In this document: positions 1 to 64,000 of the stretch, piece by piece | Layout: each line of letters begins with the position of its first letter | How positions within the stretch are numbered: the stretch's first letter is position 1 | The notes under the pieces: generated by a model | What the model saw: the letters and a program-made list of their open reading frames with translations, nothing else | What the model was told of the DNA's origin: nothing | The model's database searches: none | Origin: Streptomyces sp. NBC_00162 | Lineage (GTDB): Bacteria; Actinomycetota; Actinomycetes; Streptomycetales; Streptomycetaceae | Assembly: GCF_024611995.1 (NCBI RefSeq) | Contig: NZ_CP102509.1 | Span: 3,286,001 to 3,350,000 of the forward strand | Direction: 5' to 3' | DNA length: 64,000 nt | Translations under genes and position numbers: made by a program

Positions 1-604
1 CGACCAGGGTCAGCAGGGATTCGACGACCGTCGCGCGGCGCCGCGCGTCCATGATCACGACGGGGACGTGCGGCGGGATGCTGAGCGCCTCCCGCACGTC
101 CTCGGGTTCGTACGAGGCCGAACCCTCGAAGTGGTTGACGGCGACGGCGTACGGCAGCCCGCAGCTCTCGAAGTAGTCGAGGGCCGGGAAGCAGTCGCGC
201 AGCCGCCGCGTGTCGGCCAGGACGATGCCGCCGACCGCGCCGCGCACCAGGTCGTCCCACATGAACCAGAACCGCTCCTGGCCCGGGGTCCCGTACACGT
301 ACAGCACCAGGTCGTCGTCGAGGGTGACGCGGCCGAAGTCCATCGCGACGGTGGTGGTGTGCTTGTCCGGGGTGCCGGTCAGGTCGTCGGTCGGGACGCT
401 GGCCTGGGTCATCACCGCCTCGGTGCGCAGCGGCGTGATCTCGGAGACGGAGGAGACGAAGGTGGTCTTGCCGACCCCGAAGCCGCCCGCGACCAGCACC
501 TTGACGGCGACGGGCGCGCGGGAGCGGTCGTACTGCCAGGGCTGGACGGGCTCGTCGGCTGCAGCGGACGGCGACACCGGCTGGTCAGAGACGGCGAAGA
601 CCAC
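1..604 (-). CDS. cvnD: Conservon small GTPase, CvnD type (cut by the left window edge)
   Basis: Ras-like P-loop GTPase that acts as the nucleotide switch of a conservon, probably recruited to the membrane by the upstream sensor-like kinase and roadblock protein. The frame opens at a GTG (604) inside the last 20 bases of the DUF742 gene and stays open to base 1, giving about 201 residues, so only the extreme C-terminus should be missing. Visible motifs are a Walker A loop GGFGVGKT near residue 42, a switch region with TPGQERF near residue 107, and AVNHFEG near residue 154, where Ras relatives carry NKxD, so the guanine-specificity motif is divergent as in other CvnD proteins. It is the last gene of a tightly overlapping four-gene operon. 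Family assignment is secure; the partner and signal are unknown. Confidence 0.9.
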   Translation of the reverse strand, partial: MVFAVSDQPVSPSAAADEPVQPWQYDRSRAPVAVKVLVAGGFGVGKTTFVSSVSEITPLRTEAVMTQASVPTDDLTGTPDKHTTTVAMDFGRVTLDDDLVLYVYGTPGQERFWFMWDDLVRGAVGGIVLADTRRLRDCFPALDYFESCGLPYAVAVNHFEGSASYEPEDVREALSIPPHVPVVIMDARRRATVVESLLTLV

Positions 605-968
605 TGAGCACCCTTTCGAGCAGCGCGCGTTCGGGACGGCCGGTGCCGTGGCCCGTGCCGAAGACGCGGATCCGTCCCTGGTCGGCGAGGTCGCTGACGA
701 GGACGCGGACCACGCCGAGCGGCAGCTTCAGCAGCGCGGCGATCTCGGCGATCGTGCGCATGCGGCGGCAGACCTCGACGATGGCGGGCATCTCGGGCAT
801 GCGGTCGGGCGCCTTGACGGGAGCCGCGTCCAGGGCGGCGACGAAGGTCTCCACCAGCAGGACCTGCGTGAAGCGGGTCCGGCCGCCCGTGAGGGAGTAC
901 GGGCGGACGCGGGCGGGACGGCGGTCGGCGCCGCGTATCGGCAGCCGGTCGGTGGCCGGACTCCTCAC
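585..968 (-). CDS. cvnC: DUF742 protein of the conservon (CvnC type)
   Basis: Small protein of 127 residues with a winged-helix-like core, usually the third member of a conservon and thought to work with the kinase-like and GTPase partners rather than bind DNA alone. The segment from RVRPYSLTGGRT through IAALLKLPLGVVRVLVSDLA carries the conserved DUF742 pattern, and the protein ends in LERVLSGLRRL as relatives do. It starts at a GTG (968) that overlaps the roadblock gene stop in a GTGA, and its own end overlaps the GTPase start by 20 bases, so translation is probably coupled. The function of the family is inferred from conservon biology. Confidence 0.9.
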   Translation of the reverse strand: MRSPATDRLPIRGADRRPARVRPYSLTGGRTRFTQVLLVETFVAALDAAPVKAPDRMPEMPAIVEVCRRMRTIAEIAALLKLPLGVVRVLVSDLADQGRIRVFGTGHGTGRPERALLERVLSGLRRL

Positions 969-1441
969 GGGGTTTTCTCCATCGACTGGCGCAGCTCACT
1001 GCGGACTTCGGGGGTCAGGACGTGGCCGGCGCGGCCGACGAACAGGGCCATGTGGTAGGCGACGACGCTCATGTCGCAGTCGGGCGTGGCGTGCACGCCC
1101 AGCAGGGAGCCGTCGCTGATGGCCATGACGAAGACGGAGCCGTGCTCCATCGCCACCATGGTCTGTTTGACGGAGCCGCCGTCCATGAGGGCGGCGGCAC
1201 CGGTGGTGAGGCTGCCGAGGCCGGAGACGATGGTGGCCAGGTCGGCACAGGCGCCCCGCGGGCCCTTCGCGCGCGACTCCTGGGGGGATTCCGCTCCCGG
1301 GTCGGAGGACAGGAGCAGCAGCCCGTCCGAGGAGACGACGGCGACGGAGTTGACGCCGGGCACCTCCTCGACCAGGTCGGTCAGCAGCCATTGCAGGTTG
1401 CGGGCCTGGGTGCTCAGTCCGTACGTACTGGGCGCGGTCAT
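965..1441 (-). CDS. cvnB: Roadblock/LC7 protein of the conservon (CvnB type)
   Basis: 158-residue roadblock/LC7 domain protein, predicted to be a GTPase-activating or scaffolding partner of the small GTPase. The typical features are LSTQARNLQWLLTDLVEEVPG at the N-terminus, the SSDGLLLLSS strand, a glycine-rich loop (GLGSLTTGAAALMDGGSVKQ) and GSLLGVHATPDCDMSVVAYHMA near residue 120. Its ATG overlaps the stop of the upstream kinase-like gene in an ATGA, and its stop overlaps the next start, so the four conservon genes form one translational unit. Confidence 0.93.
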   Translation of the reverse strand: MTAPSTYGLSTQARNLQWLLTDLVEEVPGVNSVAVVSSDGLLLLSSDPGAESPQESRAKGPRGACADLATIVSGLGSLTTGAAALMDGGSVKQTMVAMEHGSVFVMAISDGSLLGVHATPDCDMSVVAYHMALFVGRAGHVLTPEVRSELRQSMEKTP

Positions 1442-4194
1442 GTGCGTGCCTCCTGTGCGGTGTCCCCCCGGTCGGTCTGCCCGTGCTGCGGCTCGTGCTC
1501 CTGCGCGTGCTCCTGCTCGAGCTCGGCGGCGGCCACGCGCCGCCCGTCCTGGGCGCCCTGGTAGAACCCGCCGAGGCGGCGGCGCAGTTCTTCGGCGTCG
1601 ACCTTGTGCGGCGGCTCGGGCCGTACGTCATCCGCGCGGCCGGCGGCCACGGACCGCGGAGTCCGCTTCGGCAGGCCCTTGTCGGTGACGACCTCGGCCC
1701 CGGCGTCGGCCGGGTCGGCGGGGTGGCTGCCCTGCCGGGGCAGCCAGCTGTCCTCGGCGCTGGCATGGCTGTGCGGATCCGAATCCGAATCCGGCTCCTG
1801 CTCCGGCTCGGGCGCGGATTCCCGTACGTCGGCACCCGACTCGGCACCGGGCGCGCCGGCCGGGATCTCCGACCCGGGGTCCGGCTCACCGAAGCCGGCC
1901 ACTTCCGCGTCGGGGACGACCCGCGCGAGCAACTGCTCCTCGGGACCGGGCCCGGCCGGGACCTCCGCCGCCAGGGCCTCCACGGGGACCTCAGCCGCCA
2001 GGGCCTCCACCGCGACCTCCGCCGCAGGAGCCTCCGCCGAGGCCTCCGCGAGCGGAGCCTCCGGAACCGGACCCTCGCCGCGCAGCCGGCTCGGCAGCGT
2101 GTTCTCGTTCGCCTCCGCGACCACGCCCGGCAGGTGCAGCGCGGGCGCGCCCGGCGTGGCCAGGGCGTGCACCGGCGAGGCCGGCGGGGTGGTGGGCAGC
2201 AGCGCGGCCGGGACGACCACCATCGCCTCGGTGCCGCCGTGCCGCGGGGCGCGCAGCTCCGCGGTGACCCCGTGGCGCGCCGCGAGGCGTCCGGCCACGT
2301 ACAGGCCGAGGCCCAGGCCGTGTTCCGCCTCGGGCTCCTCGTCGTAGGCCTCGGGCGTGGACAGCCGGGAGTTGAGCGATTCCAGCCGGTCCTCGGTGAC
2401 CCCGATGCCCTCGTCGGCGACGGACAGCACCACGTCGCCGGAGTCCAGCAGCCACCCGGACACCTTGACCTTGACCTCCGGCGGCGAGAACGTCGTCGCG
2501 TTCTCCAGCAGCTCGGCGAGGACGTGCGAGATGTCGTCGGCCGCGTGCCCCGCGACCTGGGTGTACGAGGGCAGCGCCGCGAGGTCGACGCGCTCGTAGC
2601 GCTCGATCTCGCTCACCGCCGCCCGCATGACGTCGACCAGCGGCACCGGCAGCCCCTGGCCGTGGCCGTGCTCCTGACCGGCCAGGACCAGCAGGTTCTC
2701 GTTGTGGCGGCGCATCACGGTCGCCAGGTGGTCCAGCTTGAACAGGGTCGCCAGGCGGTCCGGGTCCTGTTCCTTGGACTCCAGCTCCTCGATGACCGCG
2801 AGCTGGCGCTCCACCAGACCGAGGGTCCGCAGCGACAGCGAGACGGAGGTCGTCGACATGATGCGGCGGTGCTCCTCCAGCCCGGCCCGCAGCTTCGCCA
2901 GCTCCTCCTCCAGCACCTCACGGCCCGAGGCGAGCGCCTCGTTGCGGCCGATGATCCGGCGCCGGTCGGCGTCGAGCCCGGCGATCCGGGTGTGCAGGGA
3001 GACGGTCTGGTCGCGCACCGCGTTCAGGTGGCGCACGACCTCGGCGAACTCGTCGTTGCGGCCGGTGAACCGGACCGGTTCCACCGAGCCCTCCGGCGTC
3101 GCCAGCCGCGCGGTGCCGCGGCGCAGCACGGACAGCGGCCGGGTCAGCGAGCGGGCCACGGCGGTGGAGACGCCGACGGTGACCAGGAACAGCAGGCCCA
3201 GCAGCGCGACCACGGTCTCGAGCCGGGTCACGTCGTCGTCGCGCTGGGCGGCGAGCGCGGAGGCGCGCTGACCGGCGAGGGTCGATTCGACGGACCGCAT
3301 GCGGTCGATGCGGGCGGTGAGCGCGGAGCCCACGGCGGCCCCGTCGGTCTTGCGGTCGGCCGCGGTGAGCGTGGGCCGGTCGGTGAGCCGCTTGAGGTAG
3401 TCGTCGGCGGCCTTGACCTCGGGTCCGGTGACGGTGGCGGCGAGGGTCTGGCGCACGTCGGGCCGCGCGGCCCGCGCGAAGTCGTCCAGGGCGGCCTGTT
3501 CCCGTACCCGCGAACGCTGGGCGGCGGTGGTGAGTTCGTCGACCACGGCCGAGTTGGGGAGCTGGTCGCCGCGGGGGACGGCCAGCGCGGCGAGCAGCAG
3601 TCCGCGGGTGGACGAGGCCTGTTCCACCGCCTGGCCCAGCGGGGCCATCGGGCGGGTGGTGGCGAGGGCGGCCGTGGCGCGCGGCGGGGTCAGTTCGGCG
3701 AGCCGGTCGCCGGGGGCGAGCAGTTCCGCGAGGACTCCGGCGTAGGCCTGGTGGGCGGCGAGGGCGCTGCCCTTGCCGTCGACGGCTTCGGTGCGGACGG
3801 CCTGGACGCGGGCGAGGGTGCGGGCGGTCGCCTCGTCGGCGTCGGCCTGGACCTCGGCGAGCTGCCGGTCGGTGCGGGCGGTGCGCTCCTGGACGGGCCC
3901 CTTGGCCGCGCCGGGGCGGCCCTTGGCGGCGTACTCGACGACGGCGTCGCGTTCGTCGCCGAGGAGGTGGGCGAGGGTGAGGGTGTGCCGGGTCTGTTCC
4001 GCGAGGGTGACCAGGCGCTGGGAGTCGTTCAGTTCCCTCGTGGCGGAGACGACGGCGGGGGCGCCGGCCGCGAGGACGGTGAGGCCGGCGACGGCCACGC
4101 CTACGACCAGCCTGCGGCGCACGCGGACGCGGCGTCCTGCGGGGGCCGGGCCGTCGGTGGCGGTGCCGTTCTTCCGAGACCGCTTCTTCTGCAC
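1438..4194 (-). CDS. cvnA: Conservon sensor-histidine-kinase-like membrane protein (CvnA type)
   Basis: Membrane sensor of about 918 residues. In order: a basic N-terminus, a first membrane helix near residues 29-48, a long extracytoplasmic region resembling the nitrate/nitrite-sensing (NIT) fold, a second helix near 327-346, a HAMP segment, a dimerisation region with LDHLATVMRRH, and an HATPase_c domain with ELLENATTFSP near residue 565 and GLGLGLYVAGRLAARHG. The last 250 residues are low-complexity Ala/Glu/Pro sequence. I prefer the GTG at 4194: an AGGA lies about 12 bases upstream, whereas the alternative TTG at 4206 sits directly against that AGGA. CvnA proteins are kinase-like but their autophosphorylation is not generally established. 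First gene of the conservon operon. Confidence 0.9.
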   Translation of the reverse strand: MQKKRSRKNGTATDGPAPAGRRVRVRRRLVVGVAVAGLTVLAAGAPAVVSATRELNDSQRLVTLAEQTRHTLTLAHLLGDERDAVVEYAAKGRPGAAKGPVQERTARTDRQLAEVQADADEATARTLARVQAVRTEAVDGKGSALAAHQAYAGVLAELLAPGDRLAELTPPRATAALATTRPMAPLGQAVEQASSTRGLLLAALAVPRGDQLPNSAVVDELTTAAQRSRVREQAALDDFARAARPDVRQTLAATVTGPEVKAADDYLKRLTDRPTLTAADRKTDGAAVGSALTARIDRMRSVESTLAGQRASALAAQRDDDVTRLETVVALLGLLFLVTVGVSTAVARSLTRPLSVLRRGTARLATPEGSVEPVRFTGRNDEFAEVVRHLNAVRDQTVSLHTRIAGLDADRRRIIGRNEALASGREVLEEELAKLRAGLEEHRRIMSTTSVSLSLRTLGLVERQLAVIEELESKEQDPDRLATLFKLDHLATVMRRHNENLLVLAGQEHGHGQGLPVPLVDVMRAAVSEIERYERVDLAALPSYTQVAGHAADDISHVLAELLENATTFSPPEVKVKVSGWLLDSGDVVLSVADEGIGVTEDRLESLNSRLSTPEAYDEEPEAEHGLGLGLYVAGRLAARHGVTAELRAPRHGGTEAMVVVPAALLPTTPPASPVHALATPGAPALHLPGVVAEANENTLPSRLRGEGPVPEAPLAEASAEAPAAEVAVEALAAEVPVEALAAEVPAGPGPEEQLLARVVPDAEVAGFGEPDPGSEIPAGAPGAESGADVRESAPEPEQEPDSDSDPHSHASAEDSWLPRQGSHPADPADAGAEVVTDKGLPKRTPRSVAAGRADDVRPEPPHKVDAEELRRRLGGFYQGAQDGRRVAAAELEQEHAQEHEPQHGQTDRGDTAQEART

Positions 4195-4344
4195 CGGTGC
4201 TCGCAATCCTGTACGTGTGCTCTTGCTCGTCTACTCGTGTGGCCGAGGTAACGGCCGGTCAACAAGTAAACGCCTCCTGCCCCCTCGTACCGCCTCAGAC
4301 CTTTGCAGTGTGATGGGGACAGAGCCGCACATCGCCCACCCGGC

Positions 4345-4358
4345 CACTCGAACGAGTG
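4345..4358. promoter_or_regulatory. Perfect palindrome between the conservon and the PP2C-like gene
   Basis: CACTCG-AA-CGAGTG is a 14-base perfect palindrome in the roughly 390-base divergent region, about 150 bases upstream of cvnA. The position and symmetry fit a repressor or activator site for the conservon operon, but the regulator is unknown. The first ten bases recur at 62636-62645 upstream of wblE. Confidence 0.4.
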
Positions 4359-4424
4359 AACATCACGGATGAGTTGGCGACCAACTCGGGCACCCGGTGC
4401 CAGAGCGCTTCCGTGGACAGGTGG

Positions 4425-4454
4425 TTGAAAGATCGATGCGGGCTTTGGCAGTAT
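4425..4454 (+). promoter_or_regulatory. Candidate sigma-70-type promoter for the PP2C-like gene
   Basis: TTGAAA (4425-4430), an 18-base spacer and CAGTAT (4449-4454) give a fair HrdB-type promoter, with a leader of roughly 120 bases before the ATG at 4582. The rest of the divergent region (4195-4424) shows only the palindrome at 4345 and nothing else I can identify. Confidence 0.35.
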
Positions 4455-4581
4455 GCCCGCCCACATCGCGGGCCTCCGGCGCCCGGCCCTCCGGCGCCCC
4501 GCGCGGGAGCCCGCCCGCCGCCTCGCCCGTTGGTACGGACCTACCCGCGCTCCGCATCCCCGCGCCGGGCAGAATGCCCGC

Positions 4582-5355
4582 ATGCGCATCGACCTCGCCT
4601 CTGCCCCCGGCAGCCCGGAACGCCCCAATGAGGACTGGGTGTCGGCCGCGATCCCCGCTTCGGGCGGTGGCGTACTGGTCGCCCTGGACGGGGTCACCCC
4701 GCCGCGCGGCGAGGACGGCTGTGTGCACGGGGTGCCGTGGTTCGCGGCCCGGCTCGGCGGCCGATTGACCGAACTGTCCGGATCGCGGCGGGACATGCCG
4801 CTCGACCGGATCCTGGCCGAGGCGGTCCGCGCCACGGCCGAGGCGCACCGGGACACCTGTGACCTTTCTCACGTCCGCACGCCGCAGGCGACGGTGGTCG
4901 TCGTCCGCTGGGACGAGGCGTACGTGGAGCACCTGGTCCTCTCGGACTCCGTACTGCTCCTCCAGGAACCGGGGGGTCAGGTGACGGCGGTGCTCGACGA
5001 CCGGCTGGACCGGATCCCCCGGGAGGTGCTGCGGTCGGTGGAGGCGACGGACGCCCTGCGGAACGCGGAGGGCGGCTTCTTCACCGCGGCCGCGGATCCG
5101 GCGGTGGCGGCCCGGGCGGTGACGGGGCGCACCCCGCGCGGCCGGGTCCGGGCGGTGGCCGCGCTCACGGACGGGGCGAGCCGGTGGACGGACACGTTCG
5201 GGGAGGGCGACTGGGCCGAGTGCCTGGCGCTGCTGCGCAAGGAGGGCGCGGAGGGGCTGATCGGCCGGGTCCGCGCGATCGAGTCCGACCCGGCGCGCCC
5301 GCCGGCCCGGCACAAGCGGCACGACGACGCCTCGGCGGTCTACGCGGAGCTCTAG
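4582..5355 (+). CDS. PP2C-like protein phosphatase domain protein
   Basis: 257-residue cytoplasmic protein resembling the PP2C (PPM) serine/threonine phosphatase fold. Seen: PNEDWVSAA near the N-terminus, VLVALDGVTPP (the usual DG metal-binding position), VAALTDGASRW (a second D-G motif) and a C-terminal RHDDASAVYAEL that fits the final metal-binding aspartates. It is shorter and more divergent than classical PP2C enzymes, so activity is inferred. The frame is open from 4453, but I chose the ATG at 4582 because homology-like sequence begins there and the upstream part is Arg/Pro-rich junk. It lies divergently from the conservon, which may be coincidence. Confidence 0.75.
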   Translation: MRIDLASAPGSPERPNEDWVSAAIPASGGGVLVALDGVTPPRGEDGCVHGVPWFAARLGGRLTELSGSRRDMPLDRILAEAVRATAEAHRDTCDLSHVRTPQATVVVVRWDEAYVEHLVLSDSVLLLQEPGGQVTAVLDDRLDRIPREVLRSVEATDALRNAEGGFFTAAADPAVAARAVTGRTPRGRVRAVAALTDGASRWTDTFGEGDWAECLALLRKEGAEGLIGRVRAIESDPARPPARHKRHDDASAVYAEL

Positions 5356-5389
5356 GCGGCCTAGGCGGTCCGGGGCCGGTCCGGGCGCT

Positions 5390-5836
5390 CTACGGGGTGT
5401 CTTCGCCCGCGTTCAGCTGGTTGAGGAGCCGGGCCAGTTCCGCCACCTCGCCGCGGTCCCAGTCGGCGAGTTTGCGCATGTACTGCTCGCGCCGGGCGCC
5501 CCGTACGCGCAGGAACCGCTCGCGGCCCTCCTCGGTGAGGCCGACCAGGAAGGCCCGGCCGTCGGCGGGGTCCGGCTCGCGGGCGATCAGGCCCAGCACC
5601 TCCAGGGCCCGCAGCTGGCGGCTCATGGTGGCCTTGCCGACGCCGAAGTACGCGGCGAGCTCGGTCGCCCGCTGCCGGCCGGCCGCCTCCAGGCGTACGA
5701 GGAGCCCGTACGCGGCGGGCTCCAGCTCGGGGTGGAGGGCGCGCGCCATCTCGCCGGAGGAGGCGCGGGCGCGCCGGAGGAAGACGGACAGCTCCCGCTC
5801 CAGGGCAAGGAACTCCTGGTCTTCGCTCCCGTGCAC
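5390..5836 (-). CDS. MarR family transcriptional regulator
   Basis: 148-residue winged-helix DNA-binding protein of the MarR family. The core is ATELAAYFGVGKATMSRQLRALEVLGLIAREPDPADGRA (residues ~57-95), followed by the wing and the C-terminal dimerisation helix with LAELARLLNQL-type sequence. It starts at GTG 5836 with AAGGAG six bases upstream. It lies downstream of lon on the same strand, separated by 107 bases with a hairpin, so it is probably transcribed separately. The ligand and targets cannot be told. Confidence 0.9.
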   Translation of the reverse strand: MHGSEDQEFLALERELSVFLRRARASSGEMARALHPELEPAAYGLLVRLEAAGRQRATELAAYFGVGKATMSRQLRALEVLGLIAREPDPADGRAFLVGLTEEGRERFLRVRGARREQYMRKLADWDRGEVAELARLLNQLNAGEDTP

Positions 5837-5893
5837 GTACCGCTCCTTCGGTGGTGGGTGAGCGGCCAGTATTTCGCAGCGGGCAGGGCGATA

Positions 5894-5925
5894 GCCCGGG
5901 ACCCCGCCGCAGCGGAGTCCCGGGC
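5894..5925 (-). terminator. Probable terminator hairpin downstream of lon
   Basis: Two 14-base arms (5894-5907 and 5912-5925, beginning GCCCGGGAC) pair with a single mismatch around a four-base loop, directly after the lon stop. There is no clear T-tract, which is usual for Streptomyces terminators. Confidence 0.6.
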
Positions 5926-5943
5926 CCTCGGCGTGCTTGCCGA

Positions 5944-8352
5944 TCAGGCGGCGGCGGGGACCGTCAGCTCCTCCTGGGCCTGCGCCCCCGACAGGGCGAG
6001 CTCCAGCACCTGGCGCACGTCCGTCACCGGGTGCACCTCCAGCCCCTCCAGCACCTCGGCCGGGACGTCGTCCAGGTCGGCCTCGTTGCGCTTGGGGATG
6101 ATGACGGTGGTCAGGCCCGCCCGGTGCGCGGCGAGCAGCTTCTGCTTGACCCCGCCGATCGGCAGGACGCGCCCGGTCAGCGAGACCTCACCGGTCATGG
6201 CCACGTCCGTGCGCACCTGGCGCCCGGAGAGCAGCGAGGCGAGCGCCGTCGTCATGGTGATGCCCGCGCTCGGGCCGTCCTTGGGCACCGCGCCGGCCGG
6301 GAAGTGGATGTGCACGCCCCGGTCCTTCAGGTCGGCGACCGGCAGCTCGAGTTCGGCGCCGTGCGAGCGCAGGAAGCTGAGCGCGATCTGCGCCGACTCC
6401 TTCATGACGTCGCCGAGCTGGCCGGTGAGGGTCAGGCCGGCCGCGCCCGTCTCCGGATCGGCCAGCGAGGCCTCCACGAAGAGGACGTCGCCGCCCGCCC
6501 CGGTCACCGCGAGTCCGGTGGCCACGCCGGGGACGGCGGTGCGCCGCTCCGCCGGGTCCTGGGCGGACTCCGGTACGTGGTGGGGCCGTCCGATCAGCCC
6601 GCGCAGGTCGTCGGCGCCGATGCTGAAGGGCAGCTCCCGCTCCCCCAGTTCGTGCTGGGAGGCCACCTTGCGCAGCAGTCGCGCGATGGACCGCTCCAGG
6701 GTGCGCACGCCCGCCTCGCGGGTGTACTCGCCGGCGAGCTTCCTCAGCGCCTCCTCCTCCAGGACCACCTCGTCGGCGCCCAGGCCGGCGCGCTCCAGCT
6801 GGCGCGGCAGCAGGTGGTCGCGGGCGATGACGACCTTCTCGTCCTCGGTGTACCCGTCGAGGCGGACCAGCTCCATCCGGTCGGCCAGCGCCTCCGGGAT
6901 GGCTTCCAGGACGTTGGCCGTCGCCAGGAACACCACGTCGCTGAGGTCGAGCTCCACCTCCAGGTAGTGGTCGCGGAAGGTGTGGTTCTGCGCCGGGTCC
7001 AGGACTTCCAGCAGGGCCGCGGCCGGGTCGCCGCGGAAGTCGGAGCCCACCTTGTCGATCTCGTCGAGGAGCACGACCGGGTTCATCGACCCGGCCTCCT
7101 TGATGGCCCGGACGATCCGGCCCGGCAGGGCGCCGACGTAGGTCCGGCGGTGTCCTCGCACCTCGGCCTCGTCGCGTACGCCGCCGAGCGCGACCCGGAC
7201 GAACTTGCGGCCCATGGCGTGGGCCACGGACTCGCCGAGCGAGGTCTTGCCGACGCCGGGCGGCCCGACGAGCGCGAGCACGGCTCCGCCGCGGCGGCCG
7301 CCGATGACGCCCATGCCGCGCTCGGTGCGGCGCTTGCGGACGGCGAGGTACTCGGTGATGCGGTCCTTGACGTCGCTGAGCCCGGCGTGTTCGGCGTCGA
7401 GGACGGCCCGCGCGCCCTGGATGTCGTACCGGTCCTCGGTCCGCTCGTTCCAGGGCAGCTCGAGCACGGTGTCCAGCCAGGTGCGGATCCAGGAGCCCTC
7501 CGGGCTCTGGTCGCTGGCCCGCTCCAGCTTGTCGACCTCCTTGAGGGCGGCCTCCCGGACCTTCTCGGGGAGGTCGGCGGCCTCGACGCGGCTGCGGTAG
7601 TCGTCGGACTCCTCGCCGTCCTTCTCCCCGTTCAGCTCGCGCAGTTCCTTGCGGACGGCCTCCAGCTGGCGGCGCAGGAGGAACTCGCGCTGCTGCTTGT
7701 CGACGCCGTCCTGTACGTCCTTGGCGATGGACTCGGCGACGTCCTGCTCCGCGAGGTGGTCGCTGAGCGCCTTGATGGCCAGCTTGAGGCGGGCGACGGG
7801 GTCGGCGGTCTCGAGCAGTTCGACCTTCTGCTCGACCGTCAGGAAGGGCGAGTACCCGGAGTTGTCGGCGAGGGCCGACACCCCTTCGATCTGCTGGACG
7901 CGGTCGACGACCTGCCAGGCCCCGCGCTTCTTGAGCCAGCTGGTGGCGAGCGCCTTGTACTCCTTGACGAGCTCGGCGACCGCGCCCGGCAGCGGGTCCG
8001 GCACGTGCTCGTCGACGGTCTCGCCCTCGACCCAGAGCGCGGCGCCGGGGCCGGTGGTCCCGGCGCCGATGCGGACGCGCCCGCGGCCGCGGATGAGCGC
8101 CCCGGGGTCCCCGTCGGAGAGCCGGCCCACCTGCTCGACCGTTCCGAGCACCCCGGTCCCGGCGTACTTCCCGTCGATCCGCGGCACGAGCAGTACCCGG
8201 GGTTTCCCTGTGCCCGCCGCGGCCTGGGCCGCTTCCACGGCCCCGCGCACCTCGGTGTCGGACAGGTCCAGCGGAACGACCATTCCGGGCAGCACGACCT
8301 CGTCGTCGAGCGGCAGCACGGGCAGAGTGAGCGTTACGGACGTCGAAGCCAT
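5944..8352 (-). CDS. lon: ATP-dependent protease Lon
   Basis: Full-length Lon (LonA) serine protease of 802 residues that degrades damaged and some regulatory proteins in the cytoplasm. Domains in order: N-terminal substrate-binding LAN domain (about 8-200), coiled-coil linker, AAA+ module with Walker A GPPGVGKT near 363-370 and Walker B VVLLDEIDK near 425-433, and the C-terminal protease domain with the catalytic serine in PKDGPSAGI near 694 and lysine in GGVKQKLLAAHRAG near 736. The ATG at 8352 has GGAGGG six bases upstream; a TTG two codons earlier is less likely. A HAIR-type inverted repeat lies just upstream, implying HspR heat-shock control, which matches what is known for Streptomyces lon. 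Confidence 0.98.
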   Translation of the reverse strand: MASTSVTLTLPVLPLDDEVVLPGMVVPLDLSDTEVRGAVEAAQAAAGTGKPRVLLVPRIDGKYAGTGVLGTVEQVGRLSDGDPGALIRGRGRVRIGAGTTGPGAALWVEGETVDEHVPDPLPGAVAELVKEYKALATSWLKKRGAWQVVDRVQQIEGVSALADNSGYSPFLTVEQKVELLETADPVARLKLAIKALSDHLAEQDVAESIAKDVQDGVDKQQREFLLRRQLEAVRKELRELNGEKDGEESDDYRSRVEAADLPEKVREAALKEVDKLERASDQSPEGSWIRTWLDTVLELPWNERTEDRYDIQGARAVLDAEHAGLSDVKDRITEYLAVRKRRTERGMGVIGGRRGGAVLALVGPPGVGKTSLGESVAHAMGRKFVRVALGGVRDEAEVRGHRRTYVGALPGRIVRAIKEAGSMNPVVLLDEIDKVGSDFRGDPAAALLEVLDPAQNHTFRDHYLEVELDLSDVVFLATANVLEAIPEALADRMELVRLDGYTEDEKVVIARDHLLPRQLERAGLGADEVVLEEEALRKLAGEYTREAGVRTLERSIARLLRKVASQHELGERELPFSIGADDLRGLIGRPHHVPESAQDPAERRTAVPGVATGLAVTGAGGDVLFVEASLADPETGAAGLTLTGQLGDVMKESAQIALSFLRSHGAELELPVADLKDRGVHIHFPAGAVPKDGPSAGITMTTALASLLSGRQVRTDVAMTGEVSLTGRVLPIGGVKQKLLAAHRAGLTTVIIPKRNEADLDDVPAEVLEGLEVHPVTDVRQVLELALSGAQAQEELTVPAAA

Positions 8353-8373
8353 GATCAACCCTCCGGCAGTGAA

Positions 8374-8394
8374 GTTGAGCTATGCCGACTCAAT
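8374..8394. promoter_or_regulatory. HAIR operator (HspR site) of lon
   Basis: GTTGAGC-N7-ACTCAAT, centred about 32 bases upstream of the lon ATG, matches the HspR-associated inverted repeat consensus CTTGAGT-N7-ACTCAAG in 11 of 14 arm positions and keeps the TTGAG/CTCAA core. Actinomycete lon is a known member of the HspR regulon. Confidence 0.8.
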
Positions 8395-8584
8395 GCATGT
8401 GCGCCGCCTGTTGTTCCCCAACCTCCGTTCGCCTGGGGCGAACAGCCGGGAACTCGGATGGACGACGCCTCGGAGCGCGGATGGACGCCCTGGAGTGCAC
8501 GGGGGAGGGCGGCGGCTTAGCGTCGCCGTGCGAGGCCGCGCGTCACCCGGCCGCGGCGCGTGCAAGCGGTCGAGAGGAAGCTCC

Positions 8585-8890
8585 ATGGCAGTCGTGATGA
8601 CCTTTTCCTGGCCTGAGATCACGTCCGACGTCTACGACGCGGTGCGCAAGCGGGTGCGCTGGGAAGAGGACGCGCCGGACGGGTGTGTGCTGCACACGGC
8701 GTGGTTCGTCTCGGGCGGTCTCAACGTGCTCGACGTCTGGGAGTCCGAGGACCACTTCACCCGGTTCATCGCCGCCCGGATCGCCCCCGTGCTCAAGGGC
8801 GAACTGGGCGTGCAGAGCGACCCCGAGCCGCAGTTCTTCCCTCTGCACAGGCGCTTCGTCGCCCCGGGCGTCAGCGGCGGCGGCGAGTGA
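8585..8890 (+). CDS. Small protein, ABM-like (dimeric alpha/beta barrel)
   Basis: 101-residue cytoplasmic protein. The pattern of alternating strands with HTAWFVSGGLNVLDVWESEDHFTRFIAARIAP resembles the antibiotic-biosynthesis-monooxygenase/dimeric ferredoxin-like fold, in which a small homodimer binds a hydrophobic or haem-like ligand. No catalytic residues can be assigned. The ATG at 8585 follows GAGAGGAAG by a few bases. It is convergent with the rhodanese gene, with only 22 bases between stops. The specific role is unknown. Confidence 0.7.
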   Translation: MAVVMTFSWPEITSDVYDAVRKRVRWEEDAPDGCVLHTAWFVSGGLNVLDVWESEDHFTRFIAARIAPVLKGELGVQSDPEPQFFPLHRRFVAPGVSGGGE

Positions 8891-8912
8891 CGCATCCGGA
8901 CGCCGGGCGGGG

Positions 8913-9782
8913 TCAACCCCCGGCCGGGCCCGTGGCCTCGCCCGTGGCCACCGGGCGCTGGTCCGACGGCAGGCCCCACTCGCTCCAGGAGCCGTCGTAC
9001 ACCGCCAGCTTCCGGTAGCCGGCGAGGTCGGCGCCGAGGGCGAGGACGCACGCGGTGACGCCGGAGCCGCAGCTGAAGTAGAGCCGCTCCCGCTCTCCCG
9101 CCAACGCCCGGAAGACCTCGCGCAGTTCCCCGGCGTCCCGCATCAGGCCGCCGTCCCGCTGGAGCTCCCCGAAGGGCAGGTTGAGCGCGCCTGGCATGTG
9201 GCCGCCGCGCAGGCCCGGGCGGGGTTCGGGGGCGGCGCCGGCGAAGCGCTCGCGGGTGCGGGCGTCGAGGACGGCGGCGGAGGGGTCGGCCAGGGCCTCG
9301 GCGACGGCCGAGCCGTCGACCAGCAGCCCGGGGCGCGGGCGGGCGGTGAAGGAGCCGCGCGGGCCCTCGTACGCCGGGCGGGCGGCCTCCACGGGCAGGC
9401 CGGCGGCCGTCCAGGCGGGCAGTCCCCCGTCGAGGACGGCGACCCGGTCGAAGCCCATGGCGCGCAGCATCCACCAGGCGCGGGCGCTGGAGTAGACGCC
9501 GGCGCCGTCGTACACGACCACGGTGTCGGTGTCGCGGACGCCGAGGGCCCGCATCGCCTCACCGAACCGCGCGGCCGCGGGCATGGTGTGCGGGGCCGGG
9601 GCGTCGTGGTCGGACAGGTCCCCGTCGAGGTCGAAGGGGCGGGCGCCGGGGATGCGGTGCCCGGCGCCGCGGTGGGCGCCGACGGAGGCGTCGAAGACGA
9701 CCAGCCCGGGCGCGGCGAGCCGGTCGGCCAGCCAGTCGGCCCCGACCAGCGGCCCGGACGGCTCAAGGGAGTTGGGGGTCAT
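8913..9782 (-). CDS. Two-domain sulfurtransferase (rhodanese/3-mercaptopyruvate type)
   Basis: 289-residue enzyme with tandem rhodanese domains that moves sulfur from thiosulfate or 3-mercaptopyruvate to an acceptor via a cysteine persulfide. The N-terminal inactive domain has VVFDAS and GHRIPGARPFD; the C-terminal domain has VLDARTRERF, GHMPGALNLP and the active-site loop CGSGVTA with Cys238. This CGSG[VTI] loop is typical of mercaptopyruvate-type enzymes and actinobacterial SseA relatives. The ATG at 9782 has AGGAG seven bases upstream; ten extra in-frame codons upstream are unsupported. Confidence 0.9.
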   Translation of the reverse strand: MTPNSLEPSGPLVGADWLADRLAAPGLVVFDASVGAHRGAGHRIPGARPFDLDGDLSDHDAPAPHTMPAAARFGEAMRALGVRDTDTVVVYDGAGVYSSARAWWMLRAMGFDRVAVLDGGLPAWTAAGLPVEAARPAYEGPRGSFTARPRPGLLVDGSAVAEALADPSAAVLDARTRERFAGAAPEPRPGLRGGHMPGALNLPFGELQRDGGLMRDAGELREVFRALAGERERLYFSCGSGVTACVLALGADLAGYRKLAVYDGSWSEWGLPSDQRPVATGEATGPAGG

Positions 9783-9825
9783 ACGGCGGCTCCTCGACGT
9801 GGTGGGCCACATCCTGCCGCACGCC

Positions 9826-11250
9826 TCACGCCGGGCAGCCGCCCGGGCGGGCGTAGAGCGCGACGCGGGCGCCCCGTACGCCGGTGACCGAGCACAGCTC
9901 GAACCGGGCGGCCAGCGTCTCCCGCTTCACCACCTCGCGCGGATACGGATCCAGCGGCTGGCCGGCCGGGTCCAGCAGGGCGATGACCCGGGGGGACGCC
10001 ACGAGCGCCTCGCGGATCTCCGCCGCGGGCAGCTCGGTGCCCTGGAGGCTGTGCGAGGCCACCGGGGAGCGGTCCAGGGCCACGTCGCGCAGCCCGCCGT
10101 AGACGTCCGGCGAGGACAGCAGCCACTCGCGCCGCCGCGACGGCAGGAAGGCCACCGCGTCCCCCGGCCGGGCCCGCTCCCGGACCGCGGCGGCCACCGC
10201 GAGCACGTCGTCCTTGCGGCTCTCGGGCGTGCGCAGCCACACCGACCAGATACCGAAGGGCACGAGCAGGGCCGCGACCGGCAGCCACGGCCACCAGCCG
10301 CGTGCCGTCGCCAGCCTGGCCCCCGCCAGCAGGGCGAGCCCGGCCAGCGCGTAGAGCACGTACCGGTCGACGTACCAGGGGTGGACCAGCGAGAGCGTCA
10401 TCAGCAGCCCGGGCGGCAGCAGCGCGAGGGGCACGGCCACGCGGACCAGGAGGCTCCGGTGCCCCGCTTCCCCGAGGCCGCCCGGGTCCCGCGACCCGGC
10501 GCCCCGCGCGAGCAGCAGCACGGCGGCCGCGAGCACCCCGTACGCCGCCCAGTCCTGCCAGCTCGGCCGTCCGAGCCAGCCGAGCTGCTGCTCCGCCTGC
10601 CGGGCGCTGACCAGGGCGAGGGGCAGCAGCAGGACCACGACGGCCCCGGCGGCGATGCGCCAGCCGCGCGAGCGCCAGGCGGTGACCGCGTGCGCGAGCA
10701 GGGCCAGCACCGCGAACTCGTGCAGCCAGCAGCCGAGCAGCAGCACCACCGCGTACGCCGCCCACCGCTCGCGCAGCATCAGGTACGTCGCCCACACCAC
10801 CGCGGCGGCGACGAGGGCGTACGAGCGACCCTCCTGGGCGTACATCTGCACGGGCGGGAGTACGGCGTACACGAGCCCGGAGAGCAGCGCGGCCCGCTCC
10901 CCCGCGAGCCGGTGCCCGATCGCGGCCACCCCGGCGGCCTCGAGAGCGGTGGCGGCGACGGACGGCAGCCGCAGTGCCCACGGGCCGCCGTCCCAGGCCA
11001 GGAACACCCCGTGCATGAGCAGGTAGTACAGGCCGTGCACGGCGTCCACCTGGCCGAGCAGCTCCCAGAGCCCGCCGAGCGGCCGGTGGGCCACCTGCCA
11101 GGTGACGGACTCGTCGCGCCACATGCTGCCGCCGCGCTCCAGGCCCCAGAGGCCGAGGAGGGCGGCGACCAGCGGCGGGAGCACGCGCCAGGGGGCGATG
11201 CGGCGGATGGCTGCCTCCGGGTGCTGTCGTAACGGGTGCGGGGACTCCAT
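9826..11250 (-). CDS. GT-C fold membrane glycosyltransferase (family 39-like)
   Basis: 474-residue polytopic membrane protein of the ArnT/PMT-like superfamily, expected to transfer a sugar from a polyprenyl-phosphate donor on the outer face of the membrane. Evidence is the catalytic acidic pair in MWRDESVTWQVA after the first helix (residues ~30-40), some 9-10 further hydrophobic helices, MYAQEGRSYAL, and a soluble C-terminal domain (RPGDAVAFLPSRRREW onward). Substrate cannot be predicted. The open frame continues far upstream on this strand, but that part is antisense to other genes; I begin at the ATG 11250, which precedes the hydrophobic start. It is divergent from the lipoprotein gene at 11287. 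Confidence 0.82.
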   Translation of the reverse strand: MESPHPLRQHPEAAIRRIAPWRVLPPLVAALLGLWGLERGGSMWRDESVTWQVAHRPLGGLWELLGQVDAVHGLYYLLMHGVFLAWDGGPWALRLPSVAATALEAAGVAAIGHRLAGERAALLSGLVYAVLPPVQMYAQEGRSYALVAAAVVWATYLMLRERWAAYAVVLLLGCWLHEFAVLALLAHAVTAWRSRGWRIAAGAVVVLLLPLALVSARQAEQQLGWLGRPSWQDWAAYGVLAAAVLLLARGAGSRDPGGLGEAGHRSLLVRVAVPLALLPPGLLMTLSLVHPWYVDRYVLYALAGLALLAGARLATARGWWPWLPVAALLVPFGIWSVWLRTPESRKDDVLAVAAAVRERARPGDAVAFLPSRRREWLLSSPDVYGGLRDVALDRSPVASHSLQGTELPAAEIREALVASPRVIALLDPAGQPLDPYPREVVKRETLAARFELCSVTGVRGARVALYARPGGCPA

Positions 11251-11286
11251 ACTCGGGGTTCGGGGGGAGTACCTGCGGAGGTGGGT

Positions 11287-11838
11287 GTGCGAGCGTTGCG
11301 AGTGGTGGCGGTGGCAAGCGCGGTCCTGTGCGCGGTCCTGTGCGCGGTCCTGGTCGGATGCGGACCGTCCGGTGCGGATGACGTCGACGGCCGGCCCGCG
11401 CCGACGGGCCCGGCCAGCCCGGCGGGCCCGGCGGCCACACCCGCTCCCACGACGGCGGGCCCGACCCCTGCGACGACCCCCGCCACACCCCCGGCCGCGA
11501 CCGAGACCCTGGTCCGGGTCAGCCGCAGCGGCGGCTTCGCCGGCCAGACCCACACCCTCGTCGTCAAGGGCGACGGCTCGTGGACCCGGCTGGACGCCCA
11601 GGCCGGGCCGGAGGGCACCGGAAAGCTGTCGGAGGCGGAGCTCGCGACCCTGCGCACCGCCCTCCGGGAGGCGGACTTCGCGCAACTGCCCAGGTTCGCG
11701 ACGGGCGACCCGAAGGTCTACGACGGGTTCGTCTACGCGTTCGTGCACGGCGGTTTCGAGGTGGCCGCCGACGAGGAGGCCCTGGCCCCGGCCCTGAAGA
11801 AGGTGCTGGACGCGCTGCCCGGGTTCACGGCCGGCTGA
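11287..11838 (+). CDS. Putative lipoprotein
   Basis: 183-residue secreted lipoprotein. A signal peptide (MRALRVVAVASAVLCAVLCA) ends in the lipobox LVGC with the acylated cysteine near residue 25, followed by a Pro/Thr/Ala-rich linker of about 50 residues and a small globular domain (ETLVRVSRSGGFAGQTHTLVV onward) containing the W-T-R-L-D and ATGDPKVYDGF features of actinobacterial protealysin-inhibitor-like or emfourin-like proteins. The GTG at 11287 follows GGAGG by five bases and is preferred over GTG 11281 and ATG 11236. The gene end overlaps the convergent TetR gene by 14 bases. The emfourin-like idea is tentative. Confidence 0.75.
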   Translation: MRALRVVAVASAVLCAVLCAVLVGCGPSGADDVDGRPAPTGPASPAGPAATPAPTTAGPTPATTPATPPAATETLVRVSRSGGFAGQTHTLVVKGDGSWTRLDAQAGPEGTGKLSEAELATLRTALREADFAQLPRFATGDPKVYDGFVYAFVHGGFEVAADEEALAPALKKVLDALPGFTAG

Positions 11839-12508
11839 GGCCCTGCGGGCCCGGCAGGGCCGCCAGACCCGTACCCGCGACCGAGATCTCCCGCAGCCGC
11901 CGGTCGAGGAAGGCGTGCAGCCGGGTCGGCATGTCCACGCTCGCGGGGGCGAGCACCCACTGGATCTGCAGGCCGTCCATGATCGCGAGGGTCTCGCGGC
12001 CGACGGCCTCGCAGTCGGTGCCGGGGCGCAGTTCGCCGCGCGCGATGCCGGCCTCCAGCAGGTCGACGGTGTAGCCGAGCACGCGGGCGTAGCGCTCCCG
12101 GAAGTACGCGTGGGCGGGATGCCCGGGGTTGCCGGACTCGCCGACCAGGGTGTTGAACATCCGGACGAGGCCGGGCCGGCGCGCGTTGTCGGCGGCGAGG
12201 GCGACGACGGTGGTGAAGTGCGCGGCCACCGAGTCGGCCGGCTCGCTGAACAGCCGCTCGATGTCGTGCCGTTCGCTCTGCGCCAGCACGGACAGCAGCA
12301 GGTCCTCCTTGCTGCGGAAGTGGTGCAGCAGCCCGCCCTGGGTGATCCCGCAGTCGGCCGCGATGCGGGCCAGCGAGGAGGCGTGGAAGCCCCACTGTGC
12401 GAAGTGCTCGACCGCGGTGTCGAGGATCTTCTGCCGACGGGCGTCACCCACCGCATAGGTCCCCCGGCCCCCGGCCTTCGGGGCCGTGCGCCCCTTGTCC
12501 TGTGCCAT
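11825..12508 (-). CDS. TetR family transcriptional regulator
   Basis: 227-residue repressor. The N-terminal helix-turn-helix is clear: RRQKILDTAVEHFAQWGFHASSLARIAADCGITQGGLLHHFRSKEDLLLSVL (residues ~24-76), followed by an all-helical ligand-binding domain. It is divergent from the GH3 glycosidase gene, and an imperfect palindrome at 12571-12594 lies between them, so the likely job is sugar- or glycoside-responsive control of that gene and of itself. Its end overlaps the convergent lipoprotein gene by 14 bases. Confidence 0.93.
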   Translation of the reverse strand: MAQDKGRTAPKAGGRGTYAVGDARRQKILDTAVEHFAQWGFHASSLARIAADCGITQGGLLHHFRSKEDLLLSVLAQSERHDIERLFSEPADSVAAHFTTVVALAADNARRPGLVRMFNTLVGESGNPGHPAHAYFRERYARVLGYTVDLLEAGIARGELRPGTDCEAVGRETLAIMDGLQIQWVLAPASVDMPTRLHAFLDRRLREISVAGTGLAALPGPQGLSRP

Positions 12509-12551
12509 GCGAACACCCTAGACGCTGCATATTTTCGGCCACTCACACAGA

Positions 12552-12565
12552 GTGATCCAGGTCAC
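12552..12565. promoter_or_regulatory. Crp-like binding site upstream of the GH3 gene
   Basis: GTGATCCAGGTCAC fits the Streptomyces Crp pattern GTG-N6-GNCAC exactly and is also symmetric (AGTGA-N6-TCACT at 12551-12566). It lies in the divergent TetR/GH3 region, about 90 bases before the glycosidase start. Confidence 0.5.
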
Positions 12566-12570
12566 TTTTA

Positions 12571-12594
12571 AAAACCTAGTGGGTGCATGGTTTT
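12571..12594. promoter_or_regulatory. Probable TetR operator
   Basis: Imperfect palindrome AAAACCTAG-N6-CATGGTTTT (7 of 9 arm positions pair) in the divergent TetR/GH3 intergenic region. Autoregulation plus control of the glycosidase is the natural inference. Confidence 0.5.
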
Positions 12595-12651
12595 CACGTT
12601 TACGTTGGGGCGCCAGGTCGGCGACGCGACCGAGCCCCCTCAGGAGCCCCC

Positions 12652-14424
12652 ATGAACACCCCCGCCTACAAAGACGCCTCGCTCCCCGTGGACCGGCGCG
12701 TCGAGGACCTGCTGTCCCGCATGACGCTGGAGGAGAAGGCCGGCCAGCTCTTCCACTCCATGCTGATGATGAACGCGGACGGCACGCCGGTCACCGAGAC
12801 CGACGGCTCGATGCTCCCCTTCACCACGCCCGAGCTGATCGGGGACCGGCTCCTCACCCACTTCAACCTGCTCGGCACCTACGGGGCCCGCGAGATGGCC
12901 CAGTGGCAGAACACCGTCCAGGAGATGGCCGCGGCCACCCGCCTCGGCATCCCGGTCACCCTCTCGACCGACCCGCGCCACGCCTTCACCGACAACATCG
13001 GCGCCTCCTTCAACGCCGGAGCCTTCTCCGCCTGGCCCGAGGCCCTGGGCCTGGCCGCCATCGGCGACCCGGACCTGGTCTTCCGGTTCGCCGACACCGT
13101 CCGCCGCGAGTACCTGGCCGTCGGCTTCCGCGTCGCCCTGCACCCGCAGATCGACCTGGCCAGCGAACCGCGCTGGGCCCGCCAGACCGGCACCTTCGGC
13201 TCCGACGCCCGGCTGACCGCCGAGCTCGTGCAGGCGTACGTACGCGGCCTCCAGGGCCCGGCGCTGGGCCCCGAGTCCGTGTCCGCCATGGTCAAGCACT
13301 TCCCGGGCGGCGGTCCCCAGAAGGACGGCGAGGACCCGCACTTCGCGCACGGCAAGGAGCAGGTCTATCCGGGCGGGATGCGCGAGCACCACCTGGAGCC
13401 CTTCAAGGCGGCCATCGCCGCCGGGTGCGCGCAGATGATGCCGTACTACGGCCAGCCGATCGGCACCGACTGGGAGGAGGTCGGCTTCGGCTTCAACAAG
13501 GGCGTGGTCACCGGCCTGCTGCGCGAGGAGCTCGGGTTCGAGGGCATCGTCTGCACCGACTGGGGCCTGCTCAACGACGCGGCGATCTTCGGTCAGATGC
13601 ACCCGGCGCGCGCCTGGGGCCTGGAGCACCTGAGCACGGCCGAGCGCGCGGCGCGCGCCCTGGACGCCGGCTGCGACCAGTTCGGCGGCGAGCAGTGCCC
13701 CGAGGTGGTCGTGGAGCTGGTCCGCTCCGGCCGGATCGCGGAGTCCCGCATCGACGCGTCGGTACGGCGGCTGCTGCGCGAGAAGTTCCGGCTCGGGCTG
13801 TTCGAGAACCCGTACGTGGATCCGGACGCGGCGGCCGAGACGGTGGGCCGGGCCGATTTCGCGGCCCTGGGCGCCGCGGCGCAGCGTCGCTCGCTCACGG
13901 TGCTGACAAATCCGGAAGGAATTATTCCGCTCTCCGCGAAGCCGGAGCCGGGGCCGAGGCCGAAGTTGTACGTGCGGAACGTGGACGAGGCCGTCGCCGC
14001 CGCGTACGGCGAGGTCGTGGCCGACCCGGCCGCCGCCGACCTGGCCGTCCTGCGCCTGCGGACCCCGTACGAGCCCCGGGAGAACGTCTTCGAGTCCTTC
14101 TTCCACTCCGGCTCGCTGGCCTTCCCCGAGCCCGAACTCGCCGAGATCCTGACCCTGCTCGACCAGGCGCCGACCCTGGTCTGCATCAACCTGGAACGGG
14201 CCGCCGTCATCCCGGAGATCGCCGCGCGAGCGGCCGCGCTGATCGCCGACTACGGCGCCTCGGACGCCGCCCTGCTGGACGTGGCCTTCGGCCGCGCCGT
14301 CCCCGAGGGCCACCTCCCCTTCGAGCTCCCGCGCTCGATGAAGGCCGTCGAGGCCTCCCGCCCCGATGTGCCGAACGACACGGAGAACCCGGTCTTCGCC
14401 CACGGCCACGGACTGTCCCTCTAG
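12652..14424 (+). CDS. Glycoside hydrolase family 3 (beta-glucosidase-like)
   Basis: 590-residue GH3 enzyme, expected to remove beta-linked glucose, xylose or a similar residue from the non-reducing end of oligosaccharides. Seen: RMTLEEKAGQLF at the N-terminus, PVTLSTDPRHAF, AMVKHFPGGGP (the KHFPG motif near 215) and GIVCTDWGLL with the catalytic nucleophile Asp303; the second alpha/beta domain spans about 420-590 and ends with GRAVPEGHLPFELPRS. No signal peptide, so probably cytoplasmic and acting on imported oligosaccharides. The ATG at 12652 has AGGAG upstream. The divergent TetR and the Crp-like site suggest carbon-source control. Confidence 0.9.
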   Translation: MNTPAYKDASLPVDRRVEDLLSRMTLEEKAGQLFHSMLMMNADGTPVTETDGSMLPFTTPELIGDRLLTHFNLLGTYGAREMAQWQNTVQEMAAATRLGIPVTLSTDPRHAFTDNIGASFNAGAFSAWPEALGLAAIGDPDLVFRFADTVRREYLAVGFRVALHPQIDLASEPRWARQTGTFGSDARLTAELVQAYVRGLQGPALGPESVSAMVKHFPGGGPQKDGEDPHFAHGKEQVYPGGMREHHLEPFKAAIAAGCAQMMPYYGQPIGTDWEEVGFGFNKGVVTGLLREELGFEGIVCTDWGLLNDAAIFGQMHPARAWGLEHLSTAERAARALDAGCDQFGGEQCPEVVVELVRSGRIAESRIDASVRRLLREKFRLGLFENPYVDPDAAAETVGRADFAALGAAAQRRSLTVLTNPEGIIPLSAKPEPGPRPKLYVRNVDEAVAAAYGEVVADPAAADLAVLRLRTPYEPRENVFESFFHSGSLAFPEPELAEILTLLDQAPTLVCINLERAAVIPEIAARAAALIADYGASDAALLDVAFGRAVPEGHLPFELPRSMKAVEASRPDVPNDTENPVFAHGHGLSL

Positions 14425-14551
14425 TCCGGTACATCCTGCCCCCAACCCGGATGATCAGCACAAATGCCCTGTCCGAACCCCGCATAGCCGCAGGCCGGTG
14501 CCTCCTCTACGCTGCACCCCACCACGCAGATCTTCAGGGGCGGACCGGGAC

Positions 14552-15292
14552 ATGGAACAGACGCACACCACCCACAACGGCGCCTCGGCGACCCCCGGCG
14601 CCCAGCGGCGCGTACTCGTCGTCGAGGACGACCACACCATCGCCGAGGCCATCGCGGCCCGCCTGCGGGCCGAGGGCTTCCAGGTGCAGACGGCCGCGGA
14701 CGGCCCGGCCGCCGTCGCCGCGGCCGAGAGCTGGCTGCCCGAGCTGCTGGTCCTGGACGTGATGCTGCCCGGCTTCGACGGACTGGAGGTCTGCCGCCGG
14801 GTCCAGGCCCAGCGGCCGGTCCCGGTGCTGATGCTCACCGCCCGGGACGACGAGACCGACCTGCTGGTCGGTCTCGGGGTCGGCGCGGACGACTACATGA
14901 CGAAGCCGTTCTCCATCCGTGAGCTGGCCGCGCGGGTCCACGTACTGCTGCGGCGTGTGGAACGGGCCACACTGGCCGCGCACGCCCCGCGCGGGGCCAC
15001 CCTGCGCCTGGGCGATCTGGAGATCGACCACGCGCAGCGCCGGGTCCGCGTGCAGACGGAGGACGTGCACCTGACGCCGACCGAGTTCGACCTGCTGGTG
15101 TGCCTGGCCGGGACCCCGCGGGCGGTGCTCTCCCGGGAGCAGCTGCTGGCCGAGGTGTGGGACTGGGCCGACGCGTCCGGGACCCGTACGGTCGACAGCC
15201 ACATCAAGGCCCTGCGGCGCAAGATCGGCGCGGAGCGGATCCGTACGGTCCACGGCGTCGGGTACGCCCTGGAGACCCCGGCGCAGGCATGA
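14552..15292 (+). CDS. OmpR-family two-component response regulator
   Basis: 246-residue regulator. The receiver domain has RVLVVEDD (acidic pocket), the phospho-acceptor Asp69 in VLDVMLPGFDG, the switch Thr in LTARDD and Lys in MTKPFS. The C-terminal winged helix shows LTPTEFDLLVCLAGTPRAVLSREQLL and RTVDSHIKALRRKIG. The ATG at 14552 gives about 18 residues before the receiver; the frame is open upstream but that overlaps the GH3 end out of context. Its TGA overlaps the kinase ATG (ATGA), so the pair is translationally coupled. Confidence 0.95.
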   Translation: MEQTHTTHNGASATPGAQRRVLVVEDDHTIAEAIAARLRAEGFQVQTAADGPAAVAAAESWLPELLVLDVMLPGFDGLEVCRRVQAQRPVPVLMLTARDDETDLLVGLGVGADDYMTKPFSIRELAARVHVLLRRVERATLAAHAPRGATLRLGDLEIDHAQRRVRVQTEDVHLTPTEFDLLVCLAGTPRAVLSREQLLAEVWDWADASGTRTVDSHIKALRRKIGAERIRTVHGVGYALETPAQA

Positions 15293-16368
15293 GCGGCCGG
15301 CACCCCGGACCGGGGCTGCGGCCCTTCTCGCCGTTCTCGATCAAGACCAAGCTGGGCACCCTCGTGGTGGTCTCGGTCTTCATCACGACGGGCCTGCTGC
15401 TGGTGGCCCTGCGCACGGACACCGAGCTGCGGTTCATCACGGTCTTTTCGGTGATCGCCTCGATGCTGATCACCCAGTTCGTGGCGCACAGCCTGACGGC
15501 GCCGCTGGACGACATGACGCGGGTGGCCCGGGCGATATCCCGCGGCGACTACACCCGCCGGGTGCGCGAGGCGGGGCGCCGCGACGAGCTGGGGGACCTG
15601 GCCTCGACGATCAACCTCATGGCGGACGACCTGGAGGCGGTGGACCGGCACCGCAAGGAGCTCGTCGCCAACGTCTCGCACGAGCTGCGCACGCCGATCT
15701 CCGCGCTGCGGGCGGTACTGGAGAACGTGGTGGACGGGGTCTCGGCCGCCGATCCGGAGACCATGCGCACGATGCTCAAGCAGACCGAGCGCCTGGGCCG
15801 CCTCGTGGAGACCCTGCTGGACCTGTCCCGGGTGGACAACGGCGTGGTCCCGCTGAAGGCCCGCCGCTTCGAGGTGTGGCCGTACCTGTCGGGGGTGCTG
15901 AAGGAGTCGGGGCTGGCGGCCGCGGGCCGGCCGGGCCTGCTCTCCGGTTCGGGCGGGCACACCCGCAACGACGTGCACCTGCACCTGGACGTCTTCCCGC
16001 CCGAGCTGACGGCGTACGCGGACGCCGAGCGGCTGCACCAGGTCGTCGCCAACCTGATCGACAACGCGGTCAAGCACAGCCCCCCGCACGGCCGGGTCAC
16101 GGTCCGCGCCCGGGCCGGCGATGCGCCTGGCGGTCTGGCGCTGGAGGTGCGGGACGAAGGTCCCGGCATCCCGGAAGCAGAGCGGCACCGGGTCTTCGAG
16201 CGGTTCAACCGGGGCAGCGCGCGGGCCGGCGACGGCGGCACCGGGCTGGGCCTGGCGATCGCCCGCTGGGCCGTGGAGCTGCACGGAGGGCACATCGGCG
16301 TGGCCGAATCGTCACGGGGCTGCCGCATCCTCGTCACGCTTCCGGGCAGCTCGCAGGCGCCGCGTTGA
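15289..16368 (+). CDS. Sensor histidine kinase, partner of the OmpR-type regulator
   Basis: 359-residue membrane kinase. Two closely spaced helices (about 21-41 and 48-66) leave almost no extracytoplasmic sensor, followed by a HAMP (LTAPLDDMTRVARAISRGDY), the H-box with the phosphorylated His131 in ANVSHELRTPISAL, and an HATPase_c domain with NLIDNAVKHSP, DEGPGIP and GTGLGLAIARWAVELHGG. The very short external loop suggests it senses a membrane or intramembrane signal or depends on another protein. Starts at an ATG overlapping the regulator stop. Confidence 0.95.
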   Translation: MSGRHPGPGLRPFSPFSIKTKLGTLVVVSVFITTGLLLVALRTDTELRFITVFSVIASMLITQFVAHSLTAPLDDMTRVARAISRGDYTRRVREAGRRDELGDLASTINLMADDLEAVDRHRKELVANVSHELRTPISALRAVLENVVDGVSAADPETMRTMLKQTERLGRLVETLLDLSRVDNGVVPLKARRFEVWPYLSGVLKESGLAAAGRPGLLSGSGGHTRNDVHLHLDVFPPELTAYADAERLHQVVANLIDNAVKHSPPHGRVTVRARAGDAPGGLALEVRDEGPGIPEAERHRVFERFNRGSARAGDGGTGLGLAIARWAVELHGGHIGVAESSRGCRILVTLPGSSQAPR

Positions 16369-16627
16369 CGTAGGGTTCGAGTGGGAAGGACATGATCTCG
16401 GCCACACGTACCCGGGGTCCGTCAGGGGTGCGAAGCCAAGGGGGCCGCAACCTGGGTGCCCCCTACCCGAACCGCGCTTGTTTCCCGCCATTCCAGGCAG
16501 CGAAACCCGCCGTTCGATGTGACCTACGCGACGGATGTCCCGCCCGGTCTGCATCTCACCGCCGAGGAGGCGTAGCCTTTATTCCCGCTGTCCATACCTT
16601 GTGAAGCGGAAGAGGGCGGTTGCCGCC

Positions 16628-19600
16628 GTGTCGCCACAGTCCCCCAGTAACTCGAGCACCACGACCGAAGCAGCAGAGGGCGGGAAGACCCCTGCCTCAG
16701 GCTTCGGTGCCAATGAGTGGCTCGTCGACGAGATCTATCAGCAGTACCTCCAGGACCCGAATTCGGTCGACCGGGCCTGGTGGGACTTCTTCGCCGACTA
16801 CAAGCCGGGGGGCGCCGCCGCTCCGGTCAAGGCCGAAGAGCCGAAGAAGTCCCCGACGACGGACGGCGCCTCCGCACAGGCCGCCACCACCGTCGCCGCA
16901 GCTCCGCAGGCCGTCGACGCCGCCGCCACGGGGGCGGCGCGCGCCGCGGCTCCCGCCCCGACTGCCGCGCCCACACCTGTGTCAGCTCCTGCCCCTGCTC
17001 CTGCCACCCCCTCTGGTGCCCCTGCTGTGACTGTCACCTCCCAGGCCCCGGCCGCCGCACCGGCCGCGCCCGCCACCCCCGCTCCCGTAGCCAAGCAGGC
17101 CGCGCCCGCCACCGAGGCCCCCGCGGGCCCGGAACTGGTGACGCTCCGCGGCCCGGCTGCCGCCGTGGCCAAGAACATGAACGCCTCCCTCGACGTCCCG
17201 ACGGCCACGTCCGTCCGCGCCGTCCCGGTGAAGCTGCTGTTCGACAACCGCATCGTCATCAACAACCACCTGAAGCGCGCCCGGGGCGGGAAGATCTCCT
17301 TCACCCACCTCATCGGCTACGCGATGGTGCAGGCGATCAAGGCCATGCCGGCCATGAACTACTCCTTCGCGGAGAAGGACGGCAAGCCGACCCTGGTCAA
17401 GCCGGAGCACATCAACTTCGGTCTCGCGATCGACCTGGTGAAGCCCAACGGCGACCGCCAGCTCGTCGTCGCCGGCATCAAGAAGGCCGAGACCCTCAAC
17501 TTCTTCGAGTTCTGGCAGGCCTACGAGGACATCGTCCGCCGCGCCCGCGTCGGCAAGCTGACGATGGACGACTTCACCGGCGTCACCGTCTCGCTGACCA
17601 ACCCCGGCGGCCTGGGCACCGTGCACTCCGTGCCCCGCCTGATGCCCGGACAGTCGGTCATCATGGGCGTCGGCTCCATGGACTACCCCGCCGAGTTCCA
17701 GGGCACCTCACAGGACACCCTGAACAAGCTGGGCATCTCCAAGGTCATGACCCTGACCTCGACCTACGACCACCGGGTCATCCAGGGCGCGGCCTCCGGC
17801 GAGTTCCTGCGCATCGTCGCGAACCTGCTGCTCGGCGAGGACGGCTTCTACGACGCCGTCTTCGAGTCGCTGCGCATTCCGTACGAGCCCGTCCGCTGGA
17901 ACCGGGACATCGACGCCTCGCACGACGACGACGTCACGAAGGCCGCCCGCGTCTTCGAGCTGATCCACTCCTACCGGGTCCGCGGCCACGTCATGGCCGA
18001 CACCGACCCGCTGGAGTACAAGCAGCGCAAGCACCCCGACCTCGACATCACCGAGCACGGCCTCACCCTGTGGGACCTGGAGCGCGAGTTCGCGGTCGGC
18101 GGCTTCTCCGGCAAGTCGATGATGAAGCTGCGCGACATCCTCGGCGTGCTGCGCGACTCGTACTGCCGCACCACCGGCGTCGAGTTCATGCACATCCAGG
18201 ACCCGAAGCAGCGCCGCTGGATCCAGGACCGCATCGAGCGCCCGCACTCCAAGCCGGAGCGCGAGGAGCAGCTGCGCATCCTGCGCCGCCTGAACGCGGC
18301 GGAGGCCTTCGAGACCTTCCTGCAGACGAAGTACGTCGGCCAGAAGCGCTTCTCGCTGGAGGGCGGCGAGTCCGTCATCCCGCTGCTCGACGCCGTCATC
18401 GACTCGGCCGCCGAGGCCCGCCTCGAAGAGGTCGTCATCGGCATGGCCCACCGCGGCCGCCTGAACGTCCTGGCGAACATCGTCGGCAAGTCGTACGCGC
18501 AGATCTTCCGCGAGTTCGAGGGCAACCTCGACCCGAAGTCCATGCACGGCTCCGGCGACGTCAAATACCACCTGGGCGCCGAGGGCACCTTCACGGGCCT
18601 GGACGGGGAGCAGATCAAGGTCTCGCTCGTCGCCAACCCCTCCCACCTGGAGGCCGTGGACCCGGTCCTGGAGGGTGTCGCCCGCGCCAAGCAGGACGTC
18701 ATCAACAAGGGCGGCACGGACTTCACCGTCCTGCCGCTGGCCCTGCACGGCGACGCGGCCTTCGCGGGCCAGGGTGTGGTCGCCGAGACGCTGAACATGT
18801 CGCAGCTGCGCGGCTACCGCACCGGCGGCACCGTCCACGTCGTGATCAACAACCAGGTCGGCTTCACCGCCGCCCCGGAGTCCTCGCGTTCGTCGATGTA
18901 CGCGACCGACGTGGCCCGCATGATCGAGGCGCCGATCTTCCACGTGAACGGTGACGACCCGGAGGCCGTGGTCCGCGTCGCGCGGCTCGCCTTCGAGTTC
19001 CGCCAGGCGTTCAACAAGGACGTGGTCATCGACCTCATCTGCTACCGCCGCCGCGGTCACAACGAGTCCGACAACCCGGCGTTCACCCAGCCGCTGATGT
19101 ACGACCTGATCGACAAGAAGCGCTCGGTGCGCAAGCTGTACACCGAGTCCCTCATCGGTCGCGGCGACATCACCCTGGAAGAGGCCGAGCAAGCGCTCCA
19201 GGACTTCCAGGGCCAGCTGGAGAAGGTCTTCGCGGAGGTCCGCGAGGCCGCCACGGCTCCCGCCGGCGCCCCGGTGCCGCCCGCGCAGGTCGCGCAGGTG
19301 TTCCCGGTCCCGGTGAACACCGCGATCTCCCAGGAGGTCGTCAAGCGGATCGCCGAGTCCCAGGTCAACATCCCCGACCACGTCACCGTGCACCCGCGTC
19401 TGCTGCCGCAGCTGCAGCGCCGCGCGTCGATGATCGACGAGGGCACCATCGACTGGGGCATGGGCGAGACCCTGGCCTTCGGTTCGCTGCTGATGGAGGG
19501 CACTCCGGTCCGGCTGTCCGGCCAGGACTCCCGCCGCGGCACCTTCGGCCAGCGCCACGCAGTCCTCATCGACCGGGAGACCGGCGAGGACTACACCCCG

Positions 19601-20497
19601 CTGCAGTACCTGTCGGACGAGCAGGCCCGCTACAACGTCTACGACTCGCTGCTCTCCGAGTACGCGGCCATGGGCTTCGAGTACGGCTACTCGCTGGCCC
19701 GCCCGGACGCGCTGGTCCTCTGGGAGGCCCAGTTCGGTGACTTCGTCAACGGCGCGCAGACCGTCGTCGACGAGTTCATCTCCTCGGCCGAGCAGAAGTG
19801 GGGCCAGACCTCCGGCGTCACGCTGCTCCTGCCGCACGGCTACGAGGGCCAGGGCCCGGACCACTCGTCCGCGCGTCCCGAGCGCTTCCTCCAGATGTGC
19901 GCGCAGGACAACATGACGGTCGCGATGCCGACCCTGCCGTCGAACTACTTCCACCTGCTGCGCTGGCAGTCCCTCAACCCGCACCACAAGCCGCTCATCG
20001 TCTTCACCCCGAAGTCGATGCTGCGTCTGAAGGCGGCGGCGTCGAAGGCGGAGGAGTTCACGAACGGCTCGTTCCGTCCGGTCATCGGGGACGCCACCGT
20101 GGACCCGAACGCGGTCCGCAAGGTCGTCTTCTGCGCCGGCAAGGTCTACTACGACCTGGAGGCCGAGCGCGAGAAGCGCGGCATCACGGACACCGCGATC
20201 GTCCGTATCGAGCGGCTGTACCCGCTGGCGGGTGCGGAGCTCCAGGCGGAGATCGCCAAGTTCCCGAACGCGGAGAAGTACATCTGGGCCCAGGAGGAGC
20301 CGGCGAACCAGGGTGCGTGGCCGTTCATCGCGCTGAACCTGATCGACCACCTCGACCTGGCGGTCGGCGCGGACGTCCCGGCGGGCGAGCGCCTGCGGCG
20401 CGTCTCCCGCCCGCACGGCTCGTCCCCGGCGGTCGGCTCGGCGAAGCGCCACCAGGCGGAGCAGCAGCTCCTGCTGAACGAGGTCTTCGAGGCCTGA
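16628..20497 (+). CDS. sucA: Multifunctional 2-oxoglutarate dehydrogenase/decarboxylase (fused E2-like and E1)
   Basis: 1289-residue actinobacterial-type TCA-cycle enzyme converting 2-oxoglutarate to succinyl-CoA, or to succinic semialdehyde or hydroxyoxoadipate depending on partner. Domains: a short E1 N-terminal motif ([16 protein letters not shown]), an Ala/Pro-rich linker (about 62-190), an E2 succinyltransferase-like domain without a lipoyl domain (about 195-430, ending [15 protein letters not shown]), and the full ThDP-dependent E1 domain (about 445 onward; [44 protein letters not shown]). The missing lipoyl arm must come from another E2, as in mycobacterial Kgd. GTG 16628 is the usual start in relatives; upstream codons are basic and unsupported. 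Followed by a strong hairpin. Confidence 0.97.
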
Positions 20498-20511
20498 GCT
20501 TCGTGACCATC

Positions 20512-20546
20512 GGAAGGCCCGGTCCCCTTGGGGGACCGGGCCTTCC
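20512..20546 (+). terminator. Terminator of the 2-oxoglutarate dehydrogenase gene
   Basis: A perfect 16-base-pair stem (20512-20527 with 20531-20546, arms beginning GGAAGGCCCGG) with a three-base loop, 15 bases after the stop. No T-run follows. Confidence 0.8.
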
Positions 20547-20574
20547 GGCTGTGGAGCGTCGGTACGCTGGCCGA

Positions 20575-21216
20575 ATGATTCGGACCGTCGTTCTAGACAT
20601 CGGCGAGACCCTCACCCGGGACGATCGCTACTGGGCAGCATGGGCGGACTGGCTCTGCGTGCCCCGGCACACCCTTTCCGCGCTGGTGGGTGCCGTGGTC
20701 GTGGACGGCCGGGACAACGCGGACGCGATCCGCCTCCTGCGCCCGGGCATCGACATCGCCGCCGAATACTCCGCCCGCGACGCCGCGGGACGCGGCGAGC
20801 GGCTCGACGAGACGGACCTCTACGAGGACGTCCGCCCGGCCCTGACAGCGCTCCGGGCCACCGGCGTACGCGTCATCGTCGCCGGCAACCAGAGCCCCCG
20901 GGCCGGCGACCTGCTGCGTGCGCTGGACCTCCCCGCAGACCTCGTCGTCACGTCGGGCGAGTGGGGCGTGTCCAAGCCGGCGCGCGCGTTCTTCGAGCAG
21001 GTGCTGGCGGTGTCCGGCAGCCCTGCCGCCGAGACGTTGTACGTAGGCGACCACCCGGCCAATGACATCCATCCGGCGCGAGCCGCAGGCCTGCGCACTG
21101 CCCACATCCGGCGTGGCCCCTGGGGTCACTGGTGGGCAGACGACCCCGAGGTCCGGGCCGCCGCAGACTGGTCGATCGATTCCCTCACCGAACTGCCGGA
21201 CATCGTCAAACCGTAG
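20575..21216 (+). CDS. HAD family hydrolase
   Basis: 213-residue haloacid-dehalogenase-like hydrolase, probably a small-molecule phosphatase. Motif I VVLDIGETLT supplies the nucleophile Asp8, though the usual second Asp of DxD is Gly, as in several HAD subgroups. Motif II is IVAGNQSPR, motif III SKPARAFFEQVL and motif IV YVGDHPANDIHPARAAGLRT. A helical cap lies between about 20 and 85. ATG 20575 follows the terminator closely. It opens a stretch of accessory genes, and its codon bias is slightly weaker than that of sucA. Confidence 0.85.
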   Translation: MIRTVVLDIGETLTRDDRYWAAWADWLCVPRHTLSALVGAVVVDGRDNADAIRLLRPGIDIAAEYSARDAAGRGERLDETDLYEDVRPALTALRATGVRVIVAGNQSPRAGDLLRALDLPADLVVTSGEWGVSKPARAFFEQVLAVSGSPAAETLYVGDHPANDIHPARAAGLRTAHIRRGPWGHWWADDPEVRAAADWSIDSLTELPDIVKP

Positions 21217-21270
21217 GAACGGGTGCCCAGTTCGTGGGACGGCCACCGGTCTGCGCGATACGGTCCGAGC

Positions 21271-22440
21271 ATGGCCGGACACATCGGGCAGCGCATCGCC
21301 GCTCGGCGGCGAGCCCGACGGATGACTCAAGCCGACCTCGCTCGCGAGGCCCACGTCTCCCTCCCCATGATCAAAGGCTGCGAACGGGGCGTCCGTTCGC
21401 CCGGGCCGTCCACGCTGGAAGCGATCGCCGCCGCGCTCGGTGTGGACGCGTCCCGCCTCGATCCGGCTTACGTCGGCACCGGACGCCGCGTCCACGCCGC
21501 ACTCCCATCGATCTCTGCGGCGATTGCCGGATACGAGATCGCGCCAGACCCGGCCGGCAGGCCGCTGGGCCAGTTACGAAAGGACATCGATGACGCTGTC
21601 GGGTGGCGCCTAGCAGCCCAGTACGGCTTTATCGCGGCGCAGGGCCCCAAACTTCTCGGGGACGCGCTGGCGCACCTGCACTCAGCTTCCGGCGCCCACC
21701 GCGAGGAAGCGGCACACCTCGTCGTCGCGGCGGCGCGGACGGCCGATGCGGTGACCTACAAGTTCGGCGCACACGATCTTTCGGCCCGGCTGATCGACGT
21801 GATGCGGTGGACGTCCGGGCAGTCCAAGGACCCGGACCTGAGCGCTTGCGTCGCCTACGTACGCGCCGAGACCTTCCTTGCCGCCCGTGCTTACCGCGTC
21901 GGCCACCTCGCGCTGGAGCGAGCCCTCGATGCGGTCCCTACACCGAACACCGAGCGGTCGATGGCGACCCTCGGCGCACTGCACATGCGGACCGCCGTCG
22001 TCGCCGCGCGAGCAGGCAGCGCGGATGCCGCCTACAACCATCTGAACGAGGCCCGGACACTCGCGCAGGGCGTTCCCGAGGGCGTCTACCTCGGCACCTC
22101 GTTCGGGCCGTCCAATGTCCGCATCCACGAGGTGGCCGTCTCGGTCAGCCTCGGGAGGGACCACATCGGCCGCGCCCTGGACGTCGCCCGTGATTGGAGC
22201 CCGGGCCGGGAGATCCCGGCAGAGCGCCGGTCCGGATTCTGGATCGAGGTGGCGCGTGCACACCTGTGGTCCGGCAACCCGGACGAAGCCTTCAACTGCC
22301 TCAAGGAAGCCCGCAAGCACGCACCGCAGCACGTACGCGAGCACCCGTGGGCACGAGAGGACATCGGGAAGATCCGCCGACTCAAGCATGCTGACGCCGA
22401 GTCATTGACGTCCTACGGCGAGTGGATCGGCGCCATCTGA
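21271..22440 (+). CDS. XRE-family regulator with helical repeat C-terminus
   Basis: 389-residue regulator: an N-terminal helix-turn-helix (QRIAARRRARRMTQADLAREAHVSLPMIKGCERGVRSPGPSTLEAIAAALGV, about 6-60) and a long all-helical C-terminal region with TPR-like repeats (ERALDAVPTPNTERSMATLGALHMRTAVVAARAG; DEAFNCLKEARKHAPQH). This layout is common in Streptomyces regulators that sense a peptide or small protein partner. A perfect palindrome lies 10 bases downstream, before two small genes on the same strand, so those are the likely targets. Base composition is a little less G+C-biased than in flanking core genes. Confidence 0.85.
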   Translation: MAGHIGQRIAARRRARRMTQADLAREAHVSLPMIKGCERGVRSPGPSTLEAIAAALGVDASRLDPAYVGTGRRVHAALPSISAAIAGYEIAPDPAGRPLGQLRKDIDDAVGWRLAAQYGFIAAQGPKLLGDALAHLHSASGAHREEAAHLVVAAARTADAVTYKFGAHDLSARLIDVMRWTSGQSKDPDLSACVAYVRAETFLAARAYRVGHLALERALDAVPTPNTERSMATLGALHMRTAVVAARAGSADAAYNHLNEARTLAQGVPEGVYLGTSFGPSNVRIHEVAVSVSLGRDHIGRALDVARDWSPGREIPAERRSGFWIEVARAHLWSGNPDEAFNCLKEARKHAPQHVREHPWAREDIGKIRRLKHADAESLTSYGEWIGAI

Positions 22441-22450
22441 GCAACACCGA

Positions 22451-22475
22451 CAAGGGATACAGCCTGTATCCCTTG
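22451..22475. promoter_or_regulatory. Perfect palindrome downstream of the XRE gene (operator or hairpin)
   Basis: CAAGGGATACA-N3-TGTATCCCTTG, an 11-base perfect inverted repeat with a three-base centre, lies between the XRE stop and the first small gene. It is unusually A+T-rich for this genome. It could be the XRE operator controlling the small genes or a terminator; the lack of GC-rich stem base and T-tract makes an operator somewhat more likely. Confidence 0.5.
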
Positions 22476-22535
22476 CGGCACTTGTAGCCGCACACCATCT
22501 GTCTGCCCGCACCGAACAGACAGATGGGAGGGCTC

Positions 22536-22709
22536 GTGACTGAGCATGCCGAACGCCCCAGGCCGGATCACCCACGGCAGACCACGCAATGCCCGCACCG
22601 CCTCGGCGGACACGAGACCTTGACCGGGCCGAGCCGGGATCTCCCCGACCGTGCGCTCGTCGGCTGGGAGCGTTTCCTCGCCTCCGTCCAGGAGCCGACC
22701 GATGACTGA
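22536..22709 (+). CDS. Small hypothetical protein (57 aa)
   Basis: Short polar protein with no recognised domain; it contains QCPHRLGGHETL and ends in ALVGWERFLASVQEPTDD. GTG 22536 has GGGAGG a few bases upstream. Its stop overlaps the next ATG (22702) by eight bases, and both lie behind the palindrome at 22451, so the two probably form an operon controlled by the XRE protein. Function unknown. Confidence 0.5.
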   Translation: MTEHAERPRPDHPRQTTQCPHRLGGHETLTGPSRDLPDRALVGWERFLASVQEPTDD

Positions 22710-22959
22710 ACGCTACGAGTACGTCCCTCATAGCCTGCTGCGCCGCCGTGTCCGCGACATCGCCTCCGGCGCCGAAGGAGTCCTGATGGCTGTGATCAAC
22801 CAGAACGTCTCGGACTCGGCCCTCCGCGACCATTGGACGGAACTCGCGTACATCCGGGTCGCCTCCGGCCGCGAGTTCACGACCGCAGTCGACAACGTCG
22901 AGCCCGCCGGCGACCAGCCACAGACGGGTCGCAGACGCCGAGACATGGGAAGCGCGTAG
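22702..22959 (+). CDS. Small hypothetical protein (85 aa)
   Basis: 85-residue protein with predicted mixed secondary structure: YVPHSLLRRRVRDIASGAEGVLMAVINQ, then WTELAYIRVASGREFTTAVDNVEPA. It looks like a compact strand-rich domain, but I do not recognise the family. ATG overlaps the preceding small gene. The coupling to an XRE/TPR regulator suggests a regulator-partner pair, as seen in other Streptomyces XRE modules, but this is inference. Confidence 0.5.
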   Translation: MTERYEYVPHSLLRRRVRDIASGAEGVLMAVINQNVSDSALRDHWTELAYIRVASGREFTTAVDNVEPAGDQPQTGRRRRDMGSA

Positions 22960-23533
22960 CGATCTGACGTGTCTGGCGGCTTCCGAGGCGCTTCTGGCCG
23001 CTGTTTGATGCGGGTTGGGCTTCCCCCGACCCGGAGTCCGCTGGATATGGGCCCGGGCGCAGGCACGCCGCCCCGGGGCCTGGCCCCTGCGTCCCTGATG
23101 GCCACTGCCCCTGATCGTGAACCAGTGGACCGTTCTTTTGGGGGCTTCCCGGCAGTCCTTGTCTCTCCGGGGCGGGACGGTCTGTCAAGGGTGGCCGAAG
23201 GCCATCGCGAAGCGACGCGACCGAAGGGAGCGCCCTTTACAGGGCAGCCCGACCCGGAGAGACAAGGACTGCCGGGAAACCCCAAACCCTCCCTGATGAG
23301 CCCCAGCTGAGGTCCCGGCCCCCGAAGCTCCGCCCCGCAACGCGGTCCCGCCCCCGCGGGATCCCGCGGCCTGGAGCCACGGCCCGACAGTCATCCGCGC
23401 CCCCGCCCCGCCGCCGAGGGGGGCGGGTGGGCAACCTCCGACCGCGGGTGGGGGGCTAGGGGGGCGGAAACCAGGCGCGCGTGGGCCCCGTACCGCCCCG
23501 GGCACGTGTGGGCCCCGTACCCGCCCCCACCCC
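22960..23533. other. Gene-free region between the small accessory genes and the fxs cassette
   Basis: About 570 bases without a convincing gene. It holds the inverted-repeat element at 23143-23281 and, at about 23483-23525, two imperfect tandem copies of a GTGGGCCCCGTAC motif. Short open frames on both strands lack ribosome-binding sites and overlap the repeat. Confidence 0.6.
23143..23281. repeat. MITE-like element with 34-bp terminal inverted repeats
   Basis: Arms 23143-23176 and 23248-23281 are inverted copies matching at 32 of 34 bases (core GGCAGTCCTTGTCTCTCCGG). The 71-base centre contains further short palindromes (GGCCGAAGGCC; TCGCGAAGCGACGCGA). No coding capacity. The architecture fits a non-autonomous miniature element or a palindromic intergenic repeat. 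Confidence 0.7.
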
Positions 23534-26500
23534 CTACGGCTGCGGCTCGAAGTCCCAGTACGGGCGGGTCTGTTGCTTTGCCGCGACGGTGTGGACGTGC
23601 TGGGGGCCCAGGGTGCGGGTGAGGCCCTTGATGCCCGCGTCCTCGTGCTTGCCCGCCTCCGCGTCCTCGCGTACCGAACGGAGATCGGCGGCCAGGGCGA
23701 TCTGGGCGCTCAGCGTCATCGGGTGGTCCGGGCCCAGCACCTGTTCGGCGGTGCGCAGTGTCTCGCGGCTCAGGGACAGCGCGTCCTCCAGGTGCCCGGT
23801 GATGTTGCGGTGCCCGGTGGCGTTCAGGGCGCAGCCCAGCGTCCAGGGGTGCCGGTCGCCGAGCGCGCCCCGCATGCCGACCAGCGCCTGCTCCGCGAGC
23901 GAGAGGGCCTCCGCGCGCTCGCCCTGGGCGCGCAGCACCAGCCCGAGGTTGCCGACCGTGCCGATGCTGTACGGGTGGGCCAGGCCCAGCTGCGACTGGT
24001 AGCCGCGGACCACGTCCTCCGAGATCCGGCGGGCCTCGCCGATGTCCCCGTACTCGCGCAGGTAGGTCGCGTAGTCGGAGGCCACCATCAGCGTCCACGG
24101 GTAGTCGACCCCGAACACCCGCGTCGCCCGCTCCCACACGGTCCGCAGCCGCAGCCCCGCGCCGGGGATGTCCCCGGAGCGGCGCAGGCACAGCCCGAGG
24201 TTGTGCTCGGCGCGCAGGGTCTGCGGGTGGCCCAGCCCCAGCACCTGGGTGTTGAGCTTGACCCCCTGCTCCTGCCGGGTCTGCGCCTCCCGGTAGCGGC
24301 CCATCAGCCGCAGTCCCATGGCGCAGGCGATGCCGGAGGAGAGGGTGGAGATGTGCTGGGCGCGCAGCACCCGCTCGCGGCGGCGCAGGGTGTCCAGGTC
24401 GAGCTCGTAGGCGTCCTGGTAGCGGCCCAGCAGCCGGTAGGTGGCGGCGAGGTTGTTCTGGGCGCCCAGGGTGGTGGAGTCGTCCTCGCCGAGCAGCTCG
24501 CGGTAGGTGGCCAGGCAGTGCTCGAAGATCTCGCGGGCGGGCTCGAACTTGGCGATGCAGAGCAGCACTCCCCCGTACGCGCTGCTGGCGCGCAGGGTCT
24601 CCAGGTCGCGCTCGCCGCGTTCCCCGGTGAGCCGGTCGGCGACGGCCTGGGTGAGGGTCTCGGCCGTCCGGAACAGGCCGAGGTTGCGCAGGGCTCCGCC
24701 GTACTGGTAGCTGAGCTCGCGGACCTTGGGGTGGTCCTCGCCGAGCATGGCCCGCCAGGACTGGTCGGTCTCCTCGGACAGCCGCAGGCAGGTGCGGTAC
24801 TCCCCGGCGAGGATCAGGTAGCGCAGGCAGTGCAGCAGGAAGTTCTGGATGCGCGGGTTGCTGCTGGTCAGCACCCCGGAGGTGGACAGGTGCGGGATGA
24901 GTTCGGCGTAGCGGGGCCACAGCCGGGAGTCGGAGGGGCGGCCGGGGTCGGCGGCGGCGAGGACCTGGCGGACGGCGCGGGCGAGCGGTTCGGCCTCGTC
25001 CTCGGAGAGGTTCTCGCGGACGATGCCGTGCACCATGCGGTGCAGCTGTACGGTCTCCAGCCCGCCGCCGCCCTCCTCCACGGGCAGGTCGGAGTACTCC
25101 AGGCGGACGACGGAGAACTGGACGAGCTTGTTGAGGGCCGCGTTCCACCGGATCTGGTCGTTGATCAGCCCGGCGAGCTGTTCGGGCACGTCGTCGGCCG
25201 GGAACTCGCGCAGCAGCCGCAGCGGCACGGGCCCGGGTGCGAAGAAGACGAACAGCCGCAGGAGGGCCAGGGCGTCGGGGAAGTTCTCCCGTACGTTGTT
25301 GAGCAGTATCGCCAGGGCCGTGGGGAAGGGCAGCGGGTAGTCGTCGGAGACGGTGACGGCCTCGCGGGAGTCCAGCCGGCGCTGGAGCAGCGCCAGGTAG
25401 TCGCCGACGGTCAGCGGGGAGTCGGCGAGCCAGCCCGCGGTCTGGTCGAGGGCGAGCGGGTAGTCCTCCAGGGCCTCGGCCAGCTGGTCGGCCTCGACGG
25501 CGGTCAGTCTCAGGGCCCGGCGGCGGATGAAGGTGATGGACTCGGGCCGGGCGTAGAGCGGGACTTCGACGAGGCTGGTGTGCCGGGAGGCCCATTCGCG
25601 GTTGCGGGAGGTGATGATGACGTCGCCCGCGCCGGAGGGCAGCAGGTCTGTGAGGTCGTCGGGGTTGTCGCATCCGTCGAAGACCATCAGCCAGCGGCTG
25701 TACGGGGATCCGCGCCGCAGCGCCTCCAGGACGGCCCGGATCTGCTCGCCGTAACTGCCGGCGCCGCGCGGCAGGCCGAGGGCGGGGGCCAGGTCGGCGA
25801 GGCGTTCGCGCAGGGTGGGCCGGTCCTCGGCGGGGACCCACCAGACCACGTCGTACTCGGAGGCGAAGCGGTAGGCGTACTCGGTGGCGACCTGGGTCTT
25901 GCCGACTCCGGAGAGCCCCAGCAGGGTGACGGTGGAGGCGCCGGCCGGGGCTTCGGTGAGCGCCGCGCGCAGGGTGCCGATGACGTCGTTGCGGCCGGTG
26001 AAGCGCGGGTTGCGGCGCGGGACCCGGCCCCAGATCTCCGGCGGGTCGTTGGGGAAGCGGGGCCCGCGGCGGCCGGTCTCGGTGCCGATGCGGTCGGTGG
26101 GCAGCTCCAGGCGGCGCAGCACGCGGTACTCCGCCTCGTACGCGTCCAGGCCCCACAGGTCGGTCTTCTCCAGTACGGCCACGGCGCTGGGCAGCGGGGC
26201 GTCGGTGAGGCAGACCGCCGCGAACCGGTCGGGGTGGCGGTCGGTGACCGTGCGCAGGGCGGTGTTCCACTCCGCGTCCTGGACGTCGCCGGGGGTGCCG
26301 GCGGAGAAGTAGCGCTCGCTGAGGACGAGCAGGACCCGGCTGCCCGAGCGGGCGAGGTCGTCGAGGGCCTGCGCGAGTCCGGGGCTGTTCTGCGGGTCCC
26401 AGCGCTGGAGGGCGACGCGGTGGCCGTGTTCCTCCAGGCGGTGGGCGATCCAGACGGCCCAGGGCCGGTTGAACCCGGCGAAGCTGATGACGAAGCGCTG

Positions 26501-26545
26501 CGGCCCAGCGGTGGAGCCCTGTTCCTGCCGACTACCGGTGGTCAT
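23534..26545 (-). CDS. fxsT: TIR / NB-ARC / TPR protein of the FxSxx-COOH system (FxsT type)
   Basis: 1003-residue STAND-type signalling protein. The N-terminal TIR-like domain (about 16-130) has RFVISFAGFNRPWAVWIA, LLVLSERYFSAG and a candidate catalytic Glu92 in DAEWNTAL. The NB-ARC NTPase follows (RFTGRNDVIGTL; Walker A GLSGVGKT 210-217; Walker B WLMVFDGCD near 285-293; VIITSRNREW near 309). The C-terminal half (about 560-1003) is a long array of tetratricopeptide repeats of the Kinesin-light-chain-like 42-residue type. In known families the TPR array senses a ligand, the NB-ARC oligomerises and the TIR consumes or remodels NAD or signals. It is the last gene of the minus-strand cassette, 73 bases after the HExxH gene. 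Confidence 0.9.
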   Translation of the reverse strand: MTTGSRQEQGSTAGPQRFVISFAGFNRPWAVWIAHRLEEHGHRVALQRWDPQNSPGLAQALDDLARSGSRVLLVLSERYFSAGTPGDVQDAEWNTALRTVTDRHPDRFAAVCLTDAPLPSAVAVLEKTDLWGLDAYEAEYRVLRRLELPTDRIGTETGRRGPRFPNDPPEIWGRVPRRNPRFTGRNDVIGTLRAALTEAPAGASTVTLLGLSGVGKTQVATEYAYRFASEYDVVWWVPAEDRPTLRERLADLAPALGLPRGAGSYGEQIRAVLEALRRGSPYSRWLMVFDGCDNPDDLTDLLPSGAGDVIITSRNREWASRHTSLVEVPLYARPESITFIRRRALRLTAVEADQLAEALEDYPLALDQTAGWLADSPLTVGDYLALLQRRLDSREAVTVSDDYPLPFPTALAILLNNVRENFPDALALLRLFVFFAPGPVPLRLLREFPADDVPEQLAGLINDQIRWNAALNKLVQFSVVRLEYSDLPVEEGGGGLETVQLHRMVHGIVRENLSEDEAEPLARAVRQVLAAADPGRPSDSRLWPRYAELIPHLSTSGVLTSSNPRIQNFLLHCLRYLILAGEYRTCLRLSEETDQSWRAMLGEDHPKVRELSYQYGGALRNLGLFRTAETLTQAVADRLTGERGERDLETLRASSAYGGVLLCIAKFEPAREIFEHCLATYRELLGEDDSTTLGAQNNLAATYRLLGRYQDAYELDLDTLRRRERVLRAQHISTLSSGIACAMGLRLMGRYREAQTRQEQGVKLNTQVLGLGHPQTLRAEHNLGLCLRRSGDIPGAGLRLRTVWERATRVFGVDYPWTLMVASDYATYLREYGDIGEARRISEDVVRGYQSQLGLAHPYSIGTVGNLGLVLRAQGERAEALSLAEQALVGMRGALGDRHPWTLGCALNATGHRNITGHLEDALSLSRETLRTAEQVLGPDHPMTLSAQIALAADLRSVREDAEAGKHEDAGIKGLTRTLGPQHVHTVAAKQQTRPYWDFEPQP

Positions 26546-26618
26546 GCGGCCGTCTCCCTGAAATCCGGGCAGTGGACGGGCTTGAAAGGTACCGCAGCAC
26601 TGCCCTTGGCGAAGCCCC

Positions 26619-27875
26619 TCAAGCCCGTACGAACGGGGCGAGTTCGGGATGGGCCTCGCACCAGGCGCGGCGTTCGCGGTCGACGGCCCGGCGGGCGGTG
26701 GCGTGCTGGTCCCCGGGCGGCGGGAGCTCGTCCATGTTCCGCTCGGCGGCGGCCATGGCGCCGGTGAACTCCCGTCCCGCGGAGGTCAGTCGGTCGTGCG
26801 CGCGCAGTACGGGCAGGACGGCGGCGACCTGGGCACGGCTGCGGGCGTGCTGGGCCCAGGCGCCGCGGGCTCCGTAGAGGGCGGCGCGCTGCCAGTACCC
26901 GGCCAGGGCCAGATGGGCGTACGCGCCGTGCAGGAGCCCTTCCAGCGGGCGGGGGTCGGCGCGCCAGGGGGCCCAGTACCGGGGGGTGCGGTCGGCGGTG
27001 TGCAGGGTCAGCACGTCGGCGAGGGCGGTGAGCTTGCCGTGCTGGACCTCGTGCACGAGGGTGGCGGCCAGCGCGGGCGGGGCCTGCGCACGGGCCAGTA
27101 CGGAACCGGCGGCCGCGGGCAGGGTGGCGCCGCTGGAGCGGGAGCCGCCGGCCAGCGGCACGACCGAGCGCAGCAGTTGGACGGTCTCCTCGGCGCGGGC
27201 GGTGTCGTACCGCTCGAGCAGGGTGAGCGCGCCGGCCCACTGGGTGTCCCAGCGCTTGTGGCCCTTGGGGGTGAGCCGGCGGGCGGGGCGGACGGGGGCC
27301 GGCCGGTCGGGGCCGGGCGCCCGGTAGGGGTCGAGGTCGTCGAGGGCGGTGCGGCCTCCGGGGAGGGTGTGCAGGGGCAGGGTGGCCGGGTGCCCGGGGT
27401 CCCAGGAGCGTTCGGTGAGGGCGAGCGGGCCGGGGCGGTCCGGGCGCAGCAGTCCGAGGGTGGGCAGGACGAGGCGCCCGTGCAGGGGCCGCAGGGTGTG
27501 GGTGAAGGCGAGCCCGGAGCGCAGGGCTGCGGCGACGGCGAGGGCCCCGAGGTGGCCGAGGTCCGGCGGGGGCCCGTACGGGGCGTGCAGGCGGCGCAGG
27601 GTCTCCTCGGCCCACACCCCGGTGGCGGGGTAGTGCAGGACGTCGCGGACGGCGCCCGGGTCGTGCCGTTCGGCCTCCTCCAGCAGGGCCCAGTGGTCGG
27701 CGGTCTCCCCGGCCCGGGCGCCGGGGGCGGCGTCGAGGACGGCGCGCAGCAGGACCAGGCGCTTGGAGCGGCGTACGTCGCGGACCAGGCGGGTGCCTTC
27801 GGTGCAGGGCTCGGTGGAGGCGAGGGCGCGCAGGGTGCGGGAGGAGACGGTGAAGGAGGCGAGGGCGGCGGTCAT
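26619..27875 (-). CDS. HExxH protein, putative aKG-type peptide beta-hydroxylase (fxs cassette)
   Basis: 418-residue protein that follows fxsB with an ATGA overlap. It begins in FTVSSRTLRALAS and carries the family motif HEVQH at 275-279 in ALAATLVHEVQHGKL, then a helical C-terminus. Members of this family accompany FxsB either as a separate protein or as a fused domain (FxsBH), and the HExxH was first read as a metallopeptidase but is now usually called an iron/2-oxoglutarate-dependent peptide hydroxylase. Expected role: second tailoring step on the FxsA precursor. Which chemistry it performs here is inference. Confidence 0.82.
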   Translation of the reverse strand: MTAALASFTVSSRTLRALASTEPCTEGTRLVRDVRRSKRLVLLRAVLDAAPGARAGETADHWALLEEAERHDPGAVRDVLHYPATGVWAEETLRRLHAPYGPPPDLGHLGALAVAAALRSGLAFTHTLRPLHGRLVLPTLGLLRPDRPGPLALTERSWDPGHPATLPLHTLPGGRTALDDLDPYRAPGPDRPAPVRPARRLTPKGHKRWDTQWAGALTLLERYDTARAEETVQLLRSVVPLAGGSRSSGATLPAAAGSVLARAQAPPALAATLVHEVQHGKLTALADVLTLHTADRTPRYWAPWRADPRPLEGLLHGAYAHLALAGYWQRAALYGARGAWAQHARSRAQVAAVLPVLRAHDRLTSAGREFTGAMAAAERNMDELPPPGDQHATARRAVDRERRAWCEAHPELAPFVRA

Positions 27876-29149
27876 GAGGCGACCGCCGGGGGACGGGCGG
27901 CGGGGGTTCGGGCGGTGGGAGTTCGGGCCGCGCGCTCGAGGGCCGTGGCGATGTGCCGGATGAGGACCTGGAGATCCGCGCAGTACACGGACGGCTGCCG
28001 GAAGCCCTCGCCGGCCCGGTAGCGGTGCGGGTAGTGCCCGCCGCCGCACACCTCGACCAGTTCGCAGGCGCGGCAGCCGGCGGCGAGCGCGTCCCGGCCG
28101 AGCTGGCGGGCGGCGAACCCGGGGTGGTCGAGGAGCTGGTCGAAGCTGTGCGTGTCGAGGGTCATCCCGGTGGCGGCGGCGCCCTCGTAGGCGGACTTCA
28201 GCGAATCGGCCTGTTCGATGGAGCCATCGGTCTCGATGACGGCGGTGGCGGCGGGCGCGAGCCCGAGGGTCTCGGTGGCGGCGGGCAGGCCGAGCAGCAG
28301 GGCGATGATCTCCTCGAAGGTCCGGATCCGGGTGCGCCGCACTCCGTCGTGCCACCAGCGTTCGAAGACGGCGAGGAGCCAGTCGGCGTACGGGGTCCCG
28401 CGGGGGCGGTGGCCGGGCGGCGGGGAGCTCCAGTTGGCGAGCGGCAGCAGCAGCCCGACGCTGGGCGGGGCGAAGGCGAGCAGGGACTCGTACGTCTCGA
28501 CGGGGTCGTGGGCGAGGTCGATGACGCAGAGCACCCCGGCGTAGCTGTCCGGATGCCGTGCCAGCAGCCGCAGGCCGCGGGCGGCGGCGGCGAATCCGGG
28601 GCGTCCGGCGTGGTCCACGCGCCGGGTGTTGTGCGCGGGGAGCCCTCCGTCGAGGCTGACGCCGACGCGGATCCCGGCGGCGGCCAGCGCGGCGAGGCGG
28701 CCGCGGGTGAGGAGGGTGCCGTTGGTCTGGACGGTGGCGGTGACGCGGGTGCGCGGGGCGGCCGCGGCCACGGCGGCCCGTACGGCGTCGACGGGCTCGG
28801 CCAGCCGGGCGGGCGCGGTGAGCAGCGGTTCGCCGCCGTGCAGGACGAGGTCGACGCGGGGCAGGTCGTGGACGGCGGCGTGCTCGGCGATCCGCTCGGC
28901 GGCTCGGGCGGCGGTGGCCGGGGCCATGAGGGCGGGCTGGGCGCGCCAGCCCTGGTCGGCCATCTCGTAGACGTAGCAGTAGGTGCAGGCGAGGTTGCAG
29001 CGGCTGCGCGTCTTGAGCACGAACTGCCGGATGGGATGGGGCCGGTGTCCGGCGGCGCGCAGGGCGGGCACGTCGAGCCGGATGTAGGGCCAGGGCGCGT
29101 GGGTCCGGTGCGCGATCTGTTCGGCCGCGCTCGTCTGGGTGTGCCTCAT
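27872..29149 (-). CDS. fxsB: Radical SAM/SPASM peptide maturase, FxsB family
   Basis: 425-residue radical SAM enzyme. The [4Fe-4S]-AdoMet motif is CNLACTYC (Cys51, Cys55, Cys58), followed by VDLVLHGGEPLL (the GGE motif), TVQTNGTLL and VGVSLDGG. The C-terminus has a SPASM-like auxiliary cluster region (CRACELVEVCGGGHYPHRY and a later Cys). FxsB enzymes act on short precursors ending in an F-x-S motif, most likely forming a side-chain crosslink. The ATG at 29149 lies 211 bases downstream of the precursor gene, and its 3' end overlaps the HExxH gene by four bases. Confident family call; product structure unknown. Confidence 0.93.
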   Translation of the reverse strand: MRHTQTSAAEQIAHRTHAPWPYIRLDVPALRAAGHRPHPIRQFVLKTRSRCNLACTYCYVYEMADQGWRAQPALMAPATAARAAERIAEHAAVHDLPRVDLVLHGGEPLLTAPARLAEPVDAVRAAVAAAAPRTRVTATVQTNGTLLTRGRLAALAAAGIRVGVSLDGGLPAHNTRRVDHAGRPGFAAAARGLRLLARHPDSYAGVLCVIDLAHDPVETYESLLAFAPPSVGLLLPLANWSSPPPGHRPRGTPYADWLLAVFERWWHDGVRRTRIRTFEEIIALLLGLPAATETLGLAPAATAVIETDGSIEQADSLKSAYEGAAATGMTLDTHSFDQLLDHPGFAARQLGRDALAAGCRACELVEVCGGGHYPHRYRAGEGFRQPSVYCADLQVLIRHIATALERAARTPTARTPAARPPAVAS

Positions 29150-29259
29150 CGCAGTACCTCCCGCCCCCGTACACCGCAGGGAGGCGCCCCCTGCGGACGG
29201 TCCATCCCTGCCCTTCGGACGGCCTCGGCTAACGGCGGAAAGTGGTCAACCGGCCTGTG

Positions 29260-29355
29260 GTCCGCGTGACTCGGGCCACTCGTGCGGCTTCGGTGTCTTC
29301 GGTGTCTCAGGGGGCTTCGGGCGACTCGGGCGGCCGAGGTGACTCGGGTGGCGCC
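29260..29355. repeat. Degenerate short repeats between fxsA and fxsB
   Basis: A run of roughly 9-10-base units based on (G)ACTCGGG and CTTCGG(TG) (three copies of GACTCGGG and three of CTTCGG) fills the gap between precursor and maturase genes. It is not convincingly coding in any frame. It may form RNA structure that lowers maturase expression relative to the precursor. Confidence 0.4.
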
Positions 29356-29360
29356 CCGGG

Positions 29361-29555
29361 TCAATCGACCCCGGAGTCGAAGGCGTTCAGGATCTCGGCC
29401 GGGTGGGTCACCCGCTCGACCATGCCCTCGATCACCTGGGCCAGCACGGGATGGTCGATCCCGCGCAGCGCCGCCAGATCCAGCCCGGAGAGGTCCGGGA
29501 GCCGTCCGGGGCACTTGTGGACCACCACTGCCACGTCCTGATCCTTCGTCACCAT
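29361..29555 (-). CDS. fxsA: FxSxx-COOH-type precursor peptide (FxsA)
   Basis: 64-residue peptide. A leader-like stretch (DLSGLDLAALRGIDHPVLAQ) matches the conserved leader region of FxSxx precursors, and the C-terminus is NAFDSGVD. It therefore carries the Phe-x-Ser motif one residue further from the carboxy end (F-x-S-x-x-x) than the family name implies. ATG 29555 is preceded by AGGGGGA. It lies immediately upstream of fxsB and downstream of the vWA/TPR gene on the same strand. It is the expected substrate of FxsB and of the HExxH enzyme. Confidence 0.85.
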   Translation of the reverse strand: MVTKDQDVAVVVHKCPGRLPDLSGLDLAALRGIDHPVLAQVIEGMVERVTHPAEILNAFDSGVD

Positions 29556-29654
29556 GGGCCGCCCGTCCCCCTGTTGCGTCGCACGTTCGATGGTCCACTG
29601 CCCTTTCCCCTCCCCCGCTGCCCGGAAACGGCCGGGCCGGGGGCGCAGGGCGGC

Positions 29655-32600
29655 TCAGAGGGCCGCCTCCAGAGCGCTGATCCGCCCGGCGAGCGCCTCG
29701 GACCGCCCCTCCCACTGCCCCTCGGACCGCCCCTCGGCACCCGCGCCGAGCCGCCCCCACAATTCCAGCGCCGAGCGGTACGCGTCCAGGGCCGCCCGGG
29801 GCCGGGCCAGCCGCTCGAGTACCTCCCCGCGCAGCTCCTGCACGCGGGCCGCGAGCTGCACGGCGAGATCCTGGCGCTCCTCGCGGTCGGCCTCGAGGGC
29901 GGACCGCCAGGCCCGCCGGTAGGAGTCCGCCGCCCGGTCGAGGCGGTCCGCCGCCCGGGTGTGGCCGTGGATCTCCAGCTGCACGTCCGCGTGGTCCCGC
30001 CAGGCGCGGGCCCGTTCCAGCGGGCTGCGGCTCTGCCGGACGGCGAGTTCCAGCAGGTACTCCGCCTCCCGCAGGTCCACCGGGTCCCCTTCGTAGGTGT
30101 GCCGCAGCCGCAGCCCGGTGGCCAGCCTCAGCAGCCGGTGCGCCGCCCCCGGGTCGGACTGCGGCACCGCCGCCCGGCTGTCGCGCAGCACGCGTACGGC
30201 GGCCCCGGTGAACCGCCGCCCGTCGGCGGCCCGGGCCCGCTCCAGCAGTACGTCACCCCACTCGGGCAGCAGCTCCCCGAAGGCCTCCGCGTCCCGGGGG
30301 ATCAGCCGCCGGGCCCTGCCGTACGCCTCGGCGGCCTCCTCCAGCGCCACCGGGTCGGCGTCCCGCTCGTACCGGGCCCGGTGCACCCGCGCCAGGCACA
30401 CCAGGGCGGCCACCCGCAGTTCGGGATCCCCGCCCGCCTCCCCGAAGGCCGCGTCCAGCTCCCCGGCCGCCTCCTCGAGCCGCCCGGGCAGGTACCGCAG
30501 CGCGCCGGCCAGCTCGACCCGGGTCCGGGCGCGCGTCTCCCGCCCGGCGGCGTCCTCCGCGGTCAGGCCGGTCACGGCCAGGCGGGCCGCGGCCTGTTCG
30601 GCCAGGGCCGTGCGCTCGGCCGGGTCGGGCGTGTGGGGCAGCAGGGCCAGCAGGACGCGGCCCAGGGCCCGTTGCAGCTCGGGGTACGCCGCGCCGTCGT
30701 CGTCGGCGGCGGCGGCAGCGCCTGCGACGGGCTCCAGGGCGGCCCGCGCCTCGCGCAGCGCGCCCGGGTCCTCGCGCAGCGCGCTCAGCCGGATCAGGGT
30801 CTCGGCCCGGCGCACCGCGCAGTCCCGGCGCAGCCCGGGGTCGGCGGAGGCGCTCGCCGCCGCGAACTCCCGGTCGGCGGCGGCCAGCAGATCCGCCCGG
30901 GGTTCGGCGACCAGCGCCCGCTCGTACAGCACCCGGCCCAGCACGGCCCGGGCCGGGGCCGTGCGCAGGCCCGTCACGGTCCGCTCCGCCTCGGTGAGGA
31001 GTTCCGGGTCCCGCTGCGCCGCCCACAGCCGCAGCAGCGCGCCGGCCAGTTCGGTCTCGGCCTCCTCCGGCGGGTCGCCGGGCCCGGGCGGGGCCGCGAC
31101 CGCCCGGCGCAGTACGGCCACGGCCTCGTAGAGCGCCCGCGCGTCCCCGTCCGCTTCCCCGTTCCCGTCCCGGTCCGCGTCGGCGAGCCGCTCCCGCGCG
31201 GCGCGCACCGCTCCGGCCCTCCCGGGCGGCGCCGGGGGCGTGACGGCCTCGCGCACCGGCGGGCCCTCCTCGGGCATGCCGGGCAGGTAGCGCCGTACGA
31301 CCTTGGCCGAGACCTGCGCGAAGGCCCGCGGGAGCCGCCCGGCGGGGACCCGATCGGCGTCCCCCGGACCCGGGCCAGGGCCAGGGCCCGACCCCGGGCC
31401 AGGGCCGCCCTCGGCCGCCTCGGGCGGTGCTCCGGTGAGCTGAGAGACGGCGAGCGCGGGAAAGTTCCGTACGCCCCGCCCGAAGTGGGCCAGCACGTAC
31501 TCCGAGCAGTGCTTGAGCACGAGAGCGGCCTCGTCCCGCCCCAGCGGCCCCAGCAGCACGTCCTGCACCCCGGGGGCGAACTCGTACCACTGGCCGGGGG
31601 TGTCCGCGCTGCGCCTCAGCAGGCCGCTCAGCAGTACCTCGGCCAGGTCCGAGGGTTCGGAGTCGGGCAGCATCGTGCGCTGCACCAGCCGCATGACGGG
31701 CAGCGTCAGCGGGGCCGCCGACAGGTACACGGCCAGCTGTACGGCCCGGGGCGCGGACGAGGACCGGAACCGCGCCACCAGCTCGCGCGGCGGCCGTACG
31801 GCACGGGGCGGCGGCAGGGGCGCGGCCGGGTGGGCGGCCAGCACCCGGCCCACTTCGGCCGGTACCGGGCCGGTGCCGATTCCGGCGACGAGCCGGGCCC
31901 ATGCCCCGAGGGCGATGGCGCTCGGCGGCAGCACGGGCACGGTGAGCCCTCCCGTGGGCCGCCCGGGCAGCGGCGGCCGGTCCGACCGGAATTTCAGCTT
32001 CCCCGCGCTGCCCTCGACCCGGGAGAGCGTGCCGCGCTCGGTCGGCAGCCAGCTGCGTCCCCACAGCCGCTGGGGCAGCGGCTGGACGACCACGCACGGG
32101 GTGCATTCGGCCCAGCGGTGCAGCAGCCGCTGGGCCGAGCCCTCGCGCCACAGCGGTCCGGCGCAGTCGGAGACCACCATGGTCAGCGCCCGGCCGGTGG
32201 GGTCGCGCAGCTGGTCCCCCGAGCGCAGCCCGGCGCCGGGCACGGGGCCGCGCCCGAGCGCCGCGGTACCGTCGGCGAGCCGGTGCAGGTAGTGCACCTG
32301 GACGTCCCGGAAGGCCCCCAACCGCTCGCACACGGTGCGCAGTTCCTCGAACATGTCCTGCCACACCGCCATCGACGGCGACGCGTCCATCACCAGCCGT
32401 ACGGTGGCCTCGCGCCGGCTCTCCGGTTTGAGCACCGGGATGATCAGCCCGAGGGCCCGGGCGCTGGCCTCGGCGGTGGCCGGTTCGTCGAGCACCGTCC
32501 GGATGGGCGGGGCGGGTGGGCGGTGCCGCTGGAGGGCGCGCAGGGCCCGCTGTATCTCGAGGATCCGGGGCAGCGCGGCCGCCCCGGGCACCCGTACGGG

Positions 32601-32915
32601 CACCCCGCGCTCCCCGGGCGGCTCCCCGGTGAGCTCCGCTTCCGCTTCGCCGGCGCGGCGCGGCCCGGGCGCGTAGAGCCTGATCGGATCCTCAGTCTCC
32701 GTTTCCACCCGCTCGGGATCCTCGGGCAGCCTGACCGGATCATCAGCCTCCGGCTCGGGTACGGGCACCTCCGCACCCGGCGCCGGCTGCCCGGGCCGGC
32801 GGATCCGTGCGGCCAGCCACAGCGCGTCGGCGAGCTCCTCGGCGGACGGATCGAGCCCGGCGCGGCGCAGCAGCGCGGCCAGTTCGCGGATGCCGGGCGG
32901 TCCGGCGGGCGGCAC
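29655..32915 (-). CDS. SAV_2336-type protein: vWA-like domain plus TPR-like repeats
   Basis: 1086-residue cytoplasmic protein. The N-terminus (GIRELAALLRRAGLDPSAEELADALWLAARI) is the SAV_2336 N-terminal domain; an acidic linker follows; a von Willebrand A-like domain begins near 165 with RREATVRLVMDASPSM, giving a MIDAS-like D177-x-S179-x-S181, and MVVSDCAGPLW. The last 500 residues are Ala/Leu/Arg-rich helical repeats like TPRs. In vWA-MoxR-VMAP systems the vWA protein is the substrate or adaptor of the MoxR ATPase. GTG 32915 lies six bases after the MoxR stop with GAGG upstream. Downstream is the precursor peptide, linking this module to the RiPP genes. Confidence 0.88.
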   Translation of the reverse strand: MPPAGPPGIRELAALLRRAGLDPSAEELADALWLAARIRRPGQPAPGAEVPVPEPEADDPVRLPEDPERVETETEDPIRLYAPGPRRAGEAEAELTGEPPGERGVPVRVPGAAALPRILEIQRALRALQRHRPPAPPIRTVLDEPATAEASARALGLIIPVLKPESRREATVRLVMDASPSMAVWQDMFEELRTVCERLGAFRDVQVHYLHRLADGTAALGRGPVPGAGLRSGDQLRDPTGRALTMVVSDCAGPLWREGSAQRLLHRWAECTPCVVVQPLPQRLWGRSWLPTERGTLSRVEGSAGKLKFRSDRPPLPGRPTGGLTVPVLPPSAIALGAWARLVAGIGTGPVPAEVGRVLAAHPAAPLPPPRAVRPPRELVARFRSSSAPRAVQLAVYLSAAPLTLPVMRLVQRTMLPDSEPSDLAEVLLSGLLRRSADTPGQWYEFAPGVQDVLLGPLGRDEAALVLKHCSEYVLAHFGRGVRNFPALAVSQLTGAPPEAAEGGPGPGSGPGPGPGPGDADRVPAGRLPRAFAQVSAKVVRRYLPGMPEEGPPVREAVTPPAPPGRAGAVRAARERLADADRDGNGEADGDARALYEAVAVLRRAVAAPPGPGDPPEEAETELAGALLRLWAAQRDPELLTEAERTVTGLRTAPARAVLGRVLYERALVAEPRADLLAAADREFAAASASADPGLRRDCAVRRAETLIRLSALREDPGALREARAALEPVAGAAAAADDDGAAYPELQRALGRVLLALLPHTPDPAERTALAEQAAARLAVTGLTAEDAAGRETRARTRVELAGALRYLPGRLEEAAGELDAAFGEAGGDPELRVAALVCLARVHRARYERDADPVALEEAAEAYGRARRLIPRDAEAFGELLPEWGDVLLERARAADGRRFTGAAVRVLRDSRAAVPQSDPGAAHRLLRLATGLRLRHTYEGDPVDLREAEYLLELAVRQSRSPLERARAWRDHADVQLEIHGHTRAADRLDRAADSYRRAWRSALEADREERQDLAVQLAARVQELRGEVLERLARPRAALDAYRSALELWGRLGAGAEGRSEGQWEGRSEALAGRISALEAAL

Positions 32916-32921
32916 GGCCCG

Positions 32922-33932
32922 TCACCTCGGGCGGTCGAGGCGCTGGATGAGCAGGTCCGCAAGGTCCTCCCGGGTGGGCGGGGCGGCGTAGTGGGTCAGG
33001 TAGACGGCGTTCAGCAGCTGGTCGGCGGCGACCAGCTCGGACTGCGACCGGCTGAGGAACTCCCGGATCAGGTCGGCCCCCAACTGGGCGGCCTCCTCCC
33101 CGAGGTGGGCGCGGACCATGGTGGCGAGCCGCTTCTCACCGGGCTGTCCGAGCTTGAGCTGAATGCAGCGCCGCAGCAGCGCGGCGGGGAAGTCCCGCTC
33201 CCCGTTGCTGGTCAGGATGATGAAGGGGAAGGCCCGGCAGCGCACCCGGCCGCCCATGACGGTCACCTTCGACCCGTCGTCCGTGAGCACCTGCACCTCG
33301 GGCTCGGTGTCGGCCACCCGCTCCAGCTCGGGAAGGGCGAACTCCCCTTCCTCCAGTACGTTCAGCAGGTCGTTGGGGAGGTCGATGTCGCTCTTGTCGA
33401 GCTCGTCGACGAGCAGGACCCGGGGCCGCGCGGTGGGCAGCAGGGCGGTGCCCAGCGGCCCGAGCCGGATGTACTTGCCGATCCCCGGAGCCCCGCCCGG
33501 AGCCCCGCCGCTCGCCGCGATCTGCACGTCCTGGAGCCGGGCGAGGGCGTCGTAGCGGTAGAGCCCGTCCTGGAGCACGGTCCGCGACACCACCGGCCAG
33601 CGCAGCACCCGCCCCAGCTTCAGCTCGTGGGCGACGGCGTGCGCGAGGGTGGACTTGCCCGTGCCGGGAAAGCCCGTCACCAGCAGCGGCCGGCGCAGGT
33701 ACAGGGCGGCGTTGATGGCCTCCAGCTCCTCCGGCTCGGGCCGGTGCAGCTCGGCGGCCTGCCGGTGGGCCCCGAGCCGCCGGGCGACGTTCCCGTCCGT
33801 CACCGCCGCCGGACCGCCCGCCTCCACCACGGGCCCGCCGTCGAAGTCCCGCCACGGCGGCGGATCGGGCAGGGCCTCGATCCCGTCGTGCGGCTCACCG
33901 ACACCTCGGTATATGAGCCATTCGTCGTTCAT
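32922..33932 (-). CDS. MoxR-type AAA+ ATPase
   Basis: 336-residue AAA+ ATPase of the MoxR/YehL-like branch. Seen: Walker A GFPGTGKS (87-94), Walker B VLLVDELDKSD (about 172-182), sensor 1 in IILTSNGERDFP (about 239-249) and the arginine pair RRC near 254. The N-terminal tail (MNDEWLIYRGVGEPHDGI) is specific to this subgroup. MoxR ATPases remodel a partner vWA protein, here the SAV_2336-type gene six bases downstream. The ATG at 33932 follows the protease stop by 22 bases. Middle gene of a three-gene vWA-MoxR-VMAP-like unit. Confidence 0.9.
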   Translation of the reverse strand: MNDEWLIYRGVGEPHDGIEALPDPPPWRDFDGGPVVEAGGPAAVTDGNVARRLGAHRQAAELHRPEPEELEAINAALYLRRPLLVTGFPGTGKSTLAHAVAHELKLGRVLRWPVVSRTVLQDGLYRYDALARLQDVQIAASGGAPGGAPGIGKYIRLGPLGTALLPTARPRVLLVDELDKSDIDLPNDLLNVLEEGEFALPELERVADTEPEVQVLTDDGSKVTVMGGRVRCRAFPFIILTSNGERDFPAALLRRCIQLKLGQPGEKRLATMVRAHLGEEAAQLGADLIREFLSRSQSELVAADQLLNAVYLTHYAAPPTREDLADLLIQRLDRPR

Positions 33933-33954
33933 CGGTGCTGCTCCCTCCTGCCGG

Positions 33955-36027
33955 TCACAGGTCGCCCTGGAGCGGCTCGTCCTCGGGCAGGGCGCGTGCG
34001 GGGTCGTTCCAGACGAGTGCCGCCCCCGCCGTCCAGTACGCGTCCGGGTCGGCCCCGTACGCCCGCCCCCGCAGCGCCTGCAACCGCAGCGGCAGCACCT
34101 CCGCCCGTCCGGCGTCGGCCAGTTCCTCCCGCAGCCCGCGGTGGAAGGGGGCGCACGACACCCCCGGATCCGCCGGGGGCCGCCGGCACACCACCACCCC
34201 GTACCCGGCGTCCCGCACCGCATGCAGCGAGCCGAGCGTGGGCTCCTCCGCCGCTGCCCGGCAGTGCACGGGCACGGTGTTGTCCGGGAGCCCGGCCAGC
34301 CAGCCCGCGGACGGGCTGCGCGGCCGTCCCCGCACACAGTCGGCCCGTTCGTCCAGCAGCGGTCCCGCCTGCGCCCGCGCCCACCGGGCGGCCGCCGCGG
34401 GCGCGGGGTCCGCGGCCGGGTACCGGAACACCACCGGCCGCTGCACCCCCACCGGCACCCTGCCCACCAGCACCCACTCGTCCGCCGCCAGCCCGAACAG
34501 CTCCGGGGCGACGGCCACTTCGAGCGGAGCCGCCGCCTCGTGGGTGTCGCAGCGCCGGAAGGCCTCGGCGAGCGGGGCCCGTAACGCCTCCGGCAGGCCC
34601 GCCTCGGTGGCCCGTACCCCGGAGTCCACCGGTGTCACCCGCCCCGGATGTTCCGGGCCCGCCAGCACCGCCACCCGCCAGTCGTAGACGTCCTCCCAGC
34701 CGTGCGCCCACACCTCCAGCAGGACCGACGCCCCGGGGGGCAGCCCGCCGGACGGCCGGACCGGACCGTGCACCGCCTGCCCGGCCAGGGCCCGCCGGCG
34801 CCGCGCCCGCTCGGCCAGGCCCCGCTCGTGGCGCTCGCCGAGCTCCCGGCGCAGCGGGCGCCACAGCCGCTCGGCGGTGGCCCGTACCCAGTCCCACAAC
34901 TCCTCGTCGGCGCCCGGCGTCGGCGGCTCGCGGTAGTCGGCCACGCTCACGTCCGTCGCGTACCGGAGCATGGCCGCGGCCTCCCCCGCCCCGCCCGGCG
35001 GGTCGTGCAGCAGCCCCAGGCCGTCGCGCCAGCTGAGCGGGGCGAGCGGATGCGGCTCCGGCTCCTCCCCGCGCGCCGCCTCCACCAGGGCCCGTACGAC
35101 CTCCGAGGAGCCCGGCGGGGGCAGTTCGGCGAGCAGCCCGCACAGGGTGGTGCGCTCGCCGGGGGTGAGCCGGCCGCGCCCGCCGTACGGGTCACCGTCC
35201 CCGGCCGGGAGTTCGCCGTGCGCGTCCGTCCAGGTCCGGCGGCTGTTGAGGTCGCTGAGGTGCTGGTCGTAGTGGTGCAGGTCGTGGGCCTGCATGACCC
35301 GGCGGTAGAGCCCGGTCTGGCCGCGCGCGGGCATCGGCAGGGTGCGCAGCTGCACGACGGAGACGGCGAGCCCGCCGCCCCCGGTGTGCCGCCGGGCTTT
35401 GACCACGCCGACGACCTCGCCGCGGGCCAGGTCGACCACCGGCCCGCCGGACATTCCGGGATCGATCTCGTCGTCGTCGCCGAGCCGGATGGCCGCGCCG
35501 TGGCCCGCGGTGCCGCGCAGCCGGGTGGTGCGGCCCGTGATCTCGGGCGTGCCCAGGTCTTCGGTGCAGCCGAAGTAGGCGACCTCGTCGAAGCGGGGCC
35601 TGGAGCGGTCGGTCAGCCAGACGCAGGCGTGCGAGACGGGGGCCAGGACCCTGATCAGCGCCAGGTCGGGCAGGTCCCACAGGGCCTGCCGGCCGGGACG
35701 CCGCTCCTCCAGCCGCTCGGGCAGTACGCACTCCACGCGCCCGGCGACCGTACCGGTGGAGCCGTTGCCGGTGACGCTGACCCCTGAGGAGAAGGTGATG
35801 CCTACCTCGCGCCCCGTCAGACGCACCGCAGCACCCCCTTCACCGACCACGTGCGCACACGTCAGGACCCAGCCGGGGGCGATGAAGAAGCCGCTCCCCC
35901 AGGTGGGTCCGGTCCCAGCCGTTCCATACCCGTCCGGCGGGGCGTGGACGCGTACGGTCGCCGCCTGGACGAGGGGCTCCAGGAGCTCGAAGGCGCGCGC
36001 GGAGCCGGCCGTGCGCCCCTCCGTCAT
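33955..36027 (-). CDS. Trypsin-like serine protease with VMAP-like C-terminal domain
   Basis: 690-residue protein. The N-terminal chymotrypsin-fold domain has a complete triad: His59 in LTCAHVVG, Asp121 in LPDLALIRV, and Ser193 in DPGMSGGPVVD. There is no signal peptide, so it acts inside the cell. A helical middle (about 265-340; LTPGERTTLCGLLAELP) resembles effector-associated linkers, and the C-terminal 260 residues (EVWAHGWEDVYDWRVAVL, VAPELFGLAADEWVLV, RPVVFRYP, RWARAQAG) look like the VMAP-C domain of vWA-MoxR-associated proteins. In this system class the protease is the effector released by the ATPase switch. First gene of the cassette; ATG 36027. The VMAP assignment is by eye. Confidence 0.83.
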   Translation of the reverse strand: MTEGRTAGSARAFELLEPLVQAATVRVHAPPDGYGTAGTGPTWGSGFFIAPGWVLTCAHVVGEGGAAVRLTGREVGITFSSGVSVTGNGSTGTVAGRVECVLPERLEERRPGRQALWDLPDLALIRVLAPVSHACVWLTDRSRPRFDEVAYFGCTEDLGTPEITGRTTRLRGTAGHGAAIRLGDDDEIDPGMSGGPVVDLARGEVVGVVKARRHTGGGGLAVSVVQLRTLPMPARGQTGLYRRVMQAHDLHHYDQHLSDLNSRRTWTDAHGELPAGDGDPYGGRGRLTPGERTTLCGLLAELPPPGSSEVVRALVEAARGEEPEPHPLAPLSWRDGLGLLHDPPGGAGEAAAMLRYATDVSVADYREPPTPGADEELWDWVRATAERLWRPLRRELGERHERGLAERARRRRALAGQAVHGPVRPSGGLPPGASVLLEVWAHGWEDVYDWRVAVLAGPEHPGRVTPVDSGVRATEAGLPEALRAPLAEAFRRCDTHEAAAPLEVAVAPELFGLAADEWVLVGRVPVGVQRPVVFRYPAADPAPAAAARWARAQAGPLLDERADCVRGRPRSPSAGWLAGLPDNTVPVHCRAAAEEPTLGSLHAVRDAGYGVVVCRRPPADPGVSCAPFHRGLREELADAGRAEVLPLRLQALRGRAYGADPDAYWTAGAALVWNDPARALPEDEPLQGDL

Positions 36028-36157
36028 ACGCGCCCCCCCGCTCGTGAGGCGTCCAGGTTAGCGCCGGAGGCTCCGCAGCCGGGAGGCTTCGCGGCCGGGC
36101 GGATTATCCTGGCGGGAAACACCCCCTGAACACCCTCATCACGGCACGGAGCCCGAC

Positions 36158-36343
36158 TTGTACTTCACCGATCGCGGCATCGAGGAGCTGGAGAAGCGGC
36201 GCGGCGAGGAGGAGGTCACCTTCGAGTGGCTCGCCGAGCAGCTGCGCACCTTCGTCGACCTGAACCCGGACTTCGAGGTCCCGGTGGAACGCCTGGCCAC
36301 CTGGCTGGCCCGCCTGGACGACGAGGACGACGAGGACGAGTGA
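36158..36343 (+). CDS. DUF6104 family small protein
   Basis: 61-residue highly charged protein (MYFTDRGIEELEKRRGEEE, ending in an Asp/Glu run). It is well conserved in Streptomyces but has no known role. It starts at TTG 36158 with GGAG eight bases upstream; no ATG or GTG exists in the conserved part. It is divergent from the protease cassette and convergent with sodN, with a shared terminator hairpin. Confidence 0.85.
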   Translation: MYFTDRGIEELEKRRGEEEVTFEWLAEQLRTFVDLNPDFEVPVERLATWLARLDDEDDEDE

Positions 36344-36350
36344 CCCGTAC

Positions 36351-36391
36351 GAGAACGGCCCGGCTGCCAGGTGGGCAGTCGGGCCGTTCTC
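36351..36391. terminator. Bidirectional terminator between the DUF6104 gene and sodN
   Basis: An 18-base-pair stem with one G-T wobble (36351-36368 with 36374-36391, arms beginning GAGAACGGCCCG) and a five-base loop between two convergent genes. On the minus strand it would also form the 3' end of the sodN transcript. Confidence 0.8.
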
Positions 36392-36447
36392 GTTGTCGCG
36401 TCGCCCGCCGAAGACGGCGCGGGCGGGCAGGGGTACCGGGCGCCGGA

Positions 36448-36843
36448 TCAGGCGGCCTTGGTCTCCCAGAAGATGCGGTCGATCTCGGCGATGAGCTCGA
36501 GGGCCTTCTGGCCGGTCGCCGGGTCGTTCGACGCCTTGGCGGCCGAGAGGGCCTTCAGGGTGTCGTTGACCAGGGTGTGCAGCTGCGGGTACTTCTCGAA
36601 GTGCGGCGGCTTGAAGTAGTCGCTCCACAGCACCGAGACGTGGTGCTTCGCGAGCTCGGCGCGCTGCTCCTTGATGGTGATGGCGCGCGCGCGGAAGTCG
36701 GCGTCGTCGTTGGCCTGGTACTTCTCCTGCACGGCCTTGACGGACTCGGCCTCGATGCGGGCCTGGGCAGGGTCGTACACGCCGCACGGCAGATCGCAGT
36801 GGGCGGAGACCTTCGCCTTGGGGGCGAAGAGGCGGGAAAGCAT
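36448..36843 (-). CDS. sodN: Nickel-containing superoxide dismutase precursor
   Basis: 131-residue precursor of cytoplasmic Ni-SOD, which dismutates superoxide. The 14-residue propeptide MLSRLFAPKAKVSA is removed to expose the Ni hook HCDLPCGVYDPAQ, in which His15, Cys16 and Cys20 (precursor numbering) bind nickel. The rest is the four-helix bundle ending FWETKAA. Longer in-frame starts upstream are rejected because the propeptide length is fixed in the family. It is divergent from sodX, which makes the protease that cleaves the propeptide. Nickel-dependent regulation is known for the family; I see no clear Nur box. Confidence 0.98.
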   Translation of the reverse strand: MLSRLFAPKAKVSAHCDLPCGVYDPAQARIEAESVKAVQEKYQANDDADFRARAITIKEQRAELAKHHVSVLWSDYFKPPHFEKYPQLHTLVNDTLKALSAAKASNDPATGQKALELIAEIDRIFWETKAA

Positions 36844-37015
36844 GGAGTGTGTCCTCCTCGTGATCGTCTTCTCAAGGGGGAGATTACTCGCTCGGAATCG
36901 CCTTTTCGCGGTCGCCCCCATGGGCTTAGGACAAAAGTCCAGGGTCGCGGGCGGACCGGTGAGCGAATGTACGGATCCGTACGGCAGCATGCGGGGGGTG
37001 ACGAGGAGGTCGGGC

Positions 37016-37441
37016 ATGACGGAGAACGGGCGCCGCCCGCGCAAGCGGTTCGAGGTGCTGGAGGTGACGGGGCCGTCGATGGTGCCCACACTGCTCCACG
37101 GCGACCGGCTGGTGGTCCGCTACGGGGCGGCCGTCCGTCCGGGTGACGTGGTGGTGCTGCGCCACCCGTTCCAGCAGGACCTGTTGGTGGTCAAGCGCGC
37201 GGTGGAGCGGCGGCCGGGCCGCTGCTGGTGGGTGCTCGGCGACAACCCGTACAACGAGACCGGCGACAGCACCGTCTACGGGCCGGTGCCCGAGGAGCTG
37301 GTGCTGGCGACGGCGGTCCTGCGGTTCCGGCCGCGCGAGGACGCTCAGCGCTCGCTGAGGGCGCGGCTCTCGTGGGCGGCCTCGGCGCTGCGCCCGCTCT
37401 GGGCGGACGCCTCGGCCTCCAGCCGCTTGCGGGCGCGGTAG
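37016..37441 (+). CDS. sodX: Nickel superoxide dismutase maturation protease
   Basis: 141-residue S24/S26 signal-peptidase-like serine protease that trims the Ni-SOD propeptide. Catalytic Ser is in VTGPSMVPTLLHGD (near residue 21) and the Lys in DLLVVKRAVERR (near 61); WWVLGDNPYNETGDSTVYGPV is the conserved family box. There is no membrane anchor at the N-terminus. ATG 37016 follows GAGGAGG by seven bases. The last 97 bases overlap the convergent CGNR gene, so the two transcripts are antisense over that stretch. Confidence 0.92.
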   Translation: MTENGRRPRKRFEVLEVTGPSMVPTLLHGDRLVVRYGAAVRPGDVVVLRHPFQQDLLVVKRAVERRPGRCWWVLGDNPYNETGDSTVYGPVPEELVLATAVLRFRPREDAQRSLRARLSWAASALRPLWADASASSRLRAR

Positions 37442-37974
37442 GCCGCCACGTTCGCCCGGGTGGCGCACCGGTCGGAGCAGTACCGCCGGGAGCGGTTGGT
37501 GGAGGTGTCGAGGTAGGCGTTGCGGCAGGGCGCGGCCTGGCACAGGCCGAGCCGGTCGGGGCCGTGCTCGGTGAGGTGGAAGGCCAGGCCGAAGGAGGCC
37601 ATGGCGGCGTAGCCCGCGGAGGCGTTCGAGGGGTGCTCGGCGAGGTGGATGTGCCAGTCGGGGGCGCCGTCCTCGCCGAGGGTCTCGTGGCCGGAGACCT
37701 GGGGGCTGACGGGGAACTCCATGAGCAGCGAGTTCAGCAGGTCGACGGCGAGGACGTGGTCGCCGCCGTCGGCCGCCTCGAAGACTGCGCGCAGCCGGCC
37801 GCGGACGTTGCGGAAGCGGGTGACGTCGGTGTCGGTGACCCGGCGGGCCATCTGCACGCTGGCGCCGAACAGGGCGCGAACGGCGTCGACCGAGGTCAGC
37901 GAGTCCTTGTTGCGGGCCGGCTCCTCGGTGTTGACCAGGCGCACGGCGAAGTCCGAGTAATGGGCCAGTTCCAC
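37345..37974 (-). CDS. CGNR zinc-finger protein (ABATE domain)
   Basis: 209-residue probable transcription factor. The N-terminal ABATE-like domain runs to about 140, and the C-terminal CGNR zinc finger is LGLCQAAPCRNAYLDTSTNRSRRYCSDRCATRANVAAYRARKR, with the four zinc-binding Cys and the conserved S-x-N-R-S-R-R-Y-C pattern. GTG 37974 with AAGGAC upstream. Its 3' end overlaps sodX by 97 bases in the opposite sense. The ligand is unknown. Confidence 0.9.
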   Translation of the reverse strand: MELAHYSDFAVRLVNTEEPARNKDSLTSVDAVRALFGASVQMARRVTDTDVTRFRNVRGRLRAVFEAADGGDHVLAVDLLNSLLMEFPVSPQVSGHETLGEDGAPDWHIHLAEHPSNASAGYAAMASFGLAFHLTEHGPDRLGLCQAAPCRNAYLDTSTNRSRRYCSDRCATRANVAAYRARKRLEAEASAQSGRSAEAAHESRALSER

Positions 37975-38056
37975 TTGTAGTCCTTACGGCTGCGGATTAG
38001 TGTCTCCGGTAACGGCTGAGACGTATTCGAGGGTATTACGTATGGAGGGGTTCGCG

Positions 38057-38830
38057 ATGGTGGATACGACGGGGACGGCCGGTACCAGCGCCTACTGGCA
38101 GGCATGGCAGGACAGCTGGGACCGCCAGCAGGAGTGGTACATGCCCGACCGCGAGGAGCGGTTCCGGGTGATGCTGGACATGGTCGAGGCCCTGGTCGGC
38201 CCCGCCCCCCGGGTGCTGGATCTCGCGTGCGGTACGGGAAGTATTACGGACCGCGTGCTCAAGCGGTTCCCGGAGGCCACCAGCACGGGCGTCGACCTCG
38301 ACCCGGCGCTGCTGGCCATCGCCCGGGGCCACTTCGCGGGCGACGACCGGGTCACCTTCGTGACCGCCGACCTCAAGGACCCCGAGTGGCGCGCGGCCCT
38401 CCCCCACGACGCGTACGACGCGGTCCTGACGGCGACGGCCCTGCACTGGCTGCCCAGCAAGGACCTGGCCGTGCTGTACGGGCAGCTCGCGCCCCTGGTC
38501 CGCCCGGGCGGGGTGTTCATGAACGCCGATCACATGCCCGACCCGGCCACCCCGCGCATCGACGCCGCCGAGCACGCCCACCGGCACGCCGGGATGGACC
38601 GCGCCAAGGCGTCCGGGGTGCCCGACTGGCGCGAGTGGTGGGCCCTGGCCGCCGCGGATCCGGTACTGGCCGAGCCCGTGAAGCGGCGCTTCGAGATCTA
38701 CGGGGAGCACGCCGACGGCGACACCCCCTCCGAGGCCTGGCACGCACGCACCCTGCTCGACGCGGGGTTCGCGGAGGCCCGTACGGTCTGGCGCTCCCCC
38801 TCGGACGGGCTGGTCCTAGGTCTGAAGTAG
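38057..38830 (+). CDS. Class I SAM-dependent methyltransferase
   Basis: 257-residue methyltransferase. SAM-binding motif I is VLDLACGTGSITDRVL, with GVDLDPALLAIARGHF (acidic loop), VTADLKDPEW and YDAVLTATALHWL (motif IV region). Substrate unknown, but it looks like a small-molecule methyltransferase. The ATG at 38057 sits six bases after GGAGGGG; the ATG at 38042 lies inside that ribosome-binding site and is rejected. Confidence 0.88.
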   Translation: MVDTTGTAGTSAYWQAWQDSWDRQQEWYMPDREERFRVMLDMVEALVGPAPRVLDLACGTGSITDRVLKRFPEATSTGVDLDPALLAIARGHFAGDDRVTFVTADLKDPEWRAALPHDAYDAVLTATALHWLPSKDLAVLYGQLAPLVRPGGVFMNADHMPDPATPRIDAAEHAHRHAGMDRAKASGVPDWREWWALAAADPVLAEPVKRRFEIYGEHADGDTPSEAWHARTLLDAGFAEARTVWRSPSDGLVLGLK

Positions 38831-38845
38831 GGACTCGAGAACGGC

Positions 38846-38880
38846 GGAGGGGCGGTACGGGAATCCCGTACCGCCCCTCC
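38846..38880. terminator. Bidirectional terminator hairpin
   Basis: A perfect 16-base-pair stem (38846-38861 with 38865-38880, arms beginning GGAGGGGCGG) with a three-base loop between the convergent methyltransferase and ABC transporter genes. Confidence 0.85.
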
Positions 38881-38900
38881 TTCGCACGTACGGCCCGGTG

Positions 38901-39665
38901 TCAGAGCACCTTGGACAGGAACGCCTTCGTCCGGTCGTGCTGCGGGTTGCCCAGCACATCGCGCGGGTGGCCGGACTCGACCACCACGCCGCCGTCCATG
39001 AAGACGAGGTTGTCGCCGACCTCGCGGGCGAAGCCCATCTCGTGCGTGACCACGATCATGGTCATGCCCGACTCGGCCAGGTCCCGCATGACGTCGAGGA
39101 CGTCACCCACCAGCTCCGGGTCGAGCGCCGAGGTGGGCTCGTCGAAGAGCATCAGCTTCGGCTCCATGGCGAGCGCGCGGGCGATCGCCACGCGCTGCTG
39201 CTGGCCGCCGGAGAGCTGGGTGGGGTAGTTCCCGCCCTTGTCGCCGAGGCCCACGCGGTCCAGGAGGCGTGCGGCACGCTCGCGCGCCACCGCCTTGGAC
39301 TCGCCCTTGACCATGACCGGGGCTTCCATGACGTTCTCTATGGCCGTCATGTGCGGGAAGAGGTTGAAGCGCTGGAAGACCATGCCGATGTCCCGGCGCT
39401 GGGCCGCGACCTCGCTGTCCTTCAGCTCGTAGAGCTTGTCGCCCTTCTCGCGGTAGCCGACGAGGGTCCCGTCGACGTACAGCCGTCCGGCGTTGACCTG
39501 CTCCAGGTGGTTGATGCACCGCAGGAAGGTCGACTTGCCGGAGCCGGACGGGCCGACCAGGCAGAAGACCTCACGCGGGGCGACCTCCAGGTCGATGCCC
39601 TTGAGGATGTGCGCCGCACCGTAGGACTTGTGGACGCCCTCGGCCTTCACCATGGCAGTCGTCAT
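38901..39665 (-). CDS. Polar amino acid ABC transporter, ATP-binding protein
   Basis: 254-residue ATPase of a PAAT-family importer. Walker [11 protein letters not shown]-loop [12 protein letters not shown], signature [17 protein letters not shown] and Walker [13 protein letters not shown] are intact, and the H-loop is VVTHEMGFA. It closes a three-gene operon (binding protein, permease, ATPase) and overlaps the permease stop by one base. Glutamate/glutamine or another polar amino acid is the likely substrate class. Confidence 0.95.
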
Positions 39666-40606
39666 CAGGCCACCGCCTTGCGGTTCGAGAAGCGGGACAG
39701 TTTCGCCTTGATCTTCTGCAGCGGCGTGGGCGGCAGCGAGCGGAGCGCACCGCGGGCGTAGCGGCGCTCCAGGTAGTACTGGCCGACGCTGAACACGCTG
39801 GTCAGGGCGAGGTACCAGATCGACGCGACGAAGAACATCTCCATCACCGCGAACGAGGTGGACGCGATGTCCTGGGCCGCGCGCAGCAGGTCGAAGTACT
39901 GCACGGCGACGACGAGCGACGAGGTCTTGAGCATGTTGATGAACTCGTTGCCCGACGGCGGCACGATCACCCGCATGGCCTGCGGCAGCACGACGCGGCG
40001 CATGGTCTGCATCCGGGTCATGCCGAGCGCGTGCGACGCCTCGCTCTGGCCCTCGTCGACCGACTGGATGCCGGCCCGGACGATCTCCGCCATGTACGCG
40101 CCCTCGTTGAGGCCGAGACCCAGCAGGGCTGCCAGGAAGGGCGTCATGACCTGGGTCATCTCGTCCTTGTAGAACCCGAGGTTCAGGATCGGGAAGATCA
40201 GGGCGAGGTTGAACCAGATGAGGAGCTGCACGTACACCGGGGTGCCGCGGAAGAGCCAGATGTAGAACCAGGAGATGGTGCTGGTCACCGGGTTCTTCGA
40301 GAGGCGCATCACGGCGAAGAGGACACCGAGCACCAGGCCCAGGGCCATCGAGGCGACGCTGATCCAGATCGTGTTGACGACGCCACGCAGGATGGTGGGG
40401 TCGAACAGCTTCTCCGGCACGGTCGCCCAGCGCACGTTGCCCTGCGAGAAGGCGATCGCGAGGGCCACTACCAGGCCGATGACGACCACAGCGCTGATCC
40501 AGCGGCCGTAGTGGCGGACCGGGATGGCGCGGATCATCTCGGGGGGGACGGCCCCGGCCGGCGGGGTGTCCGCCGGGTCCGGGACCTTGTCGAGCTTGTC
40601 AGTCAC
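39665..40606 (-). CDS. Polar amino acid ABC transporter, permease
   Basis: 313-residue inner-membrane permease (HisM/GlnP family). It has a cytoplasmic N-terminal tail of about 35 residues, then helices including [15 protein letters not shown] and [19 protein letters not shown], and the EAA loop [22 protein letters not shown] that docks to the ATPase. Only one permease gene is present, so it presumably works as a homodimer. GTG 40606; gap of 38 bases from the binding-protein gene. Confidence 0.95.
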
Positions 40607-40644
40607 AGTGACTGCCCTTCAGTGTGCTGCGGTCTGCGCGGAGA

Positions 40645-41607
40645 TCAGGAGCCTGCGTTGATCTTGGCTTCGGTCACGGCGCCGGAGCCCGCATTCCACT
40701 TGTCCAGGGCGGCCTTGTACGTGCCGTCCTTGATGACCGCGTCGAGGGCTTCCTTGAGCGCGTCGCGCAGCTCGGTGTTCTTCTTGTCCACGGCGATGCC
40801 GAAGAGGCCGGCGTCGGTCGGGTTGGCGATGGCCTCGAAGTCGTTGCCGCCGCCCGCGGTCTGCGCGATGTACGCGGCGACCGGGGAGTCGTTCAGGTCG
40901 GCGACGGCGCCGCCGGCCTTCACGCGGGTCTGGGCCTCGGCGTCGGTCGGGAAGGACTCGATGCCGATCTCGCCCTTGCCGGCCGCCTTGCACTTCTCGG
41001 ACTGGTCCTTGGCGGACTGCTCGTACGTCGTGCCGCGCTGGACGGCGACCTTCTTGCCGCACAGGTCGTCGAGGGTCTTGATGCCCTCGGGGTTGCCCTT
41101 CTTGACCAGGATGCCGGTCGAGGCGGAGAAGTAGTCGACGAAGTCGACACCGGCACCGGTCTTGGCGCCCTTGTCGTCCAGGCCCTCCTGACGGGCCTTG
41201 GTGTCGGTGAGCGAGGACATGACCAGGTCGCTGCGGCCCGTCTGCATGCTGCCGATCAGGGTGTCGAAGGTGCCGGACTCGAACTTGAACGTCACACCGA
41301 GCTGCTTGGCCAGGGCCGCCGCCACGTCGGGGTCGACACCGACGATCTTGCCGCCCTCGGTGAACTCCATCGGAGCGTAGGTCGCGTCCGTACCGACCTT
41401 GATGACACCCGCGTCCTGGATCTTCTTCGGAAGCTTCGAGAAGAGCGGTGCGCTGCTGTTGTTCGCCTGGCCCGACGGGGTCGTGGAGGCCTTGTCCGTC
41501 TGGTCGCCACAGCCGGTGAGGATCAGGGCGCCGGCGACCGCGATCGCGCCGACCGCGGCGATCCGGGACCGTGCGGCGGTCGTACGACGGGTGATGCTTG
41601 CGGTCAT
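40645..41607 (-). CDS. Polar amino acid ABC transporter, substrate-binding lipoprotein
   Basis: 320-residue solute-binding lipoprotein. The signal peptide ends in the lipobox LTGC (Cys near 33), then a Ser/Thr/Asn-rich linker. SBP_bac_3 motifs include IKVGTDATYAPMEF, VGVDPDVAAALAKQLGV, and DLVMSSLTDTKAR. The first position of the operon matches its usual higher expression. The start ATG 41607 precedes a basic ITRRTTAARSR segment. Confidence 0.95.
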   Translation of the reverse strand: MTASITRRTTAARSRIAAVGAIAVAGALILTGCGDQTDKASTTPSGQANNSSAPLFSKLPKKIQDAGVIKVGTDATYAPMEFTEGGKIVGVDPDVAAALAKQLGVTFKFESGTFDTLIGSMQTGRSDLVMSSLTDTKARQEGLDDKGAKTGAGVDFVDYFSASTGILVKKGNPEGIKTLDDLCGKKVAVQRGTTYEQSAKDQSEKCKAAGKGEIGIESFPTDAEAQTRVKAGGAVADLNDSPVAAYIAQTAGGGNDFEAIANPTDAGLFGIAVDKKNTELRDALKEALDAVIKDGTYKAALDKWNAGSGAVTEAKINAGS

Positions 41608-42131
41608 GAGCGGGTTCCTCCGGCTGGTGGAAAAGCACCGAAAAATGGTCGGGCACGCACCATCGAGTGTCGCGACCTTGTGTGATTACGGCATCTTGCC
41701 ATTCGGACTGCCGCATTCAGGGTGCCCGTGAGGTCAAAATCAGATAACGGACACGCCCGACGACCCAACAGGACTGCGGGCAAGGGCCCTCGGAGCCGCA
41801 CAAAACGCCGTGACCAGCCCGTTTGGGCTCACTATTTGCGGCGCGTCTCGCCCATTGGACACAAGGGTTTGGACTTTTAGCCAAAACCATGACAAGCAGC
41901 CTATGGTCGAGCCGGAATCGACTCGTCTGGGTGAGCGTTCATCCGGTAGAACAGATCCTTACACCCCTCATCCGGGGCTCAGGGCGCGCGTGCGGCGCGC
42001 CCGCGCGTACGAACCTCCCCTCCGCGGAGGCGGTCCAACCGTCGATGCGGAGTACGAACGCGGTGCCCGCCCACCCCTTAACCAGGAGTGGCCACCCTCA
42101 ACGATTCAAAGGACTTAAGGGGTCACACAAA
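41608..42131. other. Divergent regulatory region between the amino acid transporter and malic enzyme genes
   Basis: About 520 bases without a gene. On the plus strand, TTGGAC (41855-41860), 17 bases and TAGCCA (41878-41883) form a possible promoter for malic enzyme, and TTTGG-N8-CCAAA (41868-41885) is a small palindrome covering its downstream half. The leader to the start at 42132 would be about 240 bases. No riboswitch or small gene is recognisable; the minus-strand promoter was not identified. Confidence 0.4.
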
Positions 42132-43334
42132 GTGGCAGCGGAGATCGTCAACCCTCACACTGACAGCGCGACGGACAACAACCCGGACGCGGTGTTCGCG
42201 CTGCACCGGGGCGGCAAGATGGCCATCCAGGCCACGGTGCCGGTCAACAACAAGGACGACCTGTCCCTCGCGTACACCCCCGGCGTGGCGAAGGTGTGCA
42301 GCGCCATCGCCGAGCAGCCGGACCTGGTGAACGAGTACACCTGGAAGTCCAACGTGGTCGCCGTCGTCACCGACGGCACGGCCGTGCTCGGGCTCGGTGA
42401 CATCGGTCCCGAGGCCTCCCTCCCCGTGATGGAGGGCAAGGCCATTCTCTTCAAGCAGTTCGGCGGCGTGGACGCGGTTCCGATCGCGCTCGCGACCAAG
42501 GACACGGACGAGATCATCGAGACGGTCATCCGTCTCGCGCCGTCCTTCGGCGGGGTGAACCTGGAGGACATCTCCGCGCCCCGCTGCTTCGAGATCGAGC
42601 GCCGCCTTCAGGAGGCGCTCGACATCCCGATCTTCCACGACGACCAGCACGGCACGGCCATCGTCACGCTGGCCGCGCTGCGCAACGCCGCGAAGCTCAC
42701 CGGGCGCACGCTCGGCGACCTGCGCGCCGTGATCTCGGGTGCGGGCGCCGCGGGCATCGCCATCGCCAAGATCCTGGTGGACGCGGGCATCGGCGATGTG
42801 TGCGTGACGGACCGCAAGGGCGTCGTCTCGGCCGACCGCTCGGACCTGACGGACGTCAAGGCGGAGATCGCGGGCCTGACCAACAAGACGGGCCAGACCG
42901 GCTCGCTGGAGAAGGCCCTCGCGGGCGCGGACGTCTTCATCGGCGTCTCCGGCGGCACGGTCCCCGAGGCGGCGGTGGCCTCGATGGCGAAGGACGCGTT
43001 CGTCTTCGCCATGGCCAACCCGAACCCGGAGGTCCACCCGGACGTCGCGCACAAGTACGCGGCGGTCGTGGCCACGGGCCGCTCGGACTTCCCGAACCAG
43101 ATCAACAACGTGCTGGCCTTCCCGGGCATCTTCGCGGGCGCCCTCAAGGTGCGCGCCACCCGGATCACCGAGGGCATGAAGATCGCCGCCGCCGACGCCA
43201 TCGCCGGCGTCGTGGGTGACGAGCTCGCCGCCGACTACGTGATCCCGTCGCCGTTCGACCCGCGCGTCGCGGAGGCCGTCTCCTCGGCCGTCGCCGCCGC
43301 GGCGAAGGCCGACGGCGTGGCCCGCCTGGCCTGA
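42132..43334 (+). CDS. NAD-dependent malic enzyme (decarboxylating)
   Basis: 400-residue malic enzyme converting malate to pyruvate and CO2, of the short bacterial type without a phosphotransacetylase domain. Seen: [11 protein letters not shown] (catalytic Tyr region), [33 protein letters not shown] (metal-binding), [12 protein letters not shown], and the nucleotide-binding [13 protein letters not shown]. The D at the end of the beta-2 strand (VCVTDRKG) favours NAD+. GTG 42132 is preceded by AAGGGG about eleven bases upstream, and an A+T-richer 5' leader. Followed by a strong terminator. Confidence 0.95.
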
Positions 43335-43354
43335 TCTCCGCAACAAGCTGTACG

Positions 43355-43400
43355 GGCAGCGGCCCGGCCGGATCCATCCGGCCGGGCCGCTGCCTTTTTT
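43355..43400 (+). terminator. Strong intrinsic terminator of the malic enzyme gene
   Basis: Nineteen-base arms (43355-43373 with 43376-43394, beginning GGCAGCGGCCCGG) pair perfectly and are followed by TTTTTT (43395-43400). This is the only textbook T-tailed terminator seen in the window. Confidence 0.92.
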
Positions 43401-43489
43401 ACGCGCCGCTCGCCCGGTGCGACGAAGACCTCACCGTCCCGGTCCCGGAGGGGCTGGAACCCCGGCCTACCCAGCGGTAGCGTCGCGGC

Positions 43490-44452
43490 ATGTTCGCTGC
43501 CTATGCCGCCCGAATCGACCGTGACCACCCGCTGAACGGCCTGGAGCTGGGTGAGCGCCCCGCTCCCGAGGCCCGCCCCGGGTGGGTGACCGTGAACGTC
43601 AAGGCCGCCTCGCTCAACCACCACGACCTGTGGTCGCTGCGCGGGGTGGGCCTCGGCCAGGACAAACTCCCGATGATCCTCGGCTGCGACGCCGCCGGGA
43701 CCGACCAGGACGGCAACGAGGTCGTCCTGCACTCCGTGATCGGCCAGAGCGGTCACGGAGTCGGCCCGGACGAGCCCCGCTCGATCCTGACCGAGCGCTA
43801 CCAGGGGACCTTCGCCGAGCAGGTCACCGTGCCCGCCTGGAACGTCCTGCGCAAGCCCGCCGGGCTCTCGTTCGAGGAGGCCGCGTGTCTGCCGACGGCC
43901 TGGCTGACGGCGTACCGGATGCTGTTCACCAACGCCGGGGTCCGCCCCGGGGACTCCGTCCTCGTCCAGGGCGCCGGCGGCGGGGTGGCCACCGCCGCCA
44001 TCGTCCTCGGCAAGGCGGCCGGCCTGCGCGTCTTCGCCACCAGCCGGGACGAGGCCAAGCGCAAGCGGGCGGTGGAACTGGGCGCCCTGGAGGCGTACGA
44101 GCCCGGCGCGCGGCTGCCGCAGAGGGTGGACGCGGTGATCGAGACGGTGGGCGCGGCCACCTGGTCGCACTCGGTGAAGTCCCTGCGCCCGGGCGGCACC
44201 CTGGTCATCTCCGGCGCCACGAGCGGCGACCGCCCGGAGCACGCCGAGCTGACCCGGATCTTCTTCCTGGAGCTGAAGGTGGTCGGCTCGACGATGGGCT
44301 CGAAGGACGAGCTGGAGGACCTGCTGTCGTTCTGCGCGACCACCGGGGTGCGGCCGGTCATCGACGAGGTGCTGCCGCTGGACCGGGCGCGCGAGGGGTT
44401 CGAGAAGCTCGCGTCGGGCGACCTCTTCGGGAAGATCGTCCTCACCCCGTAG
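43490..44452 (+). CDS. MDR-superfamily oxidoreductase (quinone oxidoreductase-like)
   Basis: 320-residue medium-chain dehydrogenase/reductase. The N-terminal GroES-like fold has VKAASLNHHDLWSLRGVG and MILGCDAAG; the Rossmann domain has VLVQGAGGGVATAAIVLGKAAGLRVFATS. The catalytic and structural zinc cysteines of alcohol dehydrogenases are absent, so it belongs with the zinc-free, NADPH-using quinone-oxidoreductase-like group. Physiological substrate unknown. Confidence 0.88.
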   Translation: MFAAYAARIDRDHPLNGLELGERPAPEARPGWVTVNVKAASLNHHDLWSLRGVGLGQDKLPMILGCDAAGTDQDGNEVVLHSVIGQSGHGVGPDEPRSILTERYQGTFAEQVTVPAWNVLRKPAGLSFEEAACLPTAWLTAYRMLFTNAGVRPGDSVLVQGAGGGVATAAIVLGKAAGLRVFATSRDEAKRKRAVELGALEAYEPGARLPQRVDAVIETVGAATWSHSVKSLRPGGTLVISGATSGDRPEHAELTRIFFLELKVVGSTMGSKDELEDLLSFCATTGVRPVIDEVLPLDRAREGFEKLASGDLFGKIVLTP

Positions 44453-44465
44453 CCCGCACCCGGGC

Positions 44466-44513
44466 GTCAATAAGGGTTGACACCCCCTCCCGCGTCAACC
44501 TACATTGACATCC
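44466..44513 (+). promoter_or_regulatory. Leaderless promoter with two tandem palindromic operators
   Basis: TTGACA (44477-44482), an 18-base spacer and TACATT (44501-44506) end seven bases before the ATG at 44514, so transcription should begin at or next to the start codon. Two copies of the palindrome GTCAA-N6-TTGAC (44466-44481 and 44494-44509) sit 28 bases apart and cover the -35 and -10 elements. This fits repression, most simply by the HTH protein encoded immediately downstream. Confidence 0.65.
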
Positions 44514-44723
44514 ATGACGGAAGCTACCGACCTCGCCGAGCGGGCCGGCGACCGCGACCCGCGTGTGGGCCTGCGTGCCGTGGCCGCCCTCCGCAGACTG
44601 CTGGAGCAGCTGGAGGCCGTACAGGTACGCAGTGCCCGCACGCAGGGATGGTCCTGGCAGGAGATCGCGGCCGAGCTGGGCGTCAGCCGGCAGGCCGTGC
44701 ACAAGAAGCACGGGAGGCTTTGA
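44514..44723 (+). CDS. Small helix-turn-helix protein (69 aa)
   Basis: 69-residue DNA-binding protein. A helical N-terminal part (RDPRVGLRAVAALRRLLEQLEAVQV) precedes a C-terminal helix-turn-helix SARTQGWSWQEIAAELGVSRQAVHKKHGRL like a sigma region-4 or MerR-type recognition unit. It is preceded by a probable leaderless promoter with two tandem palindromes and has no ribosome-binding site. Its stop overlaps the Clp-N gene start (TGATG). The likely role is autorepressor of the two-gene operon, perhaps controlled by the partner protein. Confidence 0.85.
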   Translation: MTEATDLAERAGDRDPRVGLRAVAALRRLLEQLEAVQVRSARTQGWSWQEIAAELGVSRQAVHKKHGRL

Positions 44724-45235
44724 TGTTCGAACGCTTCACGACCGAGGCCCGCGACACCGTGACGGGCGCCGCGGCCGAGGCCCGGCAGGCCGGATCCGCC
44801 ACGGTCACCGAGGAACACCTGCTGCTCGCCCTGCTGTCCCGGGGCGCCTTGGACTTCCTGGGCGTCGACCGTGCGGCGGTGGCCGCGGACCTCGCCGCGG
44901 CCCGCCGCCGGGGCGGCATGTCCAGGGCGGACGAGGAGGCGCTGGCCGGGCTCGGCATCGACCTCTCTGAGATCGTCTCCCGCGTCGAGGAGGCCCACGG
45001 CGAGGGCGCGCTGTCCCCGGCGGCCCCCCGGCGGCGGACGCGGCACGTCCCCTTCACCCAGGGCGCGAAGAAGGTCCTGGAACAGTCCCTGCGGATCGCC
45101 CTGGGCCGCAAGGACCGCCGCATCGCCGCCCCGCACCTGCTACTGGCACTGCTCTCCCGCCCCGGCACGGTCGCCGAGGTCCTGACGGACCACGGCGTCA
45201 CGTACGCGACCGCGGAGACGGGCCTGGCAGCCTAG
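44723..45235 (+). CDS. Clp N-terminal (ClpN) repeat domain protein
   Basis: 170-residue stand-alone Clp N-domain protein with two Clp repeats: MFERFTTEARDTVTGAAAEARQAGSATVTEEHLLLALLS (first) and VPFTQGAKKVLEQSLRIALGRKDRRIAAPHLLLALLSRPG (second), with a linker of about 60 residues. It lacks any AAA+ domain, so it is not a chaperone itself; it may bind substrates or adaptors for ClpC or act as an anti-adaptor. GGGAGG lies five bases before the ATG, which overlaps the HTH gene stop by one base. Its stop abuts the convergent PadR stop with no gap. Confidence 0.88.
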   Translation: MFERFTTEARDTVTGAAAEARQAGSATVTEEHLLLALLSRGALDFLGVDRAAVAADLAAARRRGGMSRADEEALAGLGIDLSEIVSRVEEAHGEGALSPAAPRRRTRHVPFTQGAKKVLEQSLRIALGRKDRRIAAPHLLLALLSRPGTVAEVLTDHGVTYATAETGLAA

Positions 45236-46141
45236 TCACGCACCGTTGAGAGCGGCCTTGAGGCGGGAGGCCGCCGCGGCGAGGTGGGCGCGGGCCTCGG
45301 CCAGCTGGGCCGCGGACACCCCGTGGTCGCGGGCCGCGTCGCGGACGTCGTCACGGAAACGGTCCAGCAGCCGGTCCAGGTCCCTGGCCGGGTCGCCGGT
45401 GGGGGTCAGGTCCTCGGCCCAGCCGGTGTCGGCCACCGGGGGCGCCGCGGAGTCGGCCGGCGCGCTCGGCTGGGTCGGCGCGGTCGGCGTCGTACCGCCG
45501 CCGAGCCAGGCTCCGGCCAGACTGCCCAGGACCCCGCCCGACTTGGCAAACTGCTCCTGGAGCTGGCCCGCGATGCGCTGGACCTCCTCACGGGCCCGCT
45601 CCTGGGCCTCCTTGGCCTGACGGCGGGCCTGCTGGGCCTCCTCGCGGGCCCGGCGGCTCTCGTCCTTCGCCCGCCGAGCCTGCTCCTTCCACTCCTGCCG
45701 GGCCTTGCTCATCTCCTCCTTGATCGTCTTCCAGGACTCGTCGTCGACCCTCGTCGCCGACGCGGAGGCCGCCGCCCGCATCTCGCGCCGCAGGTCACCG
45801 GCCGCACCCCGGACGTCGTCGCGGATCTCGGCGGCCAGTTCGGTGACCGAGTCGCGGATCTCCAGCTCCAGGTCGGCGAGTTCGCCGCCGCGGTCGGCCA
45901 GTTCGGCCCGGCCCGCCTCGGTGATCGAGTACACCTTGCGCCCGCCTTCGGTGGCGTGCGTGACCAGGCCCTCGGCCTCCAGCTTGGCCAGCCGCGGGTA
46001 CACCGTGCCCGCAGAGGGCGCGTACAGGCCCTGGAAACGCTCCTCCAGCAGTCGGATCACCTCGTACCCGTGCCGCGGAGCCTCGTCCAGCAGCTTGAGG
46101 AGGTAGAGGCGGAGGCGGCCGTGGGCGAAGACGGGCGGCAT
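45236..46141 (-). CDS. PadR family regulator with long coiled-coil C-terminus
   Basis: 301-residue regulator. The N-terminal PadR winged helix is clear (LRLYLLKLLDEAPRHGYEVIRLLEERFQGLYAPSAGTVYPRLAKLEAEGLV, about 9-60; YSITEAGRAEL). From about 85 to 190 it has a charged coiled coil (EEMSKARQEWKEQARRAKDESRRAREEAQQ), then a Pro/Thr linker and a helical tail. This is much longer than classical PadR proteins (about 110-180). It lies one base downstream of the DUF4097 gene, so the two form an operon; an A+T-rich palindrome upstream is the likely autoregulatory operator. Confidence 0.9.
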   Translation of the reverse strand: MPPVFAHGRLRLYLLKLLDEAPRHGYEVIRLLEERFQGLYAPSAGTVYPRLAKLEAEGLVTHATEGGRKVYSITEAGRAELADRGGELADLELEIRDSVTELAAEIRDDVRGAAGDLRREMRAAASASATRVDDESWKTIKEEMSKARQEWKEQARRAKDESRRAREEAQQARRQAKEAQERAREEVQRIAGQLQEQFAKSGGVLGSLAGAWLGGGTTPTAPTQPSAPADSAAPPVADTGWAEDLTPTGDPARDLDRLLDRFRDDVRDAARDHGVSAAQLAEARAHLAAAASRLKAALNGA

Positions 46142-46142
46142 G

Positions 46143-47084
46143 TCAGAGCACCTTCTTGTCGAGCGCGAGCGGGGTGGGGGCGGAGGCCGTGCCGTCGGTG
46201 TCGGCCGGGGGGCGGCGCAGCAGTGCGATCGCTCCCGAGACCGTGGTGGCGCGCAGGGTGCCGGTGCCCGAGCCGAGGGTTCCGGTGATCCGCTTGGAGC
46301 CCAGCTGGCCGGAGACCCGCAGGTCCTCGAAGGCGTTGGAGACGCCGCCGGTGGCGGTGTTGGCCTCCACGCGGGCGTCGGCGGGGTGCGGCAGGCGGAT
46401 GGCGACCTGGCCGGACACGGAGTTCACCGCGATGTCCACCGGACGCGGGGCGGACGGGTCGAGGTCCAGGTCGATGAGCATGTCGCCGCTGACCGAGTCG
46501 CCCCGTACGCTCACGCCCGCGCCGTCGACGACCGTCAGGTCGCCGGACACCGAGTGGAAGCCGAGGTCGCCGGTGACGGACTGGGCCTCGACGTTGCCGG
46601 AGACGGTGTGCGCCTTGACCTTGCCCGACAGCCCGGACAGCGTGGCGCCGCCGGAGACCGCGTTCACCTCGGTGCCGCCGGAGATTCCGGAGACGAAGGA
46701 GGTCGCGTCGACCACGGCCACCTCCACGTGCGTGGTGGCGGGGACGGTGAGGGTGACGGCGGCACTGCGCTCCCACGCCTTGCGGCCGGAGGCGGAACTC
46801 GACCAGGCCTTCCAGGGCTTGGCCTCCCACCACTTCTTGAAGCCCTGGGACCCGTTCCAGGGCAGGTCCTCGTAGGAGACGGTGAGGGTGCCGCCCTCCT
46901 GCACCACGTACAGGGGCGGTCCGTCGACCTCGGTCACCTCCAGGCGGGCGGGGCCCTCCTCGGCGGCGATCACGTTCACCGTGCCGCTCACGAGGCGGAC
47001 GCGGAGCCTGGTCACGGGCTCCTCGAAGGTGAGCTTCTGCGCTTCGGCGATGTGCCACGTCGACTGCGACGCCTGCTCGGCCAT
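46143..47084 (-). CDS. DUF4097 beta-helix-like protein
   Basis: 313-residue protein of the DUF4097 family (adhesin-like right-handed beta-solenoid). It is built from short repeating strands with V-S-G turns: VNAVSGGATLSGLSGKVKAHTVSGNVEAQSVTGDLGFHSVSGDLTVV. There is no signal peptide or membrane helix, so it is probably cytoplasmic. The start ATG 47084 gives MAEQASQSTWHIAEAQKLTFE; longer upstream frames run into an A+T-rich promoter region. First gene of the PadR operon; in other bacteria such proteins are paired with PadR and anti-sigma-like envelope stress modules. Confidence 0.85.
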   Translation of the reverse strand: MAEQASQSTWHIAEAQKLTFEEPVTRLRVRLVSGTVNVIAAEEGPARLEVTEVDGPPLYVVQEGGTLTVSYEDLPWNGSQGFKKWWEAKPWKAWSSSASGRKAWERSAAVTLTVPATTHVEVAVVDATSFVSGISGGTEVNAVSGGATLSGLSGKVKAHTVSGNVEAQSVTGDLGFHSVSGDLTVVDGAGVSVRGDSVSGDMLIDLDLDPSAPRPVDIAVNSVSGQVAIRLPHPADARVEANTATGGVSNAFEDLRVSGQLGSKRITGTLGSGTGTLRATTVSGAIALLRRPPADTDGTASAPTPLALDKKVL

Positions 47085-47132
47085 GGGGCTGATCCTCCTC
47101 GTGCGTTCACGGACGGGACTCGACGCACGCAA

Positions 47133-47167
47133 CATATCGCGTCTTCTGAGTAACACGATATATCGCG
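47133..47167. promoter_or_regulatory. Probable PadR operator region
   Basis: ATATCGCG occurs twice in the same orientation (47134-47141 and 47160-47167), the second within the perfect palindrome CGATATATCG (47156-47165). The sites lie 50-85 bases upstream of the DUF4097 start in an unusually A+T-rich stretch, as expected for a PadR autoregulatory site overlapping the promoter. Confidence 0.5.
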
Positions 47168-47233
47168 GTTGGGGGAAGTCAAGCATGCCGCCGAGATCCC
47201 CGCTCTGAGCCAATTGAGGCGATTTACCTTGAG

Positions 47234-47464
47234 GTGTGGGCATGCCGATCTCCGGCGAGCGGGTTCCGGTGCGCCGCCGCGTACGAGTGGGACGAGCGGG
47301 GCCGGCCGGACGGCGAGCCGGACGGGCTGACCCCGGGAGAGCCCGCCGACCGGCTGCGGGAGTCGGTCCGCCGGCGCAGCCCCGGCTGGGCGGCGGCCGG
47401 GGCCGTCCTGACGGCCCAGGGTGCCCCGTCCCTGGCGTACGACCACGCCCGCCGGTCCCGCTGA
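47234..47464 (+). CDS. Small hypothetical protein (76 aa), uncertain
   Basis: The frame from GTG 47234 has a strong third-position G+C pattern and a plausible soluble composition (AYEWDERGRPDGEPDGLTPGEPADRLRESV). I do not recognise the family and there is only a weak ribosome-binding site (TTGAG directly before the start). It could be a real small gene or a decayed fragment; it is followed by repeat-rich intergenic DNA. Confidence 0.35.
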   Translation: MWACRSPASGFRCAAAYEWDERGRPDGEPDGLTPGEPADRLRESVRRRSPGWAAAGAVLTAQGAPSLAYDHARRSR

Positions 47465-47508
47465 CCAGGCCGGGGCCGCTGCGCGGGGCTTCCCCCGCCC
47501 CGCCCCTT

Positions 47509-47531
47509 CTCCCCCAGCTACCGCTGGGAGG
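47509..47531 (-). repeat. Dispersed 23-bp repeat, copy 1 (inverted)
   Basis: Reverse complement of the unit CCTCCCAGCGGTAGCTGGGG(GAG); identical over 23 bases to the copies at 47664 and 50490. Each copy is partly self-complementary (CCCAGC...GCTGGG). Confidence 0.8.
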
Positions 47532-47663
47532 TGCCCCCAGAAACCGGGCTCCGCCCGGACCCTCCCCCAGACTCCGTCCGGGGGGACCCCCACTCAAACG
47601 CCGGCGAGGCTGGGTTGTGCCAGCCGGACGGCATCAGCCAAAATCCAGCCCCGCCTGGGGGCC

Positions 47664-47686
47664 CCTCCCAGCGGTAGCTGGGGGAG
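47664..47686 (+). repeat. Dispersed 23-bp repeat, copy 2
   Basis: Identical to copies 1 (inverted) and 3. Copies 1 and 2 are 132 bases apart in opposite orientation and could form a large hairpin downstream of the LysR gene stop. Confidence 0.8.
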
Positions 47687-47791
47687 TTTGAGGCGCGGGG
47701 TCTGGGGCGGAGCCCCAGCAGCGGCGCCGCACCGGTCCGGCCTGCGTCCGGCGGAGCCCACCGGCGGAGCCCCAGCAGCGGTGCCGCAGGG

Positions 47792-48727
47792 CTACGCCGC
47801 CTCCAGGAGCGGGCTCGCGTGGTGGTGGAGCCATGCCCGGTACGGGGGCGTGCGCAGGGCCGCCTCGCGATAGGCGGCGCGGAGGTCCTCGTAGACCTCC
47901 GCATGGGCGCCGGGCCGGGTCGCCAGGAGCAGCCGCACGGCGAGGGGGTCGCCGGACAGCGGCCGGATCGCCATGTCCTCGCGCGGCCCGGAGGTCGGCT
48001 GGCAGGGAGCCACCGCCTCGCCGGAGACGATCAGCGAGCTCGCGGTGTGGTAGTCGGCGTGCAGCACCGGCGGGTCCAGCCCCGCACCGGCGAAGACCCT
48101 CCGCAGGCCGTCCCATTCGCCGTCGACCGACGGGTCCACCATCCAGCGGTCGTCGGCCAGGTCCCGTAAGGACACCACCGCCTGCCCGGCGGCCGGATGG
48201 TCCCGGGACATCGACACGAACTGCGGCTCGCGCTCCATCAGCACGTGCAGCTGCAGCCCGGCCGGCACCCGCAGCGGACTGCCCTCTACCTCGTGCACGA
48301 AGGCCACGTCCAGTTGTCCCGAAGCCACCATCCTCAGCAGCGCGTTGGCCGACACGTCCACCACCAGCGAGGTCTCGGTGTCCGGAAGCCGCCGGTGGAT
48401 CCGCCGGAGCCAGCCCGGCAGCGCACGGCTGGCCGTGGAGCCGATCCGCAGCCGCGGCCCGTGCGCCAGCGCCCGGGCCTCCGCCACCAGCGCGGCCATC
48501 TCGGCGAGCAGCGGACGGGCCCGGCCCAGTACGGTGCGCCCGAAGGGGGTGGGCCGGCAGCCGGTCCGGTCGCGCAGGAACAGCTCGCCGTCCAGGGCCC
48601 GTTCGATACGGCGCAGCTGGGTCGTGAGGGAGGGCTGGCTCACGCCGAGGTGCCGGGCGGCCTTGTGCAGACTCCCGGCGTCGGCGATGGCGCACAGCGC
48701 GCGCAGGTGCCTGACCTCAAGCTCCAT
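47792..48727 (-). CDS. snpR: LysR family regulator of the snapalysin gene
   Basis: 311-residue LysR-type regulator. The N-terminal HTH is MELEVRHLRALCAIADAGSLHKAARHLGVSQPSLTTQLRRIERALDGELFLRD (1-55), followed by the periplasmic-binding-like effector domain from about 95 (LRIGSTASRALPGWLRRI). It is divergent from a snapalysin gene, the standard arrangement in Streptomyces, where this regulator activates the protease. The intergenic region holds a palindrome with the LysR T-N11-A pattern. ATG 48727 is preferred over an in-frame start at 48856, which would run through that operator. Confidence 0.9.
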   Translation of the reverse strand: MELEVRHLRALCAIADAGSLHKAARHLGVSQPSLTTQLRRIERALDGELFLRDRTGCRPTPFGRTVLGRARPLLAEMAALVAEARALAHGPRLRIGSTASRALPGWLRRIHRRLPDTETSLVVDVSANALLRMVASGQLDVAFVHEVEGSPLRVPAGLQLHVLMEREPQFVSMSRDHPAAGQAVVSLRDLADDRWMVDPSVDGEWDGLRRVFAGAGLDPPVLHADYHTASSLIVSGEAVAPCQPTSGPREDMAIRPLSGDPLAVRLLLATRPGAHAEVYEDLRAAYREAALRTPPYRAWLHHHASPLLEAA

Positions 48728-48818
48728 GTCCCGAGGGTAGGCCGCGGCCGGGGGACAACACCAGCCACCGATAGCCCCCCTAATCCCGCCATTCTCATAC
48801 CAGTTGCTCTGTCGAAAT

Positions 48819-48847
48819 CTCCCCGATAGGCCCGCGCTATCGGGGAG
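48819..48847. promoter_or_regulatory. LysR operator (T-N11-A) upstream of snapalysin
   Basis: CTCCCCGATAG-N7-CTATCGGGGAG, a perfect 11-base inverted repeat, sits 90 bases upstream of the protease start and contains the LysR T-N11-A core. A further half-site CCGATAG lies near 48768, closer to the regulator gene. Confidence 0.75.
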
Positions 48848-48936
48848 TGACATCATCCGCCGGGCACTTCCGCTCCCTCAGACTCCGGTTCGAACGACCA
48901 CCCCCCACCGCACCGGACGAGTAGGAGCTCCCCCAC

Positions 48937-49593
48937 ATGCGCCACTCCCGTAAGGCCGTTCTGGCCACCACCATCGGCCTCGGCCTCGCCGCCGCCCTCG
49001 GCGTCGTCCCCACCGCCACCGCCGCCACCGCCCCCGCCGGCACTCCCGCGAGCTACGCGGCGTACGACAACTCGCAGGAGAACCAGGCCGCCAACAAGGC
49101 CTTCTTCGAGGCCGTTCAGCGCTCGGTCGCCGAGCAGCGCGCCGCGAACCCGGGCATCCTGGCCGTGACCGTCACCTACAACACCCGCAACGCGCCGAGC
49201 TTCCGCACCCAGATAGCCCGCTCCACGCAGATCTGGAACAGCTCGGTGACCAACGTCAAACTGCAGGAGGTCTCCTCCGGCGGGAACTTCTCGTACCGCG
49301 AGGGCAACGACTCGCGCGGTTCGTACGCGAGCACGGACGGCCACGGCCGGGGCTACATCTTCCTCGACTACCGGCAGAACCAGCAGTACAACTCCACCCG
49401 GGTGACCTCACACGAGACCGGTCACGTGCTGGGTCTTCCGGACCACTACTCGGGTCCGTGCAGCGAGCTGATGTCGGGCGGCGGCCCGGGCACCTCGTGC
49501 CAGAACGCCACCCCGAACAGCACCGAGCGGGCGCGCGTCAACCAGCTGTGGGCCAACGGCCTCGTCGCCTCCGGCCTGGACACGAAGGGCTAG
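48937..49593 (+). CDS. snpA: Snapalysin, secreted zinc metalloprotease (family M7)
   Basis: 218-residue preproprotein of the small neutral protease. Signal peptide about 1-29 (ending PTATAA), a short propeptide, then the mature enzyme from roughly residue 75. The metzincin-like site is [14 protein letters not shown]: His159, Glu160, His163 and Asp169 as the third zinc ligand, as known for snapalysin. Two Cys (SGPCSEL and TSCQNA) can form a disulphide. ATG 48937 has AGGAG about ten bases upstream. Activated by the divergent LysR regulator. Confidence 0.96.
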
Positions 49594-49630
49594 GAAGGAC
49601 CGGACCGGGGCCGGGCCGGGCCGGGCCTGG

Positions 49631-49840
49631 CTAGGGCCGGGCCCCCTCCGGAGCCACGTACCGCGGGCAGTCCGGGTTCCGGCAGGAACCCGCCACCCAC
49701 TCCGGAATGAAGATCCCGAGGGACTTGCGCCTTCTGATCAGCGTATCGACGGGGCTCCCGCATACCGGGCACATCTGCTGCTCGTGCCCGGCATGCGGGG
49801 CTACCGTCTCCTGCGCGTGCTGCTGCTCGTCACCGGCCAT
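49631..49840 (-). CDS. Small zinc-ribbon-like protein (69 aa)
   Basis: 69-residue protein with two Cys pairs, MCPVCGSPVD and GSCRNPDCPRY, about 26 residues apart, as in treble-clef or zinc-ribbon folds. The N-terminus is Gln/His-rich. GGAGGT precedes ATG 49840. Function unknown. Confidence 0.65.
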   Translation of the reverse strand: MAGDEQQHAQETVAPHAGHEQQMCPVCGSPVDTLIRRRKSLGIFIPEWVAGSCRNPDCPRYVAPEGARP

Positions 49841-49877
49841 ACCTCCACGGTAGGCCGGTTTCGCGCGTCCGGCGGAG

Positions 49878-50459
49878 TCAGCGCCTGCGCGCGTACGTGG
49901 TCACGACCTGGCCTCCGCCGAAGCGCTTGAGGTCGGTCAGCTCCAGCTCGCGGATCCCGAAGCCGGCGCGCGACATCGGGATGCCGGATCCGGCGAACAC
50001 CGGGTACGTCTTGACCACGAACTCGTCGATCTCCTCGACCAGCTGTCCGGCCAGGTCCGCGCCGCCGGCGAGCCAGATCCCCAGACCCGGCTGCTCCTTC
50101 AGCTTCCGCACCCGATCCGGCACGTCGCCCGAGACGATCTCCACGGCCGGGTCGGGCGAGGTGCCGAGGGAGCGGGAGGCGACGTATTGGGCCAGATGGG
50201 AGTACGGGCTGGTGATCCCCAGCCTGAGCCCCGGGTCGTAGGTGCCGCGCCCCATCACGACCGCGTCGAAGTGCTTTCCTTCCACCCCCTCGACACCCAG
50301 GGACGCCCGGACGTGCGTGGGCACCGTCTCCGGGAACTCCCCGAACATGGCGCCGGAGTAGTCCGCGTCCAGCCACCGGTTGAAAAAGTCGCCGTCTCCG
50401 TCCGGGTCGGCGATGAAGCCGTCGGCGGACGTGGCGACGAGGTACGTGAGCTTGCGCAA
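49878..50459 (-). CDS. Dihydrofolate reductase family protein
   Basis: 193-residue RibD-C/DHFR-like oxidoreductase: RKLTYLVATSADGFIADPDGD (N-terminal strand and substrate loop), HFDAVVMGRGTYDPGL, and GIWLAGGADLAGQLVEEIDEFV (NADPH-binding region). This actinobacterial group is distinct from FolA and its substrate is unknown. I choose TTG 50459 because conserved sequence begins there and GGAAGAG is about eight bases upstream; the longer upstream frame contains the 23-bp repeat. A palindrome at 50542 may be its operator. Confidence 0.85.
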   Translation of the reverse strand: MRKLTYLVATSADGFIADPDGDGDFFNRWLDADYSGAMFGEFPETVPTHVRASLGVEGVEGKHFDAVVMGRGTYDPGLRLGITSPYSHLAQYVASRSLGTSPDPAVEIVSGDVPDRVRKLKEQPGLGIWLAGGADLAGQLVEEIDEFVVKTYPVFAGSGIPMSRAGFGIRELELTDLKRFGGGQVVTTYARRR

Positions 50460-50489
50460 GCGGTTTCTCTTCCGTTCGACAGGGGGGTA

Positions 50490-50512
50490 CCTCCCAGCGG
50501 TAGCTGGGGGAG
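50490..50512 (+). repeat. Dispersed 23-bp repeat, copy 3
   Basis: Identical to the copy at 47664-47686. It lies between the DHFR-like gene start (50459) and its putative operator (50542), i.e. within the likely 5' leader. Confidence 0.8.
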
Positions 50513-50541
50513 CCACCACACCGAGGCACGTCAAATAAAGT

Positions 50542-50555
50542 ACTTCAGATGAAGT
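50542..50555. promoter_or_regulatory. Palindrome upstream of the DHFR-like gene
   Basis: ACTTCA-GA-TGAAGT lies in an A+T-rich island about 85 bases before the TTG start. A MarR, HxlR or ArsR-type site is plausible; no such gene is adjacent. Confidence 0.4.
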
Positions 50556-50599
50556 GGTTACGCAAACAGCCCCGTCGCCGCCCCGCGGCGACCCCGCGA

Positions 50600-51202
50600 C
50601 TACCCGCGCGGTTTGCGCCACATCGGCCACATCAGCGGACCGTCCGGGAGCCTGACCGCCTCGCCCGTGAACTCCCAGCCGAGCCGCTCGTACAGCCCCT
50701 TGCTGCGCTCGCTGCTCGCCTCCAGGTACGCCGGCACGCCCTCCCGGTCGCAGCGCTCCAGCACGGGCCGCATCAACTCGCTGCCCAGCCCCTCCCCCTG
50801 CCGGCCCGGGGCGACCGCGATCATCAGGAGGTACTCGTGCTCCTCCGCCGTCGGGTGCACCGCGCCCGTGAGCCGGCCGACCAGCTCGCACCGCTCGTTG
50901 TCGGGGTCGGCCTCGGCCCGCATCCTCGCCGGGACCTCATCCTCGACGGCCTCCCCCTCCTGATCGCCCGCCGGGATCCGCAGCCACAGCGCGGCCGCGG
51001 AACCGTCCACCGCGTAGTCGATCCGGCCCTCGGCCAGCGCCACGTCCACGAACACCCCGAGGAACTTGCCGTGCACCGCGGCCCGGTGCTCGGGGTCCGG
51101 GAAGACCCAGCTGCTCACCGGGTCGGTCCGGAAGGCCTCGTCGAGCAGCCGCGCCACCGCGTCCCGGTCCGACTGATCCGCCTGACGTATGTCCAGCCCC
51201 AT
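50600..51202 (-). CDS. GNAT family N-acetyltransferase
   Basis: 200-residue acetyl-CoA-dependent acyltransferase. The acetyl-CoA-binding motif A is YLLMIAVAPGRQGEGLGSELMRPVLERC, followed by AYLEASSERSKGLYERLGWEFTGE (motif B). Substrate unknown. ATG 51202 has AGGGTGAGG upstream; an in-frame start at 51232 would lie in the inverted repeat and is rejected. Confidence 0.88.
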   Translation of the reverse strand: MGLDIRQADQSDRDAVARLLDEAFRTDPVSSWVFPDPEHRAAVHGKFLGVFVDVALAEGRIDYAVDGSAAALWLRIPAGDQEGEAVEDEVPARMRAEADPDNERCELVGRLTGAVHPTAEEHEYLLMIAVAPGRQGEGLGSELMRPVLERCDREGVPAYLEASSERSKGLYERLGWEFTGEAVRLPDGPLMWPMWRKPRG

Positions 51203-51215
51203 GGGCCTCACCCTT

Positions 51216-51241
51216 CGCTCAATCATCAACAACCTTGAGCG
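51216..51241. promoter_or_regulatory. Inverted repeat upstream of the GNAT gene
   Basis: CGCTCAA-N12-TTGAGCG, perfect seven-base arms 14 to 39 bases before the acetyltransferase ATG, between a possible -10 (TAGGAT on the minus strand) and the start codon. Fits an operator; the regulator is unknown. Confidence 0.4.
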
Positions 51242-51272
51242 ATCCTAGAGTTGGGCCCGATGCGCGGACAGC

Positions 51273-51304
51273 CCGGTTCCGGCACCCGTCGGCGCCGGAA
51301 CCGG
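51273..51304 (-). terminator. Terminator hairpin of the polyprenyl synthase gene
   Basis: A perfect 11-base-pair stem (CCGGTTCCGGC at 51273-51283 with 51294-51304) directly after the stop of the gene at 51311. Confidence 0.7.
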
Positions 51305-51310
51305 ACCCCC

Positions 51311-52384
51311 TCACCGTGTCCGGCGCGTCACGAACTCCGCGAGAGCCAGCAGCCCGCCCGCCGCCCCGAGGTCCGGTACGGCCCGGGACAGCTGCTGCAC
51401 GGCCCGGCCCATCCGGTCGGCGGCGTGGGCCTGCGCCCAGTCCCGACCGCCGGCCCGGTCCACCGCGTCGGCGGCCTTGCGCACGTCGTCCCCGCTCATG
51501 GGGCCCGCGTACAGGGCGGCCAGTTCCTCCCCCGCCTCGGTGCCCGAGGTGAGGGCGGCCACCACCGGCAGGGACTTCTTGCGGGCGAGCAGATCGGCCC
51601 CGGCGGGCTTGCCGGTGTGCCCCGGATCCCCCCAGATGCCGATCAGGTCGTCGATCAGCTGGAAGGCCAGACCCGCCTCCCGCCCGAAGGCGTCCATCGC
51701 GTCGGCCTCGTCCGGCCCGGCGCCCGCGTACAGCGCGCCCAGGGCGCAGGCGCAGCCCAGCAGGGCCCCCGTCTTGGCCGTCGCCATGGTCAGACACTCG
51801 TCGAGCGAGACGTACGCGCGCTGCTCGAAGGCACAGTCCGCCTGCTGGCCCGCGCACAGCTCGATGACGCAGGCCGCGAGCCGCGCCGAGGCCTCCGCCG
51901 ACGCCGGATGCGGATCCTCCGCGAGCAGGCGCAGCGCCAGCGCCATCATCGCGTCGCCCGTGATGATCGCGTCCGGTATCCCGAAGACGGTCCAGGCCGT
52001 GGCCCGGCCGCGCCGCCGGGTGTCCTTGTCGATGACGTCGTCGTGCAGCAGCGTGAAGTTGTGCGCCAGCTCCACGGCCGCCGCCGCCCGGACGGCGTCG
52101 CCCACCTGCCCGCCCGACGCTTGCCCGTGCCCGTGCCCTTGCCCTTGCAGGGCCTGGGCCGCGGCCAGCACCAGGGCCGGCCGGATGGCCTTTCCGGCGT
52201 TGCCCGCGGCCGGTGTGCCGTCCGCGTGCTCCCAGCCGAAGTGGTACATCGCGACGCGCCGCATGGAACCGGGCAGGCTCTCGACCGTCCGGCGCAGTTC
52301 CGGGTTAACCGTTTCTCTTGTCCGTTCCAGCAGGGCCGCGGCCTCCTGACCCTCACCGGTCGCGATCGCCTCGGTGGTCGCCAT
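51311..52384 (-). CDS. Polyprenyl diphosphate synthase, family 2 encapsulin cargo type
   Basis: 357-residue isoprenyl diphosphate synthase that condenses IPP with an allylic diphosphate. The first aspartate-rich motif is LLHDDVIDKDTRRRGRATAW (DDxxD intact); the second is FQLIDDLIGIWGDPGHTGKP, where the fifth position is Gly rather than Asp, as in the encapsulin-linked group. A Gly/His/Gln-rich loop (GQGHGHGQASGG) is inserted near residue 80. It lies 38 bases downstream of the encapsulin shell gene, so it is the likely encapsulated cargo. The flexible N-terminus (about 1-30) may act as the loading segment. Confidence 0.88.
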   Translation of the reverse strand: MATTEAIATGEGQEAAALLERTRETVNPELRRTVESLPGSMRRVAMYHFGWEHADGTPAAGNAGKAIRPALVLAAAQALQGQGHGHGQASGGQVGDAVRAAAAVELAHNFTLLHDDVIDKDTRRRGRATAWTVFGIPDAIITGDAMMALALRLLAEDPHPASAEASARLAACVIELCAGQQADCAFEQRAYVSLDECLTMATAKTGALLGCACALGALYAGAGPDEADAMDAFGREAGLAFQLIDDLIGIWGDPGHTGKPAGADLLARKKSLPVVAALTSGTEAGEELAALYAGPMSGDDVRKAADAVDRAGGRDWAQAHAADRMGRAVQQLSRAVPDLGAAGGLLALAEFVTRRTR

Positions 52385-52422
52385 GGCGTGTCCGTGTCCC
52401 CGACGCTCTTCGGCCGGCCGCC

Positions 52423-53823
52423 TCAGCGCCAGCGGCCGATCTCGACGTTCTCCAGTACGCCGAGCGCGTCCGGCACCAGCACCGCGGCGGAGAAGTAGGC
52501 GGTGACCAGGTACGAGATGATCGCCTGCTCGCTGATCCCCATGAAGCGGACCGACAGGCTCGGCTCGATCTCGTCCGGGATGCCCGGCTGGTGCAGGCCG
52601 ATCACGCCCTGCTCCTCCTCGCCGGTACGCATGCACAGGATGGACGTGGTGCGGGCGTCGCTGATCGGGATCTTGTTGCTCGGGAAGATCGGCACCCCGC
52701 GCCAGGCCGGCACGTGATGGCCGCCGATGTCGACCGGCTCCGGGTACAGCCCGCGCTTGTTGCACTCGCGGCCGAAGGCGGCGATGGCCTTGGGGTGCGC
52801 GAGGAAGAACTTGGAGCCGCGCCGCATGCTGAGCAGCTGGTCCATGTCGTCGGGGCTGGGCGCGCCGTCGTGCGGCTGGATGCGCTGGTCGTAGTCGGTG
52901 TTGTGGAGCAGGCCGAAGTCGCGGTTGTTGAGCATCTCGTGCTCCTGGCGCTCGCGCAGCGCCTCGACCGTGAGCCGCAACTGCTGCTCGGTCTGGTTCA
53001 TCGGCTGGTTGTACAGGTCGGCGACGCGCGTGTGCACCCGCAGGACCGTTTGTGCAATGGAGAGTTCGTACTCGCGCGGGTGGGCGTCGTAGTCCACGAA
53101 GGTGCCGGGGAGCACGGCCTCGCCCTGGTGGCCGGCGGAGAGGTCGATGGCCGCCTCGCCGTACTTGTTGGTGCGCTGGGCGGGCAGCGTCCGTACGTGC
53201 TCCACGTGCTCGCGCAGCGAGTCCACGCGGTCGGCGAGCAGCTGGAAGTCCTGCCGGGACAGGACGAGCGCGGTTCCGGAGGTGGCGGCGCGGGCGGTGT
53301 ACTCCCAGATCGCCTCTTCGTCGGCGAGGGAGTCCTCACCGAAGTACGCGCCGTCGGCGACGGTCTGGAGGACTGCGTCGTCCCCGTAGGGGCCCGGGCC
53401 GACCTGGTCGATGCGGCCGTGGGCGAGGAGGAAGACCTGGTCGGAGGGGCTGCCGAAGGAGGTGAGCTCCTGGCCGGCCTCGAAGTCGATCTGCCGGCAC
53501 CGCTGGGCGAGTTCGCCGAGCACCTCGAGGTCTTCGTACTCCCGCAGCAGCGGGAGCTCGCCGAGCTCGGCCGGGATCACCTGGACCTGGGTCCCGGTCT
53601 TGATGAACTCCACGCGCCCGTCGCCGACCGAGTAGCTCAGCCGTCGGTTGACGCGGTACGTGCCGCCCTGCACGGAAACCCACGGGAGCGTCTTCAGCAG
53701 CCACCGGGAGGTGATCTCCTGCATCTGCGGCGCGGACTTGGTCGTGGTCGCCAAGTTCCGCGCGGCCGATGTCCCCAGACTGCGCTGCGGCGTCTGGGTC
53801 TCGGAACCTGCCTGGACCGACAT
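52423..53823 (-). CDS. Family 2B encapsulin shell protein with cyclic-nucleotide-binding-like domain
   Basis: 466-residue HK97-fold shell protein of the EshA-like group. N-terminal arm and first part of the fold ([30 protein letters not shown]), then an inserted cNMP-binding-like domain (about 90-205; [29 protein letters not shown] and [13 protein letters not shown]), then the rest of the shell domain with [20 protein letters not shown] and GVIGLHQPG. It should self-assemble into an icosahedral compartment, possibly gated by a nucleotide or another small ligand. First gene of a two-gene operon with a polyprenyl synthase. ATG 53823 is well placed. Confidence 0.92.
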
Positions 53824-54015
53824 GTGTATCCCTTTCGATCACTCCATGACTCTGCGGGATGCAGCCTTCCAGTGCGGAACGTGATGGGACCATTACACAA
53901 AAGGATGGGACTACTCCGTCTGGGCGTGGGGCACTCTTCTGGGTCCACCTCCTTCCCACGCGCCCCTCTGGACCCACCGGTTTCAGCCACCGCACCCCAC
54001 CGCGGGCGTCATATT

Positions 54016-54032
54016 TTGCATTGTGGATGCAA
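54016..54032. promoter_or_regulatory. Probable NsrR site in the nsrR promoter
   Basis: TTGCAT-N5-ATGCAA, a perfect inverted repeat 19 bases before the nsrR ATG. On the minus strand it reads AACTTGCATCC, resembling the start of the site before hmpA. Suggests autoregulation. Confidence 0.6.
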
Positions 54033-54050
54033 GTTTTCTACGGTGGACGC

Positions 54051-54515
54051 ATGCGGCTGACCCGATTCACCGACCTCGCCCTGCGCGTCCTGATGCGCCT
54101 GGCCGTCACGGACGCCGACGCGGCAGCCCTCCCCACGACGCGCGAGGTCGCGGCGACCATGGAGGTCCCGTACACCCACACGGCGAAAGTGGTCGCCAGG
54201 CTGCAGCATCTCGGCCTAGTCGAGGCGCGGCGCGGCCGCGGCGGCGGGCTCACCCTGACCCCTGCCGGGCGCGACGCCTCGGTGGGCGGGGTGGTGCGCG
54301 AACTGGAGGGCGCGGGCGATGTCGTGGACTGCGACGGCGCCACCCCCTGCCCGCTGCGCGGCGGTTGCGTGCTGCGCGGCGCACTGCGCCGGGCCCAGGA
54401 GGCCTTCTTCGCCGCTCTGGACCCGCTGACGGTGAACGACCTGGTGGCAGCCCCGACCGGACCGCTCCTGCTGGGCATCTCGGGCAGTTCGCCGGCGGGG
54501 GCCGAAAGACCCTGA
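54051..54515 (+). CDS. nsrR: NsrR, nitric-oxide-sensing Rrf2 family repressor
   Basis: 154-residue Rrf2 regulator. Winged helix: MRLTRFTDLALRVLMRLAV and TREVAATMEVPYTHTAKVVARLQHLGLVEARRGRGGGLTL (about 30-75). The three cluster-binding cysteines are in DCDGATPCPLRGGCVLR. The flavohaemoglobin gene follows 147 bases downstream with its own NsrR-like site, so the circuit is NO relieving repression of detoxification. The short distance from a candidate -10 (TTCTAC) to the ATG 54051 and lack of a ribosome-binding site suggest a leaderless message. Confidence 0.93.
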   Translation: MRLTRFTDLALRVLMRLAVTDADAAALPTTREVAATMEVPYTHTAKVVARLQHLGLVEARRGRGGGLTLTPAGRDASVGGVVRELEGAGDVVDCDGATPCPLRGGCVLRGALRRAQEAFFAALDPLTVNDLVAAPTGPLLLGISGSSPAGAERP

Positions 54516-54619
54516 CACCCAGGGCCGAATGGCCGATTCGCAGCGGCGTCCGGCCTGCCTAGGCTGCCCCCGACGGCAGTTCGAACGGAAGTCCGCACCA
54601 TGGCGGACCCGCGTTCAAA

Positions 54620-54642
54620 AACATGCATCTCATATACCAATT
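54620..54642. promoter_or_regulatory. Probable NsrR site upstream of hmpA
   Basis: A 23-base imperfect palindrome beginning AACATGCATCTC and ending ATACCAATT, 20 bases upstream of the flavohaemoglobin start. It follows the form of S. coelicolor NsrR sites at hmpA promoters (AAC at one end, CCA-x-TT at the other). Stands out as A+T-rich. Confidence 0.7.
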
Positions 54643-54662
54643 CCATTTCGCGAGGAGTCCCG

Positions 54663-55859
54663 ATGCTTTCCGAGAAGTCGACCGCGACCGTACGAGCCAC
54701 CCTGCCCGCCGTGGGCGCGGCGATCGGCGAGATCACGGAGCTCTTCTACACGAAGCTGTTCGCGGCCCACCCGGAACTCCTGCGCGACCTCTTCAACCGG
54801 GGCAACCAGAACGCCGGCCTCCAGAAGCAGGCCCTGGCCGGCTCCATCGCCGCCTTCGCGACCCACCTCGTCGCGCACCCGGACACCCGCCCCGACGTGA
54901 TGCTGGGCCGCATCGCCCACAAGCACGCCTCCCTGGGCGTCACCCGCGAGCAGTACCCGGTCGTCCACCGGCACCTCTTCGAGGCGATCGCCGAGATCCT
55001 GGGCGAGGCGGTCACCCCCGCGGTCGCCGAAGCCTGGAACGAGGTCTACTGGCTGATGGCCAACGCCCTCATCGCCATCGAGGAGCGCCTCTACGCCGAG
55101 CAGCGGATCGTCGCCGGGGACGTGTGGCGCGAGTGGACCGTCACCGGCCGAGTCGAGGAGACCGCGGACTGCACCACGTTCCGGATGACCCCCGCCGACG
55201 GGGCTCCGGCGCCCGCCTTCAAGCCCGGCCAGTACGTCTCGGTGCAGGTCGAACTCCCCGACGGCGCCCGCCAGATACGCCAGTACAGCCTCTCCACCGC
55301 CCCCGGCTCCCCGGTCCGCGCGATCACCGTCAAGCGGGTCCACGGTCCGGCCGCGGCGGGCCCGGACGGCGAGGTCTCGAACCACCTCCACGCCCGGGTC
55401 CGGGCAGGCGACACCCTGCGGGTCTCGGCCCCGTACGGCGACCTGGTCCTCCGTGACTCCACCGCCCCGGTCCTGCTCGCCTCGGCCGGCATCGGCTGCA
55501 CCCCGATGCTCTCGATGCTGGAACACCTCGCCGAGACCGGGCACAGCGCCCCGGTGACCGTCCTGCACGCCGACCGGTCCCCGGCCGACCACCCGCTCCG
55601 CGGCGACCACCGGGCGCTCACGCACAAGCTGGCCGACGCGTCGGCCCGGTTCTGGTACGAGGAGTCGGCCGAGCCGGGCGACGGCACGGGACGCCTCGAC
55701 CTGACCGCCGTACCGGTCTCGCCCGGCACCCGTGCCTACCTCTGCGGACCGCTGCCCTTCATGCGCTCTGTGCGCGAGCAGCTGCTGGCCAAGGGCGTGC
55801 CGGCCGCCGACATCCACTACGAGGTGTTCGGCCCGGACCTGTGGCTCGCCCCGGCCTGA
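54663..55859 (+). CDS. hmpA: Flavohaemoglobin (nitric oxide dioxygenase)
   Basis: 398-residue enzyme oxidising NO to nitrate with O2 and NAD(P)H. Globin domain 1-138 with the distal-side FYTKLFAAHPELL and proximal His88 in IAHKHASLG; FAD-binding domain about 148-255 with RQYSLSTAPGS; NAD-binding domain with LLASAGIGCTPMLSMLEHL and YLCGPLPFMRSV. All key motifs are intact. ATG 54663 is preceded by GAGGAG. Directly downstream of nsrR and a 23-base NsrR-like site. Confidence 0.96.
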   Translation: MLSEKSTATVRATLPAVGAAIGEITELFYTKLFAAHPELLRDLFNRGNQNAGLQKQALAGSIAAFATHLVAHPDTRPDVMLGRIAHKHASLGVTREQYPVVHRHLFEAIAEILGEAVTPAVAEAWNEVYWLMANALIAIEERLYAEQRIVAGDVWREWTVTGRVEETADCTTFRMTPADGAPAPAFKPGQYVSVQVELPDGARQIRQYSLSTAPGSPVRAITVKRVHGPAAAGPDGEVSNHLHARVRAGDTLRVSAPYGDLVLRDSTAPVLLASAGIGCTPMLSMLEHLAETGHSAPVTVLHADRSPADHPLRGDHRALTHKLADASARFWYEESAEPGDGTGRLDLTAVPVSPGTRAYLCGPLPFMRSVREQLLAKGVPAADIHYEVFGPDLWLAPA

Positions 55860-55939
55860 CCGCTGTCCGGATCCGCTCGCTCGCCGTACGAATCCACTGG
55901 CGCGGAAGAACCCCCTCCACTACACCGGAGAGTAGCGAC

Positions 55940-55960
55940 GTGGACACACAGGGTGTCCAC
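55940..55960. promoter_or_regulatory. Inverted repeat before the amidase gene
   Basis: GTGGACAC-N5-GTGTCCAC, perfect eight-base arms, ends 13 bases before the amidase ATG and abuts its ribosome-binding site (GGAAGGAGGGG). It could be an operator or an RNA hairpin controlling translation. Confidence 0.45.
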
Positions 55961-55973
55961 GGAAGGAGGGGTC

Positions 55974-56564
55974 ATGGCCGCACCCATGTCCGCGGGCCGG
56001 TTCCTCGACGCACTGCGCGCCGAGGGTCTGACCGTCGTCGAAGTGGGCGCCTGGCGCACCCACAACCGCAACCACAAGGGCCCCTGGGGGCCGGTGCACG
56101 GGGTGATGATCCACCACACCGTCTCCAACGGCACGGCGAACACGGTGTCCTTCTGCCGCCAGGGCGACTCCGACCTCCCGGGCCCGCTCTGCCACGGCGT
56201 GATCACCAAGGACGGCCGGGTCCACCTGGTCGGCTACGGCCGCGCCAACCACGCGGGCGCCGGGGACTCCGACGTCCTCGCGGCGGTGATCGCCGAGAAG
56301 CGGCTGCCGCCGGACCACCACGCCAACACCGACGGCAACCGCCACTTCTACGGCTTCGAGTGCGAGAACCTCGGCAACGGCAAGGACCCCTGGCCGGCGG
56401 TCCAGCTCGACGCGATCACCCGCGCGTCCGCGGCCCTGTGCCGCGTCCACGCCTGGACGGCCCGCTCCGTGATCGGCCACCTGGAATGGCAACCGGGCAA
56501 GATCGACCCCAAGGGCTTCACGATGGAGTCCCTCCGCAACCGCATCGCCGAGCGCCTTAAGTAG
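55974..56564 (+). CDS. N-acetylmuramoyl-L-alanine amidase (Amidase_2/PGRP)
   Basis: 196-residue zinc amidase cleaving the glycan-peptide bond of peptidoglycan. Seen: VHGVMIHHTVS (first zinc His), KDGRVHLVGYGRANHAG, HFYGFECENLG and RSVIGHLEWQPGKIDP (second zinc His and catalytic region). No signal peptide or phage neighbours; in Streptomyces such proteins occur as phage-derived or housekeeping endolysin-like enzymes, and export is unclear. ATG 55974 has GGAGGGG six bases upstream. Confidence 0.9.
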   Translation: MAAPMSAGRFLDALRAEGLTVVEVGAWRTHNRNHKGPWGPVHGVMIHHTVSNGTANTVSFCRQGDSDLPGPLCHGVITKDGRVHLVGYGRANHAGAGDSDVLAAVIAEKRLPPDHHANTDGNRHFYGFECENLGNGKDPWPAVQLDAITRASAALCRVHAWTARSVIGHLEWQPGKIDPKGFTMESLRNRIAERLK

Positions 56565-56589
56565 GGCGCCGACCAGGGACAATGGCCGG

Positions 56590-57483
56590 GTGACCCACCC
56601 CGAACTGCGCCCGCGTCCGCCGTCCCCGCTCGTCGAGGCGGCGGACGAGCGGTTCGGCGCGTACGGGGTGCGGCTGCTGCTGAAGCGGGACGATCTCGTG
56701 CATCCCGAGCTGCCGGGGAACAAGTGGCGCAAGCTCGCGCCCAATCTGCGGGCCGCCGTGGAGGGGGGACACCGGGCGGTGGCCACCTTCGGCGGGGCCT
56801 ACTCGAACCACCTGCGCGCCACCGCGGCCGCCGGGCGGCTGCTCGGGATGGAGACCGTCGGCATCGTGCGCGGCGACGAGCTGGCCGGGCGGCCGCTCAA
56901 CGGCTCCCTCGCACGGTGCGCGGCCGACGGGATGCGGCTGCGCTTCGTGTCCCGGTCGGAGTACCGCCGCAAGGCCGAGCCCGAGGTGCTCGCCCGGCTG
57001 CTGGACGGGGCAGGCGCGAGCGAGGCGTACGTGGTTCCCGAGGGCGGCAGCAACGCCCTCGCGCTGACCGGCTGCGCGGAGCTCGGCCGGGAACTGCGGG
57101 GCGCGGCCGATGTGGTGGCCGTGGCCTGCGGGACCGGCGGGACCCTGGCCGGCCTGGCCGCCGGACTCGCCCCCGGGCAGCGGGCGCTGGGCGTACCGGT
57201 CCTGGCGGGCGGCTTCCTGGCAGCGGAGATACGTTCCCTCCAGCGGCAGGCCTTCGGCGGTCCGGCCGGCGACTGGACCCTGGCCGAGGAGTTCCACCAC
57301 GGCGGCTACGCCCGCGTGCCGGCCGCGCTGGACGCCTTCGCCGCCGACTTCGAGTCCCGGCACGGCCTCCCGGTCGAGCGGATCTACGTCGCCAAACTGC
57401 TGTGGGCCCTGACCGAACTCACCAGGTCCGGCGCCTTCCCCCGCGGCACCACCCTGGCCGCCGTGATCACGGGCCGGCCCTGA
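56590..57483 (+). CDS. ACC deaminase/D-cysteine desulfhydrase family PLP enzyme
   Basis: 297-residue fold-type II PLP enzyme. The PLP lysine lies in LPGNKWRKLAPNL (near residue 43), with GGAYSNHLRATAAAGRLLG and VVPEGGSNALALTGCAELG (phosphate-binding and substrate region) and CGTGGTLAGLAAGL. Whether it opens 1-aminocyclopropane-1-carboxylate or removes sulfide from D-cysteine cannot be decided from the motifs. GTG 56590, 25 bases after the amidase stop. Confidence 0.88.
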   Translation: MTHPELRPRPPSPLVEAADERFGAYGVRLLLKRDDLVHPELPGNKWRKLAPNLRAAVEGGHRAVATFGGAYSNHLRATAAAGRLLGMETVGIVRGDELAGRPLNGSLARCAADGMRLRFVSRSEYRRKAEPEVLARLLDGAGASEAYVVPEGGSNALALTGCAELGRELRGAADVVAVACGTGGTLAGLAAGLAPGQRALGVPVLAGGFLAAEIRSLQRQAFGGPAGDWTLAEEFHHGGYARVPAALDAFAADFESRHGLPVERIYVAKLLWALTELTRSGAFPRGTTLAAVITGRP

Positions 57484-57496
57484 CCCGCGGAGGGGA

Positions 57497-59077
57497 TCAC
57501 GCCGTCTCCTCGCGGTACGCCGCCGCTTCCTCCAGGTCCAGCCGGCGCAGCAGCCCGCGCAGCATCTCGTCGTCGATCCGGCGGCGGTCCCGCAACGTCA
57601 CGAAGACCTCCCGCTCCGCCTCGATCATCTCCCGCGCGAGGCGCCGGTAGACCTCGTCCGCCGACTCCCCCGTCACCGGGTTGACCTCGCCCAGCCGCTC
57701 CCACACCGCGTTCCGCCGCCGCTCCAGTACCGTCCGCAGCCGGTCCGCCAGCGGCGGCGGCAGCTGGTTGGCGGGCGCCTCCAGCAGCTCCGTCAGCCGC
57801 TCGTCCGCCGCCGTCGAGGCCTCGCTCTGCGCCTGCGCCTCCATCAGCGTCTCTGCCTGGAGGTCCCGCGGCGGCAGCCGCAACATCCTGATCAGCGGCG
57901 GAAGGGTGAGTCCCTGGATGACGAGCGTGCCGATGACCGTCGTGAACGTGAGGAACAGGATCAGATTCCGGTGCGGCACCGTCATGGGCACGGAGAAGGC
58001 GATCGCGAGCGAGACCACCCCCCGCATCCCGGCCCACCCCACGACCACCGGCGCCTTCCAGTCGGTGTCCGGTTCCCGCGTCCGGATCCGCGCCGACATC
58101 CAGCGCGGCATGAAGGTCGCCGGGAAGACCCACAGGAAGCGGGCCACCACCACCGCGAGGAACACCGCGACCGCGTACCAGGCCGCGGCCGCCCCCTCGT
58201 ACTCCCCCAGCCCCTTCAGCACCACCGGCAGCTGGAGTCCGATCAGCGCGAAGACCACCGATTCCAGTACGAAGGAGATCACCTTCCACACCGCCTCCTC
58301 CTGGAGCCGGGTCGCGAAGTCGACCTGCCAGTTGCGGTGCCCCAGGTACAGCGCCACCACGACCACGGCGAGCACCCCCGAGGCGTGCACCCGCTCGGCC
58401 GCCGCGTACGCCACGAAGGGGATCAGCAGCGAGAGGGTGTTCTGGAGCAGCGGCTCCTTCAGCCGCTTGCGCAGCTGGTGGATCGGCACCATCAGCAGCA
58501 GGCCCACGCCGACCCCGCCCACCGAGGCCAGCAGGAACTCCGCGATCCCGCCCGCCCAGCCGGCGCTGACCCCGACCGCGGCCGCCAGGGCCACCTTGTA
58601 GGCGGTGATGGCCGTGGCGTCGTTCACCAGGGACTCGCCCTGCAGGATCGTCGTGATGCGGTTCGGCAGCCGGAGCTTGCGGGCGATCGCGGTGGCGGCG
58701 ACGGCGTCCGGCGGCGCGACCACCGCGCCCAGCACCAGCGCGACCGGCAGCGACAGCCCCGGCACCACCAGGTACGCCGCGTACCCGACGGCGATCGTCG
58801 CGAACAGCACGTAGCCCACCGACAGCATCGCGATGGGCCGGATGTTCGCCCGAAGGTCCAGGTACGAGCTGTCCACCGCGGCCGTGTGCAGCAGCGGCGG
58901 GAGCAGCAGGGGCAGCACGATGTGCGGGTCGAGGGTGTACTCGGGCACCCCCGGCACGTACGCGGCGAACAGCCCGGCGGCGACCAGCAGCAGCGGCGCC
59001 GGAACCGGCGTCCGGCGGGCCACGCCGGCGACCACCGCACTGCCTGCAACCAGCGCCACCAGCTGCAAGACCTCCAT
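57497..59077 (-). CDS. Na+/H+ antiporter (CPA1 family)
   Basis: 526-residue antiporter with about 12 membrane helices from residue 1 to 400 and a 120-residue charged cytoplasmic tail. CPA1 hallmarks are VVAPPDAVAATAIARKL and GESLVNDATAITAYKVAL (the ND ion-binding pair), plus WAGMRGVVSLAIAF. The tail is helical (QAETLMEAQAQSEASTAADERLTELL). ATG 59077 is chosen; ATG 59089 four codons upstream is possible. Divergent from a UBP zinc-finger gene, a domain elsewhere found fused to this antiporter class. Confidence 0.92.
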   Translation of the reverse strand: MEVLQLVALVAGSAVVAGVARRTPVPAPLLLVAAGLFAAYVPGVPEYTLDPHIVLPLLLPPLLHTAAVDSSYLDLRANIRPIAMLSVGYVLFATIAVGYAAYLVVPGLSLPVALVLGAVVAPPDAVAATAIARKLRLPNRITTILQGESLVNDATAITAYKVALAAAVGVSAGWAGGIAEFLLASVGGVGVGLLLMVPIHQLRKRLKEPLLQNTLSLLIPFVAYAAAERVHASGVLAVVVVALYLGHRNWQVDFATRLQEEAVWKVISFVLESVVFALIGLQLPVVLKGLGEYEGAAAAWYAVAVFLAVVVARFLWVFPATFMPRWMSARIRTREPDTDWKAPVVVGWAGMRGVVSLAIAFSVPMTVPHRNLILFLTFTTVIGTLVIQGLTLPPLIRMLRLPPRDLQAETLMEAQAQSEASTAADERLTELLEAPANQLPPPLADRLRTVLERRRNAVWERLGEVNPVTGESADEVYRRLAREMIEAEREVFVTLRDRRRIDDEMLRGLLRRLDLEEAAAYREETA

Positions 59078-59141
59078 CGAAGATCCCATCCGTGTTCGTC
59101 GGAGCCGTGCGCACCCGCACCCTGGCCGTACGCTGGCCATC

Positions 59142-59402
59142 ATGAGCGAGTGCACCCACGTTGCCGAACTGCCGCGCCCCGAGCCCATCCCCTCTGCCCA
59201 GACCTGCACCGAATGTCTGGCGCTCGGCAGCCACCCCGTGCAGCTGCGGATGTGTCTGGGATGCGGGTACGTGGCCTGCTGCGACTCCTCCCCGTACCGG
59301 CACGCGACGGCGCACCACAAGGACACCGGCCATCCGGTGATGCGGAGCTTCGAGCCGGGCGAGATCTGGCGCTGGTGTTTTGTCGACGGTTCGATCGTCT
59401 GA
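59142..59402 (+). CDS. UBP-type zinc finger protein (86 aa)
   Basis: 86-residue stand-alone ZnF-UBP domain: CTHV near the N-terminus, CTECLALGSHPVQLRMCLGCGYVACCDSSPYRHATAHHKDTGHPVMRSF with the full set of Cys and His ligands. In eukaryotes the fold binds a free ubiquitin tail; Streptomyces has none, so the ligand must differ. ATG 59142 lies 64 bases from the divergent antiporter start. Role probably linked to that antiporter by fusion evidence in other species. Confidence 0.9.
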   Translation: MSECTHVAELPRPEPIPSAQTCTECLALGSHPVQLRMCLGCGYVACCDSSPYRHATAHHKDTGHPVMRSFEPGEIWRWCFVDGSIV

Positions 59403-59606
59403 GGAGGGGTAGGTCAACCCTCCGCCGGTTCCCCCGATTTGGACCCGCAGACCCCTAGCCACTGTGCGTACCCATGGGCTTACCATCAGTCACTGGCCGT
59501 GGGAAGGGGTGCCCCCAGCGGGCGCCACGAGGGGTGCCGCGACACGATCGCCCGGATCGCGATAGCGTCACCGGCGAACACAGCTCGTACCACCTTGGAG
59601 GTGAGG

Positions 59607-60020
59607 GTGTCCCAGATCGCAGGCGAGCCCGGGACCCAGGACTTCGTGGAAGTCCGGCTGCCCGCTGCGGGTGCCTACCTGTCGGTGCTGCGGACGGCCA
59701 CGGCCGGCCTCGCAGCACGTTTGGACTTCACCCTCGACGAGATCGAGGACCTCCGCATCGCGGTGGACGAGGCCTGCGCGATCCTGCTCCAGCAGGCCGT
59801 GCCCGGCTCCGTCCTCAGCTGCGTCTTCCGGCTGGTGGACGATTCGCTGGAGGTGACCGTCTCGGCGCCGACCACGGACGGCCGTGCGCCGGAGCGCGAC
59901 ACGTTCGCCTGGACCGTACTGTCGGCGCTGGCCGGCAAGGTCGAGTCGACGGTCGAGGAGGACCGGACGGTGAGCATCAGTCTCTACAAACAGCGCGGCG
60001 CGGGACCAGGCCCGGCGTGA
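59607..60020 (+). CDS. Anti-sigma factor, RsbW/SpoIIAB type (partner of SigH)
   Basis: 137-residue GHKL-fold anti-sigma factor. Seen: FVEVRLPAAGAYLSVLRTATAGLAARLDFTLDEIEDLRIAVDEACAILL (N-terminal half and N-box) and the shortened TFAWTVLSALAGKVE region; the G-boxes are degenerate as in RsbW relatives. GTG 59607 with GGAGG five bases upstream. It overlaps the sigma gene by four bases (GTGA), so the two are made together and the protein should hold the sigma factor inactive. It corresponds to the S. coelicolor UshX/PrsH position, from memory. Confidence 0.88.
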   Translation: MSQIAGEPGTQDFVEVRLPAAGAYLSVLRTATAGLAARLDFTLDEIEDLRIAVDEACAILLQQAVPGSVLSCVFRLVDDSLEVTVSAPTTDGRAPERDTFAWTVLSALAGKVESTVEEDRTVSISLYKQRGAGPGPA

Positions 60021-61072
60021 GCGGCGGGGAGATCCCGGTGCGGGGCGGGGATCGGCCCCGGGTGCGGCACGAGGTCGACGGCAGCATCCCGGAGCAGCAG
60101 CACGCCCGGCCGCACCCGGCTGACACGGATGCGGAAGACGGCTTTTTGGACTCGGCGGAGCGACGGGCGGGCCCTATGAGCGACAACCAGCACGAAGAAC
60201 CACAGCCGGCACAGCCACCGGCGGCCGCTGCCACGGCCCCGGAGGTTCCGGTGCCTCCGGAAGTGCCGGTACTCCCGGAGGTGCCCGCGTTCCAGCCGAC
60301 CGCGCCACTGCCGGATCCGCGCGACCGCAGCGGGGCGCGCGCCCTGTTCATCGAGCTGCGGGCACTGCCCGACGGCTCGGTGGAGAAGGCCGAGCTGCGC
60401 AACCGGCTCGTACGGATGCACCTGCCGCTGGTCGAGCACCTGGCACGGCGGTTCCGCAACCGCGGCGAGCCGCTCGACGACCTGACGCAGGTCGCGACCA
60501 TCGGCCTGATCAAGTCGGTGGACCGGTTCGACCCGGACCGCGGGGTCGAGTTCTCCACGTACGCCACGCCCACGGTGGTCGGCGAGATCAAGCGCCACTT
60601 CCGTGACAAGGGCTGGGCGGTACGGGTGCCCCGGCGTCTGCAGGAGCTGCGGCTCTCGCTGACGACGGCCACCGCCGAACTGTCCCAGCAGCACGGCCGC
60701 TCCCCCACGGTGCACGAACTGGCCGAACGGCTGGGGATCTCCGAGGAGGAGGTGCTGGAGGGGCTGGAATCGGCCAATGCCTACAGCACGCTGTCGCTGG
60801 ACGTCCCGGACACCGACGATGAGTCGCCGGCGGTCGCGGACACCCTGGGCTCGGAGGACGAGGCCCTGGAGGGCGTCGAGTACCGAGAGTCCCTCAAGCC
60901 GCTGCTGGAGGGCCTGCCGCCGCGGGAGAAGCGGATCCTGCTGCTTCGGTTCTTCGGGAACATGACCCAGTCGCAGATCGCCCAGGAGGTCGGCATCTCC
61001 CAGATGCACGTCTCCCGTCTGCTGGCCCGCACCCTGGCCCAGCTGCGCGAGAAGCTCCTCGTCGAGGAGTAG
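60017..61072 (+). CDS. sigH: RNA polymerase sigma factor, SigB/SigF/SigH type
   Basis: 351-residue group 3 sigma factor. Region 2 is VEHLARRFRNRGEPLDDLTQVATIGLIKSVDRFDPDRGVEFSTYATPTVVGEIKRHFRDKGW, region 3 RSPTVHELAERLGISEEEVLEGL, region 4 LPPREKRILLLRFFGNMTQSQIAQEVGISQMHVSRLLARTLAQLRE. The first 100 residues are a Pro/Ala/Glu-rich extension, as known for SigH, which is made as several products from alternative starts and proteolysis. The GTG overlapping the anti-sigma stop is taken as the start; ATG 60176 would give a 298-residue form. Confidence 0.92.
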   Translation: MSGGEIPVRGGDRPRVRHEVDGSIPEQQHARPHPADTDAEDGFLDSAERRAGPMSDNQHEEPQPAQPPAAAATAPEVPVPPEVPVLPEVPAFQPTAPLPDPRDRSGARALFIELRALPDGSVEKAELRNRLVRMHLPLVEHLARRFRNRGEPLDDLTQVATIGLIKSVDRFDPDRGVEFSTYATPTVVGEIKRHFRDKGWAVRVPRRLQELRLSLTTATAELSQQHGRSPTVHELAERLGISEEEVLEGLESANAYSTLSLDVPDTDDESPAVADTLGSEDEALEGVEYRESLKPLLEGLPPREKRILLLRFFGNMTQSQIAQEVGISQMHVSRLLARTLAQLREKLLVEE

Positions 61073-61102
61073 CCGGTCGAGGAGCAACCAGGAGCCGCCG
61101 GA

Positions 61103-61552
61103 CTATCGGGCCTGTTCGCCGGGCCCGATACCCAGGGCCTCGGTCGCCGTCGGATTGACCAGCAGGGCCGCGACCGCCACCGCGGCCACGCCCAGGGCCA
61201 CCGCGGCGGCGATCATCGCACCGCCGGTGCTGTACAGAGTCCAGGCCACCGGCAGCGCCATCAGCTGGGTGATCAGCGCCGGGCCGCGGCTCCAGCGGCG
61301 GCCCAGGCGCAGACCGCGGGCCGCGATCAGCGGCAGCGCGGCGAGCGCGAGCAGGGTGATGCCGCCCGTCTCCGCCTGCTGCGGGGAGTCGGGATCGCCG
61401 GCGATGCCCACGAACAGCATGTAGACACCGAGGCCGGCCAGCGCCAGGCCCTCCAGGGCGGTCAGCGCGGCGGCGGCGGTCAGCCGGCCCGGCAGCGCGG
61501 CGGCGGGAGTGGTGGCGGGGGCGGCGGCATTCGCGGGCTGCTTCTTACTCAC
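61103..61552 (-). CDS. Small membrane protein (149 aa)
   Basis: 149-residue membrane protein with four hydrophobic helices (about 27-50, 65-80, 90-110, 115-135), an Ala/Pro-rich cytoplasmic N-terminus and the loop RGLRLGRRWSRGPA. It is conserved between sigH and wblE in streptomycetes in my recollection, but function is unknown. GTG 61552. Convergent with sigH, 30 bases between stops. Confidence 0.8.
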   Translation of the reverse strand: MSKKQPANAAAPATTPAAALPGRLTAAAALTALEGLALAGLGVYMLFVGIAGDPDSPQQAETGGITLLALAALPLIAARGLRLGRRWSRGPALITQLMALPVAWTLYSTGGAMIAAAVALGVAAVAVAALLVNPTATEALGIGPGEQAR

Positions 61553-61610
61553 TCCAGCAGGGTAGCCGCGTGCCCCGGAGGCCGGAGGGGACGGGGCAGC
61601 AGGGTCGCCA

Positions 61611-61647
61611 TTCGAAGCTCATGGACGGGCTGGGTAGTCTGGCGCTC
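61611..61647 (+). promoter_or_regulatory. Probable leaderless promoter of the lipid-kinase-like gene
   Basis: TTCGAA (61611-61616), an 18-base spacer and TAGTCT (61635-61640) end seven bases before ATG 61648, placing transcription start at the start codon. There is no ribosome-binding site before that ATG. Confidence 0.5.
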
Positions 61648-62613
61648 ATGCGTGCACTTCTCGTGGCCAACCCAGCAGCGACGACCACCAGTGCGCGCAC
61701 GCGTGACGTCCTGACCCACGCCTTGGCCAGCGAGATGAAGCTGGAGGCGGTGACCACCGAGTACCGGGGCCACGCCCGGGACCTGGGACGCCGGGCCGCG
61801 CACGAAGGGCTCGACCTCGTCGTGGCCCTGGGCGGCGACGGCACCGTCAACGAGGTGGTCAACGGGCTGCTGCACGACGGGCCCGATCCGGACCGGCTGC
61901 CCCGGCTGGCCGTGGTCCCCGGCGGCTCCACCAATGTCTTCGCCCGCGCACTCGGCCTGCCCAACGATGCGGTCGAGGCGACCGGCGCCCTGCTGGACGC
62001 ACTGCGGGAGCAGCGCGAGCGGATCGTGGGCCTGGGTCTGGCGGCCGGCACCCCGGGCACGGAGGACGAGTCGGTCCCGGCGCGCTGGTTCACCTTCTGC
62101 GCGGGCTTCGGTTTCGACGCGGGCGTGGTGGGGCGGGTCGAGCAGCAGCGCGAGCGCGGCAAGCGTTCGACGCACGCTCTGTATGTACGACAGCTGATGC
62201 GTCAGTTCTGGGACGAGCCGAACCGCCGGCACGGCACGGTCACGCTGGAGCGCTCCGGCGCCGATCCGGTGACGGATCTGGTGCTGTCGATAGTCTGCAA
62301 CACCTCGCCGTGGACGTATCTGGGCAATCGTCCGCTTTACGCCTCCCCGGAGGCGTCGTTCGATACAGCGCTTGACGTACTGGCCCTCAACCGTTTGTCA
62401 ACTCCGGCGGTCGCCCGCTACGCGACACAGCTCCTGACCTCGACTCCTGAACGAGGTCCGCACGGCAAGCACGCGGTGTCTCTACACGATCTGACCGACT
62501 TCACCTTGCATTCGAAGGTTCCCCTTCCGTTCCAGATGGACGGAGACCACCTCGGTCTGCGCACCAGCGTTCGGTTCACAGGCGTACGCCGTGCACTGCG
62601 TGTGATTGTGTGA
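61648..62613 (+). CDS. Diacylglycerol kinase-like lipid kinase (DagK/YegS family)
   Basis: 321-residue DAGK-catalytic-domain protein that phosphorylates a lipid or sphingoid-like alcohol with ATP. Seen: MRALLVANPAATTTS, the nucleotide loop LVVALGGDGTVNEVVNGLL, VVPGGSTNVFARALGLP, and FCAGFGFDAGVVGRV. In Streptomyces it may recycle diacylglycerol into phosphatidic acid. ATG 61648 is preferred over ATG 61621 because a leaderless promoter places the transcript start there and the family N-terminus begins with it. Confidence 0.9.
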   Translation: MRALLVANPAATTTSARTRDVLTHALASEMKLEAVTTEYRGHARDLGRRAAHEGLDLVVALGGDGTVNEVVNGLLHDGPDPDRLPRLAVVPGGSTNVFARALGLPNDAVEATGALLDALREQRERIVGLGLAAGTPGTEDESVPARWFTFCAGFGFDAGVVGRVEQQRERGKRSTHALYVRQLMRQFWDEPNRRHGTVTLERSGADPVTDLVLSIVCNTSPWTYLGNRPLYASPEASFDTALDVLALNRLSTPAVARYATQLLTSTPERGPHGKHAVSLHDLTDFTLHSKVPLPFQMDGDHLGLRTSVRFTGVRRALRVIV

Positions 62614-62640
62614 GTGGAAGGGCCCAAAGTCCTTTCACTC
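62612..62640 (+). terminator. Terminator hairpin after the lipid-kinase-like gene
   Basis: GAGTGGAAGG (62612-62621) pairs with CCTTTCACTC (62631-62640), ten pairs with one G-T wobble and a nine-base loop, directly at the stop codon. Confidence 0.55.
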
Positions 62641-62931
62641 GAACGTTTACACGCTGGTCCACCCCCACGAAGTAGGGCTGTGACCTAGTAGACACCGACG
62701 AATCAAAAAAAACTTTCCGGAAGGGGTTGTATCCCCGTCCGAGGTTTGCGAATCTCTACATGGCGATCGGGACAGCCCGCAGAACCGGCACCCACACAGG
62801 CCGCCAGAACCCCTCCACGAATCTTCGGACCACACCAGGCAACTGGGTGTCGGCTCTTCCCCCACGGGGGGATTCGTGAAAGCGTTCACATTCACAAGCA
62901 ACGAGCAAGTCACACAAGAGAGGTAGCAGCC
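62641..62931 (+). promoter_or_regulatory. Long upstream region of wblE
   Basis: About 290 bases with no gene. It is unusually A-rich around 62704-62711 (eight A) and contains the small palindrome GTGAA-AGCG-TTCAC (62876-62889) 43 bases before the wblE ATG. Promoter elements could not be fixed by eye. The length suggests several promoters or a long leader. Confidence 0.4.
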
Positions 62932-63189
62932 ATGGACTGGCGTCACAACGCCGTTTGTCGTGAGGAAGACCCGGAGCTGTTCTTCCCCATCGGCAACACC
63001 GGTCCTGCGCTGCTGCAGATCGAGGAAGCCAAGGCCGTCTGCCGCCGCTGCCCCGTCATGGAGCAGTGCCTGCAGTGGGCGCTCGAGTCCGGTCAGGACT
63101 CCGGTGTCTGGGGCGGTCTCAGCGAAGACGAGCGCCGCGCGATGAAGCGCCGCGCCGCTCGCAACCGGGCGCGCAACGCCAGCGCCTGA
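62932..63189 (+). CDS. wblE: WhiB-like iron-sulfur regulator WblE
   Basis: 85-residue Wbl protein (WhiB1/WblE group). The four cluster cysteines are NAVCREED and VCRRCPVMEQC, followed by GVWGGLSEDERRAM (the G[VI]WGG turn that contacts the principal sigma factor) and a basic C-terminal tail KRRAARNRARN for DNA binding. Such proteins bind region 4 of HrdB and sense NO or O2 through a [4Fe-4S] cluster. ATG 62932 with GAGAGG upstream, followed by a bidirectional hairpin. Confidence 0.96.
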   Translation: MDWRHNAVCREEDPELFFPIGNTGPALLQIEEAKAVCRRCPVMEQCLQWALESGQDSGVWGGLSEDERRAMKRRAARNRARNASA

Positions 63190-63252
63190 CAACGACTTTC
63201 GAGCCTCGACGCGCAGCGCGTAGAACCGTATAAGCGCTTAGCAACGTGCTCT

Positions 63253-63289
63253 TGAGCCCCGGACCGAGAACCTTTCGGTCCGGGGCTCA
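63253..63289. terminator. Bidirectional terminator between wblE and the sensor kinase
   Basis: A 15-base-pair perfect stem (63253-63267 with 63275-63289, arms beginning TGAGCCCCGGACC) and seven-base loop between convergent genes. Confidence 0.85.
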
Positions 63290-63335
63290 GTGCTGTCCGG
63301 GGGCCGGTCCGTCACACTGAGTGACGCCTTCGCCG

Positions 63336-64000
63336 CTACTTCTGCGGGCTGGACGGTATGTCGAGGACGACCTTGGTGCCGCGCGGCTCCGCCCGGACCA
63401 TGTCGAACGTTCCGCCGAGCTCGCCCTCCACGAGGGTCCGTACGATCTGCAGCCCGAGATTGCCGGCCCGCTGGGGGTCGAATCCCTCGGGCAGGCCGCT
63501 GCCGTCGTCGAGCACGGTGATCAGCAGCCGCCCGTCGGCGCGGCCGGTCCCGCTGCGGATGGCCGACACCTCCACGGTGCCCCGCTCCCCCTGGGTGAAG
63601 GCGTGCTCCAGGGCGTTCTGCAGGATCTCGGTCAGCACCATCGACAGCGGAGTGGCGACCTCCGCGTCCAGGATTCCGAACCGGCCGGTGCGCCGGCAGT
63701 CGACCTTGCCCGGCGAGATCTCCGAGACCATCGCGATCACCCGGTCGGCGATCTCGTCGAACTCGACCCGCTCATCCAGGTTCTGAGACAGCGTCTCGTG
63801 CACGATCGCGATCGAACCGACGCGGCGCACGGCCTCGTTGAGCGCCTCGCGGCCCTGCGGCGAATCCATGCGCCGGGACTGGAGCCGCAACAGTGCCGCC
63901 ACGGTCTGGAGGTTGTTCTTCACCCGGTGGTGGATCTCCCGGATGGTCGCGTCCTTGGTGATCAGTTCACGTTCGCGACGTCGCAGTTCGGTGACGTCGC
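63336..64000 (-). CDS. HisKA_2 sensor histidine kinase, PdtaS-like (N-terminus beyond the window)
   Basis: The C-terminal 221 residues of a soluble-type sensor kinase. The phosphorylated His is in IREIHHRVKNNLQTVAALLRLQSRR (HisKA_2 box), followed by LTEILQNALEHAF (N-box), ITVLDDGSGLPEGFD (G1) and NLGLQIVRTLVEGELGG (G2). The upstream part is preceded by DVTELRRRERELITKD, the end of a PAS-like domain. PdtaS-type kinases pair with ANTAR-domain RNA-binding regulators, usually encoded elsewhere. The gene continues past base 64000; the 5' end is not visible. Confidence 0.92.
   Translation of the reverse strand, partial: DVTELRRRERELITKDATIREIHHRVKNNLQTVAALLRLQSRRMDSPQGREALNEAVRRVGSIAIVHETLSQNLDERVEFDEIADRVIAMVSEISPGKVDCRRTGRFGILDAEVATPLSMVLTEILQNALEHAFTQGERGTVEVSAIRSGTGRADGRLLITVLDDGSGLPEGFDPQRAGNLGLQIVRTLVEGELGGTFDMVRAEPRGTKVVLDIPSSPQK

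Follow-up and report, generated by a model that had tools for sequence, protein, structure and literature searches.

The window (the whole 64,000-nucleotide stretch of Streptomyces sp. NBC_00162 DNA that was analysed) carries seven open reading frames between positions 23534 and 36027, all on the minus strand and in the 5′ to 3′ order VMAP, MoxR, vWA, FxsA, FxsB, HExxH and FxsT (Table 1). An earlier note on this DNA had given the seven genes with their coordinates, strand, gap lengths and motifs, and the reading frames and family matches bear these out. The gap from the vWA stop at 29655 to the FxsA start at 29555 is 99 bases, that from the FxsA stop at 29361 to the FxsB start at 29149 is 211 bases, and the FxsB and HExxH genes share a 4-base overlap (27872/27875). 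An attenuator hairpin in the 211-base gap was considered and rejected, as its folding z is −0.04. No promoter or terminator consensus was matched in 28900–36400, where the search is uninformative because the DNA is GC-rich (shuffles give 0.0 and 0.6).

Table 1 Features of the seven-gene block, the neighbouring kgd gene, and related loci elsewhere in the same genome
Feature	Position	Strand	Description
VMAP	33955..36027	-	690 aa; HtrA/trypsin-like serine protease domain within ~1-244, helical middle, VMAP-C 446-676
MoxR-type AAA+ ATPase	32922..33932	-	336 aa; AAA_5/AAA matches; N-terminal WLIYRG and PPWRDF
vWA protein, SAV_2336 N-terminal family, C-terminal TPR-like superhelix	29655..32915	-	1086 aa; NF041121
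FxsA precursor peptide	29361..29555	-	64 aa; C-terminus ...NAFDSGVD; TIGR04268
FxsB radical SAM/SPASM cyclophane-type maturase	27872..29149	-	425 aa; TIGR04269
HExxH protein, predicted alpha-ketoglutarate-dependent peptide beta-hydroxylase	26619..27875	-	418 aa; TIGR04267
FxsT: TIR, NB-ARC-like STAND ATPase, kinesin-light-chain-type TPRs	23534..26545	-	1003 aa; NF040586
kgd-like 2-oxoglutarate dehydrogenase	16535-20497	+	convergent with FxsT
Additional vWA/MoxR, FxsB and FxsT loci of the same genome (G000)	C1:7672969 (L194), C1:753401 (L192), C1:6548540 (L193), C1:985939 (L191)		

The upstream half has the composition of a VMAP-ternary system, with the strict order VMAP, MoxR, vWA, a C-terminal VMAP-C domain in VMAP (PF20028, E = 9e-29), and a MIDAS-bearing vWA protein with flanking extensions. 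The protease domain of VMAP matches Trypsin_2 (E = 3e-14), and it also filled the result rows when structures were searched with the whole chain. According to the available text of PMC7159879, the MoxR of such systems is defined by the N-terminal motifs WxhapG and PsWRxa. The MoxR of the window agrees with this definition through its WLIYRG (residues 5–10) and PPWRDF (25–30), conserved at 0.95–1.00 in 60 aligned sequences, where the key Walker A/B residues are at 1.00. Membership of the MoxR gene in the MADS or IetA systems was rejected, as its score against MadB (NF047784) is 59.5 bits and the cut-off is 475; the AAA+ core is what it has in common with MadB of MADS and with the IetA/IteA defence ATPases.

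The vWA protein matches NF041121 over residues 25–480 with 451.6 bits (E = 3e-135), and its MIDAS residues D177, S179, S181 and D250 are all at 1.00 in 63 aligned sequences. A Pfam domain scan of this protein gave zero matches. Its C-terminal half is modelled by AlphaFold2 as a run of helical hairpins (block pLDDT mostly >80 from residue 600; whole-chain pTM 0.51), and the Foldseek rows for the model include the TPR superhelices of OGT (1w3b) and LGN; the TPR assignment of this half comes only from the structure model and the fold search.

The downstream half starts with the precursor FxsA, which scores 46.5 bits against the FxSxx-COOH family TIGR04268 (cut-off 28) and is the only match to that family found in the genome. 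The leader of FxsA is conserved across 59 aligned sequences. The F-x-S motif is present, but three residues follow the serine (FDSGVD) instead of two. From the F-D-S motif and the enzyme family, the predicted cyclophane site is Phe59–Ser61, where an aromatic-to-C-beta cross-link from i to i+2 would make FxsA a triceptide. Arg48 was also considered as a trypsin site because it is at 1.00 in the 59 aligned precursors, but this role is unsupported, as Arg also occupies this position in some FxsA relatives of other systems.

FxsB scores 426 bits against TIGR04269 (cut-off 370), with C51, C55 and C58 at 1.00 in 71 aligned sequences, and its nearest solved structure is ChlB (9gm3, E = 1e-78). The HExxH protein scores 142 bits against TIGR04267 (cut-off 40) and has its HExxH intact, with H275, E276 and H279 at 1.00 in 77 aligned sequences. 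Its nearest solved relatives are first 22nu (E = 1e-16), which was deposited as a radical SAM core domain-containing protein and is matched over its C-terminal half with HEFQH, and then ChlH (8s5f, E = 5e-7). Because of these relatives and the TIGR04267 family, the protein is more likely a peptide beta-hydroxylase than a peptidase, and its use as a precursor-cleaving peptidase is unsupported. It may still cut, since one HExxH hydroxylase is reported to cleave a backbone oxidatively (PMC12636437). ChlB/ChlH are a fused pair of radical SAM and alphaKG-HExxH enzymes, whereas here each enzyme has its own gene, in the company of an immune-type receptor and a protease switch. The product chemistry of FxsB and the HExxH protein is a prediction.

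FxsT scores 832 bits against the FxSxx TPR protein family NF040586 (cut-off 300) and 69.4 bits against TIR_2, with further matches to TPR_12 and TPR_10, and kinesin light chain TPRs dominate its matches among the sequences of solved structures. As for the domain identities given in the earlier note, VMAP–MoxR–vWA, the FxSxx RiPP genes and the TIR–TPR architecture held, but the NB-ARC label is weak by Pfam because PF00931 reaches 17.6 bits, below its cut-off of 23.5. The P-loop residues (G, S, G, GKT) are conserved at 0.98–1.00 in 81 aligned sequences. TIR position 92, which we take to be the catalytic (NADase) position, is Glu in the window and in 74 of 81 FxsT sequences, the others having Q (4), D (2) or S (1). 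Because Glu92 is missing in these seven, a purely binding role is possible in some FxsT. None of the solved TIR structures matched the FxsT TIR by sequence.

FxsT thus resembles the TIR-NB-ARC/STAND immune receptors (bacterial NLR-like) in having TIR_2, a STAND-type P-loop and TPR repeats. Unlike them, it adjoins a peptide-modification cassette, its NB-ARC score stays under the cut-off, and its TIR Glu is not universal. A PADLOC scan of the seven proteins gave partial matches only, the best being pVip (E = 3e-9) to residues 49–174 of FxsB.

The seven-gene arrangement is not new. The FxSxx-type VMAP-ternary system was described by Kaur, Burroughs, Iyer and Aravind in 2020 (PMC7159879), whose text, as far as available, gives the same parts in the same order, including a TPR-only vWA, a zincin-like protein and a separate downstream TIR-AP-ATPase-TPR gene. 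Because the window has this arrangement, with an FxSxx-COOH precursor, a radical SAM/SPASM FxsB, a TPR-only vWA and the separate downstream gene, its block is a member of a kind already described. In the same available text, the peptide is proposed to be a toxin or a signal, the same coupling of the two halves is proposed, and a conflict role is inferred from such features. The zincin-like protein is taken there as a precursor-cleaving peptidase, whereas here its family and nearest structures point to a beta-hydroxylase. The text also puts at ~20% the share of actinobacterial VMAP systems that include a peptide-processing system, of whatever type, a figure not directly comparable with the 18 of 70 loci counted below, which stem from one order and one definition. 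The available portion of PMC7159879 holds no mention that we found of the HExxH protein as a beta-hydroxylase, of a split into long and short FxsB, of the kgd address, or of loci without the radical SAM gene. No experiments on this arrangement were found in the open-licence literature searched.

That the two halves rarely co-occur, on which the earlier note's claim of one composite would have foundered, is not what we found. An FxsT relative is encoded in 285 public-contig stretches, of which the best 80 were kept; 79 of the 80 titles name Streptomyces, and identity to the window's FxsT falls to ~49% in this set. Among the 80 loci, 64 reach 10 kb upstream of FxsT, and 59 of these 64 full-flank loci have all seven genes in the window's order. 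The complete loci comprise 53 found by tblastn, each with the genes on one strand, and six in which a motif pattern located the weakly conserved precursor at the expected place. Chance falls far short of explaining such a gene order.

The five exceptions are L055, L066, L081, L087 and L112. L055 and L066 have FxsA, FxsB, HExxH and FxsT without the ternary genes beside them. Upstream of FxsA, both have an Rhs-like frame, and L055 has a transposase-like one as well. Both of these genomes have vWA relatives elsewhere, one of them matching in three separate pieces. In L081 and L087, VMAP and MoxR were not found, and L087 has a run of N there; to read the two as natural losses is unsupported, as they are possibly assembly artefacts. 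In L112, only HExxH and FxsT were found.

Because the 80-locus set consists of the loci nearest to this FxsT and is therefore biased, a second count was made in 60 genomes of the same order by three family searches, with 70 vWA, 65 FxsB and 111 FxsT places used and four rows left out. Among the 70 vWA loci, 18 are composite. In another 15, which lack FxsB, vWA and FxsT share a single open frame, as judged by equal frame length; five have a separate FxsT but again no FxsB; and in 32 the same strand carries no FxsT within 15 kb. Because of contig breaks, these co-location counts are lower bounds (in G046, for example, FxsB and FxsT lie on separate contigs). FxsB beside vWA without FxsT occurs in none of the 70. 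Composites from another family (G003, G019 and G029) also keep the three marker families together.

The FxsB frames of these genomes fall into 37 long and 28 short ones, the long ones (at least 650 aa) being taken as HExxH-fused, as was seen in the eight that were fetched. A vWA gene lies beside 18 of the 28 short frames, all 18 of which have FxsT as well, versus 0 of the 37 long ones; 34 of the 65 FxsB are long-frame and beside FxsT, without vWA. The split or fused state of FxsB separates composite from stand-alone systems. Stand-alone FxSxx-COOH systems have the FxsA, FxsB, HExxH and FxsT families in common with the window's block, but no vWA lies beside them. Their HExxH match is directly behind FxsB in all eight long-frame loci that were fetched (L130–L137), their FxsT is longer (frames of 1292–1749 aa in 39 of 41 FxsT near FxsB without vWA), and their precursors end in, for example, STFNSAL. 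Incidentally, the genome of the window has related genes away from the block: another vWA/MoxR locus, whose MoxR is 52% identical, two more FxsB genes that are followed by HExxH matches, and a distant FxsT (32%).

A kgd match lies on the opposite strand in the fetched downstream flank of 69 of the 80 loci (best 80 of 285), and the block therefore has a fixed chromosomal address in the genus. In the 60-genome set, FxsT and kgd are on one contig in 15 of 15 same-genus composites, at distances from 81 bases to 8.1 kb. Twelve of them are within 210 bases, and the other three are at 2.1, 3.0 and 8.1 kb; in the 8.1 kb case (G050), a second FxsT is nearer to kgd. For the three composites of the other family, kgd is 8.3 Mb away in G003, on another contig in G019, and without a match in G029. 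Of the 24 same-genus genomes judged to lack the block, 20 were taken, and in none of these 20 does the 8.7–12 kb stretch at kgd show any of the seven genes. Most of the within-genus distribution is accounted for by descent in place with loss or by a single favoured site. In the window, the 3 kb stretch between FxsT and kgd holds an HTH_31/HTH_3 regulator with a weak TPR match (21223–22440, plus strand). This stretch is shorter than 211 bases in 12 of the 15 same-genus composites, and a relative of the regulator occurs in one of the best 80 of 285 loci.

Five loci (L122–L126, in G010, G033, G045, G051 and G053) have VMAP, MoxR, vWA, HExxH and a TIR-bearing FxsT, and no radical SAM gene. Between vWA and HExxH, L123, L124, L125 and L126 contain a frame in which a Trp and the leader pattern of FxsA (LPDL...L..LR..DDP) occur but F-x-S does not, and in L122 only the end of a similar precursor-like stretch was seen. 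The HExxH is intact in all five. Since these loci lack the radical SAM gene and retain the other parts, the design does not depend on the cyclophane. In four of them kgd is within 176 bases, and in the fifth it lies on another contig.

The protein distances follow those of kgd (r 0.54–0.86). After correction for kgd, genes co-diverge across the two halves, for example vWA and FxsT with partial r of 0.66 and 0.80, while little co-divergence is seen for FxsB–VMAP (0.16), FxsB–vWA (0.09) and MoxR–HExxH (0.13) in clade A and for vWA–HExxH (0.17) in clade B, values whose Mantel permutations cannot separate linkage from interaction. With this co-divergence added to the fixed order and the co-occurrence, the composite proposed in the earlier note stands.

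Selection was compared by dN/dS, a simple Nei–Gojobori count in high-GC DNA of which only the ranking is used. Values are low (clades A and B, respectively) for the FxsT NB-ARC (0.15, 0.21) and TPR (0.20, 0.29), the FxsA leader (0.12, 0.23) and MoxR (0.12, 0.20). VMAP is at 0.22–0.30 in clade A and 0.58–0.70 in clade B, and vWA is at 0.53 and 0.52 in its linker and at 0.35 and 0.45 in its TPR half. The pattern weakly suggests that the FxsT ATPase and TPRs see a conserved partner, and VMAP and vWA a changing one. On the other hand, a simple account of this kind is opposed by the FxsT TIR (0.33 in both clades) and middle (0.27 in A, 0.29 in B), which are no tighter than VMAP in clade A, and by the FxsA core, which rises from 0.23 in clade A to 0.43 in clade B.

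We read the block, tentatively and with a confidence just short of even, as an FxSxx-type VMAP-ternary system at a fixed address that acts as an intracellular stress or infection switch ending in growth arrest or cell death. From the gene identities, the fixed order, the conserved catalytic residues and the co-divergence, we infer the following course. First, by the chemistry of its family, FxsB would close a three-residue cyclophane between Phe59 and Ser61 of FxsA, whose cyclised C-terminus would then, likewise by family chemistry, be hydroxylated by the HExxH enzyme. Second, the modified FxsA would stay inside the cell, because the seven genes do not include a transporter, and the TPRs of FxsT, of vWA or of both would bind it, which would set whether FxsT assembles via its STAND ATPase. 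Third, the faster-changing parts, those of VMAP and vWA, would encounter a trigger. MoxR would then remodel the complex and so release the HtrA-like protease of VMAP, which may cut the peptide (for maturation or release) or a partner. The VMAP–MoxR–vWA switch would in this way set the threshold for the release of FxsT, and upon FxsT assembly the TIR would destroy NAD or make a nucleotide signal. In short, the peptide would signal, the receptor would sense, and the TIR or the protease would execute.

A conserved internal ligand of FxsT fits the low dN/dS of the FxsT NB-ARC/TPR and the FxsA leader next to the looser VMAP (in the divergent clade), vWA linker and vWA TPR half. Against such a switch, the protease fold gives no rule for a cut site, and the fixed kgd address is unlike a mobile defence island. 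More specifically, the cyclised and hydroxylated RiPP might serve an NLR-like TIR receptor inside the producing cell as its ligand, its licence or its guarded bait, a reading that we regard as doubtful in this full form. The receptor would read a modification state that needs SAM, an iron-sulphur cluster, O2 and alpha-ketoglutarate, and either lost maturation or protease release through the VMAP switch would fire the TIR effector. If the link between the halves holds, the RiPP would be an intracellular immune-type signal and not a secreted product, and the role of actinobacterial FxSxx cyclophane peptides would become testable. Comparisons are ready at hand, since the locus is compact, has a fixed address in the genus, and offers natural variants (no radical SAM gene, no ternary genes beside, or vWA and FxsT in one frame).

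Alternatively, the block could be a vertically inherited physiological switch, for example in development, redox or central carbon stress, that employs immune-type domains without being anti-phage, the modification of FxsA reporting the metabolic state through SAM/iron-sulphur and O2/alpha-ketoglutarate. The constant nearness to kgd in the same-genus composites and in most of the 80 loci, the protein distances that follow kgd, and a PADLOC result of partial matches only would all suit it. We consider it somewhat unlikely, as presence is patchy, with 20 block-less genomes of the genus having none of the seven genes at kgd, as the VMAP and vWA parts change rapidly in the divergent clade, and as a conflict role was inferred by Kaur et al. 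in the available part of PMC7159879.

Export of FxsA as an antibacterial or signalling RiPP, with FxsT and VMAP as its regulator or immunity genes, would agree with the RiPP families of the precursor and its maturases. It is improbable, as the seven genes include no transporter, the transporter genes found among the ten flanking reading frames scanned are at 38901–40606 with other reading frames between, and FxsB is never beside vWA without FxsT in the 70 vWA loci.

Two functionally separate operons, kept side by side at a single chromosomal place by common descent, could yield the co-divergence through linkage at kgd and do exist apart (32 of 70 vWA without FxsT within 15 kb, 34 of 65 FxsB beside FxsT without vWA, and the L055 and L066 sets without adjoining ternary genes), but they are quite improbable given that the other-family composites keep the set where kgd is not shown beside them, that only short FxsB goes with vWA, and that vWA and FxsT share one open frame in 15 of 70 loci.

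On the upstream side of the block, the frame at ~36448–36843 (minus strand) resembles a nickel superoxide dismutase gene, and the overlapping frame at 36674–37441 (plus strand) is signal-peptidase-like; a scan of nearby frames gave no family match. A match to the nickel-superoxide-dismutase-like gene appears at the flank edge in five of the 80 loci and within ~12 kb of kgd in two of the 20 block-less genomes.
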